Source of the DNA: Elusimicrobia bacterium GWC2_61_19
GTDB taxonomy: Bacteria; Elusimicrobiota; Elusimicrobia; Elusimicrobiales; UBA9959
DNA length: 52,747 bases
Assembly (NCBI GenBank): GCA_001799795.1
Contig: MGUD01000013.1
Coordinates: 40,553 to 93,299, forward strand
Direction of reading: 5' to 3'
A program made the translations under genes and the position numbers. Each line of letters opens with the position of its first letter. The first letter of the stretch is position 1. Shown here piece after piece: positions 1 to 52,747 of the stretch. The notes beneath the pieces were generated by a model that had not been told where the DNA came from, made no database searches, and worked only from the letters and a program-made list of their open reading frames with translations.

Positions 1-45
1 AACACCCCGGTCGCCCCAGACCTGTCTACTTAACGGCTCTACCGA

Positions 46-930
46 CTATTTAAAGAATTTGCGGGCGGCGGTGATGTCTTGGCGGATGTGGATGATGAGG
101 GAGTCGAGGGAGTGGAATTTGCGTTCGGGGCGGAGGTGTTTGAGGAAGGTGACCTGCACTTGCGCGCCGTAGATCATTCTTGAGAAGTCGAGGATGTGGG
201 CTTCGAGTATCAGCTTGCCGTTCAAAGTGTTGACCGTCGGGCGCCGGCCTACGCTGAGGACGGCGTTGAAGGTTTCGTGAGCTACCTTCACCCTGGCGGC
301 GAAGATGCCGGGGGGAAGTATCTTGGCCGCGTCCACGCCGATATTGGCCGTAGGGAAGCCCAGTTTGCGGCCCAGGCCCGCGCCTTTTATCACAGGGCCG
401 CTGGCGCTGTATTCCCAGCCCAGACAGATATTCGCCTCTTCAACGGCCCCGGCGCGCAGATGCGCGCGGATAAGGCTCGATGAGATCTTGTGCCCGCCGC
501 GCCGCGCAAAAGGCACCGCCTTAAAAGCAATCCCCGCCTTGCGGCTGGCCGCGCGCAGGAAATCCAGGTGACCCTCGCGCCCCTGCCCCACGGCAAAATC
601 AGGCCCCACGCAAAGACCGCCCGCGGTAAAACCCTTAAGAACCACCCCGGTAAAAAAGTCGCCCGCCCGCATAGAAGCGAACGGCTTATTGAACTCGATA
701 GCTTCCACGGAATCGGGCCGCAGCGCCTTAATAAGATCTTCACGCTCCTCCGGCAGAGTAATAAGACAATTTTCTTTCTCGCCCGAGAAAAAGAACTTGG
801 GAGGAAAGGGGAAATACACCACCTTGCTCTTCATCCCGCGCTTCAACGCCTCGCGGATGGCCGCGCGGATTATCTTGCGGTGCCCCAGGTGTACGCCGTC
901 GTAAGTGCCGATGGCCATGAAATTAAGCAC
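46..930 (-). CDS. ribF: Bifunctional riboflavin kinase / FAD synthetase
   Basis: Converts riboflavin to FMN and then FAD in the cytoplasm. The N-terminal FAD-synthetase nucleotidyltransferase domain shows the GTYDGVHLGHR motif near the start. The C-terminal riboflavin kinase domain shows GRKLGFPTANI, then the GIFAARV strand. At about 294 aa it is close to the usual length of roughly 300. I chose the GTG at 928-930 because a GGAGG lies 5 nt upstream. The frame stays open to 954 on a poorer start, and an ATG at 918 would place the family motif at residue 1. The GTG overlaps the truB stop by 8 nt, so this is the last gene of the rimP operon in view. Identity is secure; the start is less so. Confidence 0.93.
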   Translation of the reverse strand: MLNFMAIGTYDGVHLGHRKIIRAAIREALKRGMKSKVVYFPFPPKFFFSGEKENCLITLPEEREDLIKALRPDSVEAIEFNKPFASMRAGDFFTGVVLKGFTAGGLCVGPDFAVGQGREGHLDFLRAASRKAGIAFKAVPFARRGGHKISSSLIRAHLRAGAVEEANICLGWEYSASGPVIKGAGLGRKLGFPTANIGVDAAKILPPGIFAARVKVAHETFNAVLSVGRRPTVNTLNGKLILEAHILDFSRMIYGAQVQVTFLKHLRPERKFHSLDSLIIHIRQDITAARKFFK

Positions 931-1636
931 GGATACCTCCAGGCACCGGAGCAAGCTTGGCCAGCGCCTCGGCGGAGGACATCGCCGTCAGCTCGGCCGC
1001 CGTCACGGCGCCCTTAACGCTGTAAGCGCCTATGCTCAGGCGGCGCAGCGCCGCCAGATGGGCGCGGGACCCCAGCGCGCGGCCCAATTCGCACGCTATG
1101 GAGCGTATATACGTGCCGCCGGAGCACTCTATCTCAAAATCCAGCGCCGGCGGCCTGGCCGCCCAGGAAAGCCAGCGCACTTCCACTTCCCGCTTTACCT
1201 CCGGCATGGCCACGTTCTGGCGGGCCAGCTTGTACATATGCCTGCCGTTAAGGCGGACCGCGGAATAAGGGGGGACCTGCTGGATTATCTTTCCGTTGAA
1301 TAGTTTTACAGCTTCTTTGACGGTATTATCATCCAGCGGGGGAGGAGGGGCTTCCGCCGTCACCTTACCTTCTGCGTCCCAGGTATCGGTTTCCGTCCCA
1401 AAAAGGATGGTCCCGCCGTAAACCTTGGCCGACCCCTGCATGGCGGACTGCACCGAGGTGGCCGAGCCTACCAGCAGGATAAGCAACCCGGTGGCCATAG
1501 GGTCCAGCGTGCCCGTGTGGCCTATTTTCTTGATGGAAAGTTTTTTGCGCAGCAGGTCCACCGCGTCGTGGGAAGTTATGCCTTTCGGCTTGTCAAAAAG
1601 GAACAGGCCCGAAGGAGGCTGGAGCGGTTCGTTCAT
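923..1636 (-). CDS. truB: tRNA pseudouridine(55) synthase TruB
   Basis: Makes pseudouridine 55 in the T-loop of tRNAs. The N-terminal block reads FDKPKGITSHDAVD. The catalytic motif GHTGTLDPMATG, with its nucleophilic Asp, falls near residues 39-50, and YSAVRLNGRHMYKLAR and GGTYIRSIACELG follow. At 237 aa it is on the short side, with little room for a C-terminal PUA domain; short TruB forms are known. It lies between nrnA, which ends 12 nt upstream, and ribF, which it overlaps. The truB-ribF order downstream of rbfA is common in bacteria. Confidence 0.95.
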   Translation of the reverse strand: MNEPLQPPSGLFLFDKPKGITSHDAVDLLRKKLSIKKIGHTGTLDPMATGLLILLVGSATSVQSAMQGSAKVYGGTILFGTETDTWDAEGKVTAEAPPPPLDDNTVKEAVKLFNGKIIQQVPPYSAVRLNGRHMYKLARQNVAMPEVKREVEVRWLSWAARPPALDFEIECSGGTYIRSIACELGRALGSRAHLAALRRLSIGAYSVKGAVTAAELTAMSSAEALAKLAPVPGGIRA

Positions 1637-1648
1637 GCGGTTGGCCGC

Positions 1649-2629
1649 CTAGGCGAGCAGGCGGGTAAGCACGGCAAGGACTTTTTCCCTGGCGGCCGGC
1701 AAACCGCCCTTTATGCGGCAGCCGGAAGCGTTGCGGTGGCCGCCGCCGCCGAAGGCCTTGGCCACGACGCTCATGTCGAGGTGGCCGCGCGAGCGGAAAG
1801 TGACGCTGATACGTTCCTCTTCCTCGCGGAACATCACGGCGGCCTTCACGCCGGGGGGCATCAGGCCGTAATTTATGACGTTCTCGCTGTGTTCGGAACG
1901 CGCGTCGAAATCCTCGAAGTCGGAAGCCTTGAGGGTCAGCACGGCCAGTTTGCCGCCGGCCTTCAGCTCCAGGCTCTCGAGCGCCCGCCCCAGTATCTTC
2001 AGGCCTTCGCAGGCCTTGGTGGCGTAAAGCAGGTCGTTGACGCGCGAGAACTTGAACCCCGTCTCCAGCAGGCGGGAAGCGATCTCCAGCGTCCGCGGGC
2101 TGGTGGCCGGGAAATGAAAACGCCCGGTGTCCGTAACAATGCCCGTGTAGAGACAGGCGGCCTCGCGCTTGGTCACGTGCACGTTCATATTGTAGAAAAG
2201 CCGGTAAACGATCTCGGCGGTGGAGGAGGAGTGCGGCTCGACGATATTGATGTCGCCGTAGAATTCCGAAGTCTTGTGATGATCGATGTTCACCACCTTG
2301 CCGGCCCGCTTCAGGACCGGTTCCAGGTCGCCGCCGCGCGCGGGGGTGGAACACTCCAGCAGGATGGCCGCGTCGAATTTGGTCTTAAAGGAAGGGAGGC
2401 GCGAACGGATGCTCTTGGCGTGCGGCAGGAAACGCAGGTTCTCGGGGACAGGGTCCTGGGAGAACAGCCGCACCTTCTTGCCCAGGCGCTTCAGCACGGA
2501 GGCGATAGCCAGCATGGAACCGATGGTATCGCCGTCGGGGTTCAGGTGGCCGGCCAGGAAGAAGCTTTCCGAGGTTACTATCAGGTCCTCGAGCCGCTTG
2601 AATTCGGTCTCAAGATCCAGGGTTCTCAT
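1649..2629 (-). CDS. nrnA: DHH/DHHA1 phosphoesterase, NrnA-type oligoribonuclease / pAp phosphatase
   Basis: Predicted to degrade very short oligoribonucleotides and/or 3'-phosphoadenosine 5'-phosphate. The DHH domain shows the metal-binding NPDGDTIGS motif near residue 31 and IDHHKTSEFYGD near residue 115. The C-terminal DHHA1 domain shows GGGGHRNASGC near residue 295. At 326 aa it matches NrnA. The start codon lies inside the 3' end of rbfA (20-nt overlap), with a GAGGA about 11 nt upstream. The rbfA-nrnA-truB-ribF order is typical of this operon family. Which of the two activities dominates cannot be told from sequence. Confidence 0.9.
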   Translation of the reverse strand: MRTLDLETEFKRLEDLIVTSESFFLAGHLNPDGDTIGSMLAIASVLKRLGKKVRLFSQDPVPENLRFLPHAKSIRSRLPSFKTKFDAAILLECSTPARGGDLEPVLKRAGKVVNIDHHKTSEFYGDINIVEPHSSSTAEIVYRLFYNMNVHVTKREAACLYTGIVTDTGRFHFPATSPRTLEIASRLLETGFKFSRVNDLLYATKACEGLKILGRALESLELKAGGKLAVLTLKASDFEDFDARSEHSENVINYGLMPPGVKAAVMFREEEERISVTFRSRGHLDMSVVAKAFGGGGHRNASGCRIKGGLPAAREKVLAVLTRLLA

Positions 2630-2984
2630 CTTTTTTGCCGTCCTCGGAATTTATCTGTTTGAACAGGTTCTCCAGGTGCGCAGCCTTCTCCGGGGTGTCG
2701 TCGAACTTGAAGACGAGCTCCGGGACGTTCTTGAGGCGCAGGCGCTTGAAGAGCAGGCTGCGGACCTCGCGGCTGTTGGCGTTAAGGATCAGCGCTTTAC
2801 GGCGGCGGTCATCCTCGGTGCCCAGCACCGAATAGTAGACGTAGAGGACCTTGCTGTCTTTCGTGAGCTCGGAGCCGGTCAGCGTCAATATCCCGTTGGC
2901 GTTTATGCCGTTGACATTGCGCAGAGCCTGGCTGATCTCGGCCAGGAACAGCTCCTTGAGCCTTTCGTTGCGTTTTGAACCCAT
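2610..2984 (-). CDS. rbfA: 30S ribosome-binding factor RbfA
   Basis: A small KH-like protein that helps mature the 3' and 5' ends of 16S rRNA in the 30S subunit. The family pattern is visible: an N-terminal RNERLKELFLAEISQAL helix, then a variable strand region, then DDRRRKALILNANSREVRSLLFKRL and the conserved PELVFKFDDT strand. I chose the ATG at 2984, giving about 124 aa and starting 4 nt after the infB stop. A TTG at 3008 in the same frame would overlap infB. The C-terminus overlaps nrnA. Confidence 0.9.
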   Translation of the reverse strand: MGSKRNERLKELFLAEISQALRNVNGINANGILTLTGSELTKDSKVLYVYYSVLGTEDDRRRKALILNANSREVRSLLFKRLRLKNVPELVFKFDDTPEKAAHLENLFKQINSEDGKKDENPGS

Positions 2985-2988
2985 AGGG

Positions 2989-5485
<2,497 letters not shown>

Positions 5486-5514
<29 letters not shown>

Positions 5515-6847
5515 TTTTCACCTCTTCGGTCTTTGAAGACTCTTCCTGCGCGGCAGTCTGCCCGTAGTTAGGGTTTTCTTCTATGAATTTCTTGGCGCCG
5601 GCTATTATTTTCTGGGCGGTCTTCTCCCCGATGCCTTCGAGAGAGCAGAGCTCTTCCTCGGTGAGGCCGGCCACGGTGCGGATATCCAGCACGTTCATGG
5701 TTATCAGGGTCTCGGCCACTTTCGCGCCGATGCCGTCGATCTTAAGGAGGTCCTGCATGGCCATGTCGGTCGTGCGCTTGTTATCTTCGGAGCGCTGGCC
5801 CTCGGACTTCACCTCTATCTCCCAGCCGGTCAGGCGGCTGGCGAGGCGGATATTCTGACCTTCGCGGCCTATCGCCATGGCGAGCTGGTCGTCGGGGACG
5901 ATGATCTGCGCGCGCTTAGCTTCCTTGTCCAGGATCTTCACGGAGCTGACCGTGGCGGGGGAGAAGGACTTGGCTATCATGGTGAGCGTATCCTCTATAT
6001 AGGGGATAAGGTCGATCTTCTCGTTGGCGAGCTCGCTCATGATGACGCGGATGCGGGAACCGCGGATGCCGACGCAGGCGCCGACGGGGTCCACCTTGGG
6101 GGAATTGCTGCGCACCAGCACCTTGGCGCGGAAGCCGGGGTCGCGGACCACATCCACGATCTCTATGACCTTCTCGGCGATCTCGGGCACTTCGGCCTCG
6201 AACAGCGCTTTAAGGAAATTGCCGGAGGCGCGGGACAGGACTATCTGCAGGCCCTTGTTCTCTTTGTCCACGCGGTGGATGATGGCGCGCACGCGCTGGT
6301 TCACACTGAAATGTTCGCGGCGGATCTGCTCGGAGAAGGGCAGGATGGCCTCGGCCTTGCCGAGGTCCACGAAGATGTCGCGGCCGGCCACGTGGTGGAC
6401 CAGGCCGGTGACGACCTCGCCTTCGCGGGGCTTATATTCGTCGTAGACGCGGACTTTCTCGATCTCGCGGATCTTCTGGATCAGCACCTGCTTGGCGGTC
6501 TGCGCGGCTATGCGGGAGAAATCCTGTATGGGCACGGGGATGTGCACGTCGTCGCCGATCTTGGCGTCGGGCTGGTGTTTCTGGGCGTCGGCCAGGGTTA
6601 TTTCCAGTTCCGGGGTCACCACGGTCTCGGACACTTTCTTCACCAGGAAGCCGGCCATGTCGCCGGTCTCGGGGTCGATGCCGGCCATGATCTGGGCGGT
6701 CTTGCCGAAATATTTGCGCAGCGCGCTGACAAGCGAGTCGGTGATGGTCTTGAAGACGTCCTCACGCTTGATGTTCTTCTCGCGCTCCAGCTGTTCGAGC
6801 GCCAGTAAAAGGTCCGATTTGTTCTTCTGTTCCTTGTTTGTAGTCAT
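5486..6847 (-). CDS. nusA: Transcription termination/antitermination protein NusA
   Basis: RNA-polymerase-binding factor controlling pausing, termination and antitermination. The order is an N-terminal RNAP-binding domain (about 1-125) and an S1 domain (EGEVVTGLVHHV onwards, about 145-205). The KH1 region carries VGACVGIRGSRIRVIM and KH2 carries AIGREGQNIRLASRLTGWEI. A C-terminal helix-hairpin-helix pair follows (LLKIDGIGAKVAETL and LCSLEGIGEKTAQKI) and then an acidic tail. Length is 453 aa. An AGGGG lies about 8 nt before the ATG. It follows rimP by 15 nt and overlaps infB. In other bacteria NusA autoregulates this operon; see the leader hairpin at 7354-7381. Confidence 0.97.
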
Positions 6848-6862
6848 TATATTACCCCTGTG

Positions 6863-7327
6863 TTATTTTCGCTTGAAGATCTCTTCGTCGGCCGGGTTAA
6901 GCCTGGCTTCGTCGATATCCTCGAGGCTGAATTTTAAGTCGCCGGACAGGAGTACCTGCCCGTTTTCAAAACCGGTGATGTTTCCGTAGTACACACGCGA
7001 ACCGTTCACCGGGCGCTTAAGGCGGACCTTCACCTGCTGGCCCGCGAAGCGTTTGAAATCTTTTTCCGTCTTTACCACGCGGTCCACGCCCGGGGAGGAA
7101 ACTTCCAGGAAGTAGCCGTTCTCGTAAATGTTGTTGGCGTCCAGGTACTCGCCTATCTTCTCACTGAGGACACCGCAGTCATCAAGCAGCACCCCGCCGA
7201 CTTCCCTGTCCACGAAGATCTGCAGCAGCGGCTTGCCGTTGTGGCTGGCCGTCTTCAGGTCCACCAGCTCGAACCCGGTCTGGGCCAGTACGTTCTCCAC
7301 TTCGGTCTCTATCTTGGACTTATCCAT
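6863..7327 (-). CDS. rimP: Ribosome maturation factor RimP
   Basis: Assists 30S subunit assembly. The family signature includes the N-terminal GFELVDLKTASHNGKPLLQIFVD strand-turn-strand region, the YFLEVSSPGVDR motif near residue 75, and the C-terminal SH3-like domain (VKVRLKRPVNG). At 154 aa it has the normal length. It is the first gene of rimP-nusA-infB-rbfA-nrnA-truB-ribF, the classical bacterial order. The ATG has an AGAGGG just upstream at short spacing. The leader holds a promoter and a terminator-like hairpin. Confidence 0.95.
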   Translation of the reverse strand: MDKSKIETEVENVLAQTGFELVDLKTASHNGKPLLQIFVDREVGGVLLDDCGVLSEKIGEYLDANNIYENGYFLEVSSPGVDRVVKTEKDFKRFAGQQVKVRLKRPVNGSRVYYGNITGFENGQVLLSGDLKFSLEDIDEARLNPADEEIFKRK

Positions 7328-7353
7328 ATTCCCTCTAAAAGCGTGCCTGATAC

Positions 7354-7381
7354 AAAAAAAAGCGGCTGAACTTCAGCCACC
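7354..7381 (-). terminator. Terminator-like hairpin in the rimP operon leader
   Basis: Read on the minus strand, the stem GTGGCTGA / TCAGCCGC (8 bp with one G-T pair, loop AGT) is followed directly by eight T residues. It lies between the predicted promoter and the rimP ATG, about 27 nt before the start codon. It is therefore not at the end of a known minus-strand gene. It is most simply a leader attenuator, or the end of an upstream minus-strand transcript not identified here. Confidence 0.65.
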
Positions 7382-7391
7382 TTCCATATAT

Positions 7392-7420
7392 ATATTAGCA
7401 ATTCACCCCCTAGAATACAA
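7392..7420 (-). promoter_or_regulatory. Sigma70-type promoter of the rimP-nusA-infB operon
   Basis: On the minus strand TTGTAT (7415-7420) and TAATAT (7392-7397) are separated by exactly 17 nt. The predicted start is near 7385, so the transcript would run straight into the hairpin at 7354-7381 and then into rimP at 7327. Confidence 0.6.
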
Positions 7421-7471
7421 GGAAAATGCGGAGAACTGCACCTATTAGGAGCTCCTCGCCCGGGCGGCATA

Positions 7472-7588
7472 CCGCAGGGGCAGGAACGAAAAACACGCTC
7501 GGCCACACCGTGGCCTCGCTCGGTATTCGCCCGCCGGGCTATGCAACCGGCGGGCTCAACGACGGTTTTTCTTATCCTGCCCCTGCGG
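7472..7588. repeat. Large inverted-repeat element with two inner hairpins
   Basis: A perfect 14-nt inverted repeat (CCGCAGGGGCAGGA at 7472-7485 and its complement at 7575-7588) brackets about 89 nt. The similarity continues inwards as a GAAAAAC block on each arm after a small mismatch. Inside are two more hairpins: GGCCAC-ACC-GTGGCC, and a 9-bp stem GCCCGCCGG / CCGGCGGGC with a 9-nt loop. No coding frame is evident. It lies between the divergent rimP and 7698-8399 transcription units. It could be a small non-autonomous mobile or REP-like element or a structured RNA. Confidence 0.6.
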
Positions 7589-7613
7589 TCTCCGCCAAGT
7601 CTAACACTGTTTA

Positions 7614-7642
7614 TTGACTTTCACTTTGTCTTCTGCAAGAAT
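7614..7642 (+). promoter_or_regulatory. Predicted promoter of the AT-rich orphan gene
   Basis: TTGACT (7614-7619) and AAGAAT (7637-7642) have a 17-nt spacer. The -35 is 5/6 and the -10 is 4/6 to consensus. The expected start near 7649 would leave a leader of about 49 nt before the ATG at 7698, which has an AGGAG 7 nt upstream. Confidence 0.45.
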
Positions 7643-7697
7643 ATTAAAAGTGCAAGGGCCATTTACAAATCACGTCTTCCTACCTAGGAGCTATGCA

Positions 7698-8399
7698 ATG
7701 CCGTTTATGTTAATTTTATTTTTTTTGCCTTCTATCTGCTTCGCTGCAACAAATCCTTTCGAAATACCGGCAGTTAAGTCCTACAATTCCAAACTGGAAC
7801 TGACTCTCCAATCCAAAAATCGACAGTCCATTGAACCCTTATTTACAAAGGCAGAGGAGGCAAGCCATGACTTAGCACCAATAATAGAATCCATGGATCG
7901 ATCAACTTTTGAGAAGCTGCAAAGCCAATTACAGGGCATTATTCTAAGGCGCACTGAAGTTTTAGTGGCTGAGCCGGACCGCGATTTCTTTTTAAAACTT
8001 AGCGTCGAAAAAGGCACTAAGGTCGACAGGTCATTTTTCACACTTTCAGTCAAAACTAAACCTGGTGGTTGGCCTGTCTACATAAAGCAACAGACCGATT
8101 ATAGCGGATGCGTGAGATATGGAGAAAACACATTAGTCAATTTATACGAAGAATGGGGTAGGTTTGCTAAGGAATTCCGTAAAAGTTATCAAACTCATAC
8201 AAGCAGTGAAATTACACGCATAGGCACAGAGTTAACCAATGCAACTTGTGCATGTGATGGGAAAGAGTCCGCAATCTCAGAGTTTAAAGCTTTCATCACT
8301 GCATTTCCAACTTCCCCTATTTCCAAAAAACTGGCAGATCGGATTGCCGCCATCGAAAATGGGAAAAGCGATATAAGATTTAACTGCATTTCGGGGTAA
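7698..8399 (+). CDS. AT-rich secreted protein of unknown function
   Basis: I do not recognise this 233-aa protein. From the ATG at 7698 (AGGAG 7 nt upstream) it starts with a hydrophobic stretch ending in a signal-peptidase-like ICFA-ATN site, so it is probably exported. The first residues lack the usual Lys/Arg, which is atypical for a signal peptide. A longer TTG-started frame from 7614 has no SD. The mature part is mostly helical and charged, with four Cys (SGCVRYG, a CACD pair, FNC near the end). Base composition is clearly lower in GC than every neighbour, and codons are A/T-ending. Together with its private promoter, its terminator and flanking repeat elements, this suggests recent acquisition. 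Confidence 0.75.
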   Translation: MPFMLILFFLPSICFAATNPFEIPAVKSYNSKLELTLQSKNRQSIEPLFTKAEEASHDLAPIIESMDRSTFEKLQSQLQGIILRRTEVLVAEPDRDFFLKLSVEKGTKVDRSFFTLSVKTKPGGWPVYIKQQTDYSGCVRYGENTLVNLYEEWGRFAKEFRKSYQTHTSSEITRIGTELTNATCACDGKESAISEFKAFITAFPTSPISKKLADRIAAIENGKSDIRFNCISG

Positions 8400-8421
8400 A
8401 TACTTAGTGTTAAGTCGATTT

Positions 8422-8453
8422 AACCGCCGGGGAAGCCTGGCGGTTTGTTTTTG
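8422..8453 (+). terminator. Intrinsic terminator after the orphan gene
   Basis: AACCGCC pairs with GGCGGTT around an inner GG/CC and is followed by TTTGTTTTT. It starts 22 nt after the stop codon at 8399, on the plus strand. Confidence 0.85.
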
Positions 8454-8469
8454 ACTAGAAGACAAAAGG

Positions 8470-8624
8470 GGTGGTGGCGAGGGTATGGGTTCGGCGGGAC
8501 GGCCGGGCGGGCTGTCCCGAGCGCCCGTTGGGGAGGGGGGCCCCGCCATAATTTCCCCTGGCGGGGGGAACCGCGCAACGGTTCCCTGCAGTCCGGGCGA
8601 GCGGGATAGCCCGCCCGGTCGGCC
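8470..8624. repeat. GC-rich structured intergenic element sharing a core with 31941-32071
   Basis: It begins with GGTGGCGAGGGTATGG (8473-8488), identical over 16 nt to the complement of 32055-32070 and 15/16 to 31942-31957. Imperfect inverted arms follow at 8501-8527 and 8593-8624 (GGGCGGGCTGTCCCG against GGGCGGGCTATCCCG), with inner hairpins such as GGAACCG-CGCAA-CGGTTCC. It fills the gap between two convergent genes and contains no plausible reading frame. It is probably a dispersed REP-like element; a bidirectional termination role is possible. Confidence 0.6.
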
Positions 8625-8634
8625 AACACTAACT

Positions 8635-10029
8635 CTACCTTAGGTTCCTGGCGAAGTATTCGAAGGCGCGGGCGAAGGGCTCGGGGGGGGCGCTGAGGAC
8701 GCCGGCGCCTACCTGGCCTATGCCGGCTTTCTTGTGCGCTACGCCGGTGTCTATGAACGGCAGGATGCCGGTGCGGGCCGCCTTGATAACGTCTATGCCC
8801 GTGGGCGTGCCGCGGAAGTTGAGATACGGGATCTTGTATATGTTGTTCTCACCTACGGTGATCTCGTACATCGCCAGCGTGTAGTTCACCGCGTCCGCCG
8901 CCGTGCCGCCCACGAACTGAACTATGGCCGGCGCCGCCGCAATGGCAAAGCCGCCCAGGCCGTTGGTCTCCGTAATAGCCGAGTCACCGATGTCCGGGTT
9001 GGCGTCCGCCTTGGTGTAGCCGGGGAAATAAAGAGCGTCCGGCACGGGGGCCGGGCCGGTGAACCACTTGCCGCCGGTACCGGACAGCTGCACGCCGAAG
9101 TCCGTGCCGTTCCTGGCCATCACCACCACCAGACTGGAATCCTTCACCCCGCGCCCGGCGTCCAGCGAGGCCTTGGACAGCGCCATGGAAAGATTCAGGA
9201 AGAAATGGTCGTTGCCGTTTATAAATTCCAGCACCTTGGCCGCGGTTTCAGTGTCGCGCGCCGTCTTTATTACGGCGGGCGCGATGGCCCGGTAGAAAAG
9301 CGAGGTGCCGGCGCGGTTGCGGTTGTGCACCTCGTCGCCCATATGCAGCGCCTGCGCCACAATGGTCTTCAGGTCGATACGGCCCAGGGATTCTATAGCG
9401 GCCTTGAGCGTGGGATAAAGCGCAGTCTCCATCCACTTCAGCCGCTCTATGACCTCGGGGGAATACGCGCCGTAGCGCAGCACCTTACCCAAGCCCTCGT
9501 TCTGCGTGGCGTAGGCGAAGTTTCCGGCCGCCTCGTTCTTCACGATAAAAACCGGCATGGAGGCAGAAATTATACCGGCCATCGGGCCAACGGCGCTGTG
9601 TTCGTGGCAGGGCGCGTACTTGATCTTGCCGGAAGCCGCGAGCTTTTCGGCCGCTTTCGGGTCTTTCGCCAGGCCTTCGTACATCAGTGCGGCCATGATG
9701 CCGCCGCGCATGGGGCCGCACATCCTTTCCCACGTTACGGGAGGGCCGGCATGCAGGATGAGGTCCTTCCTCATCCCGGGGATAACGTCGAGCGCCACGC
9801 CCATGCCGACCAGCGCCGGCTTGGCTTCCAGGACGCGGGCCAGCGCTTTTTCGTTGGCCTTATTTATGCGCGCGGCGTATTTGTCCGCCCGGGCGAAGAG
9901 CCCGGCCTCCGAAGTGAGCGGCGGCTTGAACTGCGCCTGCACGCTTTTTACGCCGGAGTCGGTGAGGCCCTGACGGAAAGATTCCAGCCCGATGTTCACC
10001 ACTTTAAGTTCGCTCTCAAAAAGTTTCAT
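8635..10029 (-). CDS. allG: DUF1116 protein, AllG-type carbamoyltransferase subunit
   Basis: Matches the DUF1116 / YlbE family, one of three subunits (AllF, AllG, AllH) of oxamate carbamoyltransferase. That enzyme interconverts oxalurate plus phosphate with oxamate plus carbamoyl phosphate in allantoin breakdown. Visible family features are the HAGPPVTWERMCGPMRGGI block near residue 95, the CHEHSAVGPMAG block near 140, MGDEVHNRNRAG near 230, and TETNGLGGFAIAAAP near 350. At 464 aa it has the expected length. A GGAG lies 5 nt before the ATG, and it follows fdrA by 12 nt. The family is clear. The true substrate here is unknown, and no carbamate kinase is encoded nearby. Confidence 0.85.
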   Translation of the reverse strand: MKLFESELKVVNIGLESFRQGLTDSGVKSVQAQFKPPLTSEAGLFARADKYAARINKANEKALARVLEAKPALVGMGVALDVIPGMRKDLILHAGPPVTWERMCGPMRGGIMAALMYEGLAKDPKAAEKLAASGKIKYAPCHEHSAVGPMAGIISASMPVFIVKNEAAGNFAYATQNEGLGKVLRYGAYSPEVIERLKWMETALYPTLKAAIESLGRIDLKTIVAQALHMGDEVHNRNRAGTSLFYRAIAPAVIKTARDTETAAKVLEFINGNDHFFLNLSMALSKASLDAGRGVKDSSLVVVMARNGTDFGVQLSGTGGKWFTGPAPVPDALYFPGYTKADANPDIGDSAITETNGLGGFAIAAAPAIVQFVGGTAADAVNYTLAMYEITVGENNIYKIPYLNFRGTPTGIDVIKAARTGILPFIDTGVAHKKAGIGQVGAGVLSAPPEPFARAFEYFARNLR

Positions 10030-10041
10030 AGGGTCTCCATG

Positions 10042-11595
10042 TTATTTCTTCGCGGCCAGCCGGATTATCTCGCCGGCCAGGCGGCAGGCCCCGGCGTTGG
10101 AAGGCATCACTATCACGCCGGCGGCCTCCAGGCCTTTTACCACTTTGAACCGGGCCTGCGGGTCGGTCTCCGTGCCGGTGACGGAGGTCACTATCGACAG
10201 TTCCTTGTTGTGGATGAACGCCTCCACTATCGCGGGCAGGATATCCTCCAGCGGCTGCAGGTTGGCGCCGTAGCCCAGCACCAGGTCCAGTAGCAGCACG
10301 GAGACCTCCGGTTTTTTCGCTTCGGAGATTATCATCTTGTTGCGCAGGCTGAAGTCTATCATCGGGTGCGGCCGGCCCACAGTGAACTCGTCCTCGCCCA
10401 AATCTATCACGGCGTGGCCGGAGAGCTTCAAGGAATCCTTCAGTTTGAACTTCTTGTCGAGAGGCGCGTTGGAGAACACCTCGCCCGAAAACTCGGGCAG
10501 TATAACCTGGGCCTCGCTGACGAAAGTGCCGCCGGAGAAAAGGCCGCGCAAGCACGTGGACCTTTTCTTCTTCGCCGCTTCGCGCCTGGCCAGTTCCTCG
10601 GCCTTAAGGTTCATGTCGTAGATTATCTCGCGCGCCTTACCCAGCTTCCAGCCCTTACCCAGGCAGACGGCCTTGTAGGCGGCCTCCTCCAGCGTCCGGG
10701 CGGGATAAAAGTTCTCTTTGAGCTTCTCTTTGATCTCGCCGCCGAGGAAAACGGCCACTACGGGCTTTTCTATTTTTGTAATTTCGGCTGTGATCTTTTT
10801 AAGTATGGCGGGATGGGGGGGCTTGGAGACGATCAGCAGCACTTCCGTGGCGGGATCCGCCGCCAGCATTTTAAGCGCCTGGATAAGGGTCAGCGCGCCC
10901 ACCTCTATTTTCACGTCGCGCGAGCCGGTGCCGATGGCCTGGGAGATGCCTGCGCCCTCGTTGGAGATAAGGGTAGTCACCTCCTGCAGGCCGGTACCGG
11001 AAGCCGCCACCACGCCGATATTCCCGCGGCGCACGGAATTGGCGAAAGCTATGGGTGCGCCGTTGATGATGGCCGTGCCGCAGTCCGGGCCCATTACCAG
11101 CAGCCCCTTTTTAAGCGCCGCCCGCTTCAGGGCCACCTCGGTCTCCACCGGCACGTTGTCGGAGAAGATCATCACGTTCAGGTCCTTCTCCAGGCACTCG
11201 GCGGCCAGCGCCCCGGCGAAACGGCCGGCCACGGAAATAACGGCGAGATTGGCGCCCTCCAGAGTTTTGACCGCGTCGGCCAGGCCCGCGGCTTTCCTGT
11301 CAGTGCCGGCCTGCGCCTGCGCCGGTTTCATATTGAGCAGTTCTTCGGCCGCCTTCAGCGCGGCGTCGGCGTCGGCGGGAGTGCGCGCACTGACGGCTAT
11401 GGCCAGGTCGCTGTCGCCGGCCCTGAGTATTTCGGGCGTAAGCAGGCCGGAGGCCTTTATGATGCCCTTGTTCTCTTTGGTGGCCATCACCACGGCGGAG
11501 TCGATAACCCCGGGCACGGCGTTAAGTTTTTTGGCGACCTGCATCAGCGAGACGGAATCGAAATAGGCGCCCTTTTTAATAATGGTCTTTATCAT
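10042..11595 (-). CDS. fdrA: FdrA / AllF-type carbamoyltransferase subunit (succinyl-CoA-synthetase fold)
   Basis: 517 aa, related to the alpha/beta subunits of succinyl-CoA synthetase. The N-terminal half has an ATP-grasp-associated Rossmann core with VMGPDCGTAIINGAPIAFAN near residue 170 and VVAASGTGLQEVT near 205. The C-terminal half shows GLFSGGTFVSEAQ, GRPHPMID and LLLDLVLGYGA, all typical of FdrA. In E. coli the fdrA/ylbE/ylbF products form the oxamate carbamoyltransferase. Here the same three families are adjacent in the order allH-fdrA-allG. An AGGA precedes the ATG. The catalytic call as a carbamoyl-group phosphorolase is family inference. Confidence 0.88.
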   Translation of the reverse strand: MIKTIIKKGAYFDSVSLMQVAKKLNAVPGVIDSAVVMATKENKGIIKASGLLTPEILRAGDSDLAIAVSARTPADADAALKAAEELLNMKPAQAQAGTDRKAAGLADAVKTLEGANLAVISVAGRFAGALAAECLEKDLNVMIFSDNVPVETEVALKRAALKKGLLVMGPDCGTAIINGAPIAFANSVRRGNIGVVAASGTGLQEVTTLISNEGAGISQAIGTGSRDVKIEVGALTLIQALKMLAADPATEVLLIVSKPPHPAILKKITAEITKIEKPVVAVFLGGEIKEKLKENFYPARTLEEAAYKAVCLGKGWKLGKAREIIYDMNLKAEELARREAAKKKRSTCLRGLFSGGTFVSEAQVILPEFSGEVFSNAPLDKKFKLKDSLKLSGHAVIDLGEDEFTVGRPHPMIDFSLRNKMIISEAKKPEVSVLLLDLVLGYGANLQPLEDILPAIVEAFIHNKELSIVTSVTGTETDPQARFKVVKGLEAAGVIVMPSNAGACRLAGEIIRLAAKK

Positions 11596-11602
11596 AATGT
11601 CC

Positions 11603-12433
11603 TTATTGGTCCTTCCAGGAGAAAGCGTCGAGCAGGGCGAAAACCAGTCCGGAGCAGAAATCCGCCCCCGAGGTATGCCCGCTTTCCAGGGCCGCCTTCG
11701 CCGCCGCCGGCAGGTCCTTGCCGCCCTTTACCGACAGGGCCCGCATGAGCCGGCCTATCTTGGCGTTAACTTTTCCTTCATAAGAGGCCTGCAGAAAGTT
11801 ATTGGAGATCAGGTTCTTCCCGTCGGCGTTGTAATATACCAGCTCGAGTTTAGCCATAACGTCGAAGCGCAGGTTCAGCACGGCGTAATTGAAACCGGCC
11901 AGCATGCCGCTGAGGAAATCGTCTCCGGAGGGGGTGAGGCCGAGACCGAGCCCCCGCATGGTCCGCGCGCCGCGCCGGTAATCGCCGGCCTTGAAACTGG
12001 CGACGGCCTTCTTGAACCGGGCCAGCAGATGCTTGTCGAAAGTGCGGGCGAAATCCTTCTCCAGCTCCGATGAGAAAATAAAGGCCAGGCTTTTAGGCGG
12101 GGCGCCGGTCGCGAGCAGGCGGGCCAGCGCCAGGGTATTGGAGAGCACGACTTCCGGGTCGGCGTTGACTTCCGGGATGCCGGAGGCGTAAAGAGAGTCG
12201 GTTTCCTTGCGCAGGCGGTTCTCGTCCACGTAGAAGTAGAACCTGGAGGCGCGCAGGCGCCTGGCCCCGAGCGGCAGCTGTTTGAGCACCAGGTTGAGCG
12301 GGCCGGCGCCGGTGCGCGGCGGGACAAGCGAGACTATCAGCTTGCCTCGGCGGAAGTTTATGGCGTTGGCGAACGCCGAGTGCAGGCGGTAATCGCCCTC
12401 GGGAATGCTGTCGCCGTATGAGATCAGGTCCAT
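11603..12433 (-). CDS. allH: DUF2877 protein, AllH-type carbamoyltransferase subunit
   Basis: 276 aa of the DUF2877 / YlbF family, the third subunit of the AllFGH oxamate carbamoyltransferase. The family hallmark GLGLTPSGDDFLSG lies near residue 160 and a second motif, GHTSGADFCSG, near the C-terminus. The ATG at 12433 sits one base after the stop codon of the upstream amidase gene, so translation is probably coupled. The frame runs further upstream, but only inside that amidase gene, so I reject the longer form. There is no clear SD of its own. Confidence 0.85.
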   Translation of the reverse strand: MDLISYGDSIPEGDYRLHSAFANAINFRRGKLIVSLVPPRTGAGPLNLVLKQLPLGARRLRASRFYFYVDENRLRKETDSLYASGIPEVNADPEVVLSNTLALARLLATGAPPKSLAFIFSSELEKDFARTFDKHLLARFKKAVASFKAGDYRRGARTMRGLGLGLTPSGDDFLSGMLAGFNYAVLNLRFDVMAKLELVYYNADGKNLISNNFLQASYEGKVNAKIGRLMRALSVKGGKDLPAAAKAALESGHTSGADFCSGLVFALLDAFSWKDQ

Positions 12434-12434
12434 A

Positions 12435-13196
12435 TTACTGCCAGGGGAAGCTTTTTCTTTCGCCGAGGAACGGGAAGCGTTCACGGGTTTTGGACACCAG
12501 GTCGCGGTCCAGCGGCGTCGCGGCGGCAAAAATACCCTCGGCCGTGCCGCAGTCCAGCACCGTCTTGCCCAGCGGGTCGTAGCAGACGGAGTTGCCGGAA
12601 TACTCTATCTTGCCTTCCATGCCGACACGGTCGACGCCGATGCAGTAGGCCTGGTTCTCCACGGCGCGGGCGCGCAGCAATGTCGTCCACTGCTCGGCGC
12701 GGCGCATAGGCCAGGCGGCTATCACAAGGTAAACGTCGGCGGAGGGGGCCTTGTTCCAGAACAGGTAGGGGAAGCGCAGGTCGAAGCAGACCGCCGGCAT
12801 AACGCGCAGGCCTTCCATGCCGAACAGTTCCTGCTTGGTGCCGGCCTGGTAATGCTTGTCCTCTCCGCCGAAGGCGTAGAGGTGGATCTTGGAATAGGTG
12901 TTTATACGGTTGCCGCGGCGGTCCACGGTTATCAGGTTGTTATACCCCTTCTCGACGCCGCCGAAAGAGATGTTGATATTATTCTCCGCGGCAAGCCCGG
13001 AGAAAAAAGCCCGGTCGGAATCGTCCAGCTCGGAAACGGCGGTGTTCATGGTAAAACCGGACAGCGTCATTTCGGAGAACACCAGCCAGTCTGCCCCGCC
13101 CAGGCGCTGGCAATTCTCGACGAGGGCCTCTATCCTGCTCTTATTGGCCTCTTTGTCTTCCCACTTGATGTCGTACTGGCACAGGGCAATTTTCAT
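12435..13196 (-). CDS. Nitrilase-superfamily hydrolase, omega-amidase-like
   Basis: 253-aa carbon-nitrogen hydrolase. The Glu-Lys-Cys catalytic triad is visible: E42 in VFSEMTLSGF, K103 in YSKIHLYAF and C137 in AVCFDLRFPYLF. The CFDLRFP context resembles omega-amidase / YafV / Nit2 enzymes that hydrolyse terminal amides such as 2-oxoglutaramate. Beta-ureidopropionase-type chemistry would be an alternative in this context. It lies between the molybdenum subunit gene (12 nt gap) and allH (1 nt gap), with AGGAG before the ATG. It is clearly part of the catabolic operon, and its substrate is probably an amide formed by the upstream enzymes. Confidence 0.88.
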   Translation of the reverse strand: MKIALCQYDIKWEDKEANKSRIEALVENCQRLGGADWLVFSEMTLSGFTMNTAVSELDDSDRAFFSGLAAENNINISFGGVEKGYNNLITVDRRGNRINTYSKIHLYAFGGEDKHYQAGTKQELFGMEGLRVMPAVCFDLRFPYLFWNKAPSADVYLVIAAWPMRRAEQWTTLLRARAVENQAYCIGVDRVGMEGKIEYSGNSVCYDPLGKTVLDCGTAEGIFAAATPLDRDLVSKTRERFPFLGERKSFPWQ

Positions 13197-13208
13197 CGGG
13201 CTCCTCGC

Positions 13209-15608
13209 TTATTTACCGCCGTTCTTGACCGCCAGGGCCACTTTTTCCTTGGTGACCGGCATGGACTTTATACGCACGCCCAAAGCGTCCGCTACCGCGT
13301 TGGCGATCAGCGGCGCGCAGGGGATCATGGTGTGCTCGCCCACGCCACGCGCGCCGTAGGGCCCGTCGGGCTGGGCCACCTCTATGATTATCGGCACCAC
13401 TACGTCGGGCATATCCATGGCGGTGGGGATCTTATAGTCGGAGAAGTTGGCGTTCAGCAGCTTCCCTTTTTCGCTGTAACGCATGTCCTCGTAGAGCACC
13501 GTGGCGAAGCCCTGCATAAGTCCGCCCACTATCTGGCCGCGCACCAGGTCCGGGTTGATGGCTTTGCCGCAGTCCACGGCCAGCGCCACCTTTTTAATTT
13601 TCATCTTGCCGGATTCCCTGTCCACCTCCAGGATGATGCCGGCCGAGCCCGTAGTGTAATGCACGTTCGGGTGGCCGCCCTGCCCGGTCTCCGGATCGCT
13701 GATGGCCGAGGCGAACTCGGGCATGAACACGCCGGAGCCCATGATAGGCCCGCCCTTGAAAGTGTGGTCTTCGGCCTGTATGCCGTTGATGACGAAGTCC
13801 TTGAAAGGCAGCGCGAAGTCCGGCTTGGTGCGGCATTTAACGCATTCGTCCTGAAGGTACAGAGTGCTCTTGTCCAGGCAGTGCACACGCTGCACCAGAT
13901 CGAAAATGCGCTCGCGGGCCTCGAGGGCCGCGCGCTTGACGGCGTTGCCGCAGCCCCAGGTCACGTGCGAGCCGACGGTCTGCCACTCGTATGGGTTGCG
14001 GTCGGTGTCCGGTGTCTCCACGCGGATCTTGGTCACCGGCAGGGCCAGCACCTCGCCGGCGATCTGCGCCATCACGGTAAGCAGGCCCTGCCCTATCTCC
14101 ATGCCGGAGACCAGGATATTGACGCTGCCGTCCTCGTTGAACTTCAGGAAAGCGCTGGAACTGGCGTTGGGCGGCATGGCGGGGGATTTCCAGAAGCAGA
14201 CCAGGGCCTTGCCTATGGCCTTCTTCGGGTCTTTGGACTTTTCCTTCACACCCCATTTAATTTCTTTTTCCACCCTCCCTATGGCCTCGCGTATGCCGTT
14301 GGGATTCATGTGCGCGCCGTAGGGCAGGGTGTCGCCCTCCTTGATGGCGTTCTTCTTGCGGAACTCCACCGGGTCCAGACCCAGCTGAACCGCCATGCGG
14401 GTTATATGCGACTCCAGCCCGAAGAGGAACTCGGAGTAGCCGAAACCGCGGTAGGCGCCGCAGGGCGGCAGGTTGGTATAGGTGCACATCGAGTCGACGC
14501 TCAGGTTGTCGACCTTGTAAGGACCGCTGGCCGACAGGCCGGCCGCGTTGACCACATTGGCGCCGTATTCCACATAGGCGCCGGAGTCCCAATGCAGCTT
14601 AAAGTCCAGCGCGGTTATCTTGCCCGTCTTGGTGGCGCCCATTTTGATCTTGGCCGTAACGCCGAGGCGCTGGTAGGTGTTGTAGAACTCCTGCGCGCGG
14701 TTCCACAGCAGCTTTACCGGGCGGCCGGGCACCGCTATGGCGAGCGCGGCCGCGATGATCTCCATGGTGACGCCGGCCTTGCCGCCGAAGCCGCCGCCGA
14801 TATAGGTGCTGATCACGCGCACGTCCTTATGGCTAAGGCCGAAAGCCTTCAAGGTCTCGGCGAACACGTGGCGCTGCGTAAAGGGGGACTGCGAGGAGGT
14901 CCACATCGTCAGCCGGCCCGACGCGTCATAAAGGCCGACGGCCGAATGCGGCTCGATGGCGCAATGCGCGTAGCGGGGGACAGTATACGTATCTTCCAGC
15001 ACCAGGTCCGCGTCCTTGAAACCTTTGGCCAGGTCGCCCTTGCGGATCTTGCGCCAGTGCGCGATATTCGTGCCCGGCTTGGGGAAGAACCACGGCACAT
15101 GGGTATAATCCTTGAGATCGGGGTGCACCAAGGGGGAATCCTTCTCTAAAGCCTTCACGGGGTCCATCACCGCCGGAAGTTCTGCGTATTCCACCTTCAC
15201 CAGCGCGGCGGCGCGCATGGCCGTCTTCGGGTCGGTGGCCACCACGGCGGCCACCTGTTCGCCGACGAAGCGCACGGTGTCGGTGGCGAAAACGTAACGG
15301 TCGTTCATATAGAGGCCGAACTTCTGCGTGAAGTTGCGGCCGGTCACCACCTTCACCACGCCATGCACTTTCTCGGCCTTGGAGGTATCGATGGCTTTGA
15401 TCTTCGCGTGGGCGTGGGGACTTTCCACCAGGGCGGCGTAGAGCAGGGCGGGGCCGAATTCCAGGTCGTCGGTATACTTGGCGGCGCCTTTTATTTTTTC
15501 CCAGCCGTCTATGCGCAGCACGGATTTGCCGACGACCTTCAGTTCTCCGTCCGCGGGCCCGGCTTTCACGCTCTTCTTCGGTTTAGAAATTGTTTTTTGA
15601 AGGTCCAT
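13209..15608 (-). CDS. Xanthine-dehydrogenase-family molybdenum hydroxylase, Mo-binding large subunit
   Basis: 799 aa with the a/b hammerhead domain (about 25-135) followed by the molybdopterin-binding domains. Motifs seen are IGGGFGGKAG (about 280), the active-site Arg loop AYRGFGYSE (about 395), GMEIGQG (about 510), and the C-terminal GARGVGEH containing the catalytic Glu that abstracts the substrate proton. It lacks the AYRCSFR loop of form I CO dehydrogenase. It is therefore a hydroxylase of the xanthine, nicotinate or related N-heterocycle type rather than CoxL. It needs the FAD and 2Fe-2S subunits encoded just upstream. No XdhC-type cofactor-insertion gene is in the window. The substrate is unknown. 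Confidence 0.93.
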   Translation of the reverse strand: MDLQKTISKPKKSVKAGPADGELKVVGKSVLRIDGWEKIKGAAKYTDDLEFGPALLYAALVESPHAHAKIKAIDTSKAEKVHGVVKVVTGRNFTQKFGLYMNDRYVFATDTVRFVGEQVAAVVATDPKTAMRAAALVKVEYAELPAVMDPVKALEKDSPLVHPDLKDYTHVPWFFPKPGTNIAHWRKIRKGDLAKGFKDADLVLEDTYTVPRYAHCAIEPHSAVGLYDASGRLTMWTSSQSPFTQRHVFAETLKAFGLSHKDVRVISTYIGGGFGGKAGVTMEIIAAALAIAVPGRPVKLLWNRAQEFYNTYQRLGVTAKIKMGATKTGKITALDFKLHWDSGAYVEYGANVVNAAGLSASGPYKVDNLSVDSMCTYTNLPPCGAYRGFGYSEFLFGLESHITRMAVQLGLDPVEFRKKNAIKEGDTLPYGAHMNPNGIREAIGRVEKEIKWGVKEKSKDPKKAIGKALVCFWKSPAMPPNASSSAFLKFNEDGSVNILVSGMEIGQGLLTVMAQIAGEVLALPVTKIRVETPDTDRNPYEWQTVGSHVTWGCGNAVKRAALEARERIFDLVQRVHCLDKSTLYLQDECVKCRTKPDFALPFKDFVINGIQAEDHTFKGGPIMGSGVFMPEFASAISDPETGQGGHPNVHYTTGSAGIILEVDRESGKMKIKKVALAVDCGKAINPDLVRGQIVGGLMQGFATVLYEDMRYSEKGKLLNANFSDYKIPTAMDMPDVVVPIIIEVAQPDGPYGARGVGEHTMIPCAPLIANAVADALGVRIKSMPVTKEKVALAVKNGGK

Positions 15609-15651
15609 ATTTACCTCTCTTATCCCGCCTCTGCAAAGTTCCGGACCGCCC

Positions 15652-16044
15652 TTACTTCTTCCCGGCCGGCTGCGCGGCGCAGGCGGTCATATTGAAGCGC
15701 ACGGGGGCGGGGACTTTGCTCGAACCGGCCCCGAAATAGCCGCCCTGCGCGCAATGGCCCGCAGCTATCGGCTGGGCCTCTATCTTGACCTGGTCCAGCA
15801 CCATGTTGCCCGGCTCCCCGCGCCAGTACCTGCGCACCACCGCCTTGACCGGGGCATAGCCCATAAAGCCGTCGTTCACCAGCACCTGGGCGCCGGCGGG
15901 AGCTGTTATAACCTCTATGTTTTCTTCAACGAACGGCCCGGTCTCCGGCTCGACGAAAGGGCTGCCGCCGCGTTTCATCCCGCCCTGCGGCATGGCGCAG
16001 GCGGCAAGCAGAACCGCGGCACTTATCAATATCAAGTTTTTCAT
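15652..16044 (-). CDS. Small lipoprotein encoded inside the Mo-hydroxylase operon
   Basis: 130 aa with a classic lipobox: a short charged start, a hydrophobic core and LAAC at about residues 12-15, so Cys15 would be lipidated. The mature part has APAGAQVLVNDGFMGYAPV, which resembles a PEGA-type beta module, and three further Cys. A GGAGAGG precedes the ATG. It is encoded between the 2Fe-2S and Mo subunit genes, 24 nt and 43 nt from them, and is co-directional. Its role is unknown. Mo-hydroxylase operons usually carry no lipoprotein here, and that position is the interesting point. Confidence 0.82.
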   Translation of the reverse strand: MKNLILISAAVLLAACAMPQGGMKRGGSPFVEPETGPFVEENIEVITAPAGAQVLVNDGFMGYAPVKAVVRRYWRGEPGNMVLDQVKIEAQPIAAGHCAQGGYFGAGSSKVPAPVRFNMTACAAQPAGKK

Positions 16045-16068
16045 AACCTCTCCTGCCCCGATGAATAT

Positions 16069-16536
16069 TTACTTACCCTTGGCCGTTTCCTCTATGGCCG
16101 CCACTATCGGCTCGTAGCCGGTGCAGCGGCAGAGGTTGCCGGCTATGGCTTCCTTTATATCGTGCGTAGTGGGCTTGGCGTTCTTCTCGAGCAGCTCGGT
16201 GGCCGACAGGATCACGCCGGGCGCGCAGAAGCCGCACTGGAAAGAATTCTTCTCGTGGAATTTCTTCTGGAGCTTCTGGGTCCATTTGCGCGACCCGGCG
16301 CCCTCGAGGGTGACGATCTCCGTCCCGTCCGCTTCCACCGCCAACGCCAGGCAGGAGCGGATGGTCTTGCCGTTCAGGAGCACGGTGCAGGTGCCGCAGT
16401 CGCCGCGGTCACAGCCCACCTTGGGGCTCTTTATGCCGAGGCGCCCGCGCAGCACGTCCAGCAGCACGTCGCTGGGCTCCACGTCCAGGGCCACCTTCTC
16501 GCCGTTCAGACTGAAATTTATCCTGTGCATTTTCAT
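16069..16536 (-). CDS. Mo-hydroxylase 2Fe-2S subunit
   Basis: 155-aa small subunit carrying two [2Fe-2S] clusters that pass electrons from the Mo centre to FAD. The plant-ferredoxin-type N-terminal cluster ligands are C42, C47, C50 (GCDRGDCGTC) and C62. The second, helical-domain cluster uses C101, C104 (QCGFCAPG) and C136, C138 (NLCRCTGY). All eight ligands are present. A GGGGG lies 5 nt before the ATG. It sits 20 nt after the FAD subunit gene. Confidence 0.95.
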   Translation of the reverse strand: MKMHRINFSLNGEKVALDVEPSDVLLDVLRGRLGIKSPKVGCDRGDCGTCTVLLNGKTIRSCLALAVEADGTEIVTLEGAGSRKWTQKLQKKFHEKNSFQCGFCAPGVILSATELLEKNAKPTTHDIKEAIAGNLCRCTGYEPIVAAIEETAKGK

Positions 16537-16556
16537 ATAGACCCCCTGTACCGTCC

Positions 16557-17450
16557 TTACGCGATATTCTCGGTGCCGTACTTCGGCCCTTTGCCGAACA
16601 GGCGGGCCACCGCTTTTTCAAGAACGCGGCCCAGCATCACCTGCGTCATATGCAGGCGGTATTCCCTGGAGGACCGAATATCGCTGATGGGGGACACTTC
16701 CTGCAGGATGGTCTCTTTGGCCCTGGCTACCAATTTGTCGCTCAGTTTGTTGCCGTTCAGCACCGCCTCGGTTTTGGGGCAGCGCGCGGGCTTGGGGCCA
16801 AGGGCGCAGACGGCCAGGCGGTAGGTGTTGTCTGCGAAGGCCAGCGCGGCGATACCGCCCTGCGCCAGGTCCTCGCCTTCGTAGCGGGAAAGCTTCATAT
16901 AGCAGCCGGCGTGCTTTTTAGCCGGCAGTTTCATCTCCACGGCGGTAACTATCTCGTCGGGGGCCAGCACGGTCTTTTTGGGCCCCGCGAACCACTCGGC
17001 GATCGCTACGCGGCGCTCGCCCCTGATGCTGCGGGTGAGCACTTCGGCGTCGTAGACCGCCAGCACCGGCGCGGAATCGGCGGAAGGCACGGCGGAACAG
17101 ATATTGCCGGCCACGGTGGCGCGGTTGCGCACGCCCACCGAGGCGACCGTCAGCGAAGCTTCCCAGAGCAGGGGGAATTTGGCCTTTACCAGCGGGGAGT
17201 CGATCAGGTCCGCGAAAGTGACCAGCGCGCCTATATGCATGACGTCGCCCTTGAGGGTGAAGCCGGCCAGTTCCTCCAGCGCCTTTATGTCCACCACCAC
17301 CTCGGGGCGGGCCAGGTTCTCCTTGAGGTGCACCACCAGGTCGGTGCCACCGGCGAGCGCCCTGGCCTTCTCCCTGTAAAGCGAAAAGACATGGAGGGCT
17401 TCGTCCATGTCTCTGGGCTTGACGTATTCGAACTCCGTGGTGATCGGCAT
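16557..17450 (-). CDS. Mo-hydroxylase FAD-binding subunit
   Basis: 297-aa medium subunit. The FAD_binding_5 domain shows ALAGGTDLVVHLKE near residue 35 and VGVRNRATVAGNICSAVPSAD near residue 106, the usual FAD-contacting segments. The C-terminal CO_deh_flav_C domain (about 180-290) follows, including SRYEGEDLAQGG and DIRSSREYR. It completes the three-subunit molybdenum hydroxylase. A GGAGG lies upstream of the ATG. The electron acceptor (NAD, ferredoxin or other) cannot be deduced. Confidence 0.94.
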   Translation of the reverse strand: MPITTEFEYVKPRDMDEALHVFSLYREKARALAGGTDLVVHLKENLARPEVVVDIKALEELAGFTLKGDVMHIGALVTFADLIDSPLVKAKFPLLWEASLTVASVGVRNRATVAGNICSAVPSADSAPVLAVYDAEVLTRSIRGERRVAIAEWFAGPKKTVLAPDEIVTAVEMKLPAKKHAGCYMKLSRYEGEDLAQGGIAALAFADNTYRLAVCALGPKPARCPKTEAVLNGNKLSDKLVARAKETILQEVSPISDIRSSREYRLHMTQVMLGRVLEKAVARLFGKGPKYGTENIA

Positions 17451-17481
17451 ATTTCGCCTCCAGGCTGGTGATCGCTGCGAA

Positions 17482-17503
17482 GGGCGGGGGGAAACCCCGC
17501 CCC
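17482..17503. other. Strong intercistronic hairpin between cyclase and FAD-subunit genes
   Basis: GGGCGGGG pairs perfectly with CCCCGCCC around a short GGAAA-type loop. No T-run follows on the minus strand, so it is unlikely to be an efficient terminator. It may mark an mRNA processing or stability point that separates expression of the first gene from the Mo-hydroxylase genes. Confidence 0.5.
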
Positions 17504-17512
17504 CGTTCCGGG

Positions 17513-18328
17513 TCAGGCCGTCCAGGCCACTACGCGGCCCATGGCCGACTCCAGTTCTATTCCCTTGAGGGGGAAGAAACCGAGCCAGCAGCGCTTATTG
17601 GAAAGCTTGTCTATCTCGCCGCCGACGTTCTCGGCGTGGACCAGGCGTTTGGGGAACAGCTTCAGGTGCATCACCTGGTAGTAGATATCCTGCGGGAACA
17701 TCTCGTCCCATTTCTTGCCGTAGTTGTTCAGCAGCTTGTTCTCGGCTTCGACAAAAAGCTTCGGATGCCAGTTGCGGATGATGGTGTTCATGGGATGGTC
17801 GGCGGAACCGCAGTCCACGCCTATCCACTTGAACTTCATGTCCAGCGCCCACTTGTGGAAGCGGGGGCCGGGCCCGGGATGCTTGCAGAAATAACGCACC
17901 TCGTCGCAGGTCCCCTTCTCGTACCAGGCGTACTTGTGATAGCCGGTATTGATGATGAGGATGTCGCCCTTGCGGATGTCGGCGCGCTTCATCAGCAGCT
18001 CGGGCTCATAAAGGTCGTAATCGCCCACGTCCTTGGAGATGTCGACGACTACGGCCGGCCCGGTCCATTCCTTCATCGGCACCTCGCCGATGGTGCGGCC
18101 GGCGCTGTAAAAGTGTATTTCCCCGTCCATGTGGGTGCCCACGTGGTTGGAGGTCGTCATTATCTGGCCGTTGGCGCCCTGCCCCATATGGGCCCCGGCT
18201 ATGCGCTTGAAATACTGGAGCTGCAGCGGCATATAGCTCGGCCACGGGGGCGTGTGGATGCTCAGGGGCTGGGTAAGGTCGTACATCTTGGCCTTATCAA
18301 GGAACTTTATAAAATCGTTAGGTTTCAT
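17513..18328 (-). CDS. Cyclase-family metal-dependent hydrolase (kynurenine-formamidase-like)
   Basis: 271 aa, first gene of the catabolic cluster. The hallmark metal-binding motif HxGTHxD is present as HVGTHMD (H62, H66, D68). GDILIINTGYHKY and a later IGVDCGSADHP segment fit the same fold. Members hydrolyse amide or ring bonds in formylkynurenine, isatin and related compounds. Beside a Mo-hydroxylase, an attractive idea is ring opening of a hydroxylated N-heterocycle; that is inference. A GGAGG lies 8 nt before the ATG. The operon continues into the FAD subunit gene 62 nt later. Confidence 0.85.
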   Translation of the reverse strand: MKPNDFIKFLDKAKMYDLTQPLSIHTPPWPSYMPLQLQYFKRIAGAHMGQGANGQIMTTSNHVGTHMDGEIHFYSAGRTIGEVPMKEWTGPAVVVDISKDVGDYDLYEPELLMKRADIRKGDILIINTGYHKYAWYEKGTCDEVRYFCKHPGPGPRFHKWALDMKFKWIGVDCGSADHPMNTIIRNWHPKLFVEAENKLLNNYGKKWDEMFPQDIYYQVMHLKLFPKRLVHAENVGGEIDKLSNKRCWLGFFPLKGIELESAMGRVVAWTA

Positions 18329-18368
18329 GCGGACGGCCTCCAGTGGGATGGGAACTTGCTACAGGGAA

Positions 18369-18397
18369 ATTCTAACAAATGCGGGGGGGTAAATAAA
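18369..18397 (-). promoter_or_regulatory. Possible promoter of the catabolic cluster
   Basis: On the minus strand TTTATT (18392-18397) and TAGAAT (18369-18374) have a 17-nt spacer. The -10 is good and the -35 weak. The predicted start near 18362 gives a leader of about 35 nt to the ATG at 18328, which has a GGAGG. A weak -35 would suit an activated promoter, but no operator is evident. Confidence 0.4.
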
Positions 18398-18422
18398 GGC
18401 GGCGGAAGGACCCTCTTCCTCC
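18398..18422 (-). terminator. Possible terminator after proS
   Basis: On the minus strand GGAAG-AGGGTC-CTTCC, extended by GG/CC across a mismatch, is followed by CGCC and then TTTATTTA. It lies about 30 nt after the proS stop. The T-tract is interrupted and overlaps the predicted -35 of the catabolic cluster promoter, so termination may be partial. Confidence 0.45.
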
Positions 18423-18451
18423 GAAATTGCTAAATTGCAAGACCTGACCCC

Positions 18452-20008
18452 TTAGTAAGATTTGGACATCAGCACCCTCTGTTTGGAGGGCTTGCCGGTG
18501 AGGATGCAGACGCCCTCGCCTTTGGCCTCGGCCGGGATCTGGTCCTCGAAGGGGATGTTGCGGATGCTGGTCTCGAAGCGCTTTGCCATTTCGTCTTCCT
18601 GCGCGGCGTCGCCGGCCCAGTGTACCCAGGCGAACCCGCCGCCCTCGCCTTTGAAGAATGTCTCAAAATCAGCCAGCTTGTCGATAACCCGCGTGCGCTC
18701 CGTCCTCAGCTTCCTGGCGCGCTCCAGCAGCTCTTTCTGCATGGCTTCGAGCGTGGGGACGATGGAGGCGATCGCTTCCGCCCTGGGCAGGAAAACTTTG
18801 CGGCGCTTGCGCTGGGCTTCGGGAGTCTCGCCTTCCATCTCGGAGACGAAACGGCGGGCGATACAGAGCGACCCCTTCTCGAGGTCTTTGGGGCCCACTT
18901 CTATCCGGAGCGGCACACCTTTGCCTTCCCACTCGTAATATTTGGCGCCGGGCATAAGGCCGTCCCGGTCGTCCACCTTTACGGCTACTCCGAGGGCCTT
19001 GAGTTCGGCCGCCACCTTCTTCGCCTCCGCCTCGGTCCTGGCGCGTTCTTCCTCGCTCTTGTAGATCGGTATCACTATCACCTGCACGGGCGCCAGCTTC
19101 GGCGGCAGCACAAGTCCGGCGTCGTCGGAGTGGGTCATAATGAGAGCGCCCACAAGGCGGGTGCTGACGCCCCAGCTGGAGGCGTAGACGTATTCCAGCT
19201 GGCCTTCCCTGTTCTGGAACTTCACGTCGGCTCCCTTGGAGAAATTCTGCCCCAGGTAGTGGCTGGTGCCCATCTGCAGGGCTTTGCCGTCCTGCATCAT
19301 GCCTTCTATGGAAAGCGTCTCGAGCGCCCCGGCAAAGCGTTCGCCCTCGGTCTTGCGGCCTTTAATTACCGGCACCGCCATCACGTTCTCGGCGAAATCG
19401 GCGTAGACGTCCAGCATGCGCCAGGTTTCCTCAAGGGCCTCTTTCTCCGTGGCGTGCGCGGTATGGCCTTCCTGCCAGAGGAATTCCGCGGTGCGCAGGA
19501 ACAGGCGCGTGCGCATCTCCCAGCGCACGACGTTGGCCCACTGGTTTATCAGCAGCGGCAGGTCGCGGTAGCTCTGTATCCAGTTCTTGTACTGCGCCCA
19601 GATGATGGTTTCGCTGGTGGGCCGCACTACAAGCGGCTCTTCCAGTTTGGAGTCGGGGTCCGGGACGATCTCGCCGTTGACGGACTTGAGGCGGTGGTGC
19701 GTGACCACGGCGCATTCCTTGGCGAAGCCGGAAGCGTGCTTCTCTTCGCGCGTAAGGAAAGACAGCGGGATGAAAAGGGGGAAATAAGCGTTCTCATGGC
19801 CGGTGGCCTTAAAGCGGTCGTCGAGCTCGCGCTGCATCTTCTCCCAGATGGCGTAGCCGTGCGGCCTGATGACCATGCAGCCGCGCACCGGGGAATGCTC
19901 GGCAAGGCAGGCGTTCTTGATCACGTCCAGGTACCACTGCGAGTAATCCTTCGCGCGGGGAGTGACCGCGGCGGAGACCGTCTTCTGCTGGTTGTCGGGT
20001 TTATTCAT
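18452..20008 (-). CDS. proS: Prolyl-tRNA synthetase, archaeal/eukaryotic (type 3) form
   Basis: Class II synthetase charging tRNA-Pro. Class II motifs are visible: RGCMVIRPHGYAIWEKMQ (motif 1 region), LVVRPTSETIIWAQYKNWIQSY with VVRWEMRTRLFLRTAEFLWQEG (motif 2), and SSWGVSTRLVGALIMTHSDDAGLVLP (motif 3). The C-terminal anticodon domain and a zinc-binding-type extension ending near KSY mark the archaeal/eukaryotic-type ProRS; there is no editing INS domain. Length is 518 aa. It is the last gene of the long rpsB-to-proS minus-strand series, 21 nt after ispG. Confidence 0.96.
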   Translation of the reverse strand: MNKPDNQQKTVSAAVTPRAKDYSQWYLDVIKNACLAEHSPVRGCMVIRPHGYAIWEKMQRELDDRFKATGHENAYFPLFIPLSFLTREEKHASGFAKECAVVTHHRLKSVNGEIVPDPDSKLEEPLVVRPTSETIIWAQYKNWIQSYRDLPLLINQWANVVRWEMRTRLFLRTAEFLWQEGHTAHATEKEALEETWRMLDVYADFAENVMAVPVIKGRKTEGERFAGALETLSIEGMMQDGKALQMGTSHYLGQNFSKGADVKFQNREGQLEYVYASSWGVSTRLVGALIMTHSDDAGLVLPPKLAPVQVIVIPIYKSEEERARTEAEAKKVAAELKALGVAVKVDDRDGLMPGAKYYEWEGKGVPLRIEVGPKDLEKGSLCIARRFVSEMEGETPEAQRKRRKVFLPRAEAIASIVPTLEAMQKELLERARKLRTERTRVIDKLADFETFFKGEGGGFAWVHWAGDAAQEDEMAKRFETSIRNIPFEDQIPAEAKGEGVCILTGKPSKQRVLMSKSY

Positions 20009-20029
20009 AAGTTAATTTTTTCCAAAGCG

Positions 20030-21130
20030 TTATTTAGCGTTCCTGATCTTGCGGATGACTTCGTTCACCCATTCCGATTCTTTTATGACTTTCATCTGCT
20101 TGCCTTTCTCGATCCAGATGCCGCGGCCTTTGCCGCCGGCCACGCCGAAATCGGCGGAGCGGGCCTCGCCGGGCCCGTTGACCACACAGCCCATCACGGC
20201 TATTTTCATCCCCTCGGATTGTTTGATCAGCTGCGGGTCGGAATAGATCCGCTCCTCGAGTTCGTGGATAACCTTGCCCACGTTGACCTGGCAGCGGCCG
20301 CAGGTGGGACAGGAAATAAGGTCCGGGCCGTAATGCCGCAGCCCCAGACTTTTGAGTATCTCATAGGCCGCCCGCACCTGCATGGCGGGGTCCTCCGTCA
20401 GGGAGACGCGGATAGTGTCGCCTATGCCCTGGGACAGCAGCAGGCCTATGCCCAGCGAGGACTTCACCGTGCCGGCGAGGAAACTGCCGGCCTCAGTGAC
20501 GCCGAGGTGCAGGGGGATGTCCGACTTGGAGGCGAAAAGGGTGTTGGCCATCACGGTGCGTTCTATATCGTCGGCCTTCAGCGACACCACGATGCTGCGG
20601 AAATCCAGGCGCTCCAGCGTCCTGACCTCGTCCAGGGCTTCCTTCACCATCTGCTTGGCCCAGTCATAGGGCGTCCAGCGCGGTTTCGGGTGTTCCTTCA
20701 GGGCCTTAAGCGAGCCGGCGTTGACGCCTATGCGGATGGGGACGCCGGCGGACTTACAGGCCTTCACCACTTCTCTGACCTTTTCCTTCTCGCCGATATT
20801 GCCGGGATTGATGCGCACTTTATCCACGCCCTGGCGCACGGCTTCCACGGCCAGCCGCCAGTCAAAATGTATATCCGCCACCAGCGGGATGGAGATGGCC
20901 TGCTTTATACGGCCCAGGTTCAGGGCGGCCTCCATGTCCGGCACGGCCACGCGGATAATCTCGCAGCCGGCCGCTTCCAGACGGCGTATCTGGTCCACGG
21001 TGGCTTTCAGGTCGCGGGTGTCGGTATTGCACATGGACTGCACGGACACCGGGCTGGAGCCGCCTATGGAGAAGCGGCCCGCTTTTACACAGCGGGTCTT
21101 GCGGGGTTTGGAGTGGCAGGCGCAGTCCAT
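20030..21130 (-). CDS. ispG: 4-hydroxy-3-methylbut-2-enyl diphosphate synthase (flavodoxin/ferredoxin)
   Basis: Penultimate enzyme of the MEP isoprenoid pathway, a [4Fe-4S] protein. The TIM-barrel part shows PVSVQSMCNTDTRD near residue 27 and RINPGNIG near 106. The cluster domain has C274, C277 and C315 (CPTCGRC and VMGCVVNGPGEA) with the conserved Glu at 322. At 366 aa it is the short bacterial form without the plant-type insert. It begins 1 nt after rseP ends and sits two genes from dxr, so two MEP enzymes share one operon. Confidence 0.96.
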   Translation of the reverse strand: MDCACHSKPRKTRCVKAGRFSIGGSSPVSVQSMCNTDTRDLKATVDQIRRLEAAGCEIIRVAVPDMEAALNLGRIKQAISIPLVADIHFDWRLAVEAVRQGVDKVRINPGNIGEKEKVREVVKACKSAGVPIRIGVNAGSLKALKEHPKPRWTPYDWAKQMVKEALDEVRTLERLDFRSIVVSLKADDIERTVMANTLFASKSDIPLHLGVTEAGSFLAGTVKSSLGIGLLLSQGIGDTIRVSLTEDPAMQVRAAYEILKSLGLRHYGPDLISCPTCGRCQVNVGKVIHELEERIYSDPQLIKQSEGMKIAVMGCVVNGPGEARSADFGVAGGKGRGIWIEKGKQMKVIKESEWVNEVIRKIRNAK

Positions 21131-21131
21131 C

Positions 21132-22208
21132 TTACCTTTCCTGCGCGGCGGCGGCCGCCTGCTTGGCGGCGTGCGAGGAGACCAGGCGCATGATATCGCT
21201 GTAGGTCGCGAAGAGGAGGATGGTCATCAGCACCGCTATGCCGACGCCGTTGACGTACTGCATGATCCTGGCGTTGAGCTTGCGCCGGAAGATCCCCTCC
21301 AGCACGTAGAGCACGGCGTGCCCGCCGTCCAGCAGCGGGATGGGCAGCAGGTTGAAGAAGCCCACGGCCACCGAGATAAGGCCGATCAGAAAAAAGAAAT
21401 CCGCCGCGCCGGTATGCGCCGCCTTGCTGACGATATTGACGATGCCGATGGGACCGGCCAGGTCCGGCTTTTCCCGTTTGTGGATATTGGAGGCCAGTGT
21501 TTTTACGGTGAAGGCCGTCCAGTACCAGCACTGGTGGGCGCCCATGGCGAAGCCTTTGAGCAGCGGCACGCGGTTGTAGGCGACGCCGGGGGAGATGCCG
21601 ATGACCCCGCGGTCGGCCCCTTCGGGGGCCCGGCGGGTCTTCAGCTTTACGGAGGTCTCCGCGCCGTCCCGCACGTAGGTTACGGTGATCTCTTTTTCCA
21701 GCCTGCCTGCGATACGCACGGCCATGTCGGCCCAGGTGGCTACACCGGCGCCGTCTATCTTGAGCAGGCGGTCCCCGGGCTTCAGGCCGGCGGTCTCGGC
21801 CGGGTAACCCTGCGTCAGGTCGCCTATCACGGGGTCATTGGAAGCGACGGGCTCCCCGACAAAAAGTATAACGCCGGAGAAGAGGGTGAAGGCCAGCAGG
21901 TAGTTCATGGCCGGGCCGGCGGCCACCACGCCCAGGCGCGTATACCAGGGCTTCGAGAAATACTCGTCCGGCGCGCCGGAGGCCTCGTCGAGATTCTCGC
22001 CGGCGGGCTTGACGTAGCCGCCCAGGGGCACCGCGCGTATGGAGTAGCGGGTCTGACCGCCGGTGCGGCCGTAGAGCTCGGGGCCGAAGCCGAAGGAGAA
22101 CGCCTCCACTTTTATGCCTGACAGTTTACAGACGATAAAATGGCCCAGTTCGTGCAGGAAGATAACCAGACCGAAAGTGAACAGGACCGCTATTATGGAT
22201 ATGATCAT
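21132..22208 (-). CDS. rseP: RseP/M50-family site-2 zinc metalloprotease
   Basis: Polytopic inner-membrane protease of regulated intramembrane proteolysis. The active-site HELGH (H19, E20, H23) lies in the first membrane segment. A PDZ domain covers about residues 110-190, and the third conserved motif FNLLPIPLLDGGH gives the Asp ligand. There are three to four membrane segments over about 359 aa. I chose the ATG at 22208, 2 nt after the dxr stop and with an AAGG upstream; the frame runs further only inside dxr. The dxr-rseP-ispG order is widespread. No anti-sigma factor substrate is encoded here. Confidence 0.94.
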   Translation of the reverse strand: MIISIIAVLFTFGLVIFLHELGHFIVCKLSGIKVEAFSFGFGPELYGRTGGQTRYSIRAVPLGGYVKPAGENLDEASGAPDEYFSKPWYTRLGVVAAGPAMNYLLAFTLFSGVILFVGEPVASNDPVIGDLTQGYPAETAGLKPGDRLLKIDGAGVATWADMAVRIAGRLEKEITVTYVRDGAETSVKLKTRRAPEGADRGVIGISPGVAYNRVPLLKGFAMGAHQCWYWTAFTVKTLASNIHKREKPDLAGPIGIVNIVSKAAHTGAADFFFLIGLISVAVGFFNLLPIPLLDGGHAVLYVLEGIFRRKLNARIMQYVNGVGIAVLMTILLFATYSDIMRLVSSHAAKQAAAAAQER

Positions 22209-22210
22209 TT

Positions 22211-23389
22211 TTACCTTTTTCCGATATTGCCGACTATTCCGGCGGCTTTCTGCCGCGCCCAACCGTCCGCTTCCACCGCCGCTGCCAGCGTAAGCCGCTC
22301 GCGCGAGTCCCCGCGGCAGGCGGCCAGGGTTTTCTCGACTACGTTCGGGATATCCGTGAACCGGAGCTTCCCGGCGATAAAGTTCTCCACAGCCACCTCG
22401 TTGGCGGCGTTAAGCGCGGCCGGGTAGATCCCGCCTTTTCTTGCCGCGAGGAAAGCCAGTTCCAGGCAGGGGAAGCGGCGGAAATCCGGCCGGGCGAAAT
22501 CCAGCCGGGCGAGCTTGAAGAAATCCAGCGGCTCGGCCAGCGAGGGCGCGCGACCGGGCCAGGTGAGCGCGTACTGTATGGGCAGCTTCATGTCCGGGTT
22601 GGACAGCTGCGCCAGCACGGACCCGTCCTTGAACTCCACGCCGGAGTGCACCACGGACTGCGGGTGTATCAGCACCTCTATCTTGGAAATGGGCAGCGAA
22701 AAAAGATTCTTTATCTCTATCGCTTCGAGCCCCTTGTTCATCAGCGTGGAGGAGTCCACGGTTATCTTGGGGCCCATGCTCCAGCGCGGATGCTTCAGCG
22801 CCTGCGCCGGGGTGACGCCGGCCAGCGACCCCTTGCGCGCGTAGAACGGCCCGCCCGAGGCGGTGAGAAAGACACGGGAAAGGGCGGCGTCATATTGTCC
22901 GGGGTTTATGCCGGCCAGGCACTGGAAGATGGCCGAAGGCTCGGAATCCACCGGGATGATCCGCGCCTGCCAGCGCTCGGCCTCCCGCATCAGCAGCTCG
23001 CCGGCCATCACCATGGGTTCCTTGTTGGCGAGGGCGATGTGCTTGGAGGCGCGGATGGAAGCCAGCAGCGGGGCGAAACCCACCGCGCCCGTAACGGAAT
23101 TCAGAACGATGTCGGCCTCTTTCAGGGAAGCCAGTTCCACAAGCCCTTCCACGCCGGGGGGGAGGACCTTGACGCCCCGCGGCGCGCGGGCCGTCAGTTC
23201 TTTCCACGCGTCGTAGTCGAAGACCGCCGCGTAAGCGGGCTTCACCTGGCGCACCTGCGCCAGCAGGGCGTCCACGCTGGAGTTGGCGGCAAGACCGAGC
23301 ACCCGCCAGCCGGGCCCCAGGTTCTTCACGGCTTTAACGGCGTTGACGCCTATCGAGCCGGTGGATCCGAGTATGACTATGTTCTTCAT
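22211..23389 (-). CDS. dxr: 1-deoxy-D-xylulose 5-phosphate reductoisomerase
   Basis: NADPH-dependent first committed step of the MEP pathway. The nucleotide motif GSTGSIG is at residues 8-14, with ALANKEPMVMAGE near 119 and TVDSSTLMNKGLEAIE near 220. The metal-binding segment reads PVDSEPSAIFQ. D148 and E150 match the E. coli ligands D150 and E152, but the next residue is Pro151 where the family almost always has His. The codon is CCT in the given sequence. Length is 392 aa, normal. It lies 3 nt after cdsA. Confidence 0.95.
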   Translation of the reverse strand: MKNIVILGSTGSIGVNAVKAVKNLGPGWRVLGLAANSSVDALLAQVRQVKPAYAAVFDYDAWKELTARAPRGVKVLPPGVEGLVELASLKEADIVLNSVTGAVGFAPLLASIRASKHIALANKEPMVMAGELLMREAERWQARIIPVDSEPSAIFQCLAGINPGQYDAALSRVFLTASGGPFYARKGSLAGVTPAQALKHPRWSMGPKITVDSSTLMNKGLEAIEIKNLFSLPISKIEVLIHPQSVVHSGVEFKDGSVLAQLSNPDMKLPIQYALTWPGRAPSLAEPLDFFKLARLDFARPDFRRFPCLELAFLAARKGGIYPAALNAANEVAVENFIAGKLRFTDIPNVVEKTLAACRGDSRERLTLAAAVEADGWARQKAAGIVGNIGKR

Positions 23390-23392
23390 TTA

Positions 23393-24202
23393 TCAGCGCG
23401 CGAAAACCGCGTAGTAGTAGATCACCGGGGCCAGGAAGATATACGAATCGAAACGGTCCAGGATGCCGCCGTGCCCCGGCAGCAGGTTGGAAGAATCCTT
23501 AGCGCCGACGGCCCGCTTCAGCATGGATTCCGCGATGTCGGAGACCTGGCCGAAGACCCCTATGAGCACGCCGGCCCCGACAGCGAAGAGCGGCGTGACC
23601 AGGCCGCCTGTCAGCCTGCTTATGCCCCAGGCCGTCAGTATCGCCGCTATGAAGCCGGCGGCCGCGCCCTCCCAGGTCTTCTTGGGACTGATGGTGGACA
23701 GCTGCCTGCGGCCGAACGATTTCCCCAGGAAATAGGCGGCGGTGTCCATGATCCACACGGTGATTATCAGCATCAGCGTCAGCTCCAGACCGTCGGGGCG
23801 CAGGCCGCGGATGGCCACCAGGTGGAACAGGCACCAGGAGATCATAAAAATACCCAGCAGCGTAAGGCCGATGCGCTCGAGGTATTTTTTCTCCGAGAAA
23901 AGTTCGTACGTCATCACGCCTATGACCGTGAGGGCGATGAAAAAGCCGGTGAAGTTGTCGCCGCCGGCCTGGGCCGCCGAGTAATGGTCGAAGTAAAGCG
24001 CCGCCGGCAGCAGCAGGCCGAAGAGATAGAGCATGGGCGCCTGCACGGGCTTCGCGCCAAGCTTCATGAGCGTGGCGTATTCGTAGAGCGAGAGCGCGAT
24101 TATCGTGAAGACGAAGACCGCGTAAGCGGGGCCGCCCGCGCGTATCAGCAGCAGGACCACCGGGATGCCGAATAAAGCCGTCAAAACCCTGGGTAGAAGC
24201 AT
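23393..24202 (-). CDS. cdsA: Phosphatidate cytidylyltransferase
   Basis: Makes CDP-diacylglycerol from phosphatidate and CTP in the inner membrane. It is highly hydrophobic, with about seven to eight predicted membrane segments. The family signature is seen near the C-terminus as SDIAESMLKRAVGAKDSSNLLPGHGGILDR in two adjoining pieces (SDIAESMLKR, then KDSSNLLPGHGG and DRFDS). I chose the ATG at 24202, giving 269 aa and starting 5 nt after the uppS stop. An AGGAA lies about 12 nt upstream. A longer open frame exists only within uppS. Confidence 0.93.
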   Translation of the reverse strand: MLLPRVLTALFGIPVVLLLIRAGGPAYAVFVFTIIALSLYEYATLMKLGAKPVQAPMLYLFGLLLPAALYFDHYSAAQAGGDNFTGFFIALTVIGVMTYELFSEKKYLERIGLTLLGIFMISWCLFHLVAIRGLRPDGLELTLMLIITVWIMDTAAYFLGKSFGRRQLSTISPKKTWEGAAAGFIAAILTAWGISRLTGGLVTPLFAVGAGVLIGVFGQVSDIAESMLKRAVGAKDSSNLLPGHGGILDRFDSYIFLAPVIYYYAVFAR

Positions 24203-24207
24203 AGTGT

Positions 24208-24912
24208 TTAAGTTCCTTTCCTTCTGTCGCGCGCCTGGTAATCCAGGAGCGCGCCGATGAATTCTTTCTCGCGGAAGTCGGGCCAAAGCGTTTCGGTCAC
24301 GTAAAATTCGGAGTAGGCGGCCTGCCACAGCAGGAAGTTGGAGAGACGCAGCTCGCCCGAAGTGCGGATGATCAGGTCGGGGTCCGGCAGGGAGGGGGAA
24401 TAAAGCAGCTTCGAGAAAGCCGCCTCGTCCAGGGACGCCGCGCCGGCGGCCAGCGCGCGGTTGGCGGCGTCCAGGATCTCCTGGCGGCCGCCGTAGTTAA
24501 GGGCGATGTTCAGCACCATGCCGCCGCACCGCCGCAGCCGTTCCTCGGCCGCGCTCATCACCTGCCGCGCCGCCTTAGGCAGTTCGTCCAGGCGGCCGCT
24601 GAACATAAGCCGCACGTTCTCCCGTTCCAGTTCGTCCGCATACGCGGCGATGGTTTTTTTCAGCAGGAACATCAGGGCGCTCACTTCCAGCTTGGAGCGG
24701 CGCCAGTTCTCGGTGGAAAAAGCGTAGATGGTGAGGGCCTTGATGCCGGCGCGGCTGGCGGCGCGCACCACGTCGTGCACGGAGTCCACCCCGGCCTTGT
24801 GCCCGGCGATGGCCGGCAGCCCGCGTTTTTTAGCCCAGCGCCGGTTGCCGTCCATGATAATGGCGACGTGGGCGGGCAAACGGGCTGGGTCAAGGGCTCG
24901 GGGCTGGGACAT
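24208..24912 (-). CDS. uppS: Undecaprenyl diphosphate synthase
   Basis: cis-Prenyltransferase making the C55 lipid carrier for peptidoglycan and LPS. The N-terminal IIMDGNRRWAKKRG motif holds the catalytic Asp near residue 21. YAFSTENWRRS lies near 65, LNIALNYGGRQEI near 135, and the C-terminal DLIIRTSGELRLSNFLLWQ is diagnostic. Length is 234 aa. Its start overlaps the frr stop by one base, so the two are probably translationally coupled. Confidence 0.96.
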   Translation of the reverse strand: MSQPRALDPARLPAHVAIIMDGNRRWAKKRGLPAIAGHKAGVDSVHDVVRAASRAGIKALTIYAFSTENWRRSKLEVSALMFLLKKTIAAYADELERENVRLMFSGRLDELPKAARQVMSAAEERLRRCGGMVLNIALNYGGRQEILDAANRALAAGAASLDEAAFSKLLYSPSLPDPDLIIRTSGELRLSNFLLWQAAYSEFYVTETLWPDFREKEFIGALLDYQARDRRKGT

Positions 24913-25481
24913 CAGACTGTAAGCAGCTCTTTTTCCTTGGCGGCGACCATGTCTTCTATGGTCTTTACGTAGGAGTCCGTGAGTTTCTGAACGGCTTCCT
25001 CGTGGCGCGCGGCGTCGTCCTCGGGGAGCTCGCCGGCTTTCTGGGCCTTCTTCACCTTCTCAAGGATGTCGCGGCGGATATTGCGCACCTGCACCCGCGC
25101 GTCCTCGCCCATGCTGTGCACCACTTTCACCATCTTCTTGCGCTGGTCCTCGGTCATGGGGGGGAGGCTTATGCGGATCACCCCGCCGTTGCGGGAAGGG
25201 GAGGAGCCGAAATCCATCTTCATGAGCTCCGCCTCGACGGCGTCGACGGCGGCGGCGTCCCAGGGGCGCACCTCGATGGTGCGGGGTTCGGGGACAGAAA
25301 CGGCCGCCACCTGCTTTAAGGGCACCTTGGTCCCGTAATATTCCACGAAGACCGTGTCCAGCAGCTGGGGATTGGCCCGGCCGGTGCGCAGCGAAGTGAG
25401 CTCGCGCTTGAATTTTTCTATTTTATCCATCATTTCCATTTCAGATTCGGAAATGACTTCACCGATGGAAGATTGTGCCAT
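24912..25481 (-). CDS. frr: Ribosome recycling factor
   Basis: Splits post-termination ribosomes with EF-G. 189 aa with the family blocks ELTSLRTGRANPQLLD, VSVPEPRTIEVRPWD, GGVIRISLPPMTEDQRKKM and VRNIRRDILEKVKKAQK, ending in the usual helical tail. A GGAGG lies upstream of the ATG. A predicted promoter at 25581-25610 stands between gmhA and frr, so the frr-uppS-cdsA-dxr-rseP-ispG-proS part may also be transcribed alone. Confidence 0.96.
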   Translation of the reverse strand: MAQSSIGEVISESEMEMMDKIEKFKRELTSLRTGRANPQLLDTVFVEYYGTKVPLKQVAAVSVPEPRTIEVRPWDAAAVDAVEAELMKMDFGSSPSRNGGVIRISLPPMTEDQRKKMVKVVHSMGEDARVQVRNIRRDILEKVKKAQKAGELPEDDAARHEEAVQKLTDSYVKTIEDMVAAKEKELLTV

Positions 25482-25580
25482 AAAACCGCCCTCCTATACG
25501 CTCGGCCGCCGGATCCTGTGGCGACGCCTCAAAAAAAGCCATCCCCATCAGGAGGCCGAAGTACCGGCCGCGCAAAGGTA

Positions 25581-25610
25581 ATTATATTATATTTATACGG
25601 GAGGTTTCAG
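25581..25610 (-). promoter_or_regulatory. Predicted internal promoter upstream of frr
   Basis: On the minus strand CTGAAA (25605-25610, overlapping the gmhA stop) and TATAAT (25581-25586) have an 18-nt spacer. The leader of about 90 nt contains a GGCCG-GTACTT-CGGCC hairpin. Further on is a weak stem followed by seven T residues (25531-25537), which might attenuate transcription before frr. Confidence 0.5.
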
Positions 25611-26176
25611 GCCGCCGCTACGGCGTCTTCCACCAGCTCGCAGATTATGTGGGCCGCGAGGATGTGCATTTCCTGCACCCGCGGGGTATCCGTCTCGGGG
25701 GCCAGGAAGGCCGCGTCGCAATGCTTCAGGATGGGACCGCCGTCCCTGCCGAAGAAGCCCGCCACGGCCAGGCCGAGTTCCCTGGCCTTAATGGCCGCGT
25801 TGAGGACGTTCGGGCTGGCGCCCGAAGTGGAAATAGCCAGCAGCAGGTCGCCCGGCCGGCCCAGCGCCTCCACCTGGCGCTCGAAGATGAGGTCGAAGCC
25901 GTAATCGTTGCCCAGGCAGGTGAGGATGGAGGTATCCGTGGTCAGCGCCACGGCGGCGATGGCACGCCGCTCTTTTTTAAAGCGGCCCACCAGCTCACCG
26001 GCTATGTGCTGGGCGTCGGCGGCGGACCCGCCGTTGCCGCAAATAAGTATTTTACCGCCCCCGCGGACGGTCCTGATCAGCGCCTCGGCCAGGTTCCGGA
26101 TGGACTTCGTATCCGCGGCCAGCGCCGCGGCGGCGGCCTGGTGTTTCTTTATAGCGGAGGAAATTTTATCTTCCAT
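25607..26176 (-). CDS. gmhA: Sedoheptulose-7-phosphate isomerase (SIS domain)
   Basis: First step of ADP-heptose synthesis for the LPS inner core. 189-aa SIS-fold protein with ICGNGGSAADAQHIAGELVGRF (written in two parts: GNGGSAADAQHIAG and ELVGRF), the phosphate-binding AISTSGASPNVLNA, and the FGRDGG turn, all typical of GmhA. I chose the ATG at 26176, where a GAGGT lies 6 nt upstream and the pyrH stop is 8 nt upstream. No other heptose gene is in the window. Its place between pyrH and frr, which are usually adjacent, is unusual. Confidence 0.9.
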   Translation of the reverse strand: MEDKISSAIKKHQAAAAALAADTKSIRNLAEALIRTVRGGGKILICGNGGSAADAQHIAGELVGRFKKERRAIAAVALTTDTSILTCLGNDYGFDLIFERQVEALGRPGDLLLAISTSGASPNVLNAAIKARELGLAVAGFFGRDGGPILKHCDAAFLAPETDTPRVQEMHILAAHIICELVEDAVAAA

Positions 26177-26184
26177 GATGGACC

Positions 26185-26892
26185 TCAGGCCTTTATCAGG
26201 GTGCCGACCCTTTCTCCGGAAAGGGCCTTGCGGATATTCCCCGACGTATGAAGATTGAAGACCAGTATGGGAATATGGTTCTCCATGCACATGGTCAGGG
26301 CGCTCGCGTCCATGAACTTGAGCCCCTTGCTGATGGCGGACATATAAGTTATGTCCTTTATAAGCTTCGCCTTCGGGTCCTTCTTGGGGTCGCCGGTATA
26401 GACGCCGTCCACCTGGGTGGCCTTGAAGATGATCTCGGCGTTGGTCTCGGCCGCGCGCAGGGCCGCGGCGGTGTCCGTGGTGAAATAGGGATTGCCGGTG
26501 CCGCCGGCGAAAATGACCACGCGCTCTTTCTCGAGGTGGCGCAGGGCCCGGCGGCGGATGAAGGGCTCGGCCAGGCTGGAGATCTCAATGGAGGTCTGCA
26601 CGCGCGTGGACACGCCTTCGTGCTCGAGCGCGGACTGCAGGGCCATCGCGTTTATGATGGTGGCGAGCATCCCCATGTTGTCGGAAGTGACCCGGTCTAT
26701 CATGCCGTGGCCGTCGCGCGCGCCGCGCCAGATATTGCCGCCGCCGATAACGATGGCCAGCCGCGTGCCGCGTTTAAGGCCTTTGGCGATCTCTTTGGCG
26801 ATATAGGTGAGGGAAGCGGGGCTTATCGAGCGGCTGTCGCCGGGCGTTCCCAGCGCTTCACCGGAGAGTTTCAGAAGGACACGCTTGTACAT
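26185..26892 (-). CDS. pyrH: UMP kinase
   Basis: Hexameric amino-acid-kinase-fold enzyme phosphorylating UMP to UDP. Motifs: LLKLSGEALG at the start, IVIGGGNIWRG near residue 47, the DNMGMLATIINAMALQ helix near 72, FAGGTGNPYFTTDTAAALRA near 127, and KATQVDGVYTGDP. Length is 235 aa. It follows tsf with 66 nt that contain a strong hairpin. The rpsB-tsf-pyrH order is classical. Confidence 0.96.
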   Translation of the reverse strand: MYKRVLLKLSGEALGTPGDSRSISPASLTYIAKEIAKGLKRGTRLAIVIGGGNIWRGARDGHGMIDRVTSDNMGMLATIINAMALQSALEHEGVSTRVQTSIEISSLAEPFIRRRALRHLEKERVVIFAGGTGNPYFTTDTAAALRAAETNAEIIFKATQVDGVYTGDPKKDPKAKLIKDITYMSAISKGLKFMDASALTMCMENHIPILVFNLHTSGNIRKALSGERVGTLIKA

Positions 26893-26915
26893 AAACCTCC
26901 CGAGCGGATAAGGTG

Positions 26916-26948
26916 CGCCGCCGGGGCCGTAACAGGCCCGCGGCGGCG
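26916..26948. other. GC-rich hairpin between tsf and pyrH
   Basis: CGCCGCCGCGGGCC pairs imperfectly with GGCCCCGGCGGCG around TGTTAC on the minus strand. No T-tract follows. It may be a processing or pause site in the rpsB-tsf-pyrH transcript. Confidence 0.5.
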
Positions 26949-26958
26949 TTTGCGGCTA

Positions 26959-27864
26959 TTACTCTATGCCGACGAGGAAACAGCTGAAGCGGGTAACGAC
27001 GACGTTGCCGCCGAGCTTGGCGCCCAGGTTCTTTACGGCCTGGCTGACGCTCAGCTTGGTGTCGCGGATGGAGGCCTGTTCGAGCAGGCAGGATTCCTGA
27101 AAGTACTTATTGACGCGGCCTTCCAGCATCTTCTCTACGACTTCGGGGGTTTTGGCCTTGTAAGGCTTGCCGGTCTCGGCGGACAGGGCTTTGGCGGCGG
27201 CTTCGTCCTGCTCCATCTTGGCGCGGTAGATCTCGCGCTCTTTCGCCACGACGTCGGCCGCCACTTCCTCGCGCTTGAGGAACTTGGGGCTCATCGCCAC
27301 GCTCTGCATGGCCAGTTCCCTGGCCAGGGTCTCCAGCTCGGCCTTGGCCGCGGCCAGGCTGCCGTCGAAGGACAGTTCCACCATGGCGCCTTTGCGGTTG
27401 TCGGAGTGGACATAATAGTTGGAGGCGAGGTTGGCGGCGGCGGCGTAAACCACGCCGCGGCGTATCTGCATGTTCTCGCCCATCTTCATGGCCAGGGCCT
27501 GCAGGCGCTCTTTGGCCTTTTCGCTCTCGGCCGGGTTGGCGAGCGCGGCGTCGGAAAGCATTTCGGCCGCCAGGGCGGAGGCGAAGGCGGTCACGTCGGG
27601 GTTCTTGGCCACGAAATCGGTCTCGCAGTTGATCTCCAGCAGGGCCCGGGCATTGCCGTCGGCGGAGGTCTTCGCGACCACCACACCTTCCTTCATGGCG
27701 CGGCCGGCGCGTTTGGCGAGGCCGGCCAGCCCCTTCTTGCGCAGGAACTCCACGGCTTTTGCTATATCGCCGCCGGTTTCGTTAAGGGCGCCCTTGCAGT
27801 CCATGATGCCCGCGCCCGTCTGGCTCCTGAGTGACATGACCTGTTCGCTGGTGATTACTGCCAT
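26959..27864 (-). CDS. tsf: Elongation factor Ts
   Basis: Nucleotide exchange factor for EF-Tu. The N-terminal UBA-like segment reads VMSLRSQTGAGIMDCKGAL, followed by GDIAKAVEFLRKKGLAGLAK. The core motif ALLEINCETDFVAKNPDV (about residues 72-90) is diagnostic. The C-terminal dimerisation domain is complete, and 301 aa is usual. AGGAG lies about 10 nt before the ATG. It follows rpsB across a hairpin with a T-run. Confidence 0.95.
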   Translation of the reverse strand: MAVITSEQVMSLRSQTGAGIMDCKGALNETGGDIAKAVEFLRKKGLAGLAKRAGRAMKEGVVVAKTSADGNARALLEINCETDFVAKNPDVTAFASALAAEMLSDAALANPAESEKAKERLQALAMKMGENMQIRRGVVYAAAANLASNYYVHSDNRKGAMVELSFDGSLAAAKAELETLARELAMQSVAMSPKFLKREEVAADVVAKEREIYRAKMEQDEAAAKALSAETGKPYKAKTPEVVEKMLEGRVNKYFQESCLLEQASIRDTKLSVSQAVKNLGAKLGGNVVVTRFSCFLVGIE

Positions 27865-27888
27865 AATTGGTGTTCTCCTTGTGGGTTA

Positions 27889-27925
27889 AGAAAAAGGGGC
27901 GCCGGCGTATACAGCCCGCGCCCCC
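27889..27925 (-). terminator. Terminator/attenuator between rpsB and tsf
   Basis: On the minus strand GGGGCGC-GGGC pairs with GCC-GGCGCCCC (10 pairs with one mismatch, loop TGTATAC) and is followed by TTTTTCTT. It starts 17 nt after the rpsB stop. It probably reduces tsf expression relative to rpsB, as intergenic attenuators at this place do in other bacteria. Confidence 0.75.
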
Positions 27926-27941
27926 GAATTCAAAAAAAGAA

Positions 27942-28772
27942 TTACTCTTCGGTTCTGACGGGCTCTTCCGCGGCGGGGGCCTCTTCGGCGGCCGGCTCCT
28001 GCGCGTAGGCCTCTCCGGGCTGGACTTCACCGGCCTCTACGGCGGCGGCGTCCTGGGACACCTGGTGCGCGGCGGCTTTCTCGGCCTCCGCTTCGGCGCG
28101 GCCGTCGATCACGGCGTCGGCGATGGTGGCGCAGAAAAGGCGGATGGAGCGGGCGGCGTCGTCGTTGCCCGGGATGGGCCAGTCGAGCTGGTCCGGGTCG
28201 CAGTTGGTGTCGGAAACGCCCACCACGGGGATGCGCAGCTTATGGGCTTCCTTCAGGGCGTTGGCCTCGTTCACCGGGTCCACGATGAACATGATGTCCG
28301 GCAGGTTGCGCATGTTGCGGATGCCGCTCAGGAGCTTGACCAGGCGGGCCTTTTCCTTGCTCAGGCGGGAAACCTCTTTCTTGGACATGACCTTGAACAG
28401 GCCGTCGGCCTCGAATTTCTCGAGTTCTTCCAGGCGCTTAAGCGACTTGCGCAGGGTCTCGAAGTTGGTGAGCGTGCCGCCCAGCCACTTCTCGTGCACG
28501 CAGGAGACGTCGGCGCGGATGGCTTCCTCGCGGATAATTTCCTTCGCCTGCTTCTTGGTGCCGACGAAGAGGAAAGTTTTGCCGGCCTTGGCGCTGTCTT
28601 TCACGAAGGTGTAGGCTTTCTTGATCTCTTTGACGGTTTTCTGCAGATCCAGGATGTGGATGCCGTTGCGCTCGCCGAATATGTAGCGGGCCATCTTGGG
28701 GTTCCACCTGTAGGTCTGGTGACCGAAATGTACGCCGGCTTCCAACATGCTTTTCATCGATATGTTCAACAT
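27942..28772 (-). CDS. rpsB: 30S ribosomal protein S2
   Basis: Starts [19 protein letters not shown], the usual S2 N-terminus. It continues through [43 protein letters not shown] and [16 protein letters not shown]. The last 40 residues or so form an Ala/Glu-rich tail beyond the S2 core (276 aa in all). A GGAGGA lies upstream of the ATG. It leads the rpsB-tsf-pyrH operon from a strong promoter, with a leader of about 67 nt that can fold around CCTGCTC / GGGCGGG. Confidence 0.97.
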
Positions 28773-28846
28773 TTTAACTGTCCTCCGTGATTTTTATACG
28801 TGTCGTTTCTTTTCCCGCCCTCCAGGAGCAGGATTTCAACGTTCTA

Positions 28847-28875
28847 ATGATATCATATACTCGAAGATGTTTCAA
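28847..28875 (-). promoter_or_regulatory. Sigma70-type promoter of rpsB-tsf
   Basis: On the minus strand TTGAAA (28870-28875) and TATCAT (28847-28852) have a 17-nt spacer, five of six matches each. The start is expected near 28840. It is divergent from the nadE promoter about 40 nt away. Confidence 0.7.
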
Positions 28876-28912
28876 TAACCGCCCGACCCGGGAAATAGCC
28901 ATTTTTACCATT

Positions 28913-28921
28913 TGCTATAAT
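28913..28921 (+). promoter_or_regulatory. Extended -10 promoter of nadE, placing +1 at the start codon
   Basis: TGC-TATAAT is a perfect extended -10 element. The -35 region at 17 nt is poor, which extended -10 promoters tolerate. Only 7 nt separate TATAAT from the ATG at 28929, and there is no SD, so the mRNA is probably leaderless. Confidence 0.65.
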
Positions 28922-28928
28922 AGAACCC

Positions 28929-30578
28929 ATGAAGATCGCCATAGCCCAGATAAATCCGAAGGTGGGGGACATAGCGGGCAACGCCGCGCTGGTGGAAGCT
29001 TTTGCCCGGCGGGCCGAGGCCCTGGGCGCCGACCTGGCCGTCTTCCCGGAGCTGGCGCTGACCGGCTACCCGCCGCTGGACCTGGTGGAGAAGAAAGATT
29101 TTATTGACGAGAACCTCAGGGCCCTCAAGCGCCTGGCGGGTTTAAAACTTAAAACCGCGCTGGTCGTGGGCTTCGTGGACCGCAACCCGGCCGCCAAGGG
29201 GAAGGCCCTGCTGAACTCCATAGCGCTGCTGCACGGGGGGAAGATCGCGGCCAGGCGGGCCAAGTCACTGCTGCCCACTTACGATATTTTCGACGAGGCG
29301 CGTTATTTCGAACCGGCGGCCGATAACCGCCCCCTGCAATTCAAAGGCGCCCTGATAGGCCTGACCGTCTGCGAGGACATCTGGGCCGAGACGGCCCTGC
29401 TGCCCAGCCGCCTGCTCTACCGGAACAATCCCGTAAAAACGCTCTGCGCCCGCAAGACGTCCATAGTGATAAACATCTCGGCCTCGCCTTTCTACCGCGG
29501 CAAGGGCGCCAGGCGCCGCACCATACTTTCCGGCCTGGCCAAAAAGATGAAGGCCCATATAATTTACGTCAACCAGACTGGCGCCAACGACGAACTTATC
29601 TTCGACGGCAACAGCTTCGCGCTGCTGCCTTCGGGGGTGATCTCCGCACAGGCCAAGGCCTTCGAAGAAGACCTGCTCCTGGTGGACACAGCGGCGCCCT
29701 CGCCCGCCCGCGCCGTACCGGCCCCGCACGGGGGCATAGCCGAGGTCCGCGCGGCCCTGACGCTGGGCATACGGGATTACTTCCATAAGATGGGGTTCAG
29801 GAAAGCCGTGCTGGGCCTGAGCGGCGGCATAGATTCCGCCGTGGTGGCCGCCCTGGCGGCGGACGCCCTGGGCCCGGAGAACGTGACGGGCGTACTTATG
29901 CCTTCCGTCTACACCTCCGGCCGCAGCACCGCCGACGCGCTGGTGATAGCCCGCAACCTCGGCATAAGGACCAGGACCATACCGATAAAGAACATTTATT
30001 CTTCTTTCCTTAAAGAGCTGGGCGAAGGCGGGCCGGCGGGGGAAGTGAACCTGACCATGCAGAACCTGCAATCCCGCGCCCGCGGCAGCCTGTTAATGGC
30101 GTTGGCGAACGCCAACAATTGGCTGGCCCTGACTACCGGCAACAAGTCCGAGATCGCGATGGGCTACTGCACCCTTTACGGCGACACGGCCGGCGCCATC
30201 GGCCCCATAGCGGACCTGTTCAAGACGGAAGTCTACCGGCTGGCCGCGCACCTCAACCTGGTCCGCGAAGTCATCCCCGCCGCCGTTATAAAGCGCCCGC
30301 CGACGGCCGAGCTGAAGCCCGGCCAGAAAGACCAGGACGACCTCCCGCCCTATGAAACGCTCGACGAGGTGATCCGCCTCTACCTGGAGGAGAACCGCGG
30401 GCCCGCGGAAATAGTCCGCAGGGGCTTTAAGCGGGACCTTGTCCTCTCCGTGCTGAAACGCGTGGAAGCCAACGAATACAAACGCAAACAGCTCCCGATA
30501 GGCCTCAAGGTCACGGAAAAATCCTTCGGCTACGGCAGGAAGATGCCGATAGTAAAAGCCCTGAGCTTCCTAAAGTAA
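28929..30578 (+). CDS. nadE: Glutamine-dependent NAD(+) synthetase
   Basis: Final step of NAD synthesis, amidating nicotinate adenine dinucleotide with ammonia from glutamine. The N-terminal nitrilase-type glutaminase has E41 (FPELALTGYP), K112 (KSLLPTYDIF) and C148 (LTVCEDIW). The C-terminal synthetase has the ATP pyrophosphatase loop GLSGGIDSA (about 297-305), and TTGNKSEIAMGYCTLYGD follows. Length is 549 aa. The protein begins directly with the conserved MKIAIAQINPKVGD, so the ATG 7 nt after the -10 box is well supported. The stop overlaps the next gene's ATG by one base. Confidence 0.97.
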   Translation: MKIAIAQINPKVGDIAGNAALVEAFARRAEALGADLAVFPELALTGYPPLDLVEKKDFIDENLRALKRLAGLKLKTALVVGFVDRNPAAKGKALLNSIALLHGGKIAARRAKSLLPTYDIFDEARYFEPAADNRPLQFKGALIGLTVCEDIWAETALLPSRLLYRNNPVKTLCARKTSIVINISASPFYRGKGARRRTILSGLAKKMKAHIIYVNQTGANDELIFDGNSFALLPSGVISAQAKAFEEDLLLVDTAAPSPARAVPAPHGGIAEVRAALTLGIRDYFHKMGFRKAVLGLSGGIDSAVVAALAADALGPENVTGVLMPSVYTSGRSTADALVIARNLGIRTRTIPIKNIYSSFLKELGEGGPAGEVNLTMQNLQSRARGSLLMALANANNWLALTTGNKSEIAMGYCTLYGDTAGAIGPIADLFKTEVYRLAAHLNLVREVIPAAVIKRPPTAELKPGQKDQDDLPPYETLDEVIRLYLEENRGPAEIVRRGFKRDLVLSVLKRVEANEYKRKQLPIGLKVTEKSFGYGRKMPIVKALSFLK

Positions 30579-31933
30579 TGCAAAAACGTTCCGTCTCCCT
30601 ATTACTGGCGCTGCTGTTCTTCTGCGCGGCCGCCCAGGCCCAGCCGCCGAGGAAGCGCAAGCTGGCCAAACCCGGTCCCAAGGCCAAGGAAGAACTGGTA
30701 AAGCCGGAAGCGAAAACAAAAGAAGATATCATGAAGACGGTGAGCCGCCCGGCTCCCAAGGAAGGCCTGCTGGCGAAAGTGCTGGGGGCCATCACCATCA
30801 ACACCCCCAACGGGCCCATCATCCCTTTCCCCGTGGTGGATTCCAGCAAGGACCTCGGGCCGAGCTTCGGAGTAATGCCGGTGATAGCCGTCAGGAACAA
30901 AGCGACCGGCGACATCAAGTCCGTCATCGTGCCCTCGGTGAACTATAACGAGCACCTCCGCACCACGCTCACCTACCGGCATTACATCTTCCCCGACGAA
31001 AAACGCTATTTCATCCTGCGCGCCTCGCGCTCCGAGCGCGTGGAACGCGAACTGATGGCCTATTATTATACGCCCCAGCTTTTTTCCACGAACCTGCGCC
31101 TCAGCGTGGAGGCCAAACACTGGGTGACCGGCAAGCCCTCGTTCTACGGCTTCGGTATAAACTCCCAGCGCGGGGACAAGGCCAACTACTCGCTGTCGAC
31201 TACGGGCGGAGAGATCATCCTGGACGTGCCGCTGGCGAAGGAGGTGTTCATCAACGTCAACAACGCCTACTTCGCCAAACGGATAGGGGACGGCCCGGTG
31301 AACAACGGCCAGCTGGAGGATATCTTCCCTGGCATCTACGACGAAGCCACCGACCGCAAGTACTTCCTGACCAACCGCTTCTCCCTGGTCTACGACAACA
31401 CCGACCACCCGTCCCTGCCCAAGATCGGTACCTACGCCAGCGCCTCGGTGCTCTATTCCAACAAGAAGCTGGGGGCCGACTACGAGTACCGCACCTACTC
31501 CTTCCAGATGAAGAACTACTTTAACTATAAGGAAAAGGGGCGCTTCGTGACCGCCGTCCATTACCTGCTTCAGTTCCAGCGCGGCGATACGCTGCCGTTC
31601 TACGCCATGCCCCAGCTGGGCGAAAGCACCGGCCTGCGCATGGCGGGCGACGGCCGCTTCACGGACCGGGGCAAGTTCGTCTTCAACATAGAGGAACGGA
31701 TAACCCTTTCAAAGACCCCTTTCTACAAGTTCATCAGCGAGACCGAAATAGCGCCGTTCCTCGACGTGGGCACGGTGTTCCCCAAAGTGTCGGCTTTCCG
31801 CCTGCGGGACCTCAAATACGGGCCCGGCATCTCCGCGCGGCTGGTCATCCGGCCGCAGCTGGTGGCCACGGTGGACTTCGCCTACGGTTCCGAAGGCACC
31901 AACGCCATCATCCGCATAGGTTATCCCTTCTAA
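30578..31933 (+). CDS. Outer-membrane beta-barrel protein, BamA/TamA (surface antigen) type
   Basis: 451 aa with a signal peptide ending AQAQ near residue 22, then a Lys/Pro-rich linker of about 35 residues. A run of amphipathic beta strands rich in aromatic residues follows, ending in IIRIGYPF with the C-terminal Phe typical of outer-membrane proteins. The C-terminal third (RGDTLPFYAMPQLGES, then FLDVGTVF and GPGISARLVI) resembles the Omp85/D15 barrel. No POTRA domains are evident. Its exact role is unknown. The ATG overlaps the nadE stop (TAATG), so it is translated from the nadE mRNA. Confidence 0.78.
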   Translation: MQKRSVSLLLALLFFCAAAQAQPPRKRKLAKPGPKAKEELVKPEAKTKEDIMKTVSRPAPKEGLLAKVLGAITINTPNGPIIPFPVVDSSKDLGPSFGVMPVIAVRNKATGDIKSVIVPSVNYNEHLRTTLTYRHYIFPDEKRYFILRASRSERVERELMAYYYTPQLFSTNLRLSVEAKHWVTGKPSFYGFGINSQRGDKANYSLSTTGGEIILDVPLAKEVFINVNNAYFAKRIGDGPVNNGQLEDIFPGIYDEATDRKYFLTNRFSLVYDNTDHPSLPKIGTYASASVLYSNKKLGADYEYRTYSFQMKNYFNYKEKGRFVTAVHYLLQFQRGDTLPFYAMPQLGESTGLRMAGDGRFTDRGKFVFNIEERITLSKTPFYKFISETEIAPFLDVGTVFPKVSAFRLRDLKYGPGISARLVIRPQLVATVDFAYGSEGTNAIIRIGYPF

Positions 31934-31940
31934 GGTTCGC

Positions 31941-32071
31941 GGGTGTCGAGGGTATGGCCCCGTCGGGCACGGGGTCGGGACACACCGTGCCCGCCCCTCC
32001 TCTCTCAGTCGCCGCGCTTACGCAAGCGGCTCCTTCCGAGAGGGCCCGCCGGAACCATACCCTCGCCACCC
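31941..32071. repeat. Structured intergenic element with imperfect terminal inverted repeats
   Basis: 22-nt arms at 31941-31962 and 32050-32071 match at 19 of 22 positions in inverted orientation, around the core GGTGGCGAGGGTATGG. Inside are the hairpins GGGCACGG / CCGTGCCC (31965-31992), GCCG-CTT-ACGC-AAG-CGGC, and an outer CCTCTC / GAGAGG. The core is identical to 8473-8488, so this is a repeated family. It has no coding frame and lies between the convergent barrel gene and glyS. Confidence 0.65.
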
Positions 32072-32101
32072 GCTCCAGCTACGCGCTTGCCGCTGCCTAT
32101 T

Positions 32102-32147
32102 AAAACAGAATAACGTCCGCTTCCCATATGGAAGACGGACGTTATTC
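32102..32147 (-). terminator. Terminator of the glyQS operon
   Basis: A near-perfect stem (GAATAACGTCCG pairs with CGGACGTTATTC, extended by CTTCC / GGAAG, loop about 5 nt) spans 32108-32147. On the minus strand it is followed by TGTTTTA, 16 nt after the glyS stop. With 17 pairs it is the longest hairpin in the window, and it may also stop plus-strand transcription. Confidence 0.75.
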
Positions 32148-32163
32148 AATGCTCGCCCAAGTT

Positions 32164-34270
32164 TTATTGCAGTTGGGACAGGTCGGCGACGCCTTCGAAC
32201 AGGGTCACCAGGGATTTGATCAGGTTCAGGCGGTTGTCCCGCACTTTGGGATCTTCGGCCATCACCATTACCTTCTCGAAGAAGTTATCCAGGCTGCCTT
32301 TTATGGAGAGCAGCTCGGAAAGGCCTTTGGCGTAGTCGCGGTTGTCCAGGTGGGCCTTCAGGCGGCCGGACATCGTCTTGATGTCGCCGTAAAGGGCCCG
32401 TTCTTCGTCCTTCTCGAACGTATTTTCGTCGGGCGCGCCGCTGAGCGGGGCCTTGGCCTGGCGCAGTATGTTCTTACCGCGCTTAAAGGCCATGGCGATG
32501 CCCGCGAAGTCAGGATCGGTCCGCGCGGCGTGCAGATCTTTTATGCGCTTGAGGCAGTCGAACAGCTGGCCGCGCGTATCTTCGGACGGCAGGGCGCCGT
32601 TCTTCATTGCGGGGAGGAACAGCTGCTTTACGGCGTTGATCTCGTCGAATTTACAGCCCACTTCCTGAAAAACGGCCTCGGCGCGCTGCCAGATGAACTC
32701 CATCGGAGTTCCAAGATCGCGCTTGACCGCCGCCGCGGGAAGAAGGTTCATCGCGTAACGCAGCGCGTCACCCAGCGAAAATTCCAGTTCGTTCTCCAGT
32801 ATTATCCTGACCAGGCCCAGGGCTTGGCGGCGCAGGCCGTGGGGGTCCTCGCTGCCGGAGGGGATAAGCCCCAGCGCGAAATCCGAAGCCAGCGTGTCCA
32901 GCTTGCCGGCCAGCGAAACCAGCGCGCCCTCTTTGGAGGAAGGCAGGGGGGACTTGGCCGACATGGGCCAGTAGAATTCGCCCACCGCGCGGGCGGCCGT
33001 CTCGCTGAAGCCGGCGTTCCTGGCGTAGTAGTAACCCATCACGCCCTGCAGCTCGGTGAACTCGCGCACCAGGTTGCTGGTGAGATCGGAATACACGTAA
33101 CCGGCGGCAGCCTTGATCTCTTCCTTGTTCACGGCCTGCCCGCAGTTCTCGCCCAGCCAGGCGGCCAGCGCCTGCACGCGGGCGGTCTTGTCCGCCATGG
33201 TGCCCAGCTTTTCCTGGAAGGTTATGGCCTTGAGCTTTTCGTTAAAGTCCTTCAGCGGGATGGCGAGGTCGCGGGTATAGAAAAAGATGGCGTCGCGGAA
33301 GCGCGCCTCGAGCACATTGCGGAAACCTTCCTCCACGTTGCGCTGCCCTTTGGACACGCCGTCGCGGATACCCACCGAATAAGGCTGCAGTTCGCCCCTG
33401 GCGTTGGTAACGGTGAAGAACTTGAGCTGCTTCTTCATCACCAGGTGCACCAGTTCCTGCGGCAGCTTAAGGAATTCCTGGGAGAAACCGGAGACCACGC
33501 AGACCGGGTATTCCACCAGGTAAAGGTTCTCGCTTATCAGTTCCTCGTCGGCGTCCACATTGAGCTTCATGCGGCGGGAAAGGCTTTCAAGTTCTTTGCG
33601 GAAGGCGGCAAGGCGCTCGGCGTCCTTCACCAGCACGTTCACGTGCTCCAGCGTCTTAAAATACTTTTCGGCGGAGGCGATCTTTACCTGGCGCGAGCCC
33701 TTGGCGCTCAACCCCACGGTAAGCCGCCCGGACTTTATCCCGGCCGCGCTGAAGGCTACGGGTTTGTCGCCGTAGAGCGCGAGCAGGCTGCGTATGGGCC
33801 GGGCGAAGCGGAAGCGCGTGGCCTCCCACACCATGTTCTTGGGGAACTGGAGTTTGGCGATAAGCTGGGGGAAGATCTCGGCCAGCGCTTTTACGGAGGC
33901 GCGGCCGGGGATCCGTGTCTCGAACATCAGTACTTCGCCCTTGTTGGGCACGGTCTCCACGCAAAGCTTGTCGGGGGTGGTGCCGCGCCCGCGCGCGAAA
34001 CCAGTGGCCTGCGGCGTGTAGTTGCCTTTCTCGTCCTTGAGCAGGCGGGCGGCGGGGCCGTAAGCCTTCACCAGCTTCTCCTCGGTCTTGGCGGGCACGC
34101 CGGTGAGGTGCAGCACCAGGCGCTTGTAGGTGCCGTAGGCTTCCATGCCTTCGTAAGGCAGGTTGACCGCGGCCAGCATTTCGGCCGCGTATTTTTTAAG
34201 CTGTTCCTCGGCCGAGGTGACGAAGCGGGCCGGGATGTTCTCGATGCGTATCTCGAGCAGTGCGTCGCGC

Positions 34271-34278
<8 letters not shown>
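32164..34278 (-). CDS. glyS: Glycyl-tRNA synthetase beta subunit
   Basis: 704-aa large subunit of the bacterial alpha2beta2 GlyRS, binding tRNA and the anticodon. The N-terminus LLEIRIENIPARFV is the family start. PQATGFARGRG near residue 90, WEATRFRFARPIRSLLALYG near 150, and the C-terminal DALRB-type anticodon-binding helices (NRLNLIKSLVTLFEGVADLS) follow. It overlaps glyQ by 8 nt. A strong terminator follows 16 nt after the stop. Confidence 0.96.
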
Positions 34279-35143
<865 letters not shown>

Positions 35144-35186
35144 CGTTGCCTCCGCGGGCCGCGCTCCGGCCTGGAATATTTTCAAT

Positions 35187-35215
35187 ATTATACCTATTGT
35201 AGGGCGGGGGAACTA
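35187..35215 (-). promoter_or_regulatory. Possible glyQ promoter
   Basis: On the minus strand a perfect TATAAT (35187-35192) lies 44 nt before the glyQ GTG. The -35 at 17 nt (TAGTTC) is poor, so activity is uncertain. Confidence 0.4.
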
Positions 35216-35839
35216 CCTGACGAAGGCCAGCGTGCGCAGGTCTATGCCGAGATGCTCTCCGAAGAAGCGCGAGAAAAGCCCGTCGATAAAAGCCGCGGCG
35301 GCCGCGTCCTCCTTAAGGCCGCGGACCTCCGCCCAGGGTCCGGCGTGCAGGGTTTCCCAGAAAGCGGCCTCGGGGCCGGCGGCCGTCTCCCTGAAGCCGA
35401 ACCCGGCCAGCTCCAGCGCCCGCAGGGTGAAGGCCCGGCGCAGCCAGAAAGCGCAGCCGTTGGCGTCCAGGTCCTGAAGGGCGCCGAGCAGCAGGTCGTA
35501 TTTTTCAGGGGAGGGGCTCTGCGCCGGCGTAAGCTTATTGACCACCTCGCAATAATGCATGGCCAGGTAAAGCCGCTCCAGGTCCGTCCTGATGCCGCCG
35601 AACACGCACAGCGTCCGACCGCCGGTGCAGACGGGGAAGTTGGAACCTTTCTTCAGGTAGAACCTGTAATCGCCCCAGGTGACGGCCTCGCTGAGCGCGC
35701 GCAGCTTGCCCCGCGCCAGGCGCACGCTTTTAAAATTGACCTCCAGCTTGCCGTACTCCAGCGTGAAGACGGTGACTATCCTGTCATTCTCGCGCAGCGG
35801 CCGGCGCTGCAGCACAATACCGTAGTCACAGAAGATCAT
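35213..35839 (-). CDS. recO: DNA repair protein RecO
   Basis: Recombination mediator that loads RecA with RecR. The N-terminal OB fold begins with the conserved GIVLQRRPLRENDRIVTVFTLEYGKL pattern (in two parts: GIVLQRRPLRENDRIV and TVFTLEYGKL). The rest is helical, with YLAMHYCEVVNKLTP near residue 93 and LRRAFTLRALELAGFG near 138. At 208 aa it is short, and the four-Cys zinc site of many RecO proteins is not seen. A TAAAAT box lies 6 nt before the ATG, suggesting a leaderless mRNA. Confidence 0.85.
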   Translation of the reverse strand: MIFCDYGIVLQRRPLRENDRIVTVFTLEYGKLEVNFKSVRLARGKLRALSEAVTWGDYRFYLKKGSNFPVCTGGRTLCVFGGIRTDLERLYLAMHYCEVVNKLTPAQSPSPEKYDLLLGALQDLDANGCAFWLRRAFTLRALELAGFGFRETAAGPEAAFWETLHAGPWAEVRGLKEDAAAAAFIDGLFSRFFGEHLGIDLRTLAFVR

Positions 35840-35845
35840 GCCAAT

Positions 35846-35851
35846 ATTTTA
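35846..35851 (-). promoter_or_regulatory. -10 box of recO, 6 nt from the start codon
   Basis: TAAAAT on the minus strand lies 6 nt before the recO ATG, with no SD between. The -35 region is weak. It is divergent from the rpmH promoter. Confidence 0.4.
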
Positions 35852-35881
35852 CTAAACATATAGATAGGGCTCACGCTCCGT

Positions 35882-35910
35882 TTGCCATTTGCCGCCGCAA
35901 TTTATATAAT
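35882..35910 (+). promoter_or_regulatory. Sigma70-type promoter of rpmH, near-leaderless
   Basis: TTGCCA (35882-35887) and a perfect TATAAT (35905-35910) have a 17-nt spacer. The start is expected about 3 nt before the rpmH ATG at 35920, leaving no room for an SD. Confidence 0.75.
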
Positions 35911-35919
35911 TAGAACACT

Positions 35920-36069
35920 ATGCTACCTACATACAGACCAAACGTTCGCAAACGCAAGAAACATATCGGCTTCCGCGCCAAGATGAAGACCAAAGGCGGC
36001 AGGGCTACCCTCGCCCGCAGGCGCGCCAAAGGCCGCTGGGAACTCATTCCCGACGTAAAGCAGCATTAA
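35920..36069 (+). CDS. rpmH: 50S ribosomal protein L34
   Basis: 49-aa basic protein. It starts [18 protein letters not shown] and continues [21 protein letters not shown], the invariant L34 pattern. It is at the normal place just before rnpA and yidD. The ATG lies 9 nt after the -10 box, so the mRNA begins almost at the start codon. Confidence 0.97.
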
Positions 36070-36086
36070 GGCTTTACCCGGGCAAA

Positions 36087-36446
36087 GTGAAACAGTTCGC
36101 CTTTTCAAGAGCTTCACGCCTGCGCCTCAAAAAAGAGTTTGAGGCCGTGTTCGACGCGGGGAGAAAGACGGTCACCAGGGATCTGGTGGCCTGGCACTCC
36201 CCGGGCGGCGACAAAGAGAAGAAAATAGGCCTCATGGTTTCTAAAAAGACCGGCGGGGCGGTGAAGCGGAACAGGTTAAAAAGGCTTCTAAGGGAAGCGT
36301 TCAGGTTAGACAGAAGAGAGTTAAAGGAAGGTACGCGCCTTATCATTTATCCCAAAGCGGGCTGCGCCCTGGAAAACCTGGGACAGACCCGCGCCGCGCT
36401 GGATACGCTCCGGCTGAGGGCGCGCCTCAACGATGACGGTAAATAA
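36087..36446 (+). CDS. rnpA: Ribonuclease P protein component
   Basis: Protein subunit of RNase P, binding the tRNA 5' leader. 119 aa from a GTG start. KKEFEAVFDAGRK near residue 15 and the RNR motif AVKRNRLKRLLREAFR near 58 are diagnostic. It follows rpmH by 17 nt and overlaps yidD by 14 nt, the classical rpmH-rnpA-yidD-yidC-jag-mnmE order. Confidence 0.94.
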   Translation: MKQFAFSRASRLRLKKEFEAVFDAGRKTVTRDLVAWHSPGGDKEKKIGLMVSKKTGGAVKRNRLKRLLREAFRLDRRELKEGTRLIIYPKAGCALENLGQTRAALDTLRLRARLNDDGK

Positions 36447-36675
36447 AACCGGCACAAAAAATATAAAATCACTGGCGCTGCTTACGCTGCGTTCGGCATA
36501 CAGGACTTTCAGACCGGCCCTCGGGCCCGGCACCTGCAGGTTTCAGCCCTCCTGTTCCGACTACGCGTTCCAGGCGCTTGACAAACACGGGATTTTAAAA
36601 GGGGGCAGGCTGGCGGCAAGCCGCCTGGCCCGCTGTCGTCCTTTCTCTCCGGGCGGTTACGACCCGGTCCCCTGA
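36433..36675 (+). CDS. yidD: Membrane protein insertion efficiency factor YidD
   Basis: 80-aa small membrane-associated protein that assists YidC. The family signature is CRFQPSCSDYAFQAL, followed by HGILKGGRLAASRLARC and the C-terminal RPFSPGGYDPVP. It has a slightly longer N-terminus than most family members. It overlaps the end of rnpA and lies 45 nt before yidC. Confidence 0.93.
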   Translation: MTVNKTGTKNIKSLALLTLRSAYRTFRPALGPGTCRFQPSCSDYAFQALDKHGILKGGRLAASRLARCRPFSPGGYDPVP

Positions 36676-36720
36676 ACCTGACCCTCGAAGCCTTCCGTAA
36701 TAGTTGTCGCGGGAGGTTAA

Positions 36721-38328
36721 ATGCAGAAGAATCTTATACTTGCGGTTGTCCTGTCCTCGCTGGTCTATATCGGCTGGTACTCCTATGTAGAGAAAAAGCT
36801 GCCGCAGAAAGCACCGGCGGCCCCGCAGGCGCAGGCCTCCGCCCTGCAGGCTGCGCCGCAGCCGGCCGCCGCGGCCTCGGCAAAAGACGACCTGCTGCTG
36901 AAAGAAGCGCAGGCGTTGCTGCAGGAAGCCAGGGAGCAGAGCGCCGACGCCGACAAGAAAGGTTTCACCGTCCCCCGCAGGGCCGAGAAAGTGCTCGTCT
37001 CCGTCAAAGCGGGCAAGGCCGACCTCCTTTTCTACGCGCCCGACGCCTCCCTGTCCAGCGCGCTCTACCAGGGCCCCGTCGCCCCGGTGGAACTCGTCCC
37101 GAAGTCCGGCCGCGGCTTCTTCGCGACGAATTTTCCGGCCTTGCTTCAGTTGAGATCTAAAACCGCGAACGCGGTTGTCTTCTCCGCCAGCCTGCCCAAC
37201 GGCATAACCCTGACCAAAGAATTCGTCATCTCGCCCGACAACGGGCTGAACTCCATCCGCATTACGGCCGCTAACGCTTCCGGCCGCGCGCAGGTCCTGG
37301 CTCCGTGGGAACTCACCATCGGCCCCGGCCTCGACACGGTCAAGAGCGAAATGAAAGAGAACAAGGACCAGCTGAAAGCCGCGTACACTTTCCAGGAGAG
37401 CGGCAAAAAACATCCTACGTTCAAAGAACTGAAGGACGATCCGGCGCAGAACGACTGGGTATGGGCCGGCCTGAACAACCGCTACTTCCTCGCGGCCCTG
37501 GTTGGCGGCAATTTCGGCGACACCCGCCCGGTCAGACGCTTCCAGAAGGTGGGCGAGAACGAAAAGACACCGGAGCTGGTGGTGCCGGTGCCCGCCGCGG
37601 AACTTAAACCCGGCGAAACACGCACCTGGGAAACCCAGTTCTACCTCGGCCCCAAGGACTACGCCCTTCTGCAGAAACTCGGGTTCGGCCTGGACCGCTC
37701 GGTGGATTTCGGCTTCTTCGCGCCGCTGGCGAAACTGGCCGACTCCTCGCTGGTCTACTTCCACAAGCTCACCGGCAACTACGGCATCTCCATAATAATC
37801 CTCAGCGTCATCATCCAGCTGCTGCTGACCCCGCTCAGTTACAAGAGTTTCAAGGCCATGGCTGTGATGAAGAAGATCCAGCCGGAGATGCAGGCCATAC
37901 AGAAGCGCTACAAGGACGACCCCAAGCGCATGAACACTGAGGTCATGGACCTCTACAAGCGCCACGGCACCAACCCGCTGGGCGGCTGTCTGCCGATGCT
38001 GCTCCAGATCCCGGTCTTCTTCGCGCTGTTCACGGCGCTGCGCGGTTCCTGGAACCTGCACGGTGCGCCCTTCATCTTCTGGATAAAGGACCTGTCCGCC
38101 AAAGACCCCTTCTACGTGCTGCCTCTGGTAATGGGCGGCATCATGTTCCTGCAGCAGCACCTCAGCCCGCAGACCTCGGACCCTTCGCAGGCGGCCATGA
38201 TGAAGTGGATGCCGGTCATCTTCACCTTCATGTTCCTGACCTTCCCATCGGGCCTGGTGCTCTACTGGCTCATCAACAGCACCTGGGGTTTTGCCCAGAC
38301 CATGTACCTGCAGAAGAAAATGGCATAG
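36721..38328 (+). CDS. yidC: Membrane protein insertase YidC
   Basis: 535-aa inner-membrane insertase of the diderm form. A first membrane helix (LILAVVLSSLVYIGWY) is followed by an Ala/Gln-rich stretch and a large periplasmic beta domain (about 75-330). The conserved 60KD_IMP core has NYGISIIILSVIIQLLLTPL, the cytoplasmic hairpin MKKIQPEMQAIQKRYKDDPKRMN, and GGCLPMLLQIPVFFALFTAL. The periplasmic domain supports a Gram-negative-type envelope. GGGAGG lies 6 nt before the ATG. Confidence 0.97.
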   Translation: MQKNLILAVVLSSLVYIGWYSYVEKKLPQKAPAAPQAQASALQAAPQPAAAASAKDDLLLKEAQALLQEAREQSADADKKGFTVPRRAEKVLVSVKAGKADLLFYAPDASLSSALYQGPVAPVELVPKSGRGFFATNFPALLQLRSKTANAVVFSASLPNGITLTKEFVISPDNGLNSIRITAANASGRAQVLAPWELTIGPGLDTVKSEMKENKDQLKAAYTFQESGKKHPTFKELKDDPAQNDWVWAGLNNRYFLAALVGGNFGDTRPVRRFQKVGENEKTPELVVPVPAAELKPGETRTWETQFYLGPKDYALLQKLGFGLDRSVDFGFFAPLAKLADSSLVYFHKLTGNYGISIIILSVIIQLLLTPLSYKSFKAMAVMKKIQPEMQAIQKRYKDDPKRMNTEVMDLYKRHGTNPLGGCLPMLLQIPVFFALFTALRGSWNLHGAPFIFWIKDLSAKDPFYVLPLVMGGIMFLQQHLSPQTSDPSQAAMMKWMPVIFTFMFLTFPSGLVLYWLINSTWGFAQTMYLQKKMA

Positions 38329-38361
38329 TTTTTTTAACTGAACGACTAGGAGACATCCAAA

Positions 38362-39429
38362 ATGAGAGAGACAAAGACAGAAGCTAAAACGATACAGGAC
38401 GCCGTGGAAAAAGGCCTGGCTGAAATGGGCCTGCGGCGCGATCAGGTTGAAGTAGTAGTGGTCAGCGAAGGGACCAAGGGCTTCCTCGGCATAGGCGCCA
38501 AGAAGGCCTGCGTTATTTTAAGGGAAAAGCGCTGGACCAGCGGCCGCGGCGACGAGCAGCCCCGCGAGAACCGCGGCGGCGGACGCGGCGGACGGCGGGA
38601 CGGACGCGGCGGACGCGGCGGCGACAGGGGCAACGGCCCCCGGCGCGACAGCCGGCCCTCTTCTTCGTCGGCCCCCAGGCGCCCAGGCCGTTACGGCTAC
38701 GAAGACGCCAGACTGCCCCCGCCGGAAGAAGCCCGCGGCGGCGCCGAAGGCCACTACAGCGAACAGAGGCGCCCTTCCCGCGAAGACCGCCCCAGGATCG
38801 AGCGCGCCTACAAGGAAGAACCCCTCGGCGCCGACTACATAGCGCTCCAGCCCGCCCAGGACCCGGTCGAGCACGCCAAGGCGGCCCTCCTGAAAATGGT
38901 ATCCCTGATGGGCATGGAAGCCACCGTGACGGAAGCCCGCCTGGACTCGGCCGAAAACCTGCTGTTCATCCGGTTCGACTGCGCCGATTCCGCGGCCTTC
39001 ACCGAAGATAACGGCCGCGGCCTGCAGGCCCTGCAGTTCGTGCTTAACTCCATAGTCAGCCGCAAGCGCGAGCCGCACCTGGCCCTGCGCCTGGACACCG
39101 GCGGCTACTGGGACAGCAAAGAGAAGGAAATTGCGGCCCGCGTGGAAGAGGCCGTCAAAGAAGTTAAAAATACGGACAGGCCGAGCCGCCTGGACCCTAT
39201 GCCCGCCTCCATGCGCAAGATAGTGCACAACCTTATAAAAGCGAACTACCCCGACATGGAGACCGTCTCCGAGGGTGAAGGCCGCTGGCGCAAGGTCGTT
39301 ATCCGCAAAGTGGAGACCCGGACCCAGGAAGCGCAGCAGCCCGCGGAGGCGCAGCCTGTGGAAGCGCAGCCTGTGGAAACACAGCCCGCCGAAGCGCAGC
39401 CGGCTGAGCAGACGACCGAGCAGAAATAA
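38362..39429 (+). CDS. jag: Jag/KhpB-type RNA-binding protein with RG-rich linker
   Basis: 355 aa. The Jag_N domain at residues 5-55 includes VSEGTKGFLGIGAKKACV. An unusual linker of about 100 residues rich in Arg and Gly (repeated GRGGR-type units), then Pro/Ser, comes next. The KH domain (about 170-240) and R3H domain with the MRKIVH motif (about 275-330) follow. The C-terminal tail is made of PAEAQPVE-like repeats. KhpB proteins bind RNA and affect cell elongation. GGAG precedes the ATG. It lies downstream of yidC as usual, and a terminator follows. Confidence 0.92.
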   Translation: MRETKTEAKTIQDAVEKGLAEMGLRRDQVEVVVVSEGTKGFLGIGAKKACVILREKRWTSGRGDEQPRENRGGGRGGRRDGRGGRGGDRGNGPRRDSRPSSSSAPRRPGRYGYEDARLPPPEEARGGAEGHYSEQRRPSREDRPRIERAYKEEPLGADYIALQPAQDPVEHAKAALLKMVSLMGMEATVTEARLDSAENLLFIRFDCADSAAFTEDNGRGLQALQFVLNSIVSRKREPHLALRLDTGGYWDSKEKEIAARVEEAVKEVKNTDRPSRLDPMPASMRKIVHNLIKANYPDMETVSEGEGRWRKVVIRKVETRTQEAQQPAEAQPVEAQPVETQPAEAQPAEQTTEQK

Positions 39430-39446
39430 GACTTGCACGGCCGCAC

Positions 39447-39485
39447 CGGCGTGACGGCTCCATAGCCGTCACGCCGTTTGTTTTT
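39447..39485 (+). terminator. Intrinsic terminator between jag and mnmE
   Basis: CGGCGTGACGGCT pairs perfectly with AGCCGTCACGCCG (13 bp, 4-nt loop) and is followed by TTTGTTTTT. The mnmE SD (AAGGA) begins 2 nt after the T-run and the ATG 9 nt after it, so mnmE needs readthrough from this transcript or another promoter. Confidence 0.88.
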
Positions 39486-39493
39486 AAGGAACC

Positions 39494-40864
39494 ATGAAAC
39501 TGCCCGAGACCAACGACACCATAGTCGCCCAGGCCACCCCGCCGGGAGCCGGGGCCCTGGCGGTCATACGCCTCTCCGGGCCCGGGGCCTTCGGCGCTGC
39601 CGCCTCTTTCCTTTCGCCCGCCCCGGCCGAACCGGCCCACAGGTCGGCGCGGATGCTGGCCGTTAAGGACGGCGCGCGCCTGGTGGACAGGGCGGTGGTG
39701 GTGTTCTACCGCGGCCCGGCCAGTTATACCGGGCAGGACACCGTTGAGATCTCCTGCCACGGCTCTCCTTATATTATACGGACCATCATGAACCTGGCCC
39801 TGCGCGGCGGCGCCCGGCCCGCCGGTCCCGGCGAATTCACGCTGAGGGCGTTCCTCAACGGCAAGCTGGACCTGACCCAGGCGGAAGCCGTCGGGGAACT
39901 CATAGCCGCCGGGTCCGCGGGGGCCCACCGGGCGGCCATAACCCAGGTGGAAGGGGCGGTCTCTCAGCGGGTGCGCGGCATAAAGGCTTCCCTGGTAAAC
40001 CTCCTTGCGGAACTGGAAGTCCGCCTGGATGACTCCTACGAGGAAATACCCGCCCTGCAGATAAAGGATTTCGCCCTGCGCGCGGCCGCCGCCCTGGCGG
40101 AAACGCGCGAACTGGCCGACGGCTTCGAAGCGGGGCGGGGGATAAAGGAAGGCACCAGGGTAGTTATAACCGGGGCGCCCAACTCAGGCAAGTCGTCGCT
40201 GCTCAACGCCCTCCTCGGCTACGACCGGGCCATGGTCTCGCGCGAGGCTGGCACTACCCGCGACACGCTGGAAGCGGAGTTGGAGCTCGACGGTTTCTCC
40301 GTTATATTCACCGATACCGCCGGTCTTAACGCCCGGGCTGCCTCGCGCCTGGAGCGGGAAGGCATGCGGCGGGCCGCCAAGGCCATAGAAAGGGCCGACG
40401 CCGTAGTCCTCGTCAGCGACGGGTCCGTAGAGGAAACCGCCAGCGACCGCAAGGCGGAAAAAGAAGCCGCGCGCCTGGCCGCCGGCGCCAGGCTGATACG
40501 GGTGATCAACAAAGCCGACCTGCCCCTGAAAAGAACGCCGCGGGGCAAGGACCGCCTTAAGATCTCGGCGAAGACGGGCGCCGGCCTGCCCGGCCTCAAA
40601 GCCCTGCTCGTGGCCGAACAGAAGAAGACCTTCCGCGACGGGGCCCAGGCCATAGTCACCTCCGCCAGGCACTTCGCCGCGCTGGCGGCGGCGGGCTCGG
40701 AGCTGACCGCGCTCACGGCCCTCTTCAGAAAGAAAAACCCGCCCGCCGAGCTGGCGGCGGAACATCTGCGCGGAGCGCTGAACGAACTGGCCGCGATCCT
40801 CGGGGAAACCGCGCCGGAAGAGGTGCTGGCGGACATTTTCTGCAAGTTCTGCGTCGGCAAGTGA
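39494..40864 (+). CDS. mnmE: tRNA uridine-5-carboxymethylaminomethyl modification GTPase
   Basis: Works with MnmG on the wobble U34 of tRNAs. The N-terminal tetrahydrofolate-binding domain starts DTIVAQATPPGAGALAVIRLSG. The inserted G domain has GAPNSGKSSL, DTAGL and NKAD. The C-terminal FCKFCVGK carries the conserved Cys of the family. Length is 456 aa. Its partner mnmG is two genes downstream. AAGGA lies 3 nt before the ATG. Confidence 0.96.
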   Translation: MKLPETNDTIVAQATPPGAGALAVIRLSGPGAFGAAASFLSPAPAEPAHRSARMLAVKDGARLVDRAVVVFYRGPASYTGQDTVEISCHGSPYIIRTIMNLALRGGARPAGPGEFTLRAFLNGKLDLTQAEAVGELIAAGSAGAHRAAITQVEGAVSQRVRGIKASLVNLLAELEVRLDDSYEEIPALQIKDFALRAAAALAETRELADGFEAGRGIKEGTRVVITGAPNSGKSSLLNALLGYDRAMVSREAGTTRDTLEAELELDGFSVIFTDTAGLNARAASRLEREGMRRAAKAIERADAVVLVSDGSVEETASDRKAEKEAARLAAGARLIRVINKADLPLKRTPRGKDRLKISAKTGAGLPGLKALLVAEQKKTFRDGAQAIVTSARHFAALAAAGSELTALTALFRKKNPPAELAAEHLRGALNELAAILGETAPEEVLADIFCKFCVGK

Positions 40865-40869
40865 CCCTT

Positions 40870-41631
40870 ATGCTAAAGAACATTTTTCCGGTAAAACTGA
40901 TATTCAGGCCGGCCGAAGCGTTTACGGAGCTGACCGAAGGCCGCACCGGCTGGGCCTGGCCGCTCGCCCTCTACACAGCGGCCACCCTGGCCACCGCAGC
41001 TCTGCTGGCCGCCGCCCCGGCAGAATTCCTGGAGGCGGGGTCAGGCGGCCTGCCGCCGCCCGCCGGCGGCTTCGCCGTTTATTTAATCACCGGCCTGCCG
41101 GGAGGGCTCGCCTTCGCTTTTTTCTCCTGCGCCCTGCTGACCGGCTTCGCCTCCGTCCTCAGGACGGGCCGGCTGATGCTGCGCGTGCCGCTGCCGACGG
41201 CCATTACCGCGATCTACGCTTTTTTCTTCATAGCGCGGTACAACGCCCGCTCCGGCGGCCCGCTGGGCTGGGCCGTGGCCGCCGCCGCCCTCGGCCTGGC
41301 GGCCTGGGCAGCGCTGCGCGATCCGCGCGCCTATCTGCAGCTGGTAAAAGCTTTCCTGTCCTTGTCGGTCTTCTCGGCGGCGGCGGGGCTGGCCGGCGCC
41401 GCGGCCCTGCTGGCCGGTGCTCCTGAAGTCTACAAAGCGGCCGAGTATACCTTCTCTTTAATCTCGATCATCTGGCTTATAAGGGCCGCGGCGGCAGTGA
41501 CGGGCCTTTCGGCGGCCAGGGCCTGCGCGGCGGCGGTCCCGGCGCTGCTGGGCGCGGCGGCCTTCTCTTTTTCGCTGCTGGTGCTGGGCCTGGTGGGACC
41601 GGGCGTTTTCCAGCTGCTGCTGCTGATGTAA
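40870..41631 (+). CDS. Polytopic membrane protein, possibly Yip1-like
   Basis: About 253 aa, Ala/Leu/Gly-rich, with five to six predicted membrane segments. No catalytic motif is visible. The N-terminal KNIFPVKLIFRPAEAFTEL followed by membrane helices recalls the Yip1-domain family seen in bacteria, but this is tentative. Starts are possible at ATG 40870 or at GTG 40861, which overlaps the mnmE stop. Its place between mnmE and mnmG, with 4 nt to the latter, means it is co-transcribed with tRNA-modification genes. No functional link is evident. Confidence 0.7.
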   Translation: MLKNIFPVKLIFRPAEAFTELTEGRTGWAWPLALYTAATLATAALLAAAPAEFLEAGSGGLPPPAGGFAVYLITGLPGGLAFAFFSCALLTGFASVLRTGRLMLRVPLPTAITAIYAFFFIARYNARSGGPLGWAVAAAALGLAAWAALRDPRAYLQLVKAFLSLSVFSAAAGLAGAAALLAGAPEVYKAAEYTFSLISIIWLIRAAAAVTGLSAARACAAAVPALLGAAAFSFSLLVLGLVGPGVFQLLLLM

Positions 41632-41635
41632 TGCT

Positions 41636-43396
41636 ATGACAGCTTTCAACTACCCTGACCAGTTCGACGTTATCGTGATCGGCGGCGGCCACGCCGGCTG
41701 CGAAGCCGCGCTGGCGGCGGCGCGCCTGGGCGCGAAGACCCTCCTGCTGACCCAGGACCTCGACACCATAGCGGCTATGTCCTGCAACCCTTCCATCGGC
41801 GGCGTGGGCAAGGGCCAGTTGGTGCGGGAAATAGACGCGCTCGGCGGGGAAATGGCCAAAGCAACGGATATTTCCATGCTGAGCTGCCACATGCTCAACA
41901 CCTCCAAGGGGGCGGCCGTGCGCTCGCCGCGCGCGCAGTGCGACAAGAAAATGTACCAGGCGGCCATGAAGCACGCGCTCGAGCGGCAGCCCGGCCTCCG
42001 GGTGCTGCAGGACGAAGCCGCCGCCATCCTGACCAAAGCCGGCCGCGCAACCGGCGTGGCCACCGCGCGCGGCACCCGCTACGCCTCGCGGACGGTGGTA
42101 CTGACGGCCGGCACCTTCCTGCGCGGCCTTATCCACATAGGCCTGGACACTTTTCCCGGCGGGCGGTACAACCATCCGCCCAGCGCCCTACTTTCAAAAA
42201 GCCTGGCCGGACTGGGCTTCAAGCTCGGGCGCCTCAAGACCGGCACGCCCATGCGCCTGCACGCGCGCAGCCTGGACCTGTCCAAATGCGAAAGGCAGGC
42301 CCCGGATTCCCCGGCGGAGCCCTTCTCCCATTTCACCGCGAAGATCCAGAACCCGCTGCTGCCCTGCTGGCTCACGCGCACCAATGCCGCCACGGCCGCC
42401 GCCATCAAGGCCGGCCTGCACCGGTCGCCCCTCTACAGCGGCAAGATAAATTCCACCGGGCCGCGCTACTGCCCCTCCATCGAGGACAAGGTGGTAAAGT
42501 TCCCGCACCACGGGGCTCACCACCTGTTCCTGGAGCCGGAAGGTTTCAACACCGAAGAGTATTACGTGAACGGCCTGTCGACCAGCCTGCCGGAGGAAAC
42601 GCAGGAGGAGATCGTCCGCTCCGTGCCCGGGCTGGAGAAAGCCGAGATCATGCGCCCCGGCTACGCCATCGAATACGATTATTGCGACCCGTCCCAGCTG
42701 GACTACAACCTGGAGACGCGGCCCGTGCCGGGGCTTTTCATGGCCGGTCAGGTGAACGGGACCACCGGTTACGAGGAAGCCGCGGGCCAGGGGCTTATCG
42801 CGGGCGTCAACGCCGCTCTTAAGGCCCTGGGCAAAGCCCCGCTTATCCTGCGCCGCGACGAGGCCTACCTGGGCGTGATGATAGACGACCTGGTCTCGAA
42901 AGGCGTGGACGAGCCCTACCGGATCTTCACTTCGCGCGCCGAATACCGCCTGATGCTCCGCTCCGATAACGCCGACCTGCGCCTGGCGCCCCGCGGTTTC
43001 GAACTGGGCCTGCTCAACCCGGCGCTGCGCAGGAACTTCGAAGGCTACAAGACGGCCGTAGAAACCCTGCTGGCGGGGGGAAAGCCCGAACCGTTGCCGC
43101 GCGGCCCGTGGAAGCTCTCCAAAGCGCGCGCCACCGCGGCCATAGAAAAGACCTACGCTATTTACATCGAGCGCAACAGGAAGGAAGCCGAAAGGATGAA
43201 GAAGTTCGAGCACCTGCGCATCCCGGAGGACTTCGACTACCCGGCCGTCAAAGCCCTGCCCAACGAAGCCCGCCACAAGCTGGCGAAGAACAAGCCGGGC
43301 ACGCTGGCCCAGGCGGGCCGCATCCCCGGGGTGACCCCCGCGGACATACAACTGCTGTGGGTGCTGCTGGAAAAGCGCCGGAGAGAGGCGGATTAA
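41636..43396 (+). CDS. mnmG: tRNA uridine-5-carboxymethylaminomethyl modification enzyme
   Basis: FAD-dependent partner of MnmE. The N-terminal FAD loop VIGGGHAGCEAALAAARLG, the MSCNPSIGGVGKGQLVREID block, LNTSKGAAVRSPRAQ and GRLKTGTPMRL are all diagnostic. FMAGQVNGTTGYEEAAGQG lies near residue 365. The C-terminal domain ends in VTPADIQLLWVLLEKRRRE. At 586 aa it is somewhat shorter than the common 620, with the core intact. Confidence 0.96.
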   Translation: MTAFNYPDQFDVIVIGGGHAGCEAALAAARLGAKTLLLTQDLDTIAAMSCNPSIGGVGKGQLVREIDALGGEMAKATDISMLSCHMLNTSKGAAVRSPRAQCDKKMYQAAMKHALERQPGLRVLQDEAAAILTKAGRATGVATARGTRYASRTVVLTAGTFLRGLIHIGLDTFPGGRYNHPPSALLSKSLAGLGFKLGRLKTGTPMRLHARSLDLSKCERQAPDSPAEPFSHFTAKIQNPLLPCWLTRTNAATAAAIKAGLHRSPLYSGKINSTGPRYCPSIEDKVVKFPHHGAHHLFLEPEGFNTEEYYVNGLSTSLPEETQEEIVRSVPGLEKAEIMRPGYAIEYDYCDPSQLDYNLETRPVPGLFMAGQVNGTTGYEEAAGQGLIAGVNAALKALGKAPLILRRDEAYLGVMIDDLVSKGVDEPYRIFTSRAEYRLMLRSDNADLRLAPRGFELGLLNPALRRNFEGYKTAVETLLAGGKPEPLPRGPWKLSKARATAAIEKTYAIYIERNRKEAERMKKFEHLRIPEDFDYPAVKALPNEARHKLAKNKPGTLAQAGRIPGVTPADIQLLWVLLEKRRREAD

Positions 43397-43400
43397 AATT

Positions 43401-44060
43401 ATGAACGAAGCCGTCGTAAAGACCTTAGAGACCTGGCAGCTGAAGCTCACGGACGAAAGCCTGCGCAAGCTGGACGTCTTCTCCTCCGTGCTCAGGGAGA
43501 AGAACGCCGTCCAGAACCTCGTGTCCAGGACCGACGAGCCGCAGCTCTGGGAGCGCCATATCCTGGATTCGCTGGCCGCCGCCGCGCTGCTGCGCCGGCG
43601 GCTCAGGCCGGGCGCGCTGGTGGCCGACGCGGGCTCGGGCGCGGGGTTCCCCGGCCTGGCGCTGGCGGCGGCGCTGGAAGAATTCAATTTCCAGCTGCTG
43701 GATTCGCGCGTCAGGCGCTGCGACTTCCTGAGCGAGGCGGCCGCCGCCATGGGCGCCCGCAACGTCGCGGTCTTCAACCGGCGGGTCGGCGAAGGCGGCC
43801 CCGGCAGCGAGACCCGCTACGCGGCCGTGATCGAGCGCGCGATGGGACAGCTTGAAAACATCCTGCCCCAATGCTTAAATATACTGGTTAAGGGCGGAAG
43901 CTTCCTGGCCTGGCAGAGCGCCGCCCAGCTGGCGCAGCCCCGGCCGGCGGTAGAGGCCGCCCTGGCAAAAGCGCGGGGGGAACTTTCGGAAACTTTCTCC
44001 TACAGGCTGCCGGGAGAAGCGGGCGACCGCCATATACTTGTTTTCACGAAGCGGCAGTAA
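43401..44060 (+). CDS. rsmG: 16S rRNA (guanine(527)-N7)-methyltransferase
   Basis: SAM-dependent methyltransferase of the GidB family, 219 aa. QNLVSRTDEPQLWERHILDSL near residue 38 and ADAGSGAGFPGLALA near 74 (SAM loop) are diagnostic. VIERAMGQLENIL and the FLAWQS strand follow. It starts 4 nt after mnmG, the classical gidA-gidB pair. Confidence 0.94.
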   Translation: MNEAVVKTLETWQLKLTDESLRKLDVFSSVLREKNAVQNLVSRTDEPQLWERHILDSLAAAALLRRRLRPGALVADAGSGAGFPGLALAAALEEFNFQLLDSRVRRCDFLSEAAAAMGARNVAVFNRRVGEGGPGSETRYAAVIERAMGQLENILPQCLNILVKGGSFLAWQSAAQLAQPRPAVEAALAKARGELSETFSYRLPGEAGDRHILVFTKRQ

Positions 44061-44078
44061 ATTTAACCCGGGAGACTT

Positions 44079-44588
44079 ATGCACATACTGAATTATTACT
44101 TCACGCCCTTCGCCGTCATACTGATACTCTTCGCCATCTTCTTCTCGGAGCCGGAGCCCTTCGTCACCTACGCTTCCTTCTCCATACTGGCGGCGGCCTT
44201 CGCCGCCAACTACTGGCTGGGCAAGAACGTCTACCGCTTCATGCGCTGGAGCCGCGCCGTCACCGTCTGGATAAACCTGGGCGTCAGCGCCGTCCTTTTC
44301 TACCTGCTGTCCCCGTACTGGGCCCCCATGTGGCTGCTCTTCCTCACCGCGCCGTCCGCCAGCGCCATGTACATGAAAAAATGGCAGGTTTTCCTGACGG
44401 CCCTCGCCGCGTCCGGCCTTATGCTCGCCCTGTACTATATCCGCGCCGTGGCCTACGGCGAAGGCGGCGGCATGGGCGCCCAGCTCTGGGGCATGGCGGC
44501 CACGCAGGCCGTTTTCATAATCTTCTTCTCGATGTTCACGTCGGCCATGGCCGAGATGATAGTAAAGGTGCGCGACTCGCAGCGGTAG
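44079..44588 (+). CDS. Small polytopic membrane protein of unknown function
   Basis: 169 aa with about five hydrophobic helices and no recognised motif. The N-terminus enters the membrane at once (YYFTPFAVILILFAIFF). A MRWSRAVTVWINLGVSAVLF segment is in the middle, and a last helix precedes the charged tail KVRDSQR. GGGAGA lies just before the ATG. It follows rsmG and precedes a membrane-anchored peptidase gene on the same strand. Confidence 0.75.
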   Translation: MHILNYYFTPFAVILILFAIFFSEPEPFVTYASFSILAAAFAANYWLGKNVYRFMRWSRAVTVWINLGVSAVLFYLLSPYWAPMWLLFLTAPSASAMYMKKWQVFLTALAASGLMLALYYIRAVAYGEGGGMGAQLWGMAATQAVFIIFFSMFTSAMAEMIVKVRDSQR

Positions 44589-44639
44589 CGGCCGGTGTCC
44601 TGGAGCTGCGGAACTCCCGGACCGTTAGTTCCCTTAACG

Positions 44640-45758
44640 ATGGATATTCTTTCTAAACTGCGTATAGTCTTCTGGGGCCTGGTACTAGGGCTCTGGGGGC
44701 TTTTTATGTACCAGTACATGAACGAAGATATGTCCATGCTCAAGAAGTTCAAGATAGGCAAGAACCCGCTGTCGTCCGCCTCCTCGCCCGCCGCCGTGCT
44801 CAAGCGCAACCTCCAGAACCCGCAGCTCCCGCCGGCCCAGCCGGCCTACCCGGGAGTCCCGCAAACCCCGGCGCCGCTGCCCCCGCAAAGTTCCATGAAC
44901 CTGGTCAGGCCCGGCTCCGACATAAAAGATATTCCCGCCGCCGGTATGATGCCGGAGCATTCGGAGGGGGAAAGGATCGCCATCCCCGCCGGGCGCGCCG
45001 GCGGCGAAGAGCGCTACCCGCCGGCCCCCGGGGGCTTCGCCATGAAGGTGACGCGGCACTTCGTGGTGTACGAGGAAGGCTCCGAAGTCTCGGACGAACT
45101 GCAGGAAACGGTGGAAGCCCTGCACGGCAACATCATGCTCGACCTGGTGGCCTTCTCGCCGTGGTCGCGCGAAAAGAAAGTCTTCATTTTTTTCTCGCAG
45201 AGCCAGGACACCTACCGGCGCATCACGGGCCGGCCGGCCTGGTCCGGCGGCGCCGCGTCCCTGAGCGAACGCAAGATCTACCTCTACAAGAGCGACGAGG
45301 CCTTCGGCATACTGGCGCACGAACTCACCCATATTTATTTCGACAGCTTTTTTCCCGCCTCCAACCCCAGCCCGCTCTGGCTGAGCGAAGGCGTGGCCAC
45401 CTACATACAGTCCGAACGCGGCTTCTCCACGCCGGCCTGGCTGTCCCAGAACCTGGCGCTGCTCCAGCGCGGCAACGGCTTTAAACTGGGGGATATGGTG
45501 CGCATCGAGAACCTGCAGGGCGCCGACGAGGACAACGTGCGCCTCTGGTACGCCCAGTCCTACAGCGTGGTCCGCTTCCTGATGAACCTGAAAGCCGGCG
45601 ACGCCTTCTACGTTTTCTGCAAGAACCTGCGGGAGGGGAAACCGGCGGCGCAGTCGCTTTACCAGGCCTACGGTATGCCCTACAACAAACTTTCCTCCCT
45701 TGAATACGCCTGGCGCTACGACCTTAAGACCGGCAAGATCTCCGGCATTAACAGATAA
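44640..45758 (+). CDS. Membrane-anchored gluzincin metallopeptidase (peptidase MA family)
   Basis: 372 aa from the ATG at 44640. One N-terminal membrane helix (RIVFWGLVLGLWGLFMYQY) is followed by a Pro-rich linker (about 60-100) and a periplasmic catalytic domain. The zinc site is HEXXH with H227, E228 and H231 (LAHELTH). The third ligand E250 in WLSEGVATY is 18 residues after the last His, the gluzincin spacing. It resembles bacterial peptidase MA-like proteins; the substrate is unknown. The frame also opens from a GTG at 44595, but with no SD and no signal features. A strong terminator follows. Confidence 0.85.
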   Translation: MDILSKLRIVFWGLVLGLWGLFMYQYMNEDMSMLKKFKIGKNPLSSASSPAAVLKRNLQNPQLPPAQPAYPGVPQTPAPLPPQSSMNLVRPGSDIKDIPAAGMMPEHSEGERIAIPAGRAGGEERYPPAPGGFAMKVTRHFVVYEEGSEVSDELQETVEALHGNIMLDLVAFSPWSREKKVFIFFSQSQDTYRRITGRPAWSGGAASLSERKIYLYKSDEAFGILAHELTHIYFDSFFPASNPSPLWLSEGVATYIQSERGFSTPAWLSQNLALLQRGNGFKLGDMVRIENLQGADEDNVRLWYAQSYSVVRFLMNLKAGDAFYVFCKNLREGKPAAQSLYQAYGMPYNKLSSLEYAWRYDLKTGKISGINR

Positions 45759-45789
45759 CCTTCCCGCCTTATTATATATTCCTATATAT

Positions 45790-45820
45790 AGGGGTTGATA
45801 TAAATCAACCCCTGTTTTTT
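45790..45820 (+). terminator. Intrinsic terminator ending the rpmH-peptidase series
   Basis: AGGGGTTGAT pairs perfectly with ATCAACCCCT around ATAA and is followed by GTTTTTT. It separates this series from the mraZ promoter. Confidence 0.93.
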
Positions 45821-45884
45821 GCCTTTTCATCCTCCCCCTGAATACAAAATATACAGCTAGAACAAGCTCTTTTTGCCCAAGGTA

Positions 45885-45913
45885 TTGACAAGGGGAGGGG
45901 CATGCTGTATACT
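45885..45913 (+). promoter_or_regulatory. Consensus sigma70 promoter of the mraZ division cluster
   Basis: A perfect TTGACA (45885-45890) and TATACT (45908-45913) have a 17-nt spacer. The start is expected near 45920, directly before the MraZ-type repeats. The leader to the mraZ ATG is about 87 nt. Confidence 0.85.
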
Positions 45914-45921
45914 TCTATTCC

Positions 45922-45958
45922 AGTGGTGGAAAGTGGTGAACAGTGTTTTTTTGTGGTT
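45922..45958 (+). promoter_or_regulatory. MraZ operator: direct repeats with 10-bp phasing
   Basis: AGTGGTG at 45922-45928 and again at 45932-45938, AGTGTTT at 45942-45948 and TGTGGTT at 45952-45958 are phased at exactly 10 bp. MraZ is known to repress its own operon by binding short G-rich direct repeats with this period. Their place at the transcription start fits direct autorepression. Confidence 0.8.
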
Positions 45959-46006
45959 AATAATGTTGTAAACTTGTAAGTGAGAAGAACAGATTTAATT
46001 AAAGCC

Positions 46007-46456
46007 ATGAGCTCACTCTACGGAGAATATTCATACGTGATGGACGCGAAGGGCCGCGTCTTCATCCCGTCGCGCTTCCGCGATGAGCTGCACAAGGAAG
46101 ACAAGAACTATTTCATGCTGAGCATAGGCCTCGACCGCTGCCTCTACATTTTTCTGCCGTCGAAGTGGGAAGAACTGATCGCCAACAACATGGAGATCTT
46201 CAAGTCCGAGAATAAAGAAGAAGAGCGCGCCTTCAAACGCTTCTTCTTCGGCAACGCGACCGACGCCCACCTGGACGAGCAGGGCAGGATCTTAGTGCCG
46301 CAAAATCAGAAAGCGTATGCTTCTCTCAAGAAGGACATCCTGATACGCGGCGTTGGCAATAAGGCTGAAATATGGGATGCGCAGGCTTGGAAAAAATACA
46401 GCAAAGACGTGATGGAACCCTCGTTCGAAAAGTTCAGCAAGATCTTCGACCTATGA
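46007..46456 (+). CDS. mraZ: Transcriptional regulator MraZ
   Basis: DNA-binding autorepressor of the division and cell-wall cluster. Two AbrB-like half-domains show the paired motifs DAKGRVFIPSRFRDEL (about 13-28) and DEQGRILVPQ (about 89-98). About 149 aa from the ATG at 46007; a GTG at 45980 is in frame, but the family normally begins at the GEY segment right after this ATG. The stop overlaps the rsmH ATG (ATGA). Confidence 0.93.
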   Translation: MSSLYGEYSYVMDAKGRVFIPSRFRDELHKEDKNYFMLSIGLDRCLYIFLPSKWEELIANNMEIFKSENKEEERAFKRFFFGNATDAHLDEQGRILVPQNQKAYASLKKDILIRGVGNKAEIWDAQAWKKYSKDVMEPSFEKFSKIFDL

Positions 46457-47337
46457 CCGAATACTCGCACGTATCGGTACTGGCCGACGAGACCGTTAAC
46501 CTGCTGATCACCGAGCATAAGGGGACCTACGTCGACGCCACGCTGGGCATGGGCGGGCACACCGCGCGCCTGCTCAACGCGCTGCCTGCGGAAGCCAGCG
46601 TGCTCGGCATAGACTGGGACCCGGAGATGGCCGGCGTAGCGGCTAACAATTTGAAGTCTTTCGGCGCCCGCGTGAAGATAGCCCAGGGCAATTTCGCCAA
46701 TATCGACGAGATAGTGGCGCGCGAGGGGATCAGGACGCTTTCCGGCGCCCTGTTCGACCTGGGGATCTCCTCTCTGCACTTCGACAAGCCCTCCCGCGGA
46801 TTCAGCCTGAAGCACGACGGCCCGCTGGACATGCGCATCAACCCGGACAACCCGCTGACCGCCTATACGATCATCAACCAGTGGCCCTACGAACAGATCG
46901 AGCACCTCATCCGCGTCTGCGGCGAACGGCATTCCGGCCGCATCACCCGCGCGGTGCTGGAAGCCCGCCGCACCAAACCGCTCGAGACCACGGCGGAACT
47001 GAGCGCCCTGATAGAGCGCGTGGCGCCGGCCAGGGGGGAGAAGATCCACCCGGCCACCAAGACCTTCCTGGCGCTGCGGGTGGCGGTCAACTACGAATTC
47101 GACAATCTCACGCGCGGCATACAGAAGATCATGCCGCTGCTCAAACCCGGGGCCAGGCTGGGGATCATAACCTTCCACTCCCTGGAAGACCGCATAGTCA
47201 AAGAGACGTTCCGCATAATGGCGAAGATGGGCGGGTGGGAACTGGTGACACGCAAGCCGGTAAAGCCCTCGGAGGAGGAGATCTCCTCCAACAAGAGGGC
47301 GCGCAGCGCGAAACTGAGGGTCATAGAAAAACTGTAA
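46453..47337 (+). CDS. rsmH: 16S rRNA (cytosine(1402)-N4)-methyltransferase
   Basis: SAM-dependent enzyme of the MraW family, 294 aa from the ATG overlapping the mraZ stop. HVSVLADETVNLL is at the start, DATLGMGGHTARLL (SAM loop) near residue 28, and GALFDLGISSLHFDKPSRGFS near 97. FLALRVAVNYEFDNL and GIITFHSLEDRIVK lie near the end. It has the usual position, second in the cluster. Confidence 0.95.
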   Translation: MTEYSHVSVLADETVNLLITEHKGTYVDATLGMGGHTARLLNALPAEASVLGIDWDPEMAGVAANNLKSFGARVKIAQGNFANIDEIVAREGIRTLSGALFDLGISSLHFDKPSRGFSLKHDGPLDMRINPDNPLTAYTIINQWPYEQIEHLIRVCGERHSGRITRAVLEARRTKPLETTAELSALIERVAPARGEKIHPATKTFLALRVAVNYEFDNLTRGIQKIMPLLKPGARLGIITFHSLEDRIVKETFRIMAKMGGWELVTRKPVKPSEEEISSNKRARSAKLRVIEKL

Positions 47338-47354
47338 GAGGATAAGGAGGCGTT

Positions 47355-47525
47355 ATGTATCCTGAAAACATCCTTAGAGCGGGGGCGAAGTTCAATAAAC
47401 TGCTGTCGGGCAGGACGGCGCGGACGAAGTTCACCGGCCTGAAGTCGGCCATGTCTCCCACCAAGATATTCTACCTCTGGGAGAAACACGGCATAAAGCG
47501 GATAGAACTGTTCAGCATGGAATAA
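47355..47525 (+). CDS. Small 56-aa protein between rsmH and ftsL
   Basis: A short frame with a strong start: GGAGG lies 4 nt before the ATG, and it begins 17 nt after rsmH and ends 25 nt before ftsL. The product begins MYPENILRAGAKFNKLLSG and ends IKRIELFSME. It is basic and soluble, with no membrane helix. I do not recognise the family. The tight operon fit and SD argue for real coding; conservation is untested. Confidence 0.7.
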   Translation: MYPENILRAGAKFNKLLSGRTARTKFTGLKSAMSPTKIFYLWEKHGIKRIELFSME

Positions 47526-47550
47526 ACTTCGGCGTAAAGGCAACACGTAT

Positions 47551-47886
47551 ATGCTCAAGAAGACAAGGAACCTGAGATTGGCGGCGCTCGGCGCTCTCTG
47601 CGCGGTATTCTTCCTGTTCGCGTGGGAGAACGTGCAGGCGGTCCGGCTCGGCTACACCATTGAAAAACTCCGCCGGGAAATTAAAGATCTGGAAAGCGCC
47701 AACACCTACCTGAAAAAGGAAATACAGACTTCCCTGTCGCCGGAGAAACTCGAGGCCGAGGCCGTAAAGCTGGGCATGGTCTATCCGGAACCCGGCGCCA
47801 TCGTGCTGTTGGACGGGGCGCAGGACGTGAAAAAAGAAGGGCGCGGCTGGCTCGCGAAGCTTTTCCGTCTCAACAAAGCTTCCTGA
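47551..47886 (+). CDS. ftsL: FtsL-like septum formation initiator protein
   Basis: 111-aa bitopic protein. A short basic N-terminus is followed by a membrane helix (LAALGALCAVFFLFAW) and a predicted periplasmic coiled coil (YTIEKLRREIKDLESANTYLKKEI). The LSPEKLEAEAVKLGMVYPEPG segment is typical of FtsL/DivIC proteins. Sequence identity in this family is low, so the call rests on architecture and on position between rsmH and ftsI. Confidence 0.85.
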   Translation: MLKKTRNLRLAALGALCAVFFLFAWENVQAVRLGYTIEKLRREIKDLESANTYLKKEIQTSLSPEKLEAEAVKLGMVYPEPGAIVLLDGAQDVKKEGRGWLAKLFRLNKAS

Positions 47887-48028
47887 TCCCGTCCGCCGGC
47901 CGGCCGCGGCCAGCACGGCGCAGCCATCGGCCAGAGGCACTTGATGGCGGAAATAAAGACCCTGAAGACCCTGTTCGACCAGATCCCCATATACGGGGAA
48001 ACCGGCCTCGCCGGCGTCGCGCGAGCCC

Positions 48029-49720
48029 ATGATAGCCAAAACCTTAAAATCAAGAATACGCATCTGCGCCTATATAGCCGGCGTTCCGGCTTTGATGATT
48101 GGCGCGCGCCTGTTCTGGCTGCAAACCGTACGTCACGAAAATCTTTCAGCGACCGCTTCTAGGGAATTCAACAGGACCGTGTCGGAGATAGGCCCCAGGG
48201 GCCGCGTCTTCGACGCCGGCGGGGAACTGCTGGCCGAATCCATAGTGGCCTGGAACGCGGGCCTGTTCAAGAAGGACCTCAAGGATCCGGCCCGGGCCGT
48301 CAGCGCCCTGACCCGCGCGCTCAGTCTGCCTCCCGCCTTCCGGGACAAGTACCGGAAAGGCAAGAACTTCGTCCCCGTAAAAAAAAGCCTTAACCGCGCC
48401 GAGTACGAGGCGGTAAAAGCCCTTAACCTCAAAGGCGTCACCCTGGAGCCGGTGCAGAACCGCTATTACCCGTCCGGGGACCTGGCCCGCAACATCATCG
48501 GCGTGACCCGGCAGGACCGGGGCCTCGCCGGGCTGGAACTGCTTTACGACAAGGTGCTCACCGGGCGCGTAAGCCGCCGCGAAGTGGTACGCGACGCCGC
48601 CGGGCGCGTTATCTTCCAGGACAAATTCGAGAAAGAAGGCCGCCCCCGCGATCTCCACCTCACCCTGGACAAGAACATACAGTTCTTCGCGCAGGAGGCC
48701 ATAAAGCGGACCGTCGAGAAGAACCGCGCCGAACTGGGCATGGCGCTGGTGCAGGACCCGCAGACCGGCAGGATCCTGGCGATGGCCACCTGGCCGCGCG
48801 ACCTGGAGAAGATACAGCCCGTGGAGTGGGTGTACGAGCCCGGCTCGACGTTCAAGGCCATCACGCTGGCCGCCGCGCTGGATAAGGGCACGGTGAGCGA
48901 GCGCGATACTTTCTACTGTGAGAACGGCGCCTGGGCTTTCAACAGCAGGATCACCCTGCACGACCACGAACCGGATAAAACCCTGACCCTGTCGGAAGTG
49001 ATAGAGCGCTCCTCCAATATTGGCACGGCGAAGATCGGCCTGAAGCTGGGCGTACAGGATTTTTACCTCTACATAAAAGCTTTCGGGTTCGGCGCCAAGT
49101 CGGGGCTCGGCTTCCCGGGCGAATCGGCCGGTATCCTGCGGCCGCTGGAACGCTTCAAACAGATAGATCTGGCCGTGGGCTCGTACGGCCACGGCATCGC
49201 CGCCACGGCGCTGCAGGTGATCAACGCCTACTCCGCCATCGCCAACGGCGGCAGGCTCTATGAACCGCGCCTGGTGGAGCGGGTGACCGAATTCGAGGGG
49301 GAGGAAGTCTTCCGCAGCGAGCCCGTGGTGATACGGCAGGTGATACCTCCCGGCATAGCCGGGCGGGTAAAACGCATATTGCGCAGCGTGGTGGAGAACG
49401 GCACCGGCAAGAACGCCGCGGTGCCCGGCTACTCCATAGCCGGCAAGACGGGCACCTCGAAAAAGATCGACCCCCGCACGGGCAAGTACCTCACCGGCAA
49501 GAACGTCGCGTCCTTCGCCGGTTTCTTCCCTGTGGCGGAACCGCGCTACACCATCCTGGTGATCCTGGACAACCCGAAGGGGCTGACCTACGGCGGAGAA
49601 ACGGCGGCGCCCGCCTTCCAGGAGATAGCTAAAAAGATCATAACCCTCAAAGGCCTCGCCCCGGACACCCCCATCCTGCGAAAGGCGAAGACCGGTCCCG
49701 AAAAACCCGTCTCCGACTAA
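48029..49720 (+). CDS. ftsI: Division-specific penicillin-binding protein (FtsI/PBP3 type transpeptidase)
   Basis: 563 aa. An N-terminal membrane helix (residues 12-32) is followed by the PBP dimer domain with GPRGRVFDAGGELLAES. The transpeptidase domain has the three active-site motifs: S273-x-x-K276 in EPGSTFKAI, SSN at 328-330, and K473-TGT. No PASTA repeats are present. It cross-links septal peptidoglycan with FtsW. The ATG at 48029 has no clear SD. The 142 nt after ftsL hold no convincing gene. Confidence 0.95.
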   Translation: MIAKTLKSRIRICAYIAGVPALMIGARLFWLQTVRHENLSATASREFNRTVSEIGPRGRVFDAGGELLAESIVAWNAGLFKKDLKDPARAVSALTRALSLPPAFRDKYRKGKNFVPVKKSLNRAEYEAVKALNLKGVTLEPVQNRYYPSGDLARNIIGVTRQDRGLAGLELLYDKVLTGRVSRREVVRDAAGRVIFQDKFEKEGRPRDLHLTLDKNIQFFAQEAIKRTVEKNRAELGMALVQDPQTGRILAMATWPRDLEKIQPVEWVYEPGSTFKAITLAAALDKGTVSERDTFYCENGAWAFNSRITLHDHEPDKTLTLSEVIERSSNIGTAKIGLKLGVQDFYLYIKAFGFGAKSGLGFPGESAGILRPLERFKQIDLAVGSYGHGIAATALQVINAYSAIANGGRLYEPRLVERVTEFEGEEVFRSEPVVIRQVIPPGIAGRVKRILRSVVENGTGKNAAVPGYSIAGKTGTSKKIDPRTGKYLTGKNVASFAGFFPVAEPRYTILVILDNPKGLTYGGETAAPAFQEIAKKIITLKGLAPDTPILRKAKTGPEKPVSD

Positions 49721-49756
49721 ACGAGTCCTAAGTATTCCCGCACGCCACAAATTTTC

Positions 49757-49762
49757 TATCAT
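49757..49762 (+). promoter_or_regulatory. -10 box 6 nt before murE
   Basis: TATCAT lies 6 nt before the murE ATG in the 48-nt gap after ftsI. There is no SD, and the -35 (ATTCCC) is weak. It would give a leaderless murE mRNA. Confidence 0.35.
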
Positions 49763-49768
49763 CTAGAC

Positions 49769-51277
49769 ATGAAGCTGTCCCGCATCCTGGAAAATTCAGG
49801 TATAAAGCACGCCGGCCCGGACCCGGACATCACCGCCGTCGTCAACGACTCCCGGCAGGCCGGTCCCGGCGCCCTGTTCTTCGCGCTGCCGGGGACGAAG
49901 ACCAGCGGCGAGGTCTTCATCCGCCAGGCCCTGGAAAAAGGCGCGGCGGCGGTCATCAGCGCGGCCGATGCCCCGGCGCCGGCGCGCGCGGCTTTCCCGG
50001 ACGCCGTGTTCCTCAGGACCGGGGACCTGTCCCTGGCGCTTTCAAAAGCGGCCGCCAATTTTTACGGGCAGCCCTCCGCCAGACTTAAAATATTCGGTAT
50101 CACCGGCACAAAGGGCAAGACCACCACGGCTTACCTGCTGGAAAGCGTGCTGGCGCGCGCCGGCGCCAGGCCGGGCGTGGTCGGCACCATAGATTACCGC
50201 GTGGACGGGCGCGTGCTGGCCGCGGCCGCCAACACCACCCCGTTCGCCCACACGCTGCAGGAACTGCTTTCAAAAATGGTCTCGGCGGGCGCCGCGGCGG
50301 CGGTCCTGGAGGTGTCCTCGCACGCGCTGGCCCTGGGCCGGGTGGAGGACGTGGCTTTCGACGTGGCCGCGTTCACCAACCTCCAGCGCGACCACCTGGA
50401 CTTCCACAAGGACAGGGAAAGCTATTTCAGCGCCAAGGCGCGCCTGTTCGAACTCCTCGCCCGCTCGCCCAAGAAAGACCGCTGCGCCGTCATAAACGCC
50501 GACGACGAACGCGCCCCCGCCCTGATCGAAGGTCTGGGGGGAAAGCTGCGCATCATAACCTTCGCCATAGACGCCCCCGCCGATCTCCGGGCCGAAAACA
50601 TCGAGGTGCGGGAGGATCATTCCAGTTTCACCCTCGTCGCCGGCGGGGAAAGGCTGCCGGTACGGCTGAACCTGCTCGGGCGGCACAATATCTACAACGC
50701 CCTGACCGCCCTGGCCTCGGCGGCGGCCGGCGGGATAGCCCTGCGCGCGGCCGTCGGCGGCGTGGAAGCGCTGAAGAACGTCCCGGGGCGCCTCGAACGG
50801 GTGGACGCCGGGCAGGACTTCACCGTCTTCGTGGACTACGCCCATACCGACGCCGCCCTCGAGAACGTCCTGTCCGGCCTTAAACTGCTGCCGCATGCCC
50901 GGATAATAACCGTGTTCGGCTGCGGCGGCGACAGGGACCGCACCAAGCGGGCGCCCATGGGCAAAGTATCCTGCGGCCTGAGCGACATAGCCATAGTGAC
51001 CAGCGACAACCCGCGCACGGAAGACCCCGCACAGATCTTCGCCGACATAGAACTGGGCATAAAGGGACAGTTCGACAACTACGAAATAATACCGGACCGG
51101 GGGACGGCCATCGCGCGGGCCGTGGCGCAGGCCCGCAAAGGCGATATAATACTGATAGCGGGCAAGGGCCACGAAACATACCAGATACTGAAAGACCGCA
51201 CCGTGCACTTCAGCGACACCGAAGCCGCGACGGCGGCGATATTGGAAAAGGCCGCCGGCCGACCGCCGGCCGCTTAA
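49769..51277 (+). CDS. murE: UDP-N-acetylmuramoyl-L-alanyl-D-glutamate--2,6-diaminopimelate ligase
   Basis: Mur ligase adding the third residue of the peptidoglycan stem. The N-terminal UMP-binding domain is followed by the ATP loop GITGTKGKTTT (about 110), HALALGRVEDVAFDVAAFTNLQRDHLDFH (in part HALALGRV, then TNLQRDHLDFH), and LGRHNIYNALTA. The C-terminal SDNPRTEDP holds the DNPR motif of the meso-diaminopimelate-specific enzymes. Length is 502 aa. Confidence 0.95.
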   Translation: MKLSRILENSGIKHAGPDPDITAVVNDSRQAGPGALFFALPGTKTSGEVFIRQALEKGAAAVISAADAPAPARAAFPDAVFLRTGDLSLALSKAAANFYGQPSARLKIFGITGTKGKTTTAYLLESVLARAGARPGVVGTIDYRVDGRVLAAAANTTPFAHTLQELLSKMVSAGAAAAVLEVSSHALALGRVEDVAFDVAAFTNLQRDHLDFHKDRESYFSAKARLFELLARSPKKDRCAVINADDERAPALIEGLGGKLRIITFAIDAPADLRAENIEVREDHSSFTLVAGGERLPVRLNLLGRHNIYNALTALASAAAGGIALRAAVGGVEALKNVPGRLERVDAGQDFTVFVDYAHTDAALENVLSGLKLLPHARIITVFGCGGDRDRTKRAPMGKVSCGLSDIAIVTSDNPRTEDPAQIFADIELGIKGQFDNYEIIPDRGTAIARAVAQARKGDIILIAGKGHETYQILKDRTVHFSDTEAATAAILEKAAGRPPAA

Positions 51278-51290
51278 TAATGGGGAAGAT

Positions 51291-52643
51291 ATGAACCTTC
51301 AGATCAATCTCGGGCAGCTGGCGCAGGCCGTAAATGGAAAACTGATAAAAGGGAAACCTGAAACGCCCTTTAACAGCTTCGCCACAGACACGCGCAGCCT
51401 CAAGGCCGGGGCTTTCTTCTGGGCTTTAAAAGGCGCCTCCCATGACGCCCACGATCTCCTGGCAAAAACCCTCCCGCTGGGCGTCAGCGGCTGGCTGGTC
51501 CGCGAAAACGCCCTGGCCGGGCTGCGCGACCTGCCCGCCTCCGTGGTGGCGGTGGAGGACACGCTTAAGGCCCTGCAGGCCCTGGCGGCCTGGCACAGGC
51601 AGCGCTTCGCTATCCCGCTGACGGCCATCACCGGGTCCAACGGCAAGAGCACCACCAAAGAAATGCTCATGAGCATTTTCTCGGCGGGAGGGGAGACCTG
51701 CTGCAACCCGGGCAACCTCAACAACCAGTTCGGCCTGCCGCTGTCGCTGCTGGAGCTGACGGCGGAGCATAAGTTCGGGGTTTTCGAACTGGGCGCCTCG
51801 CGCCGCGGCGATATCAGGGAAATAGCGGGCGTGGCCAGGCCTACCTGCGGGGTGATCACCAATATCGGCCCGTCGCATCTGGAACACTTCGGTGAGATGG
51901 AAACCATATTCGAGACCAAGACCGAAATAGCCGACTGTCTGGCGCCGGGCGGCGTGCTGGTCTATAACTACGACGACAGGTATCTGTCGCGGCTGAACGG
52001 GCGCAAGTTGAACAAACTGACCTTTGGCAGGGACCCCGAGGCCGACGTGCGCATACTGGAAGGCAGACACCTGAAACTGGAATACGACGGCGTACTGATG
52101 GAGATAGATCTGCCGCACGCCGGCGGGCATAATTATTACAACGCCGCGGCGGCGGCGGCGGCGGCCATAGCGGCCGGGCTGGATTTCGCGGCCATACGCA
52201 AAGGCCTGGAGAACTACACGCCGCCGCCCATGCGTCTGCAGGAACTGCATATCGGCGGGGCGACGGTGATCCTGGACGCCTACAACGCCAACCCGCAGTC
52301 CATGGCCTCCGCCCTTAAAGAGATGGGCGATAAGCCGAGACCGCTCTACCTTATGCTGGGCGACATGAAGGAACTGGGAAAACATTCCGCCCATTATCAC
52401 ACCGACCTGGGCGCCGCCCTGGCCCACATGGGCGCCGAGAAGGTCTTCCTGGCCGGCCCCGAGATGAAAGCCGCGGCCGCCGCTTACTGCAGGGCCGGGG
52501 GGAGCAGCATGGAGTTCGGCGAAACCCTGGAAGACTGGCTTCCAGAGGCGCGCTCGCTTATCTCCGCGGGCAAAGGGTCCTTCCTCATAAAAGCCTCCCG
52601 CTCCATGAAATTCGAGCGGATCATCGAAGGGTTAAATCCCTAG
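51291..52643 (+). CDS. murF: UDP-N-acetylmuramoyl-tripeptide--D-alanyl-D-alanine ligase
   Basis: Adds D-Ala-D-Ala to complete the pentapeptide. 450 aa with the ATP loop ITGSNGKSTTKEM (about 113), NPGNLNNQFGLPLSLLEL, and the FELGASRRGDI and NIGPSHLEHFG blocks of MurF. The C-terminal domain contains VILDAYNANPQSMASAL. It follows murE by 13 nt. A strong terminator follows, so the cluster's next gene starts a new transcript. Confidence 0.96.
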   Translation: MNLQINLGQLAQAVNGKLIKGKPETPFNSFATDTRSLKAGAFFWALKGASHDAHDLLAKTLPLGVSGWLVRENALAGLRDLPASVVAVEDTLKALQALAAWHRQRFAIPLTAITGSNGKSTTKEMLMSIFSAGGETCCNPGNLNNQFGLPLSLLELTAEHKFGVFELGASRRGDIREIAGVARPTCGVITNIGPSHLEHFGEMETIFETKTEIADCLAPGGVLVYNYDDRYLSRLNGRKLNKLTFGRDPEADVRILEGRHLKLEYDGVLMEIDLPHAGGHNYYNAAAAAAAAIAAGLDFAAIRKGLENYTPPPMRLQELHIGGATVILDAYNANPQSMASALKEMGDKPRPLYLMLGDMKELGKHSAHYHTDLGAALAHMGAEKVFLAGPEMKAAAAAYCRAGGSSMEFGETLEDWLPEARSLISAGKGSFLIKASRSMKFERIIEGLNP

Positions 52644-52668
52644 CACCCCGCCGCCACAGGGAGGACAG

Positions 52669-52700
52669 ACCGCCGGAAAGCCGGCGGTTTTTGTTTTTTT
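52669..52700 (+). terminator. Intrinsic terminator after murF
   Basis: ACCGCCGG-AAAG-CCGGCGGT followed by TTTTGTTTTTTT, 25 nt after the murF stop. Confidence 0.95.
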
Positions 52701-52708
52701 AAGTCTGA

Positions 52709-52737
52709 TTGTGGTTAACGTAAACTTATTGTATTAT
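52709..52737 (+). promoter_or_regulatory. Candidate promoter for the gene beyond the window
   Basis: TTGTGG (52709-52714) and TATTAT (52732-52737) have a 17-nt spacer. They lie directly after the murF terminator and read out of the window. Confidence 0.45.
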
Positions 52738-52747
52738 ACAGGGAAGT

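Follow-up and report, generated by a model that had tools for sequence, protein, structure and literature searches.

The subunits of AllFGH, which converts oxalurate to carbamoyl phosphate in Escherichia coli (PMC11326118), function together with AllK in anaerobic allantoin degradation. The same species degrades urate anaerobically and reductively through XdhD, YgfK, SsnA, HyuA, YgeW and YqeA (PMC12507026). The oxidative pyrimidine pathway consists of uracil dehydrogenase, barbiturase and ureidomalonase, and a further coupling is found in a cyanurate cluster on plasmid pSR8 of Aminobacter sp. SR38, where AtzD stands with AllFGH and carbamate kinase.

A locus in Elusimicrobia bacterium GWC2_61_19 resembles each of these systems in part. 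It has the three AllFGH subunit families, and most relatives also have a carbamate kinase, but the genes beside these subunits encode a Mo-hydroxylase and a cyclase, with no allantoin genes among them, and its AllF and AllG are only 41-44% identical to those of E. coli, with AllG in a separate clade. With the reductive urate pathway it shares a Mo-hydroxylase homologue, an amidohydrolase, a carbamoyltransferase and a carbamate kinase, although that pathway runs reductively, uses the OTCase-fold YgeW instead of AllFGH and opens rings with other enzymes (PMC12507026). The first two reactions of the oxidative pyrimidine pathway are those we propose for the module; however, the ring opener here is a PF04199 metal hydrolase and not of the AtzD/barbiturase fold, and phosphorolysis of the ureido acid to carbamoyl phosphate would take the place of its hydrolysis to urea. 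The pSR8 cluster likewise couples a ring-opening amidohydrolase to AllFGH and carbamate kinase, but its hydrolase is of the AtzD type and a Mo-hydroxylase is absent; Pfam/NCBIfam profiles gave no AtzD-family match among the proteins of our cluster.

Gene content and active sites

Nine ORFs at 8635-18328 of the window (the whole 52,747-nucleotide stretch analysed) all lie on the minus strand with gaps of 1-62 bp, bearing out the first-pass annotation of nine co-directional, closely spaced genes; their families were assigned with Pfam/NCBIfam profiles. The proposed ring-opening amidohydrolase, a putative barbiturase analogue, is a PF04199 cyclase-family metal hydrolase (17513..18328; Pfam 1.8e-32) in which the HxGTHxD signature noted earlier extends to H62-x-G-T-H66-x-D68-xxx-H72 and is invariant in 80/80 relatives. 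In structure comparison its model (pLDDT 77) finds isatin hydrolases and kynurenine formamidases as matches, and fold and HxGTHxDxxxH metal motif together make it an isatin hydrolase-like PF04199 protein, although identity in the fold match is 15-19% and the neighbourhoods of those enzymes are unlike that of the module. Isatin hydrolase opens a cyclic amide, as is proposed for this cyclase, which is 89-99% identical within the genus.

The Mo-hydroxylase is complete, as annotated, with FAD (16557..17450; FAD_binding_5 7e-48, CO_deh_flav_C 2e-16), 2x[2Fe-2S] (16069..16536; Fer2 and Fer2_2) and molybdopterin (13209..15608; MoCoBD_1/2 and Ald_Xan_dh_C) subunits. All eight Fe-S cysteines (Cys 42, 47, 50, 62, 101, 104, 136 and 138) are invariant in 71/71 relatives and the catalytic Glu758 of the Mo subunit in 57/57, a combination that places the enzyme in the xanthine-oxidase family. 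The Mo subunit, a candidate uracil 6-hydroxylase (uracil dehydrogenase), carries the motifs GGGFGGKAG and YRGFG; of 57 module Mo subunits, at least 90% have Ala directly after GGGFGGK, and the xanthine dehydrogenase-type Glu, which binds purines, is absent. This substitution counts against a xanthine dehydrogenase, and the XdhA model stays below its cut-off (508 bits, cut-off 780), as does the curated model of 4-hydroxybenzoyl-CoA reductase, the nearest solved relative (538.7 bits, cut-off 994.55). In a tree, module Mo subunits form their own clade (support 97/98), apart from E. coli XdhA and the xanthine dehydrogenases compared.

The predicted malonamate amidase is a CN-hydrolase of the omega-amidase (YafV) type (12435..13196; CN_hydrolase 4e-35) whose best NCBIfam model is PRK10438 (YafV-type omega-amidase; 143.7 bits, cut-off 249); the Glu-Lys-Cys triad attributed to it is present as E42-K103-C137, invariant in 20/20 relatives. 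All three oxamic transcarbamylase subunits were likewise recognized correctly and stand in one unit: AllH (DUF2877; 11603..12433, with ATG at 12433; PF11392 2e-21), AllF (FdrA; 10042..11595; NF004760 493 bits, exceeding the cut-off of 433) and AllG (DUF1116; 8635..10029; PF06545 E 4e-98). AllF is 40.7% identical to E. coli AllF and 43.1% to YahF, and AllG 43.7% to E. coli AllG and 46.3% to YahG; 74 positions of AllG and 55 of AllF are invariant across the module, E. coli, Peptoclostridium and Aminobacter homologues, and module AllG forms its own clade (support 100/99) apart from E. coli AllG/YahG.

A small lipoprotein-like ORF (15652..16044), accessory or unrelated, has no family match in the Pfam/NCBIfam profiles and is restricted to part of the genus (50-75% identity), and therefore lies outside the core. 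A promoter/terminator scan of the cluster gave signal no better than shuffles, and an RNA-family search of the window and seven loci returned tRNAs only and no riboswitch. No allantoin genes occur within the nine-gene cluster, so the earlier statement that allantoinase is lacking holds for the cluster itself; a dihydropyrimidinase/allantoinase-family amidohydrolase lies ~11 kb away, just beyond the window.

Conservation and genomic co-occurrence

The core, AllH-AllF-AllG-cyclase-FAD-FeS-Mo, recurs in uncultured anaerobic bacteria of about a dozen phyla and is always co-directional. Among 43 long-flank loci collected by the cyclase alone, the FeS and FAD subunits were each present in 42, Mo, AllF and AllH each in 39, and AllG in 37. 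Conservation of the gene set in relatives had been named beforehand as a test of the annotation; this recurrence decides it in the annotation's favour and supports its reading of the genes as one functional unit; the module is widespread, not a single odd operon. In mirror-tree comparisons, pairs such as cyclase-Mo (rho 0.54) and AllG-AllF (0.61) co-vary, whereas cyclase-AllF and AllF-Mo do not, and mirror-tree support for inheritance as one block is therefore lacking. Six Elusimicrobiota cyclases of 52-57% identity were rejected as module carriers because Mo and AllFGH are absent beside them, and co-occurrence statistics were computed without these genomes as carriers. The place of the amidase gene is taken in other lineages by a CoA-transferase with an amidase-signature enzyme, or by thiolase-associated genes; the closest families to this CoA-transferase are those acting on dicarboxylates such as oxalate and glutarate (374 bits against the CoA:oxalate family, cut-off 522). 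The structure model of a GNAT-like accessory protein, c9, was too poor for use (pLDDT 49).

Carbamate kinase is absent from the unit, as annotated, and none was seen in the window's own MAG (66% complete), but it is encoded elsewhere in the genome in 22/25 genus genomes. Across 199 Elusimicrobiota genomes it is present in 28/30 with the module versus 14/169 without (P = 2e-21). UraA/RutG-type permeases follow the same pattern (15/30 versus 3/169; P = 7e-12), as do AzgA-type permeases (13/30 versus 0/169), while other NCS2 permeases are not enriched (P = 0.65). Open-licence literature on DUF1116/DUF2877/FdrA, on barbiturase with uracil dehydrogenase and on pyrimidine degradation in Elusimicrobia yielded no description of the module or of this combination of genes with ATP recovery; the gene neighbourhood is common but unnamed.

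Gene context and proposed pathway

The first-pass annotation proposed an N-heterocycle and left its identity open; gene context now makes a pyrimidine, uracil first, the most likely substrate, because uracil-type permeases and, once, a dihydropyrimidinase lie beside the module, and cytosine-deaminase-family and uridine phosphorylase genes beside a related cyclase. Uracil-type permeases adjoin the module at L131, L132, L137 (Cloacimonadota), L140 (UASB270) and L092 (Acidobacteriota bin), and score 339-389 bits with uracil/RutG models versus 202-223 with xanthine models. At L094 a true dihydropyrimidinase (537.6, cut-off 393) lies directly upstream of AllH. Related cyclases show similar surroundings: at L211 (Elusimicrobiota) one is flanked on one side by a cytosine-deaminase-family gene (391 bits, cut-off 438) and on the other by a uridine phosphorylase (276.6, cut-off 280.3), at L210 one abuts a uridine-phosphorylase-family gene, and a haloarchaeal cyclase (45%) stands beside a Mo-hydroxylase, a cytosine deaminase and CodB, the latter two above cut-off.

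From the observed gene set, intact catalytic residues, conservation across phyla, co-occurrence of carbamate kinase and permeases, and pyrimidine-related neighbours, we infer every reaction of the following pathway and its order. The Mo-hydroxylase would hydroxylate uracil at C6 to barbiturate, passing two electrons to a FAD-linked acceptor, and the cyclase-family hydrolase would open the barbiturate ring, giving ureidomalonate, which is an acylurea like oxalurate but has one more CH2. Phosphorolysis of ureidomalonate by AllFGH would then yield malonamate and carbamoyl phosphate, in line with the action of the E. coli enzyme on oxalurate; the amidase would release NH3 from malonamate to give malonate, which lineages with the CoA-transferase and amidase-signature enzyme may convert to malonyl-CoA; and the unlinked carbamate kinase would make ATP from carbamoyl phosphate. 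The earlier scheme of hydroxylation, ring opening, deamidation and phosphorolysis thus keeps its overall logic towards carbamoyl phosphate, but deamidation most likely follows the AllFGH step, with the released amide as the substrate of the amidase. Most likely, then, the module opens a nucleobase ring oxidatively, probably that of uracil, with ATP recovered via carbamoyl phosphate. We put at about even the chance that it is a portable anaerobic catabolic module for pyrimidine bases, uracil first, and give the same odds to an undescribed, horizontally shared pyrimidine-fermentation pathway of many uncultured anaerobes, in which an unassigned Mo-hydroxylase, a candidate uracil dehydrogenase, would dearomatise the base oxidatively, a new barbiturase type would open the ring, and AllFGH with carbamate kinase would form ATP by way of phosphorolysis of the ureido acid. 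If true, this would add an energy-conserving route to the known reductive, oxidative, Rut and URC pyrimidine pathways, point to genes that may encode uracil dehydrogenase and to a second fold for barbiturase, broaden the role of AllFGH beyond allantoin and turn a common unnamed neighbourhood into a testable pathway. It would also suggest that anaerobes of candidate phyla in groundwater, sediment and digesters live in part on the bases of nucleic acids.

Alternative interpretations

Several points weigh against the proposed pathway. Three of the six genomes with 52-57% cyclases have AllG without a xanthine-oxidase-family Mo subunit; the haloarchaeal Mo-hydroxylase, at ~25% identity and in a separate clade, was rejected as an ortholog; no characterised uracil dehydrogenase sequence was found for comparison; and an unlinked carbamate kinase could serve another pathway. 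Some neighbouring permeases are not of the uracil type, being AzgA-like at L213 and xanthine-like or unassigned at L108, L123 and L125, an AzgA- or xanthine-type permease also lies beside the haloarchaeal locus, and the AzgA-type enrichment above points the same way. The genome also has a separate purine-type locus (XDH, SsnA-like, PreT-PreA fusion), found in the genus too, which the unlinked kinase could serve instead. Xanthine amidohydrolase opens a six-membered ring to yield 4-ureido-5-imidazolecarboxylate. These permeases and the purine-type locus would suit a Mo-hydroxylase acting on hypoxanthine or another purine, with the cyclase opening the six-membered ring and AllFGH phosphorolysing the ureido group, and E. 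coli urate degradation likewise pairs a carbamoyltransferase, YgeW, with carbamate kinase (PMC12507026). We consider this rather unlikely, since Ala replaces the xanthine dehydrogenase-type Glu, ring opening would yield an aryl urea, unlike the acylurea oxalurate, the amidase or CoA-transferase step would have no obvious role, and purine-type NCS2 permeases other than AzgA show no enrichment.

Oxalurate itself, the E. coli AllFGH substrate, would arise if hydantoin were oxidised to parabanate and this were opened by the cyclase, with later deamidation of oxamate to oxalate; the CoA-transferase scores and the dihydropyrimidinase/hydantoinase-family genes adjoining or near the module would fit, but the uracil-type permeases and the cytosine-deaminase-family and uridine phosphorylase neighbours would not, no oxalyl-CoA decarboxylase was seen and module AllG is separate from that of E. 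coli, which makes this improbable. We regard as similarly improbable the hydroxylation and opening of another N-heterocycle (nicotinate-, quinolone- or indole-like) by an isatin hydrolase-like cyclase: the fold matches and the kinship of the Mo subunit with 4-hydroxybenzoyl-CoA reductase favour it, but AllFGH requires a ureido product, and the genes found repeatedly next to the module include those for nucleobase permeases and enzymes of pyrimidine metabolism. Synthesis of a pyrimidine from carbamoyl phosphate and an amide, by way of a ureido acid, ring closure and reduction, is very improbable, for although carbamoyltransferases are reversible (oxamate plus carbamoyl phosphate assay) and Mo-hydroxylases can be reductases (XdhD), the associated permeases and carbamate kinase suggest uptake and catabolism.

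A probable nucleobase-catabolic module conserved across phyla

The first-pass annotation had read nine genes at 8635-18328 as one operon; all nine are minus-strand genes separated by 1-62 bp, flanked as a unit by proS/ispG and rimP/nusA, and profile comparison upheld their family assignments. The core comprises AllH (DUF2877), AllF (FdrA) and AllG (DUF1116), a PF04199 cyclase and the FAD, FeS and Mo subunits of a Mo-hydroxylase. The catalytic residues originally named are all present and invariant among the relatives examined, namely eight Cys in the Fe-S subunit (71/71), Glu758 in the Mo subunit (57/57), E42-K103-C137 in the omega-amidase-type CN-hydrolase (20/20) and HxGTHxDxxxH in the cyclase (80/80). 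A small, fast-evolving, lipoprotein-like ORF inside the operon (15652-16044) occurs in only part of the genus; because it had no match in a family search and is missing from many relatives, we place it outside the core. Between rimP and AllG, a plus-strand ORF of 261 aa (7614-8399) had no match in a Pfam search.

The window's source, an Elusimicrobia MAG of 1.36 Mb, is 66% complete, and almost every genus mate examined has the whole block syntenic at an unchanged location (cyclase identity 89-99%). A genome-contig scan with the cyclase alone as query returned at least 573 relatives, the best 80 of which, nearly all from MAGs, belong to Elusimicrobia, Cloacimonadota, Bacteroidota, Ignavibacteria, Zixibacteria, Kiritimatiellae, Lentisphaerae, Verrucomicrobia, Caldiserica, Bdellovibrionales, Eisenbacteria, Myxococcota and one Acidobacteriota bin. 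The 43 loci with enough flank bear out a conserved neighbourhood far beyond the window's genus (FeS 42, FAD 42, Mo 39, AllF 39, AllH 39, AllG 37), with core genes on the cyclase's strand in every one; outside the window's family the commonest order is AllH-AllF-AllG-cyclase-FAD-FeS-Mo. Single MAG contigs may be mis-binned; the pattern across many assemblies is independent of any one. Module Mo subunits, whose placement had been left to a tree, form one clade (support 97/98) separate from the XDHs compared (E. coli XdhA and the genus's own paralogues) and from haloarchaeal enzymes, and module AllG likewise forms one clade (support 100/99) apart from E. coli AllG and YahG and from Peptoclostridium and Aminobacter homologues.

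Predicted reactions and substrate

E. coli AllFGH interconverts oxalurate plus Pi and oxamate plus carbamoyl phosphate (PMC11326118), and C6 hydroxylation is a step of the oxidative pyrimidine pathway (background chemistry; see also PMC12507026). The Mo-hydroxylase would catalyse C6 hydroxylation as in that pathway, and barbiturate would be opened by hydrolysis to ureidomalonate; since this is an oxalurate-like acylurea with one more CH2, AllFGH would be expected to yield malonamate and carbamoyl phosphate, after which the omega-amidase would convert malonamate to malonate and NH3. The gene set and residues of the first-pass annotation stand, and its interpretation is supported in part; the order it proposed, with deamidation ahead of phosphorolysis, would be wrong for ureidomalonate. 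We consider it likely that the unit is a single nucleobase-catabolic module producing carbamoyl phosphate, and give the uracil-specific reaction sequence an even chance.

Among 199 Elusimicrobiota genomes, with the module taken as a cyclase of at least 70% identity, carbamate kinase was found in 28/30 genomes with the module versus 14/169 without (P = 2e-21, relatedness ignored) and a UraA-type permease in 15/30 versus 3/169 (P = 7e-12, relatedness ignored). AzgA-type permeases tracked the module likewise (13/30 versus 0/169); other NCS2 permeases in these genomes did not. Permease typing in all these genome-wide counts rests on E-value bands and on individually tested members. Eight module carriers belong to four families other than the window's own, and every one of them has carbamate kinase as well as a UraA-type permease; the PDB matches of the genus's carbamate kinase homologue are carbamate kinases only.

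Neighbouring genes offer further clues. A uracil/RutG-type permease adjoins the module at five loci (L131, L132 and L137 in Cloacimonadota, L140 in UASB270 and L092 in the Acidobacteriota bin); the permease at four others (L108, L123, L125, L213) is of no clear type or purine-like. A dihydropyrimidinase scoring over its curated cut-off lies immediately upstream of AllH at L094. At two Elusimicrobiota loci with 52-57% cyclases, the cyclase is flanked by a cytosine-deaminase-family gene and uridine phosphorylase (L211 8963-11907) or abuts a uridine-phosphorylase-family gene (L210 8442-10041); Mo-hydroxylase and AllFGH were not found adjacent to either cyclase. A haloarchaeal cyclase (45%) is adjoined by a Mo-hydroxylase, cytosine deaminase and CodB, but also by a xanthine permease. 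On the window's own contig, roughly 3 kb beyond its left edge, lies a dihydropyrimidinase-family gene (L189 13427-14815, G000:C13; 372 bits versus a cut-off of 393), which shares a contig with the module in many genus mates.

Another contig of the window's genome carries a second Mo-hydroxylase with XdhC, MocA, two SsnA-like amidohydrolases and an 818-aa PreT-PreA fusion (L201, G000:C16:6000-25999, at 2399-17971); this type of locus is conserved in the genus and resembles one for purines or dihydropyrimidines. Because the genus also has this purine-type locus, carbamate kinase and the nucleobase permeases may not be dedicated to a single pathway.

Accessory genes and divergent loci

Three accessory sets substitute for one another beside the core, with two sets at no locus: the omega-amidase-type CN-hydrolase, as in the window (19 loci); a class III CoA-transferase paired with an amidase-signature enzyme (12 loci; a further, truncated locus has just the CoA-transferase); and a GNAT-like protein, to which a thiolase and an OB-fold protein may be added (15 loci; one more has just the OB-fold protein). 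The CoA-transferase is closest to CoA:oxalate and succinate-glutarate CoA-transferases, under their cut-offs. This substitution would fit alternative routes for one small dicarboxylic amide or acid. The GNAT-like protein (L099 3931-4683) had no match in a Pfam search; its homologues occur at about 15 loci, where thiolase and DUF35 often accompany them beside the module.

Three of the six Elusimicrobiota genomes with 52-57% cyclases retain AllG, but a xanthine-oxidase-family Mo subunit was not found in them. In one of these three, an aldehyde:ferredoxin-oxidoreductase-family gene adjoins AllG (L228 6226-10940) and may or may not replace the Mo subunit. At L229, a 323-aa protein (8092-9063) with weak phosphoribosyltransferase similarity sits between AllF and AllG.

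On Aminobacter sp. SR38 pSR8 (L065 8430-20849), the AtzD cyanuric acid amidohydrolase occurs with FdrA, DUF1116, carbamate kinase and DUF2877, joining AllFGH to a different ring opener from the module's cyclase. On E. coli plasmid pAPEC-O2-ColV (L198 9992-14017), an AllG homologue is grouped with carbamate kinase and a cytosine permease, and similar AllG matches occur on many E. coli plasmids.
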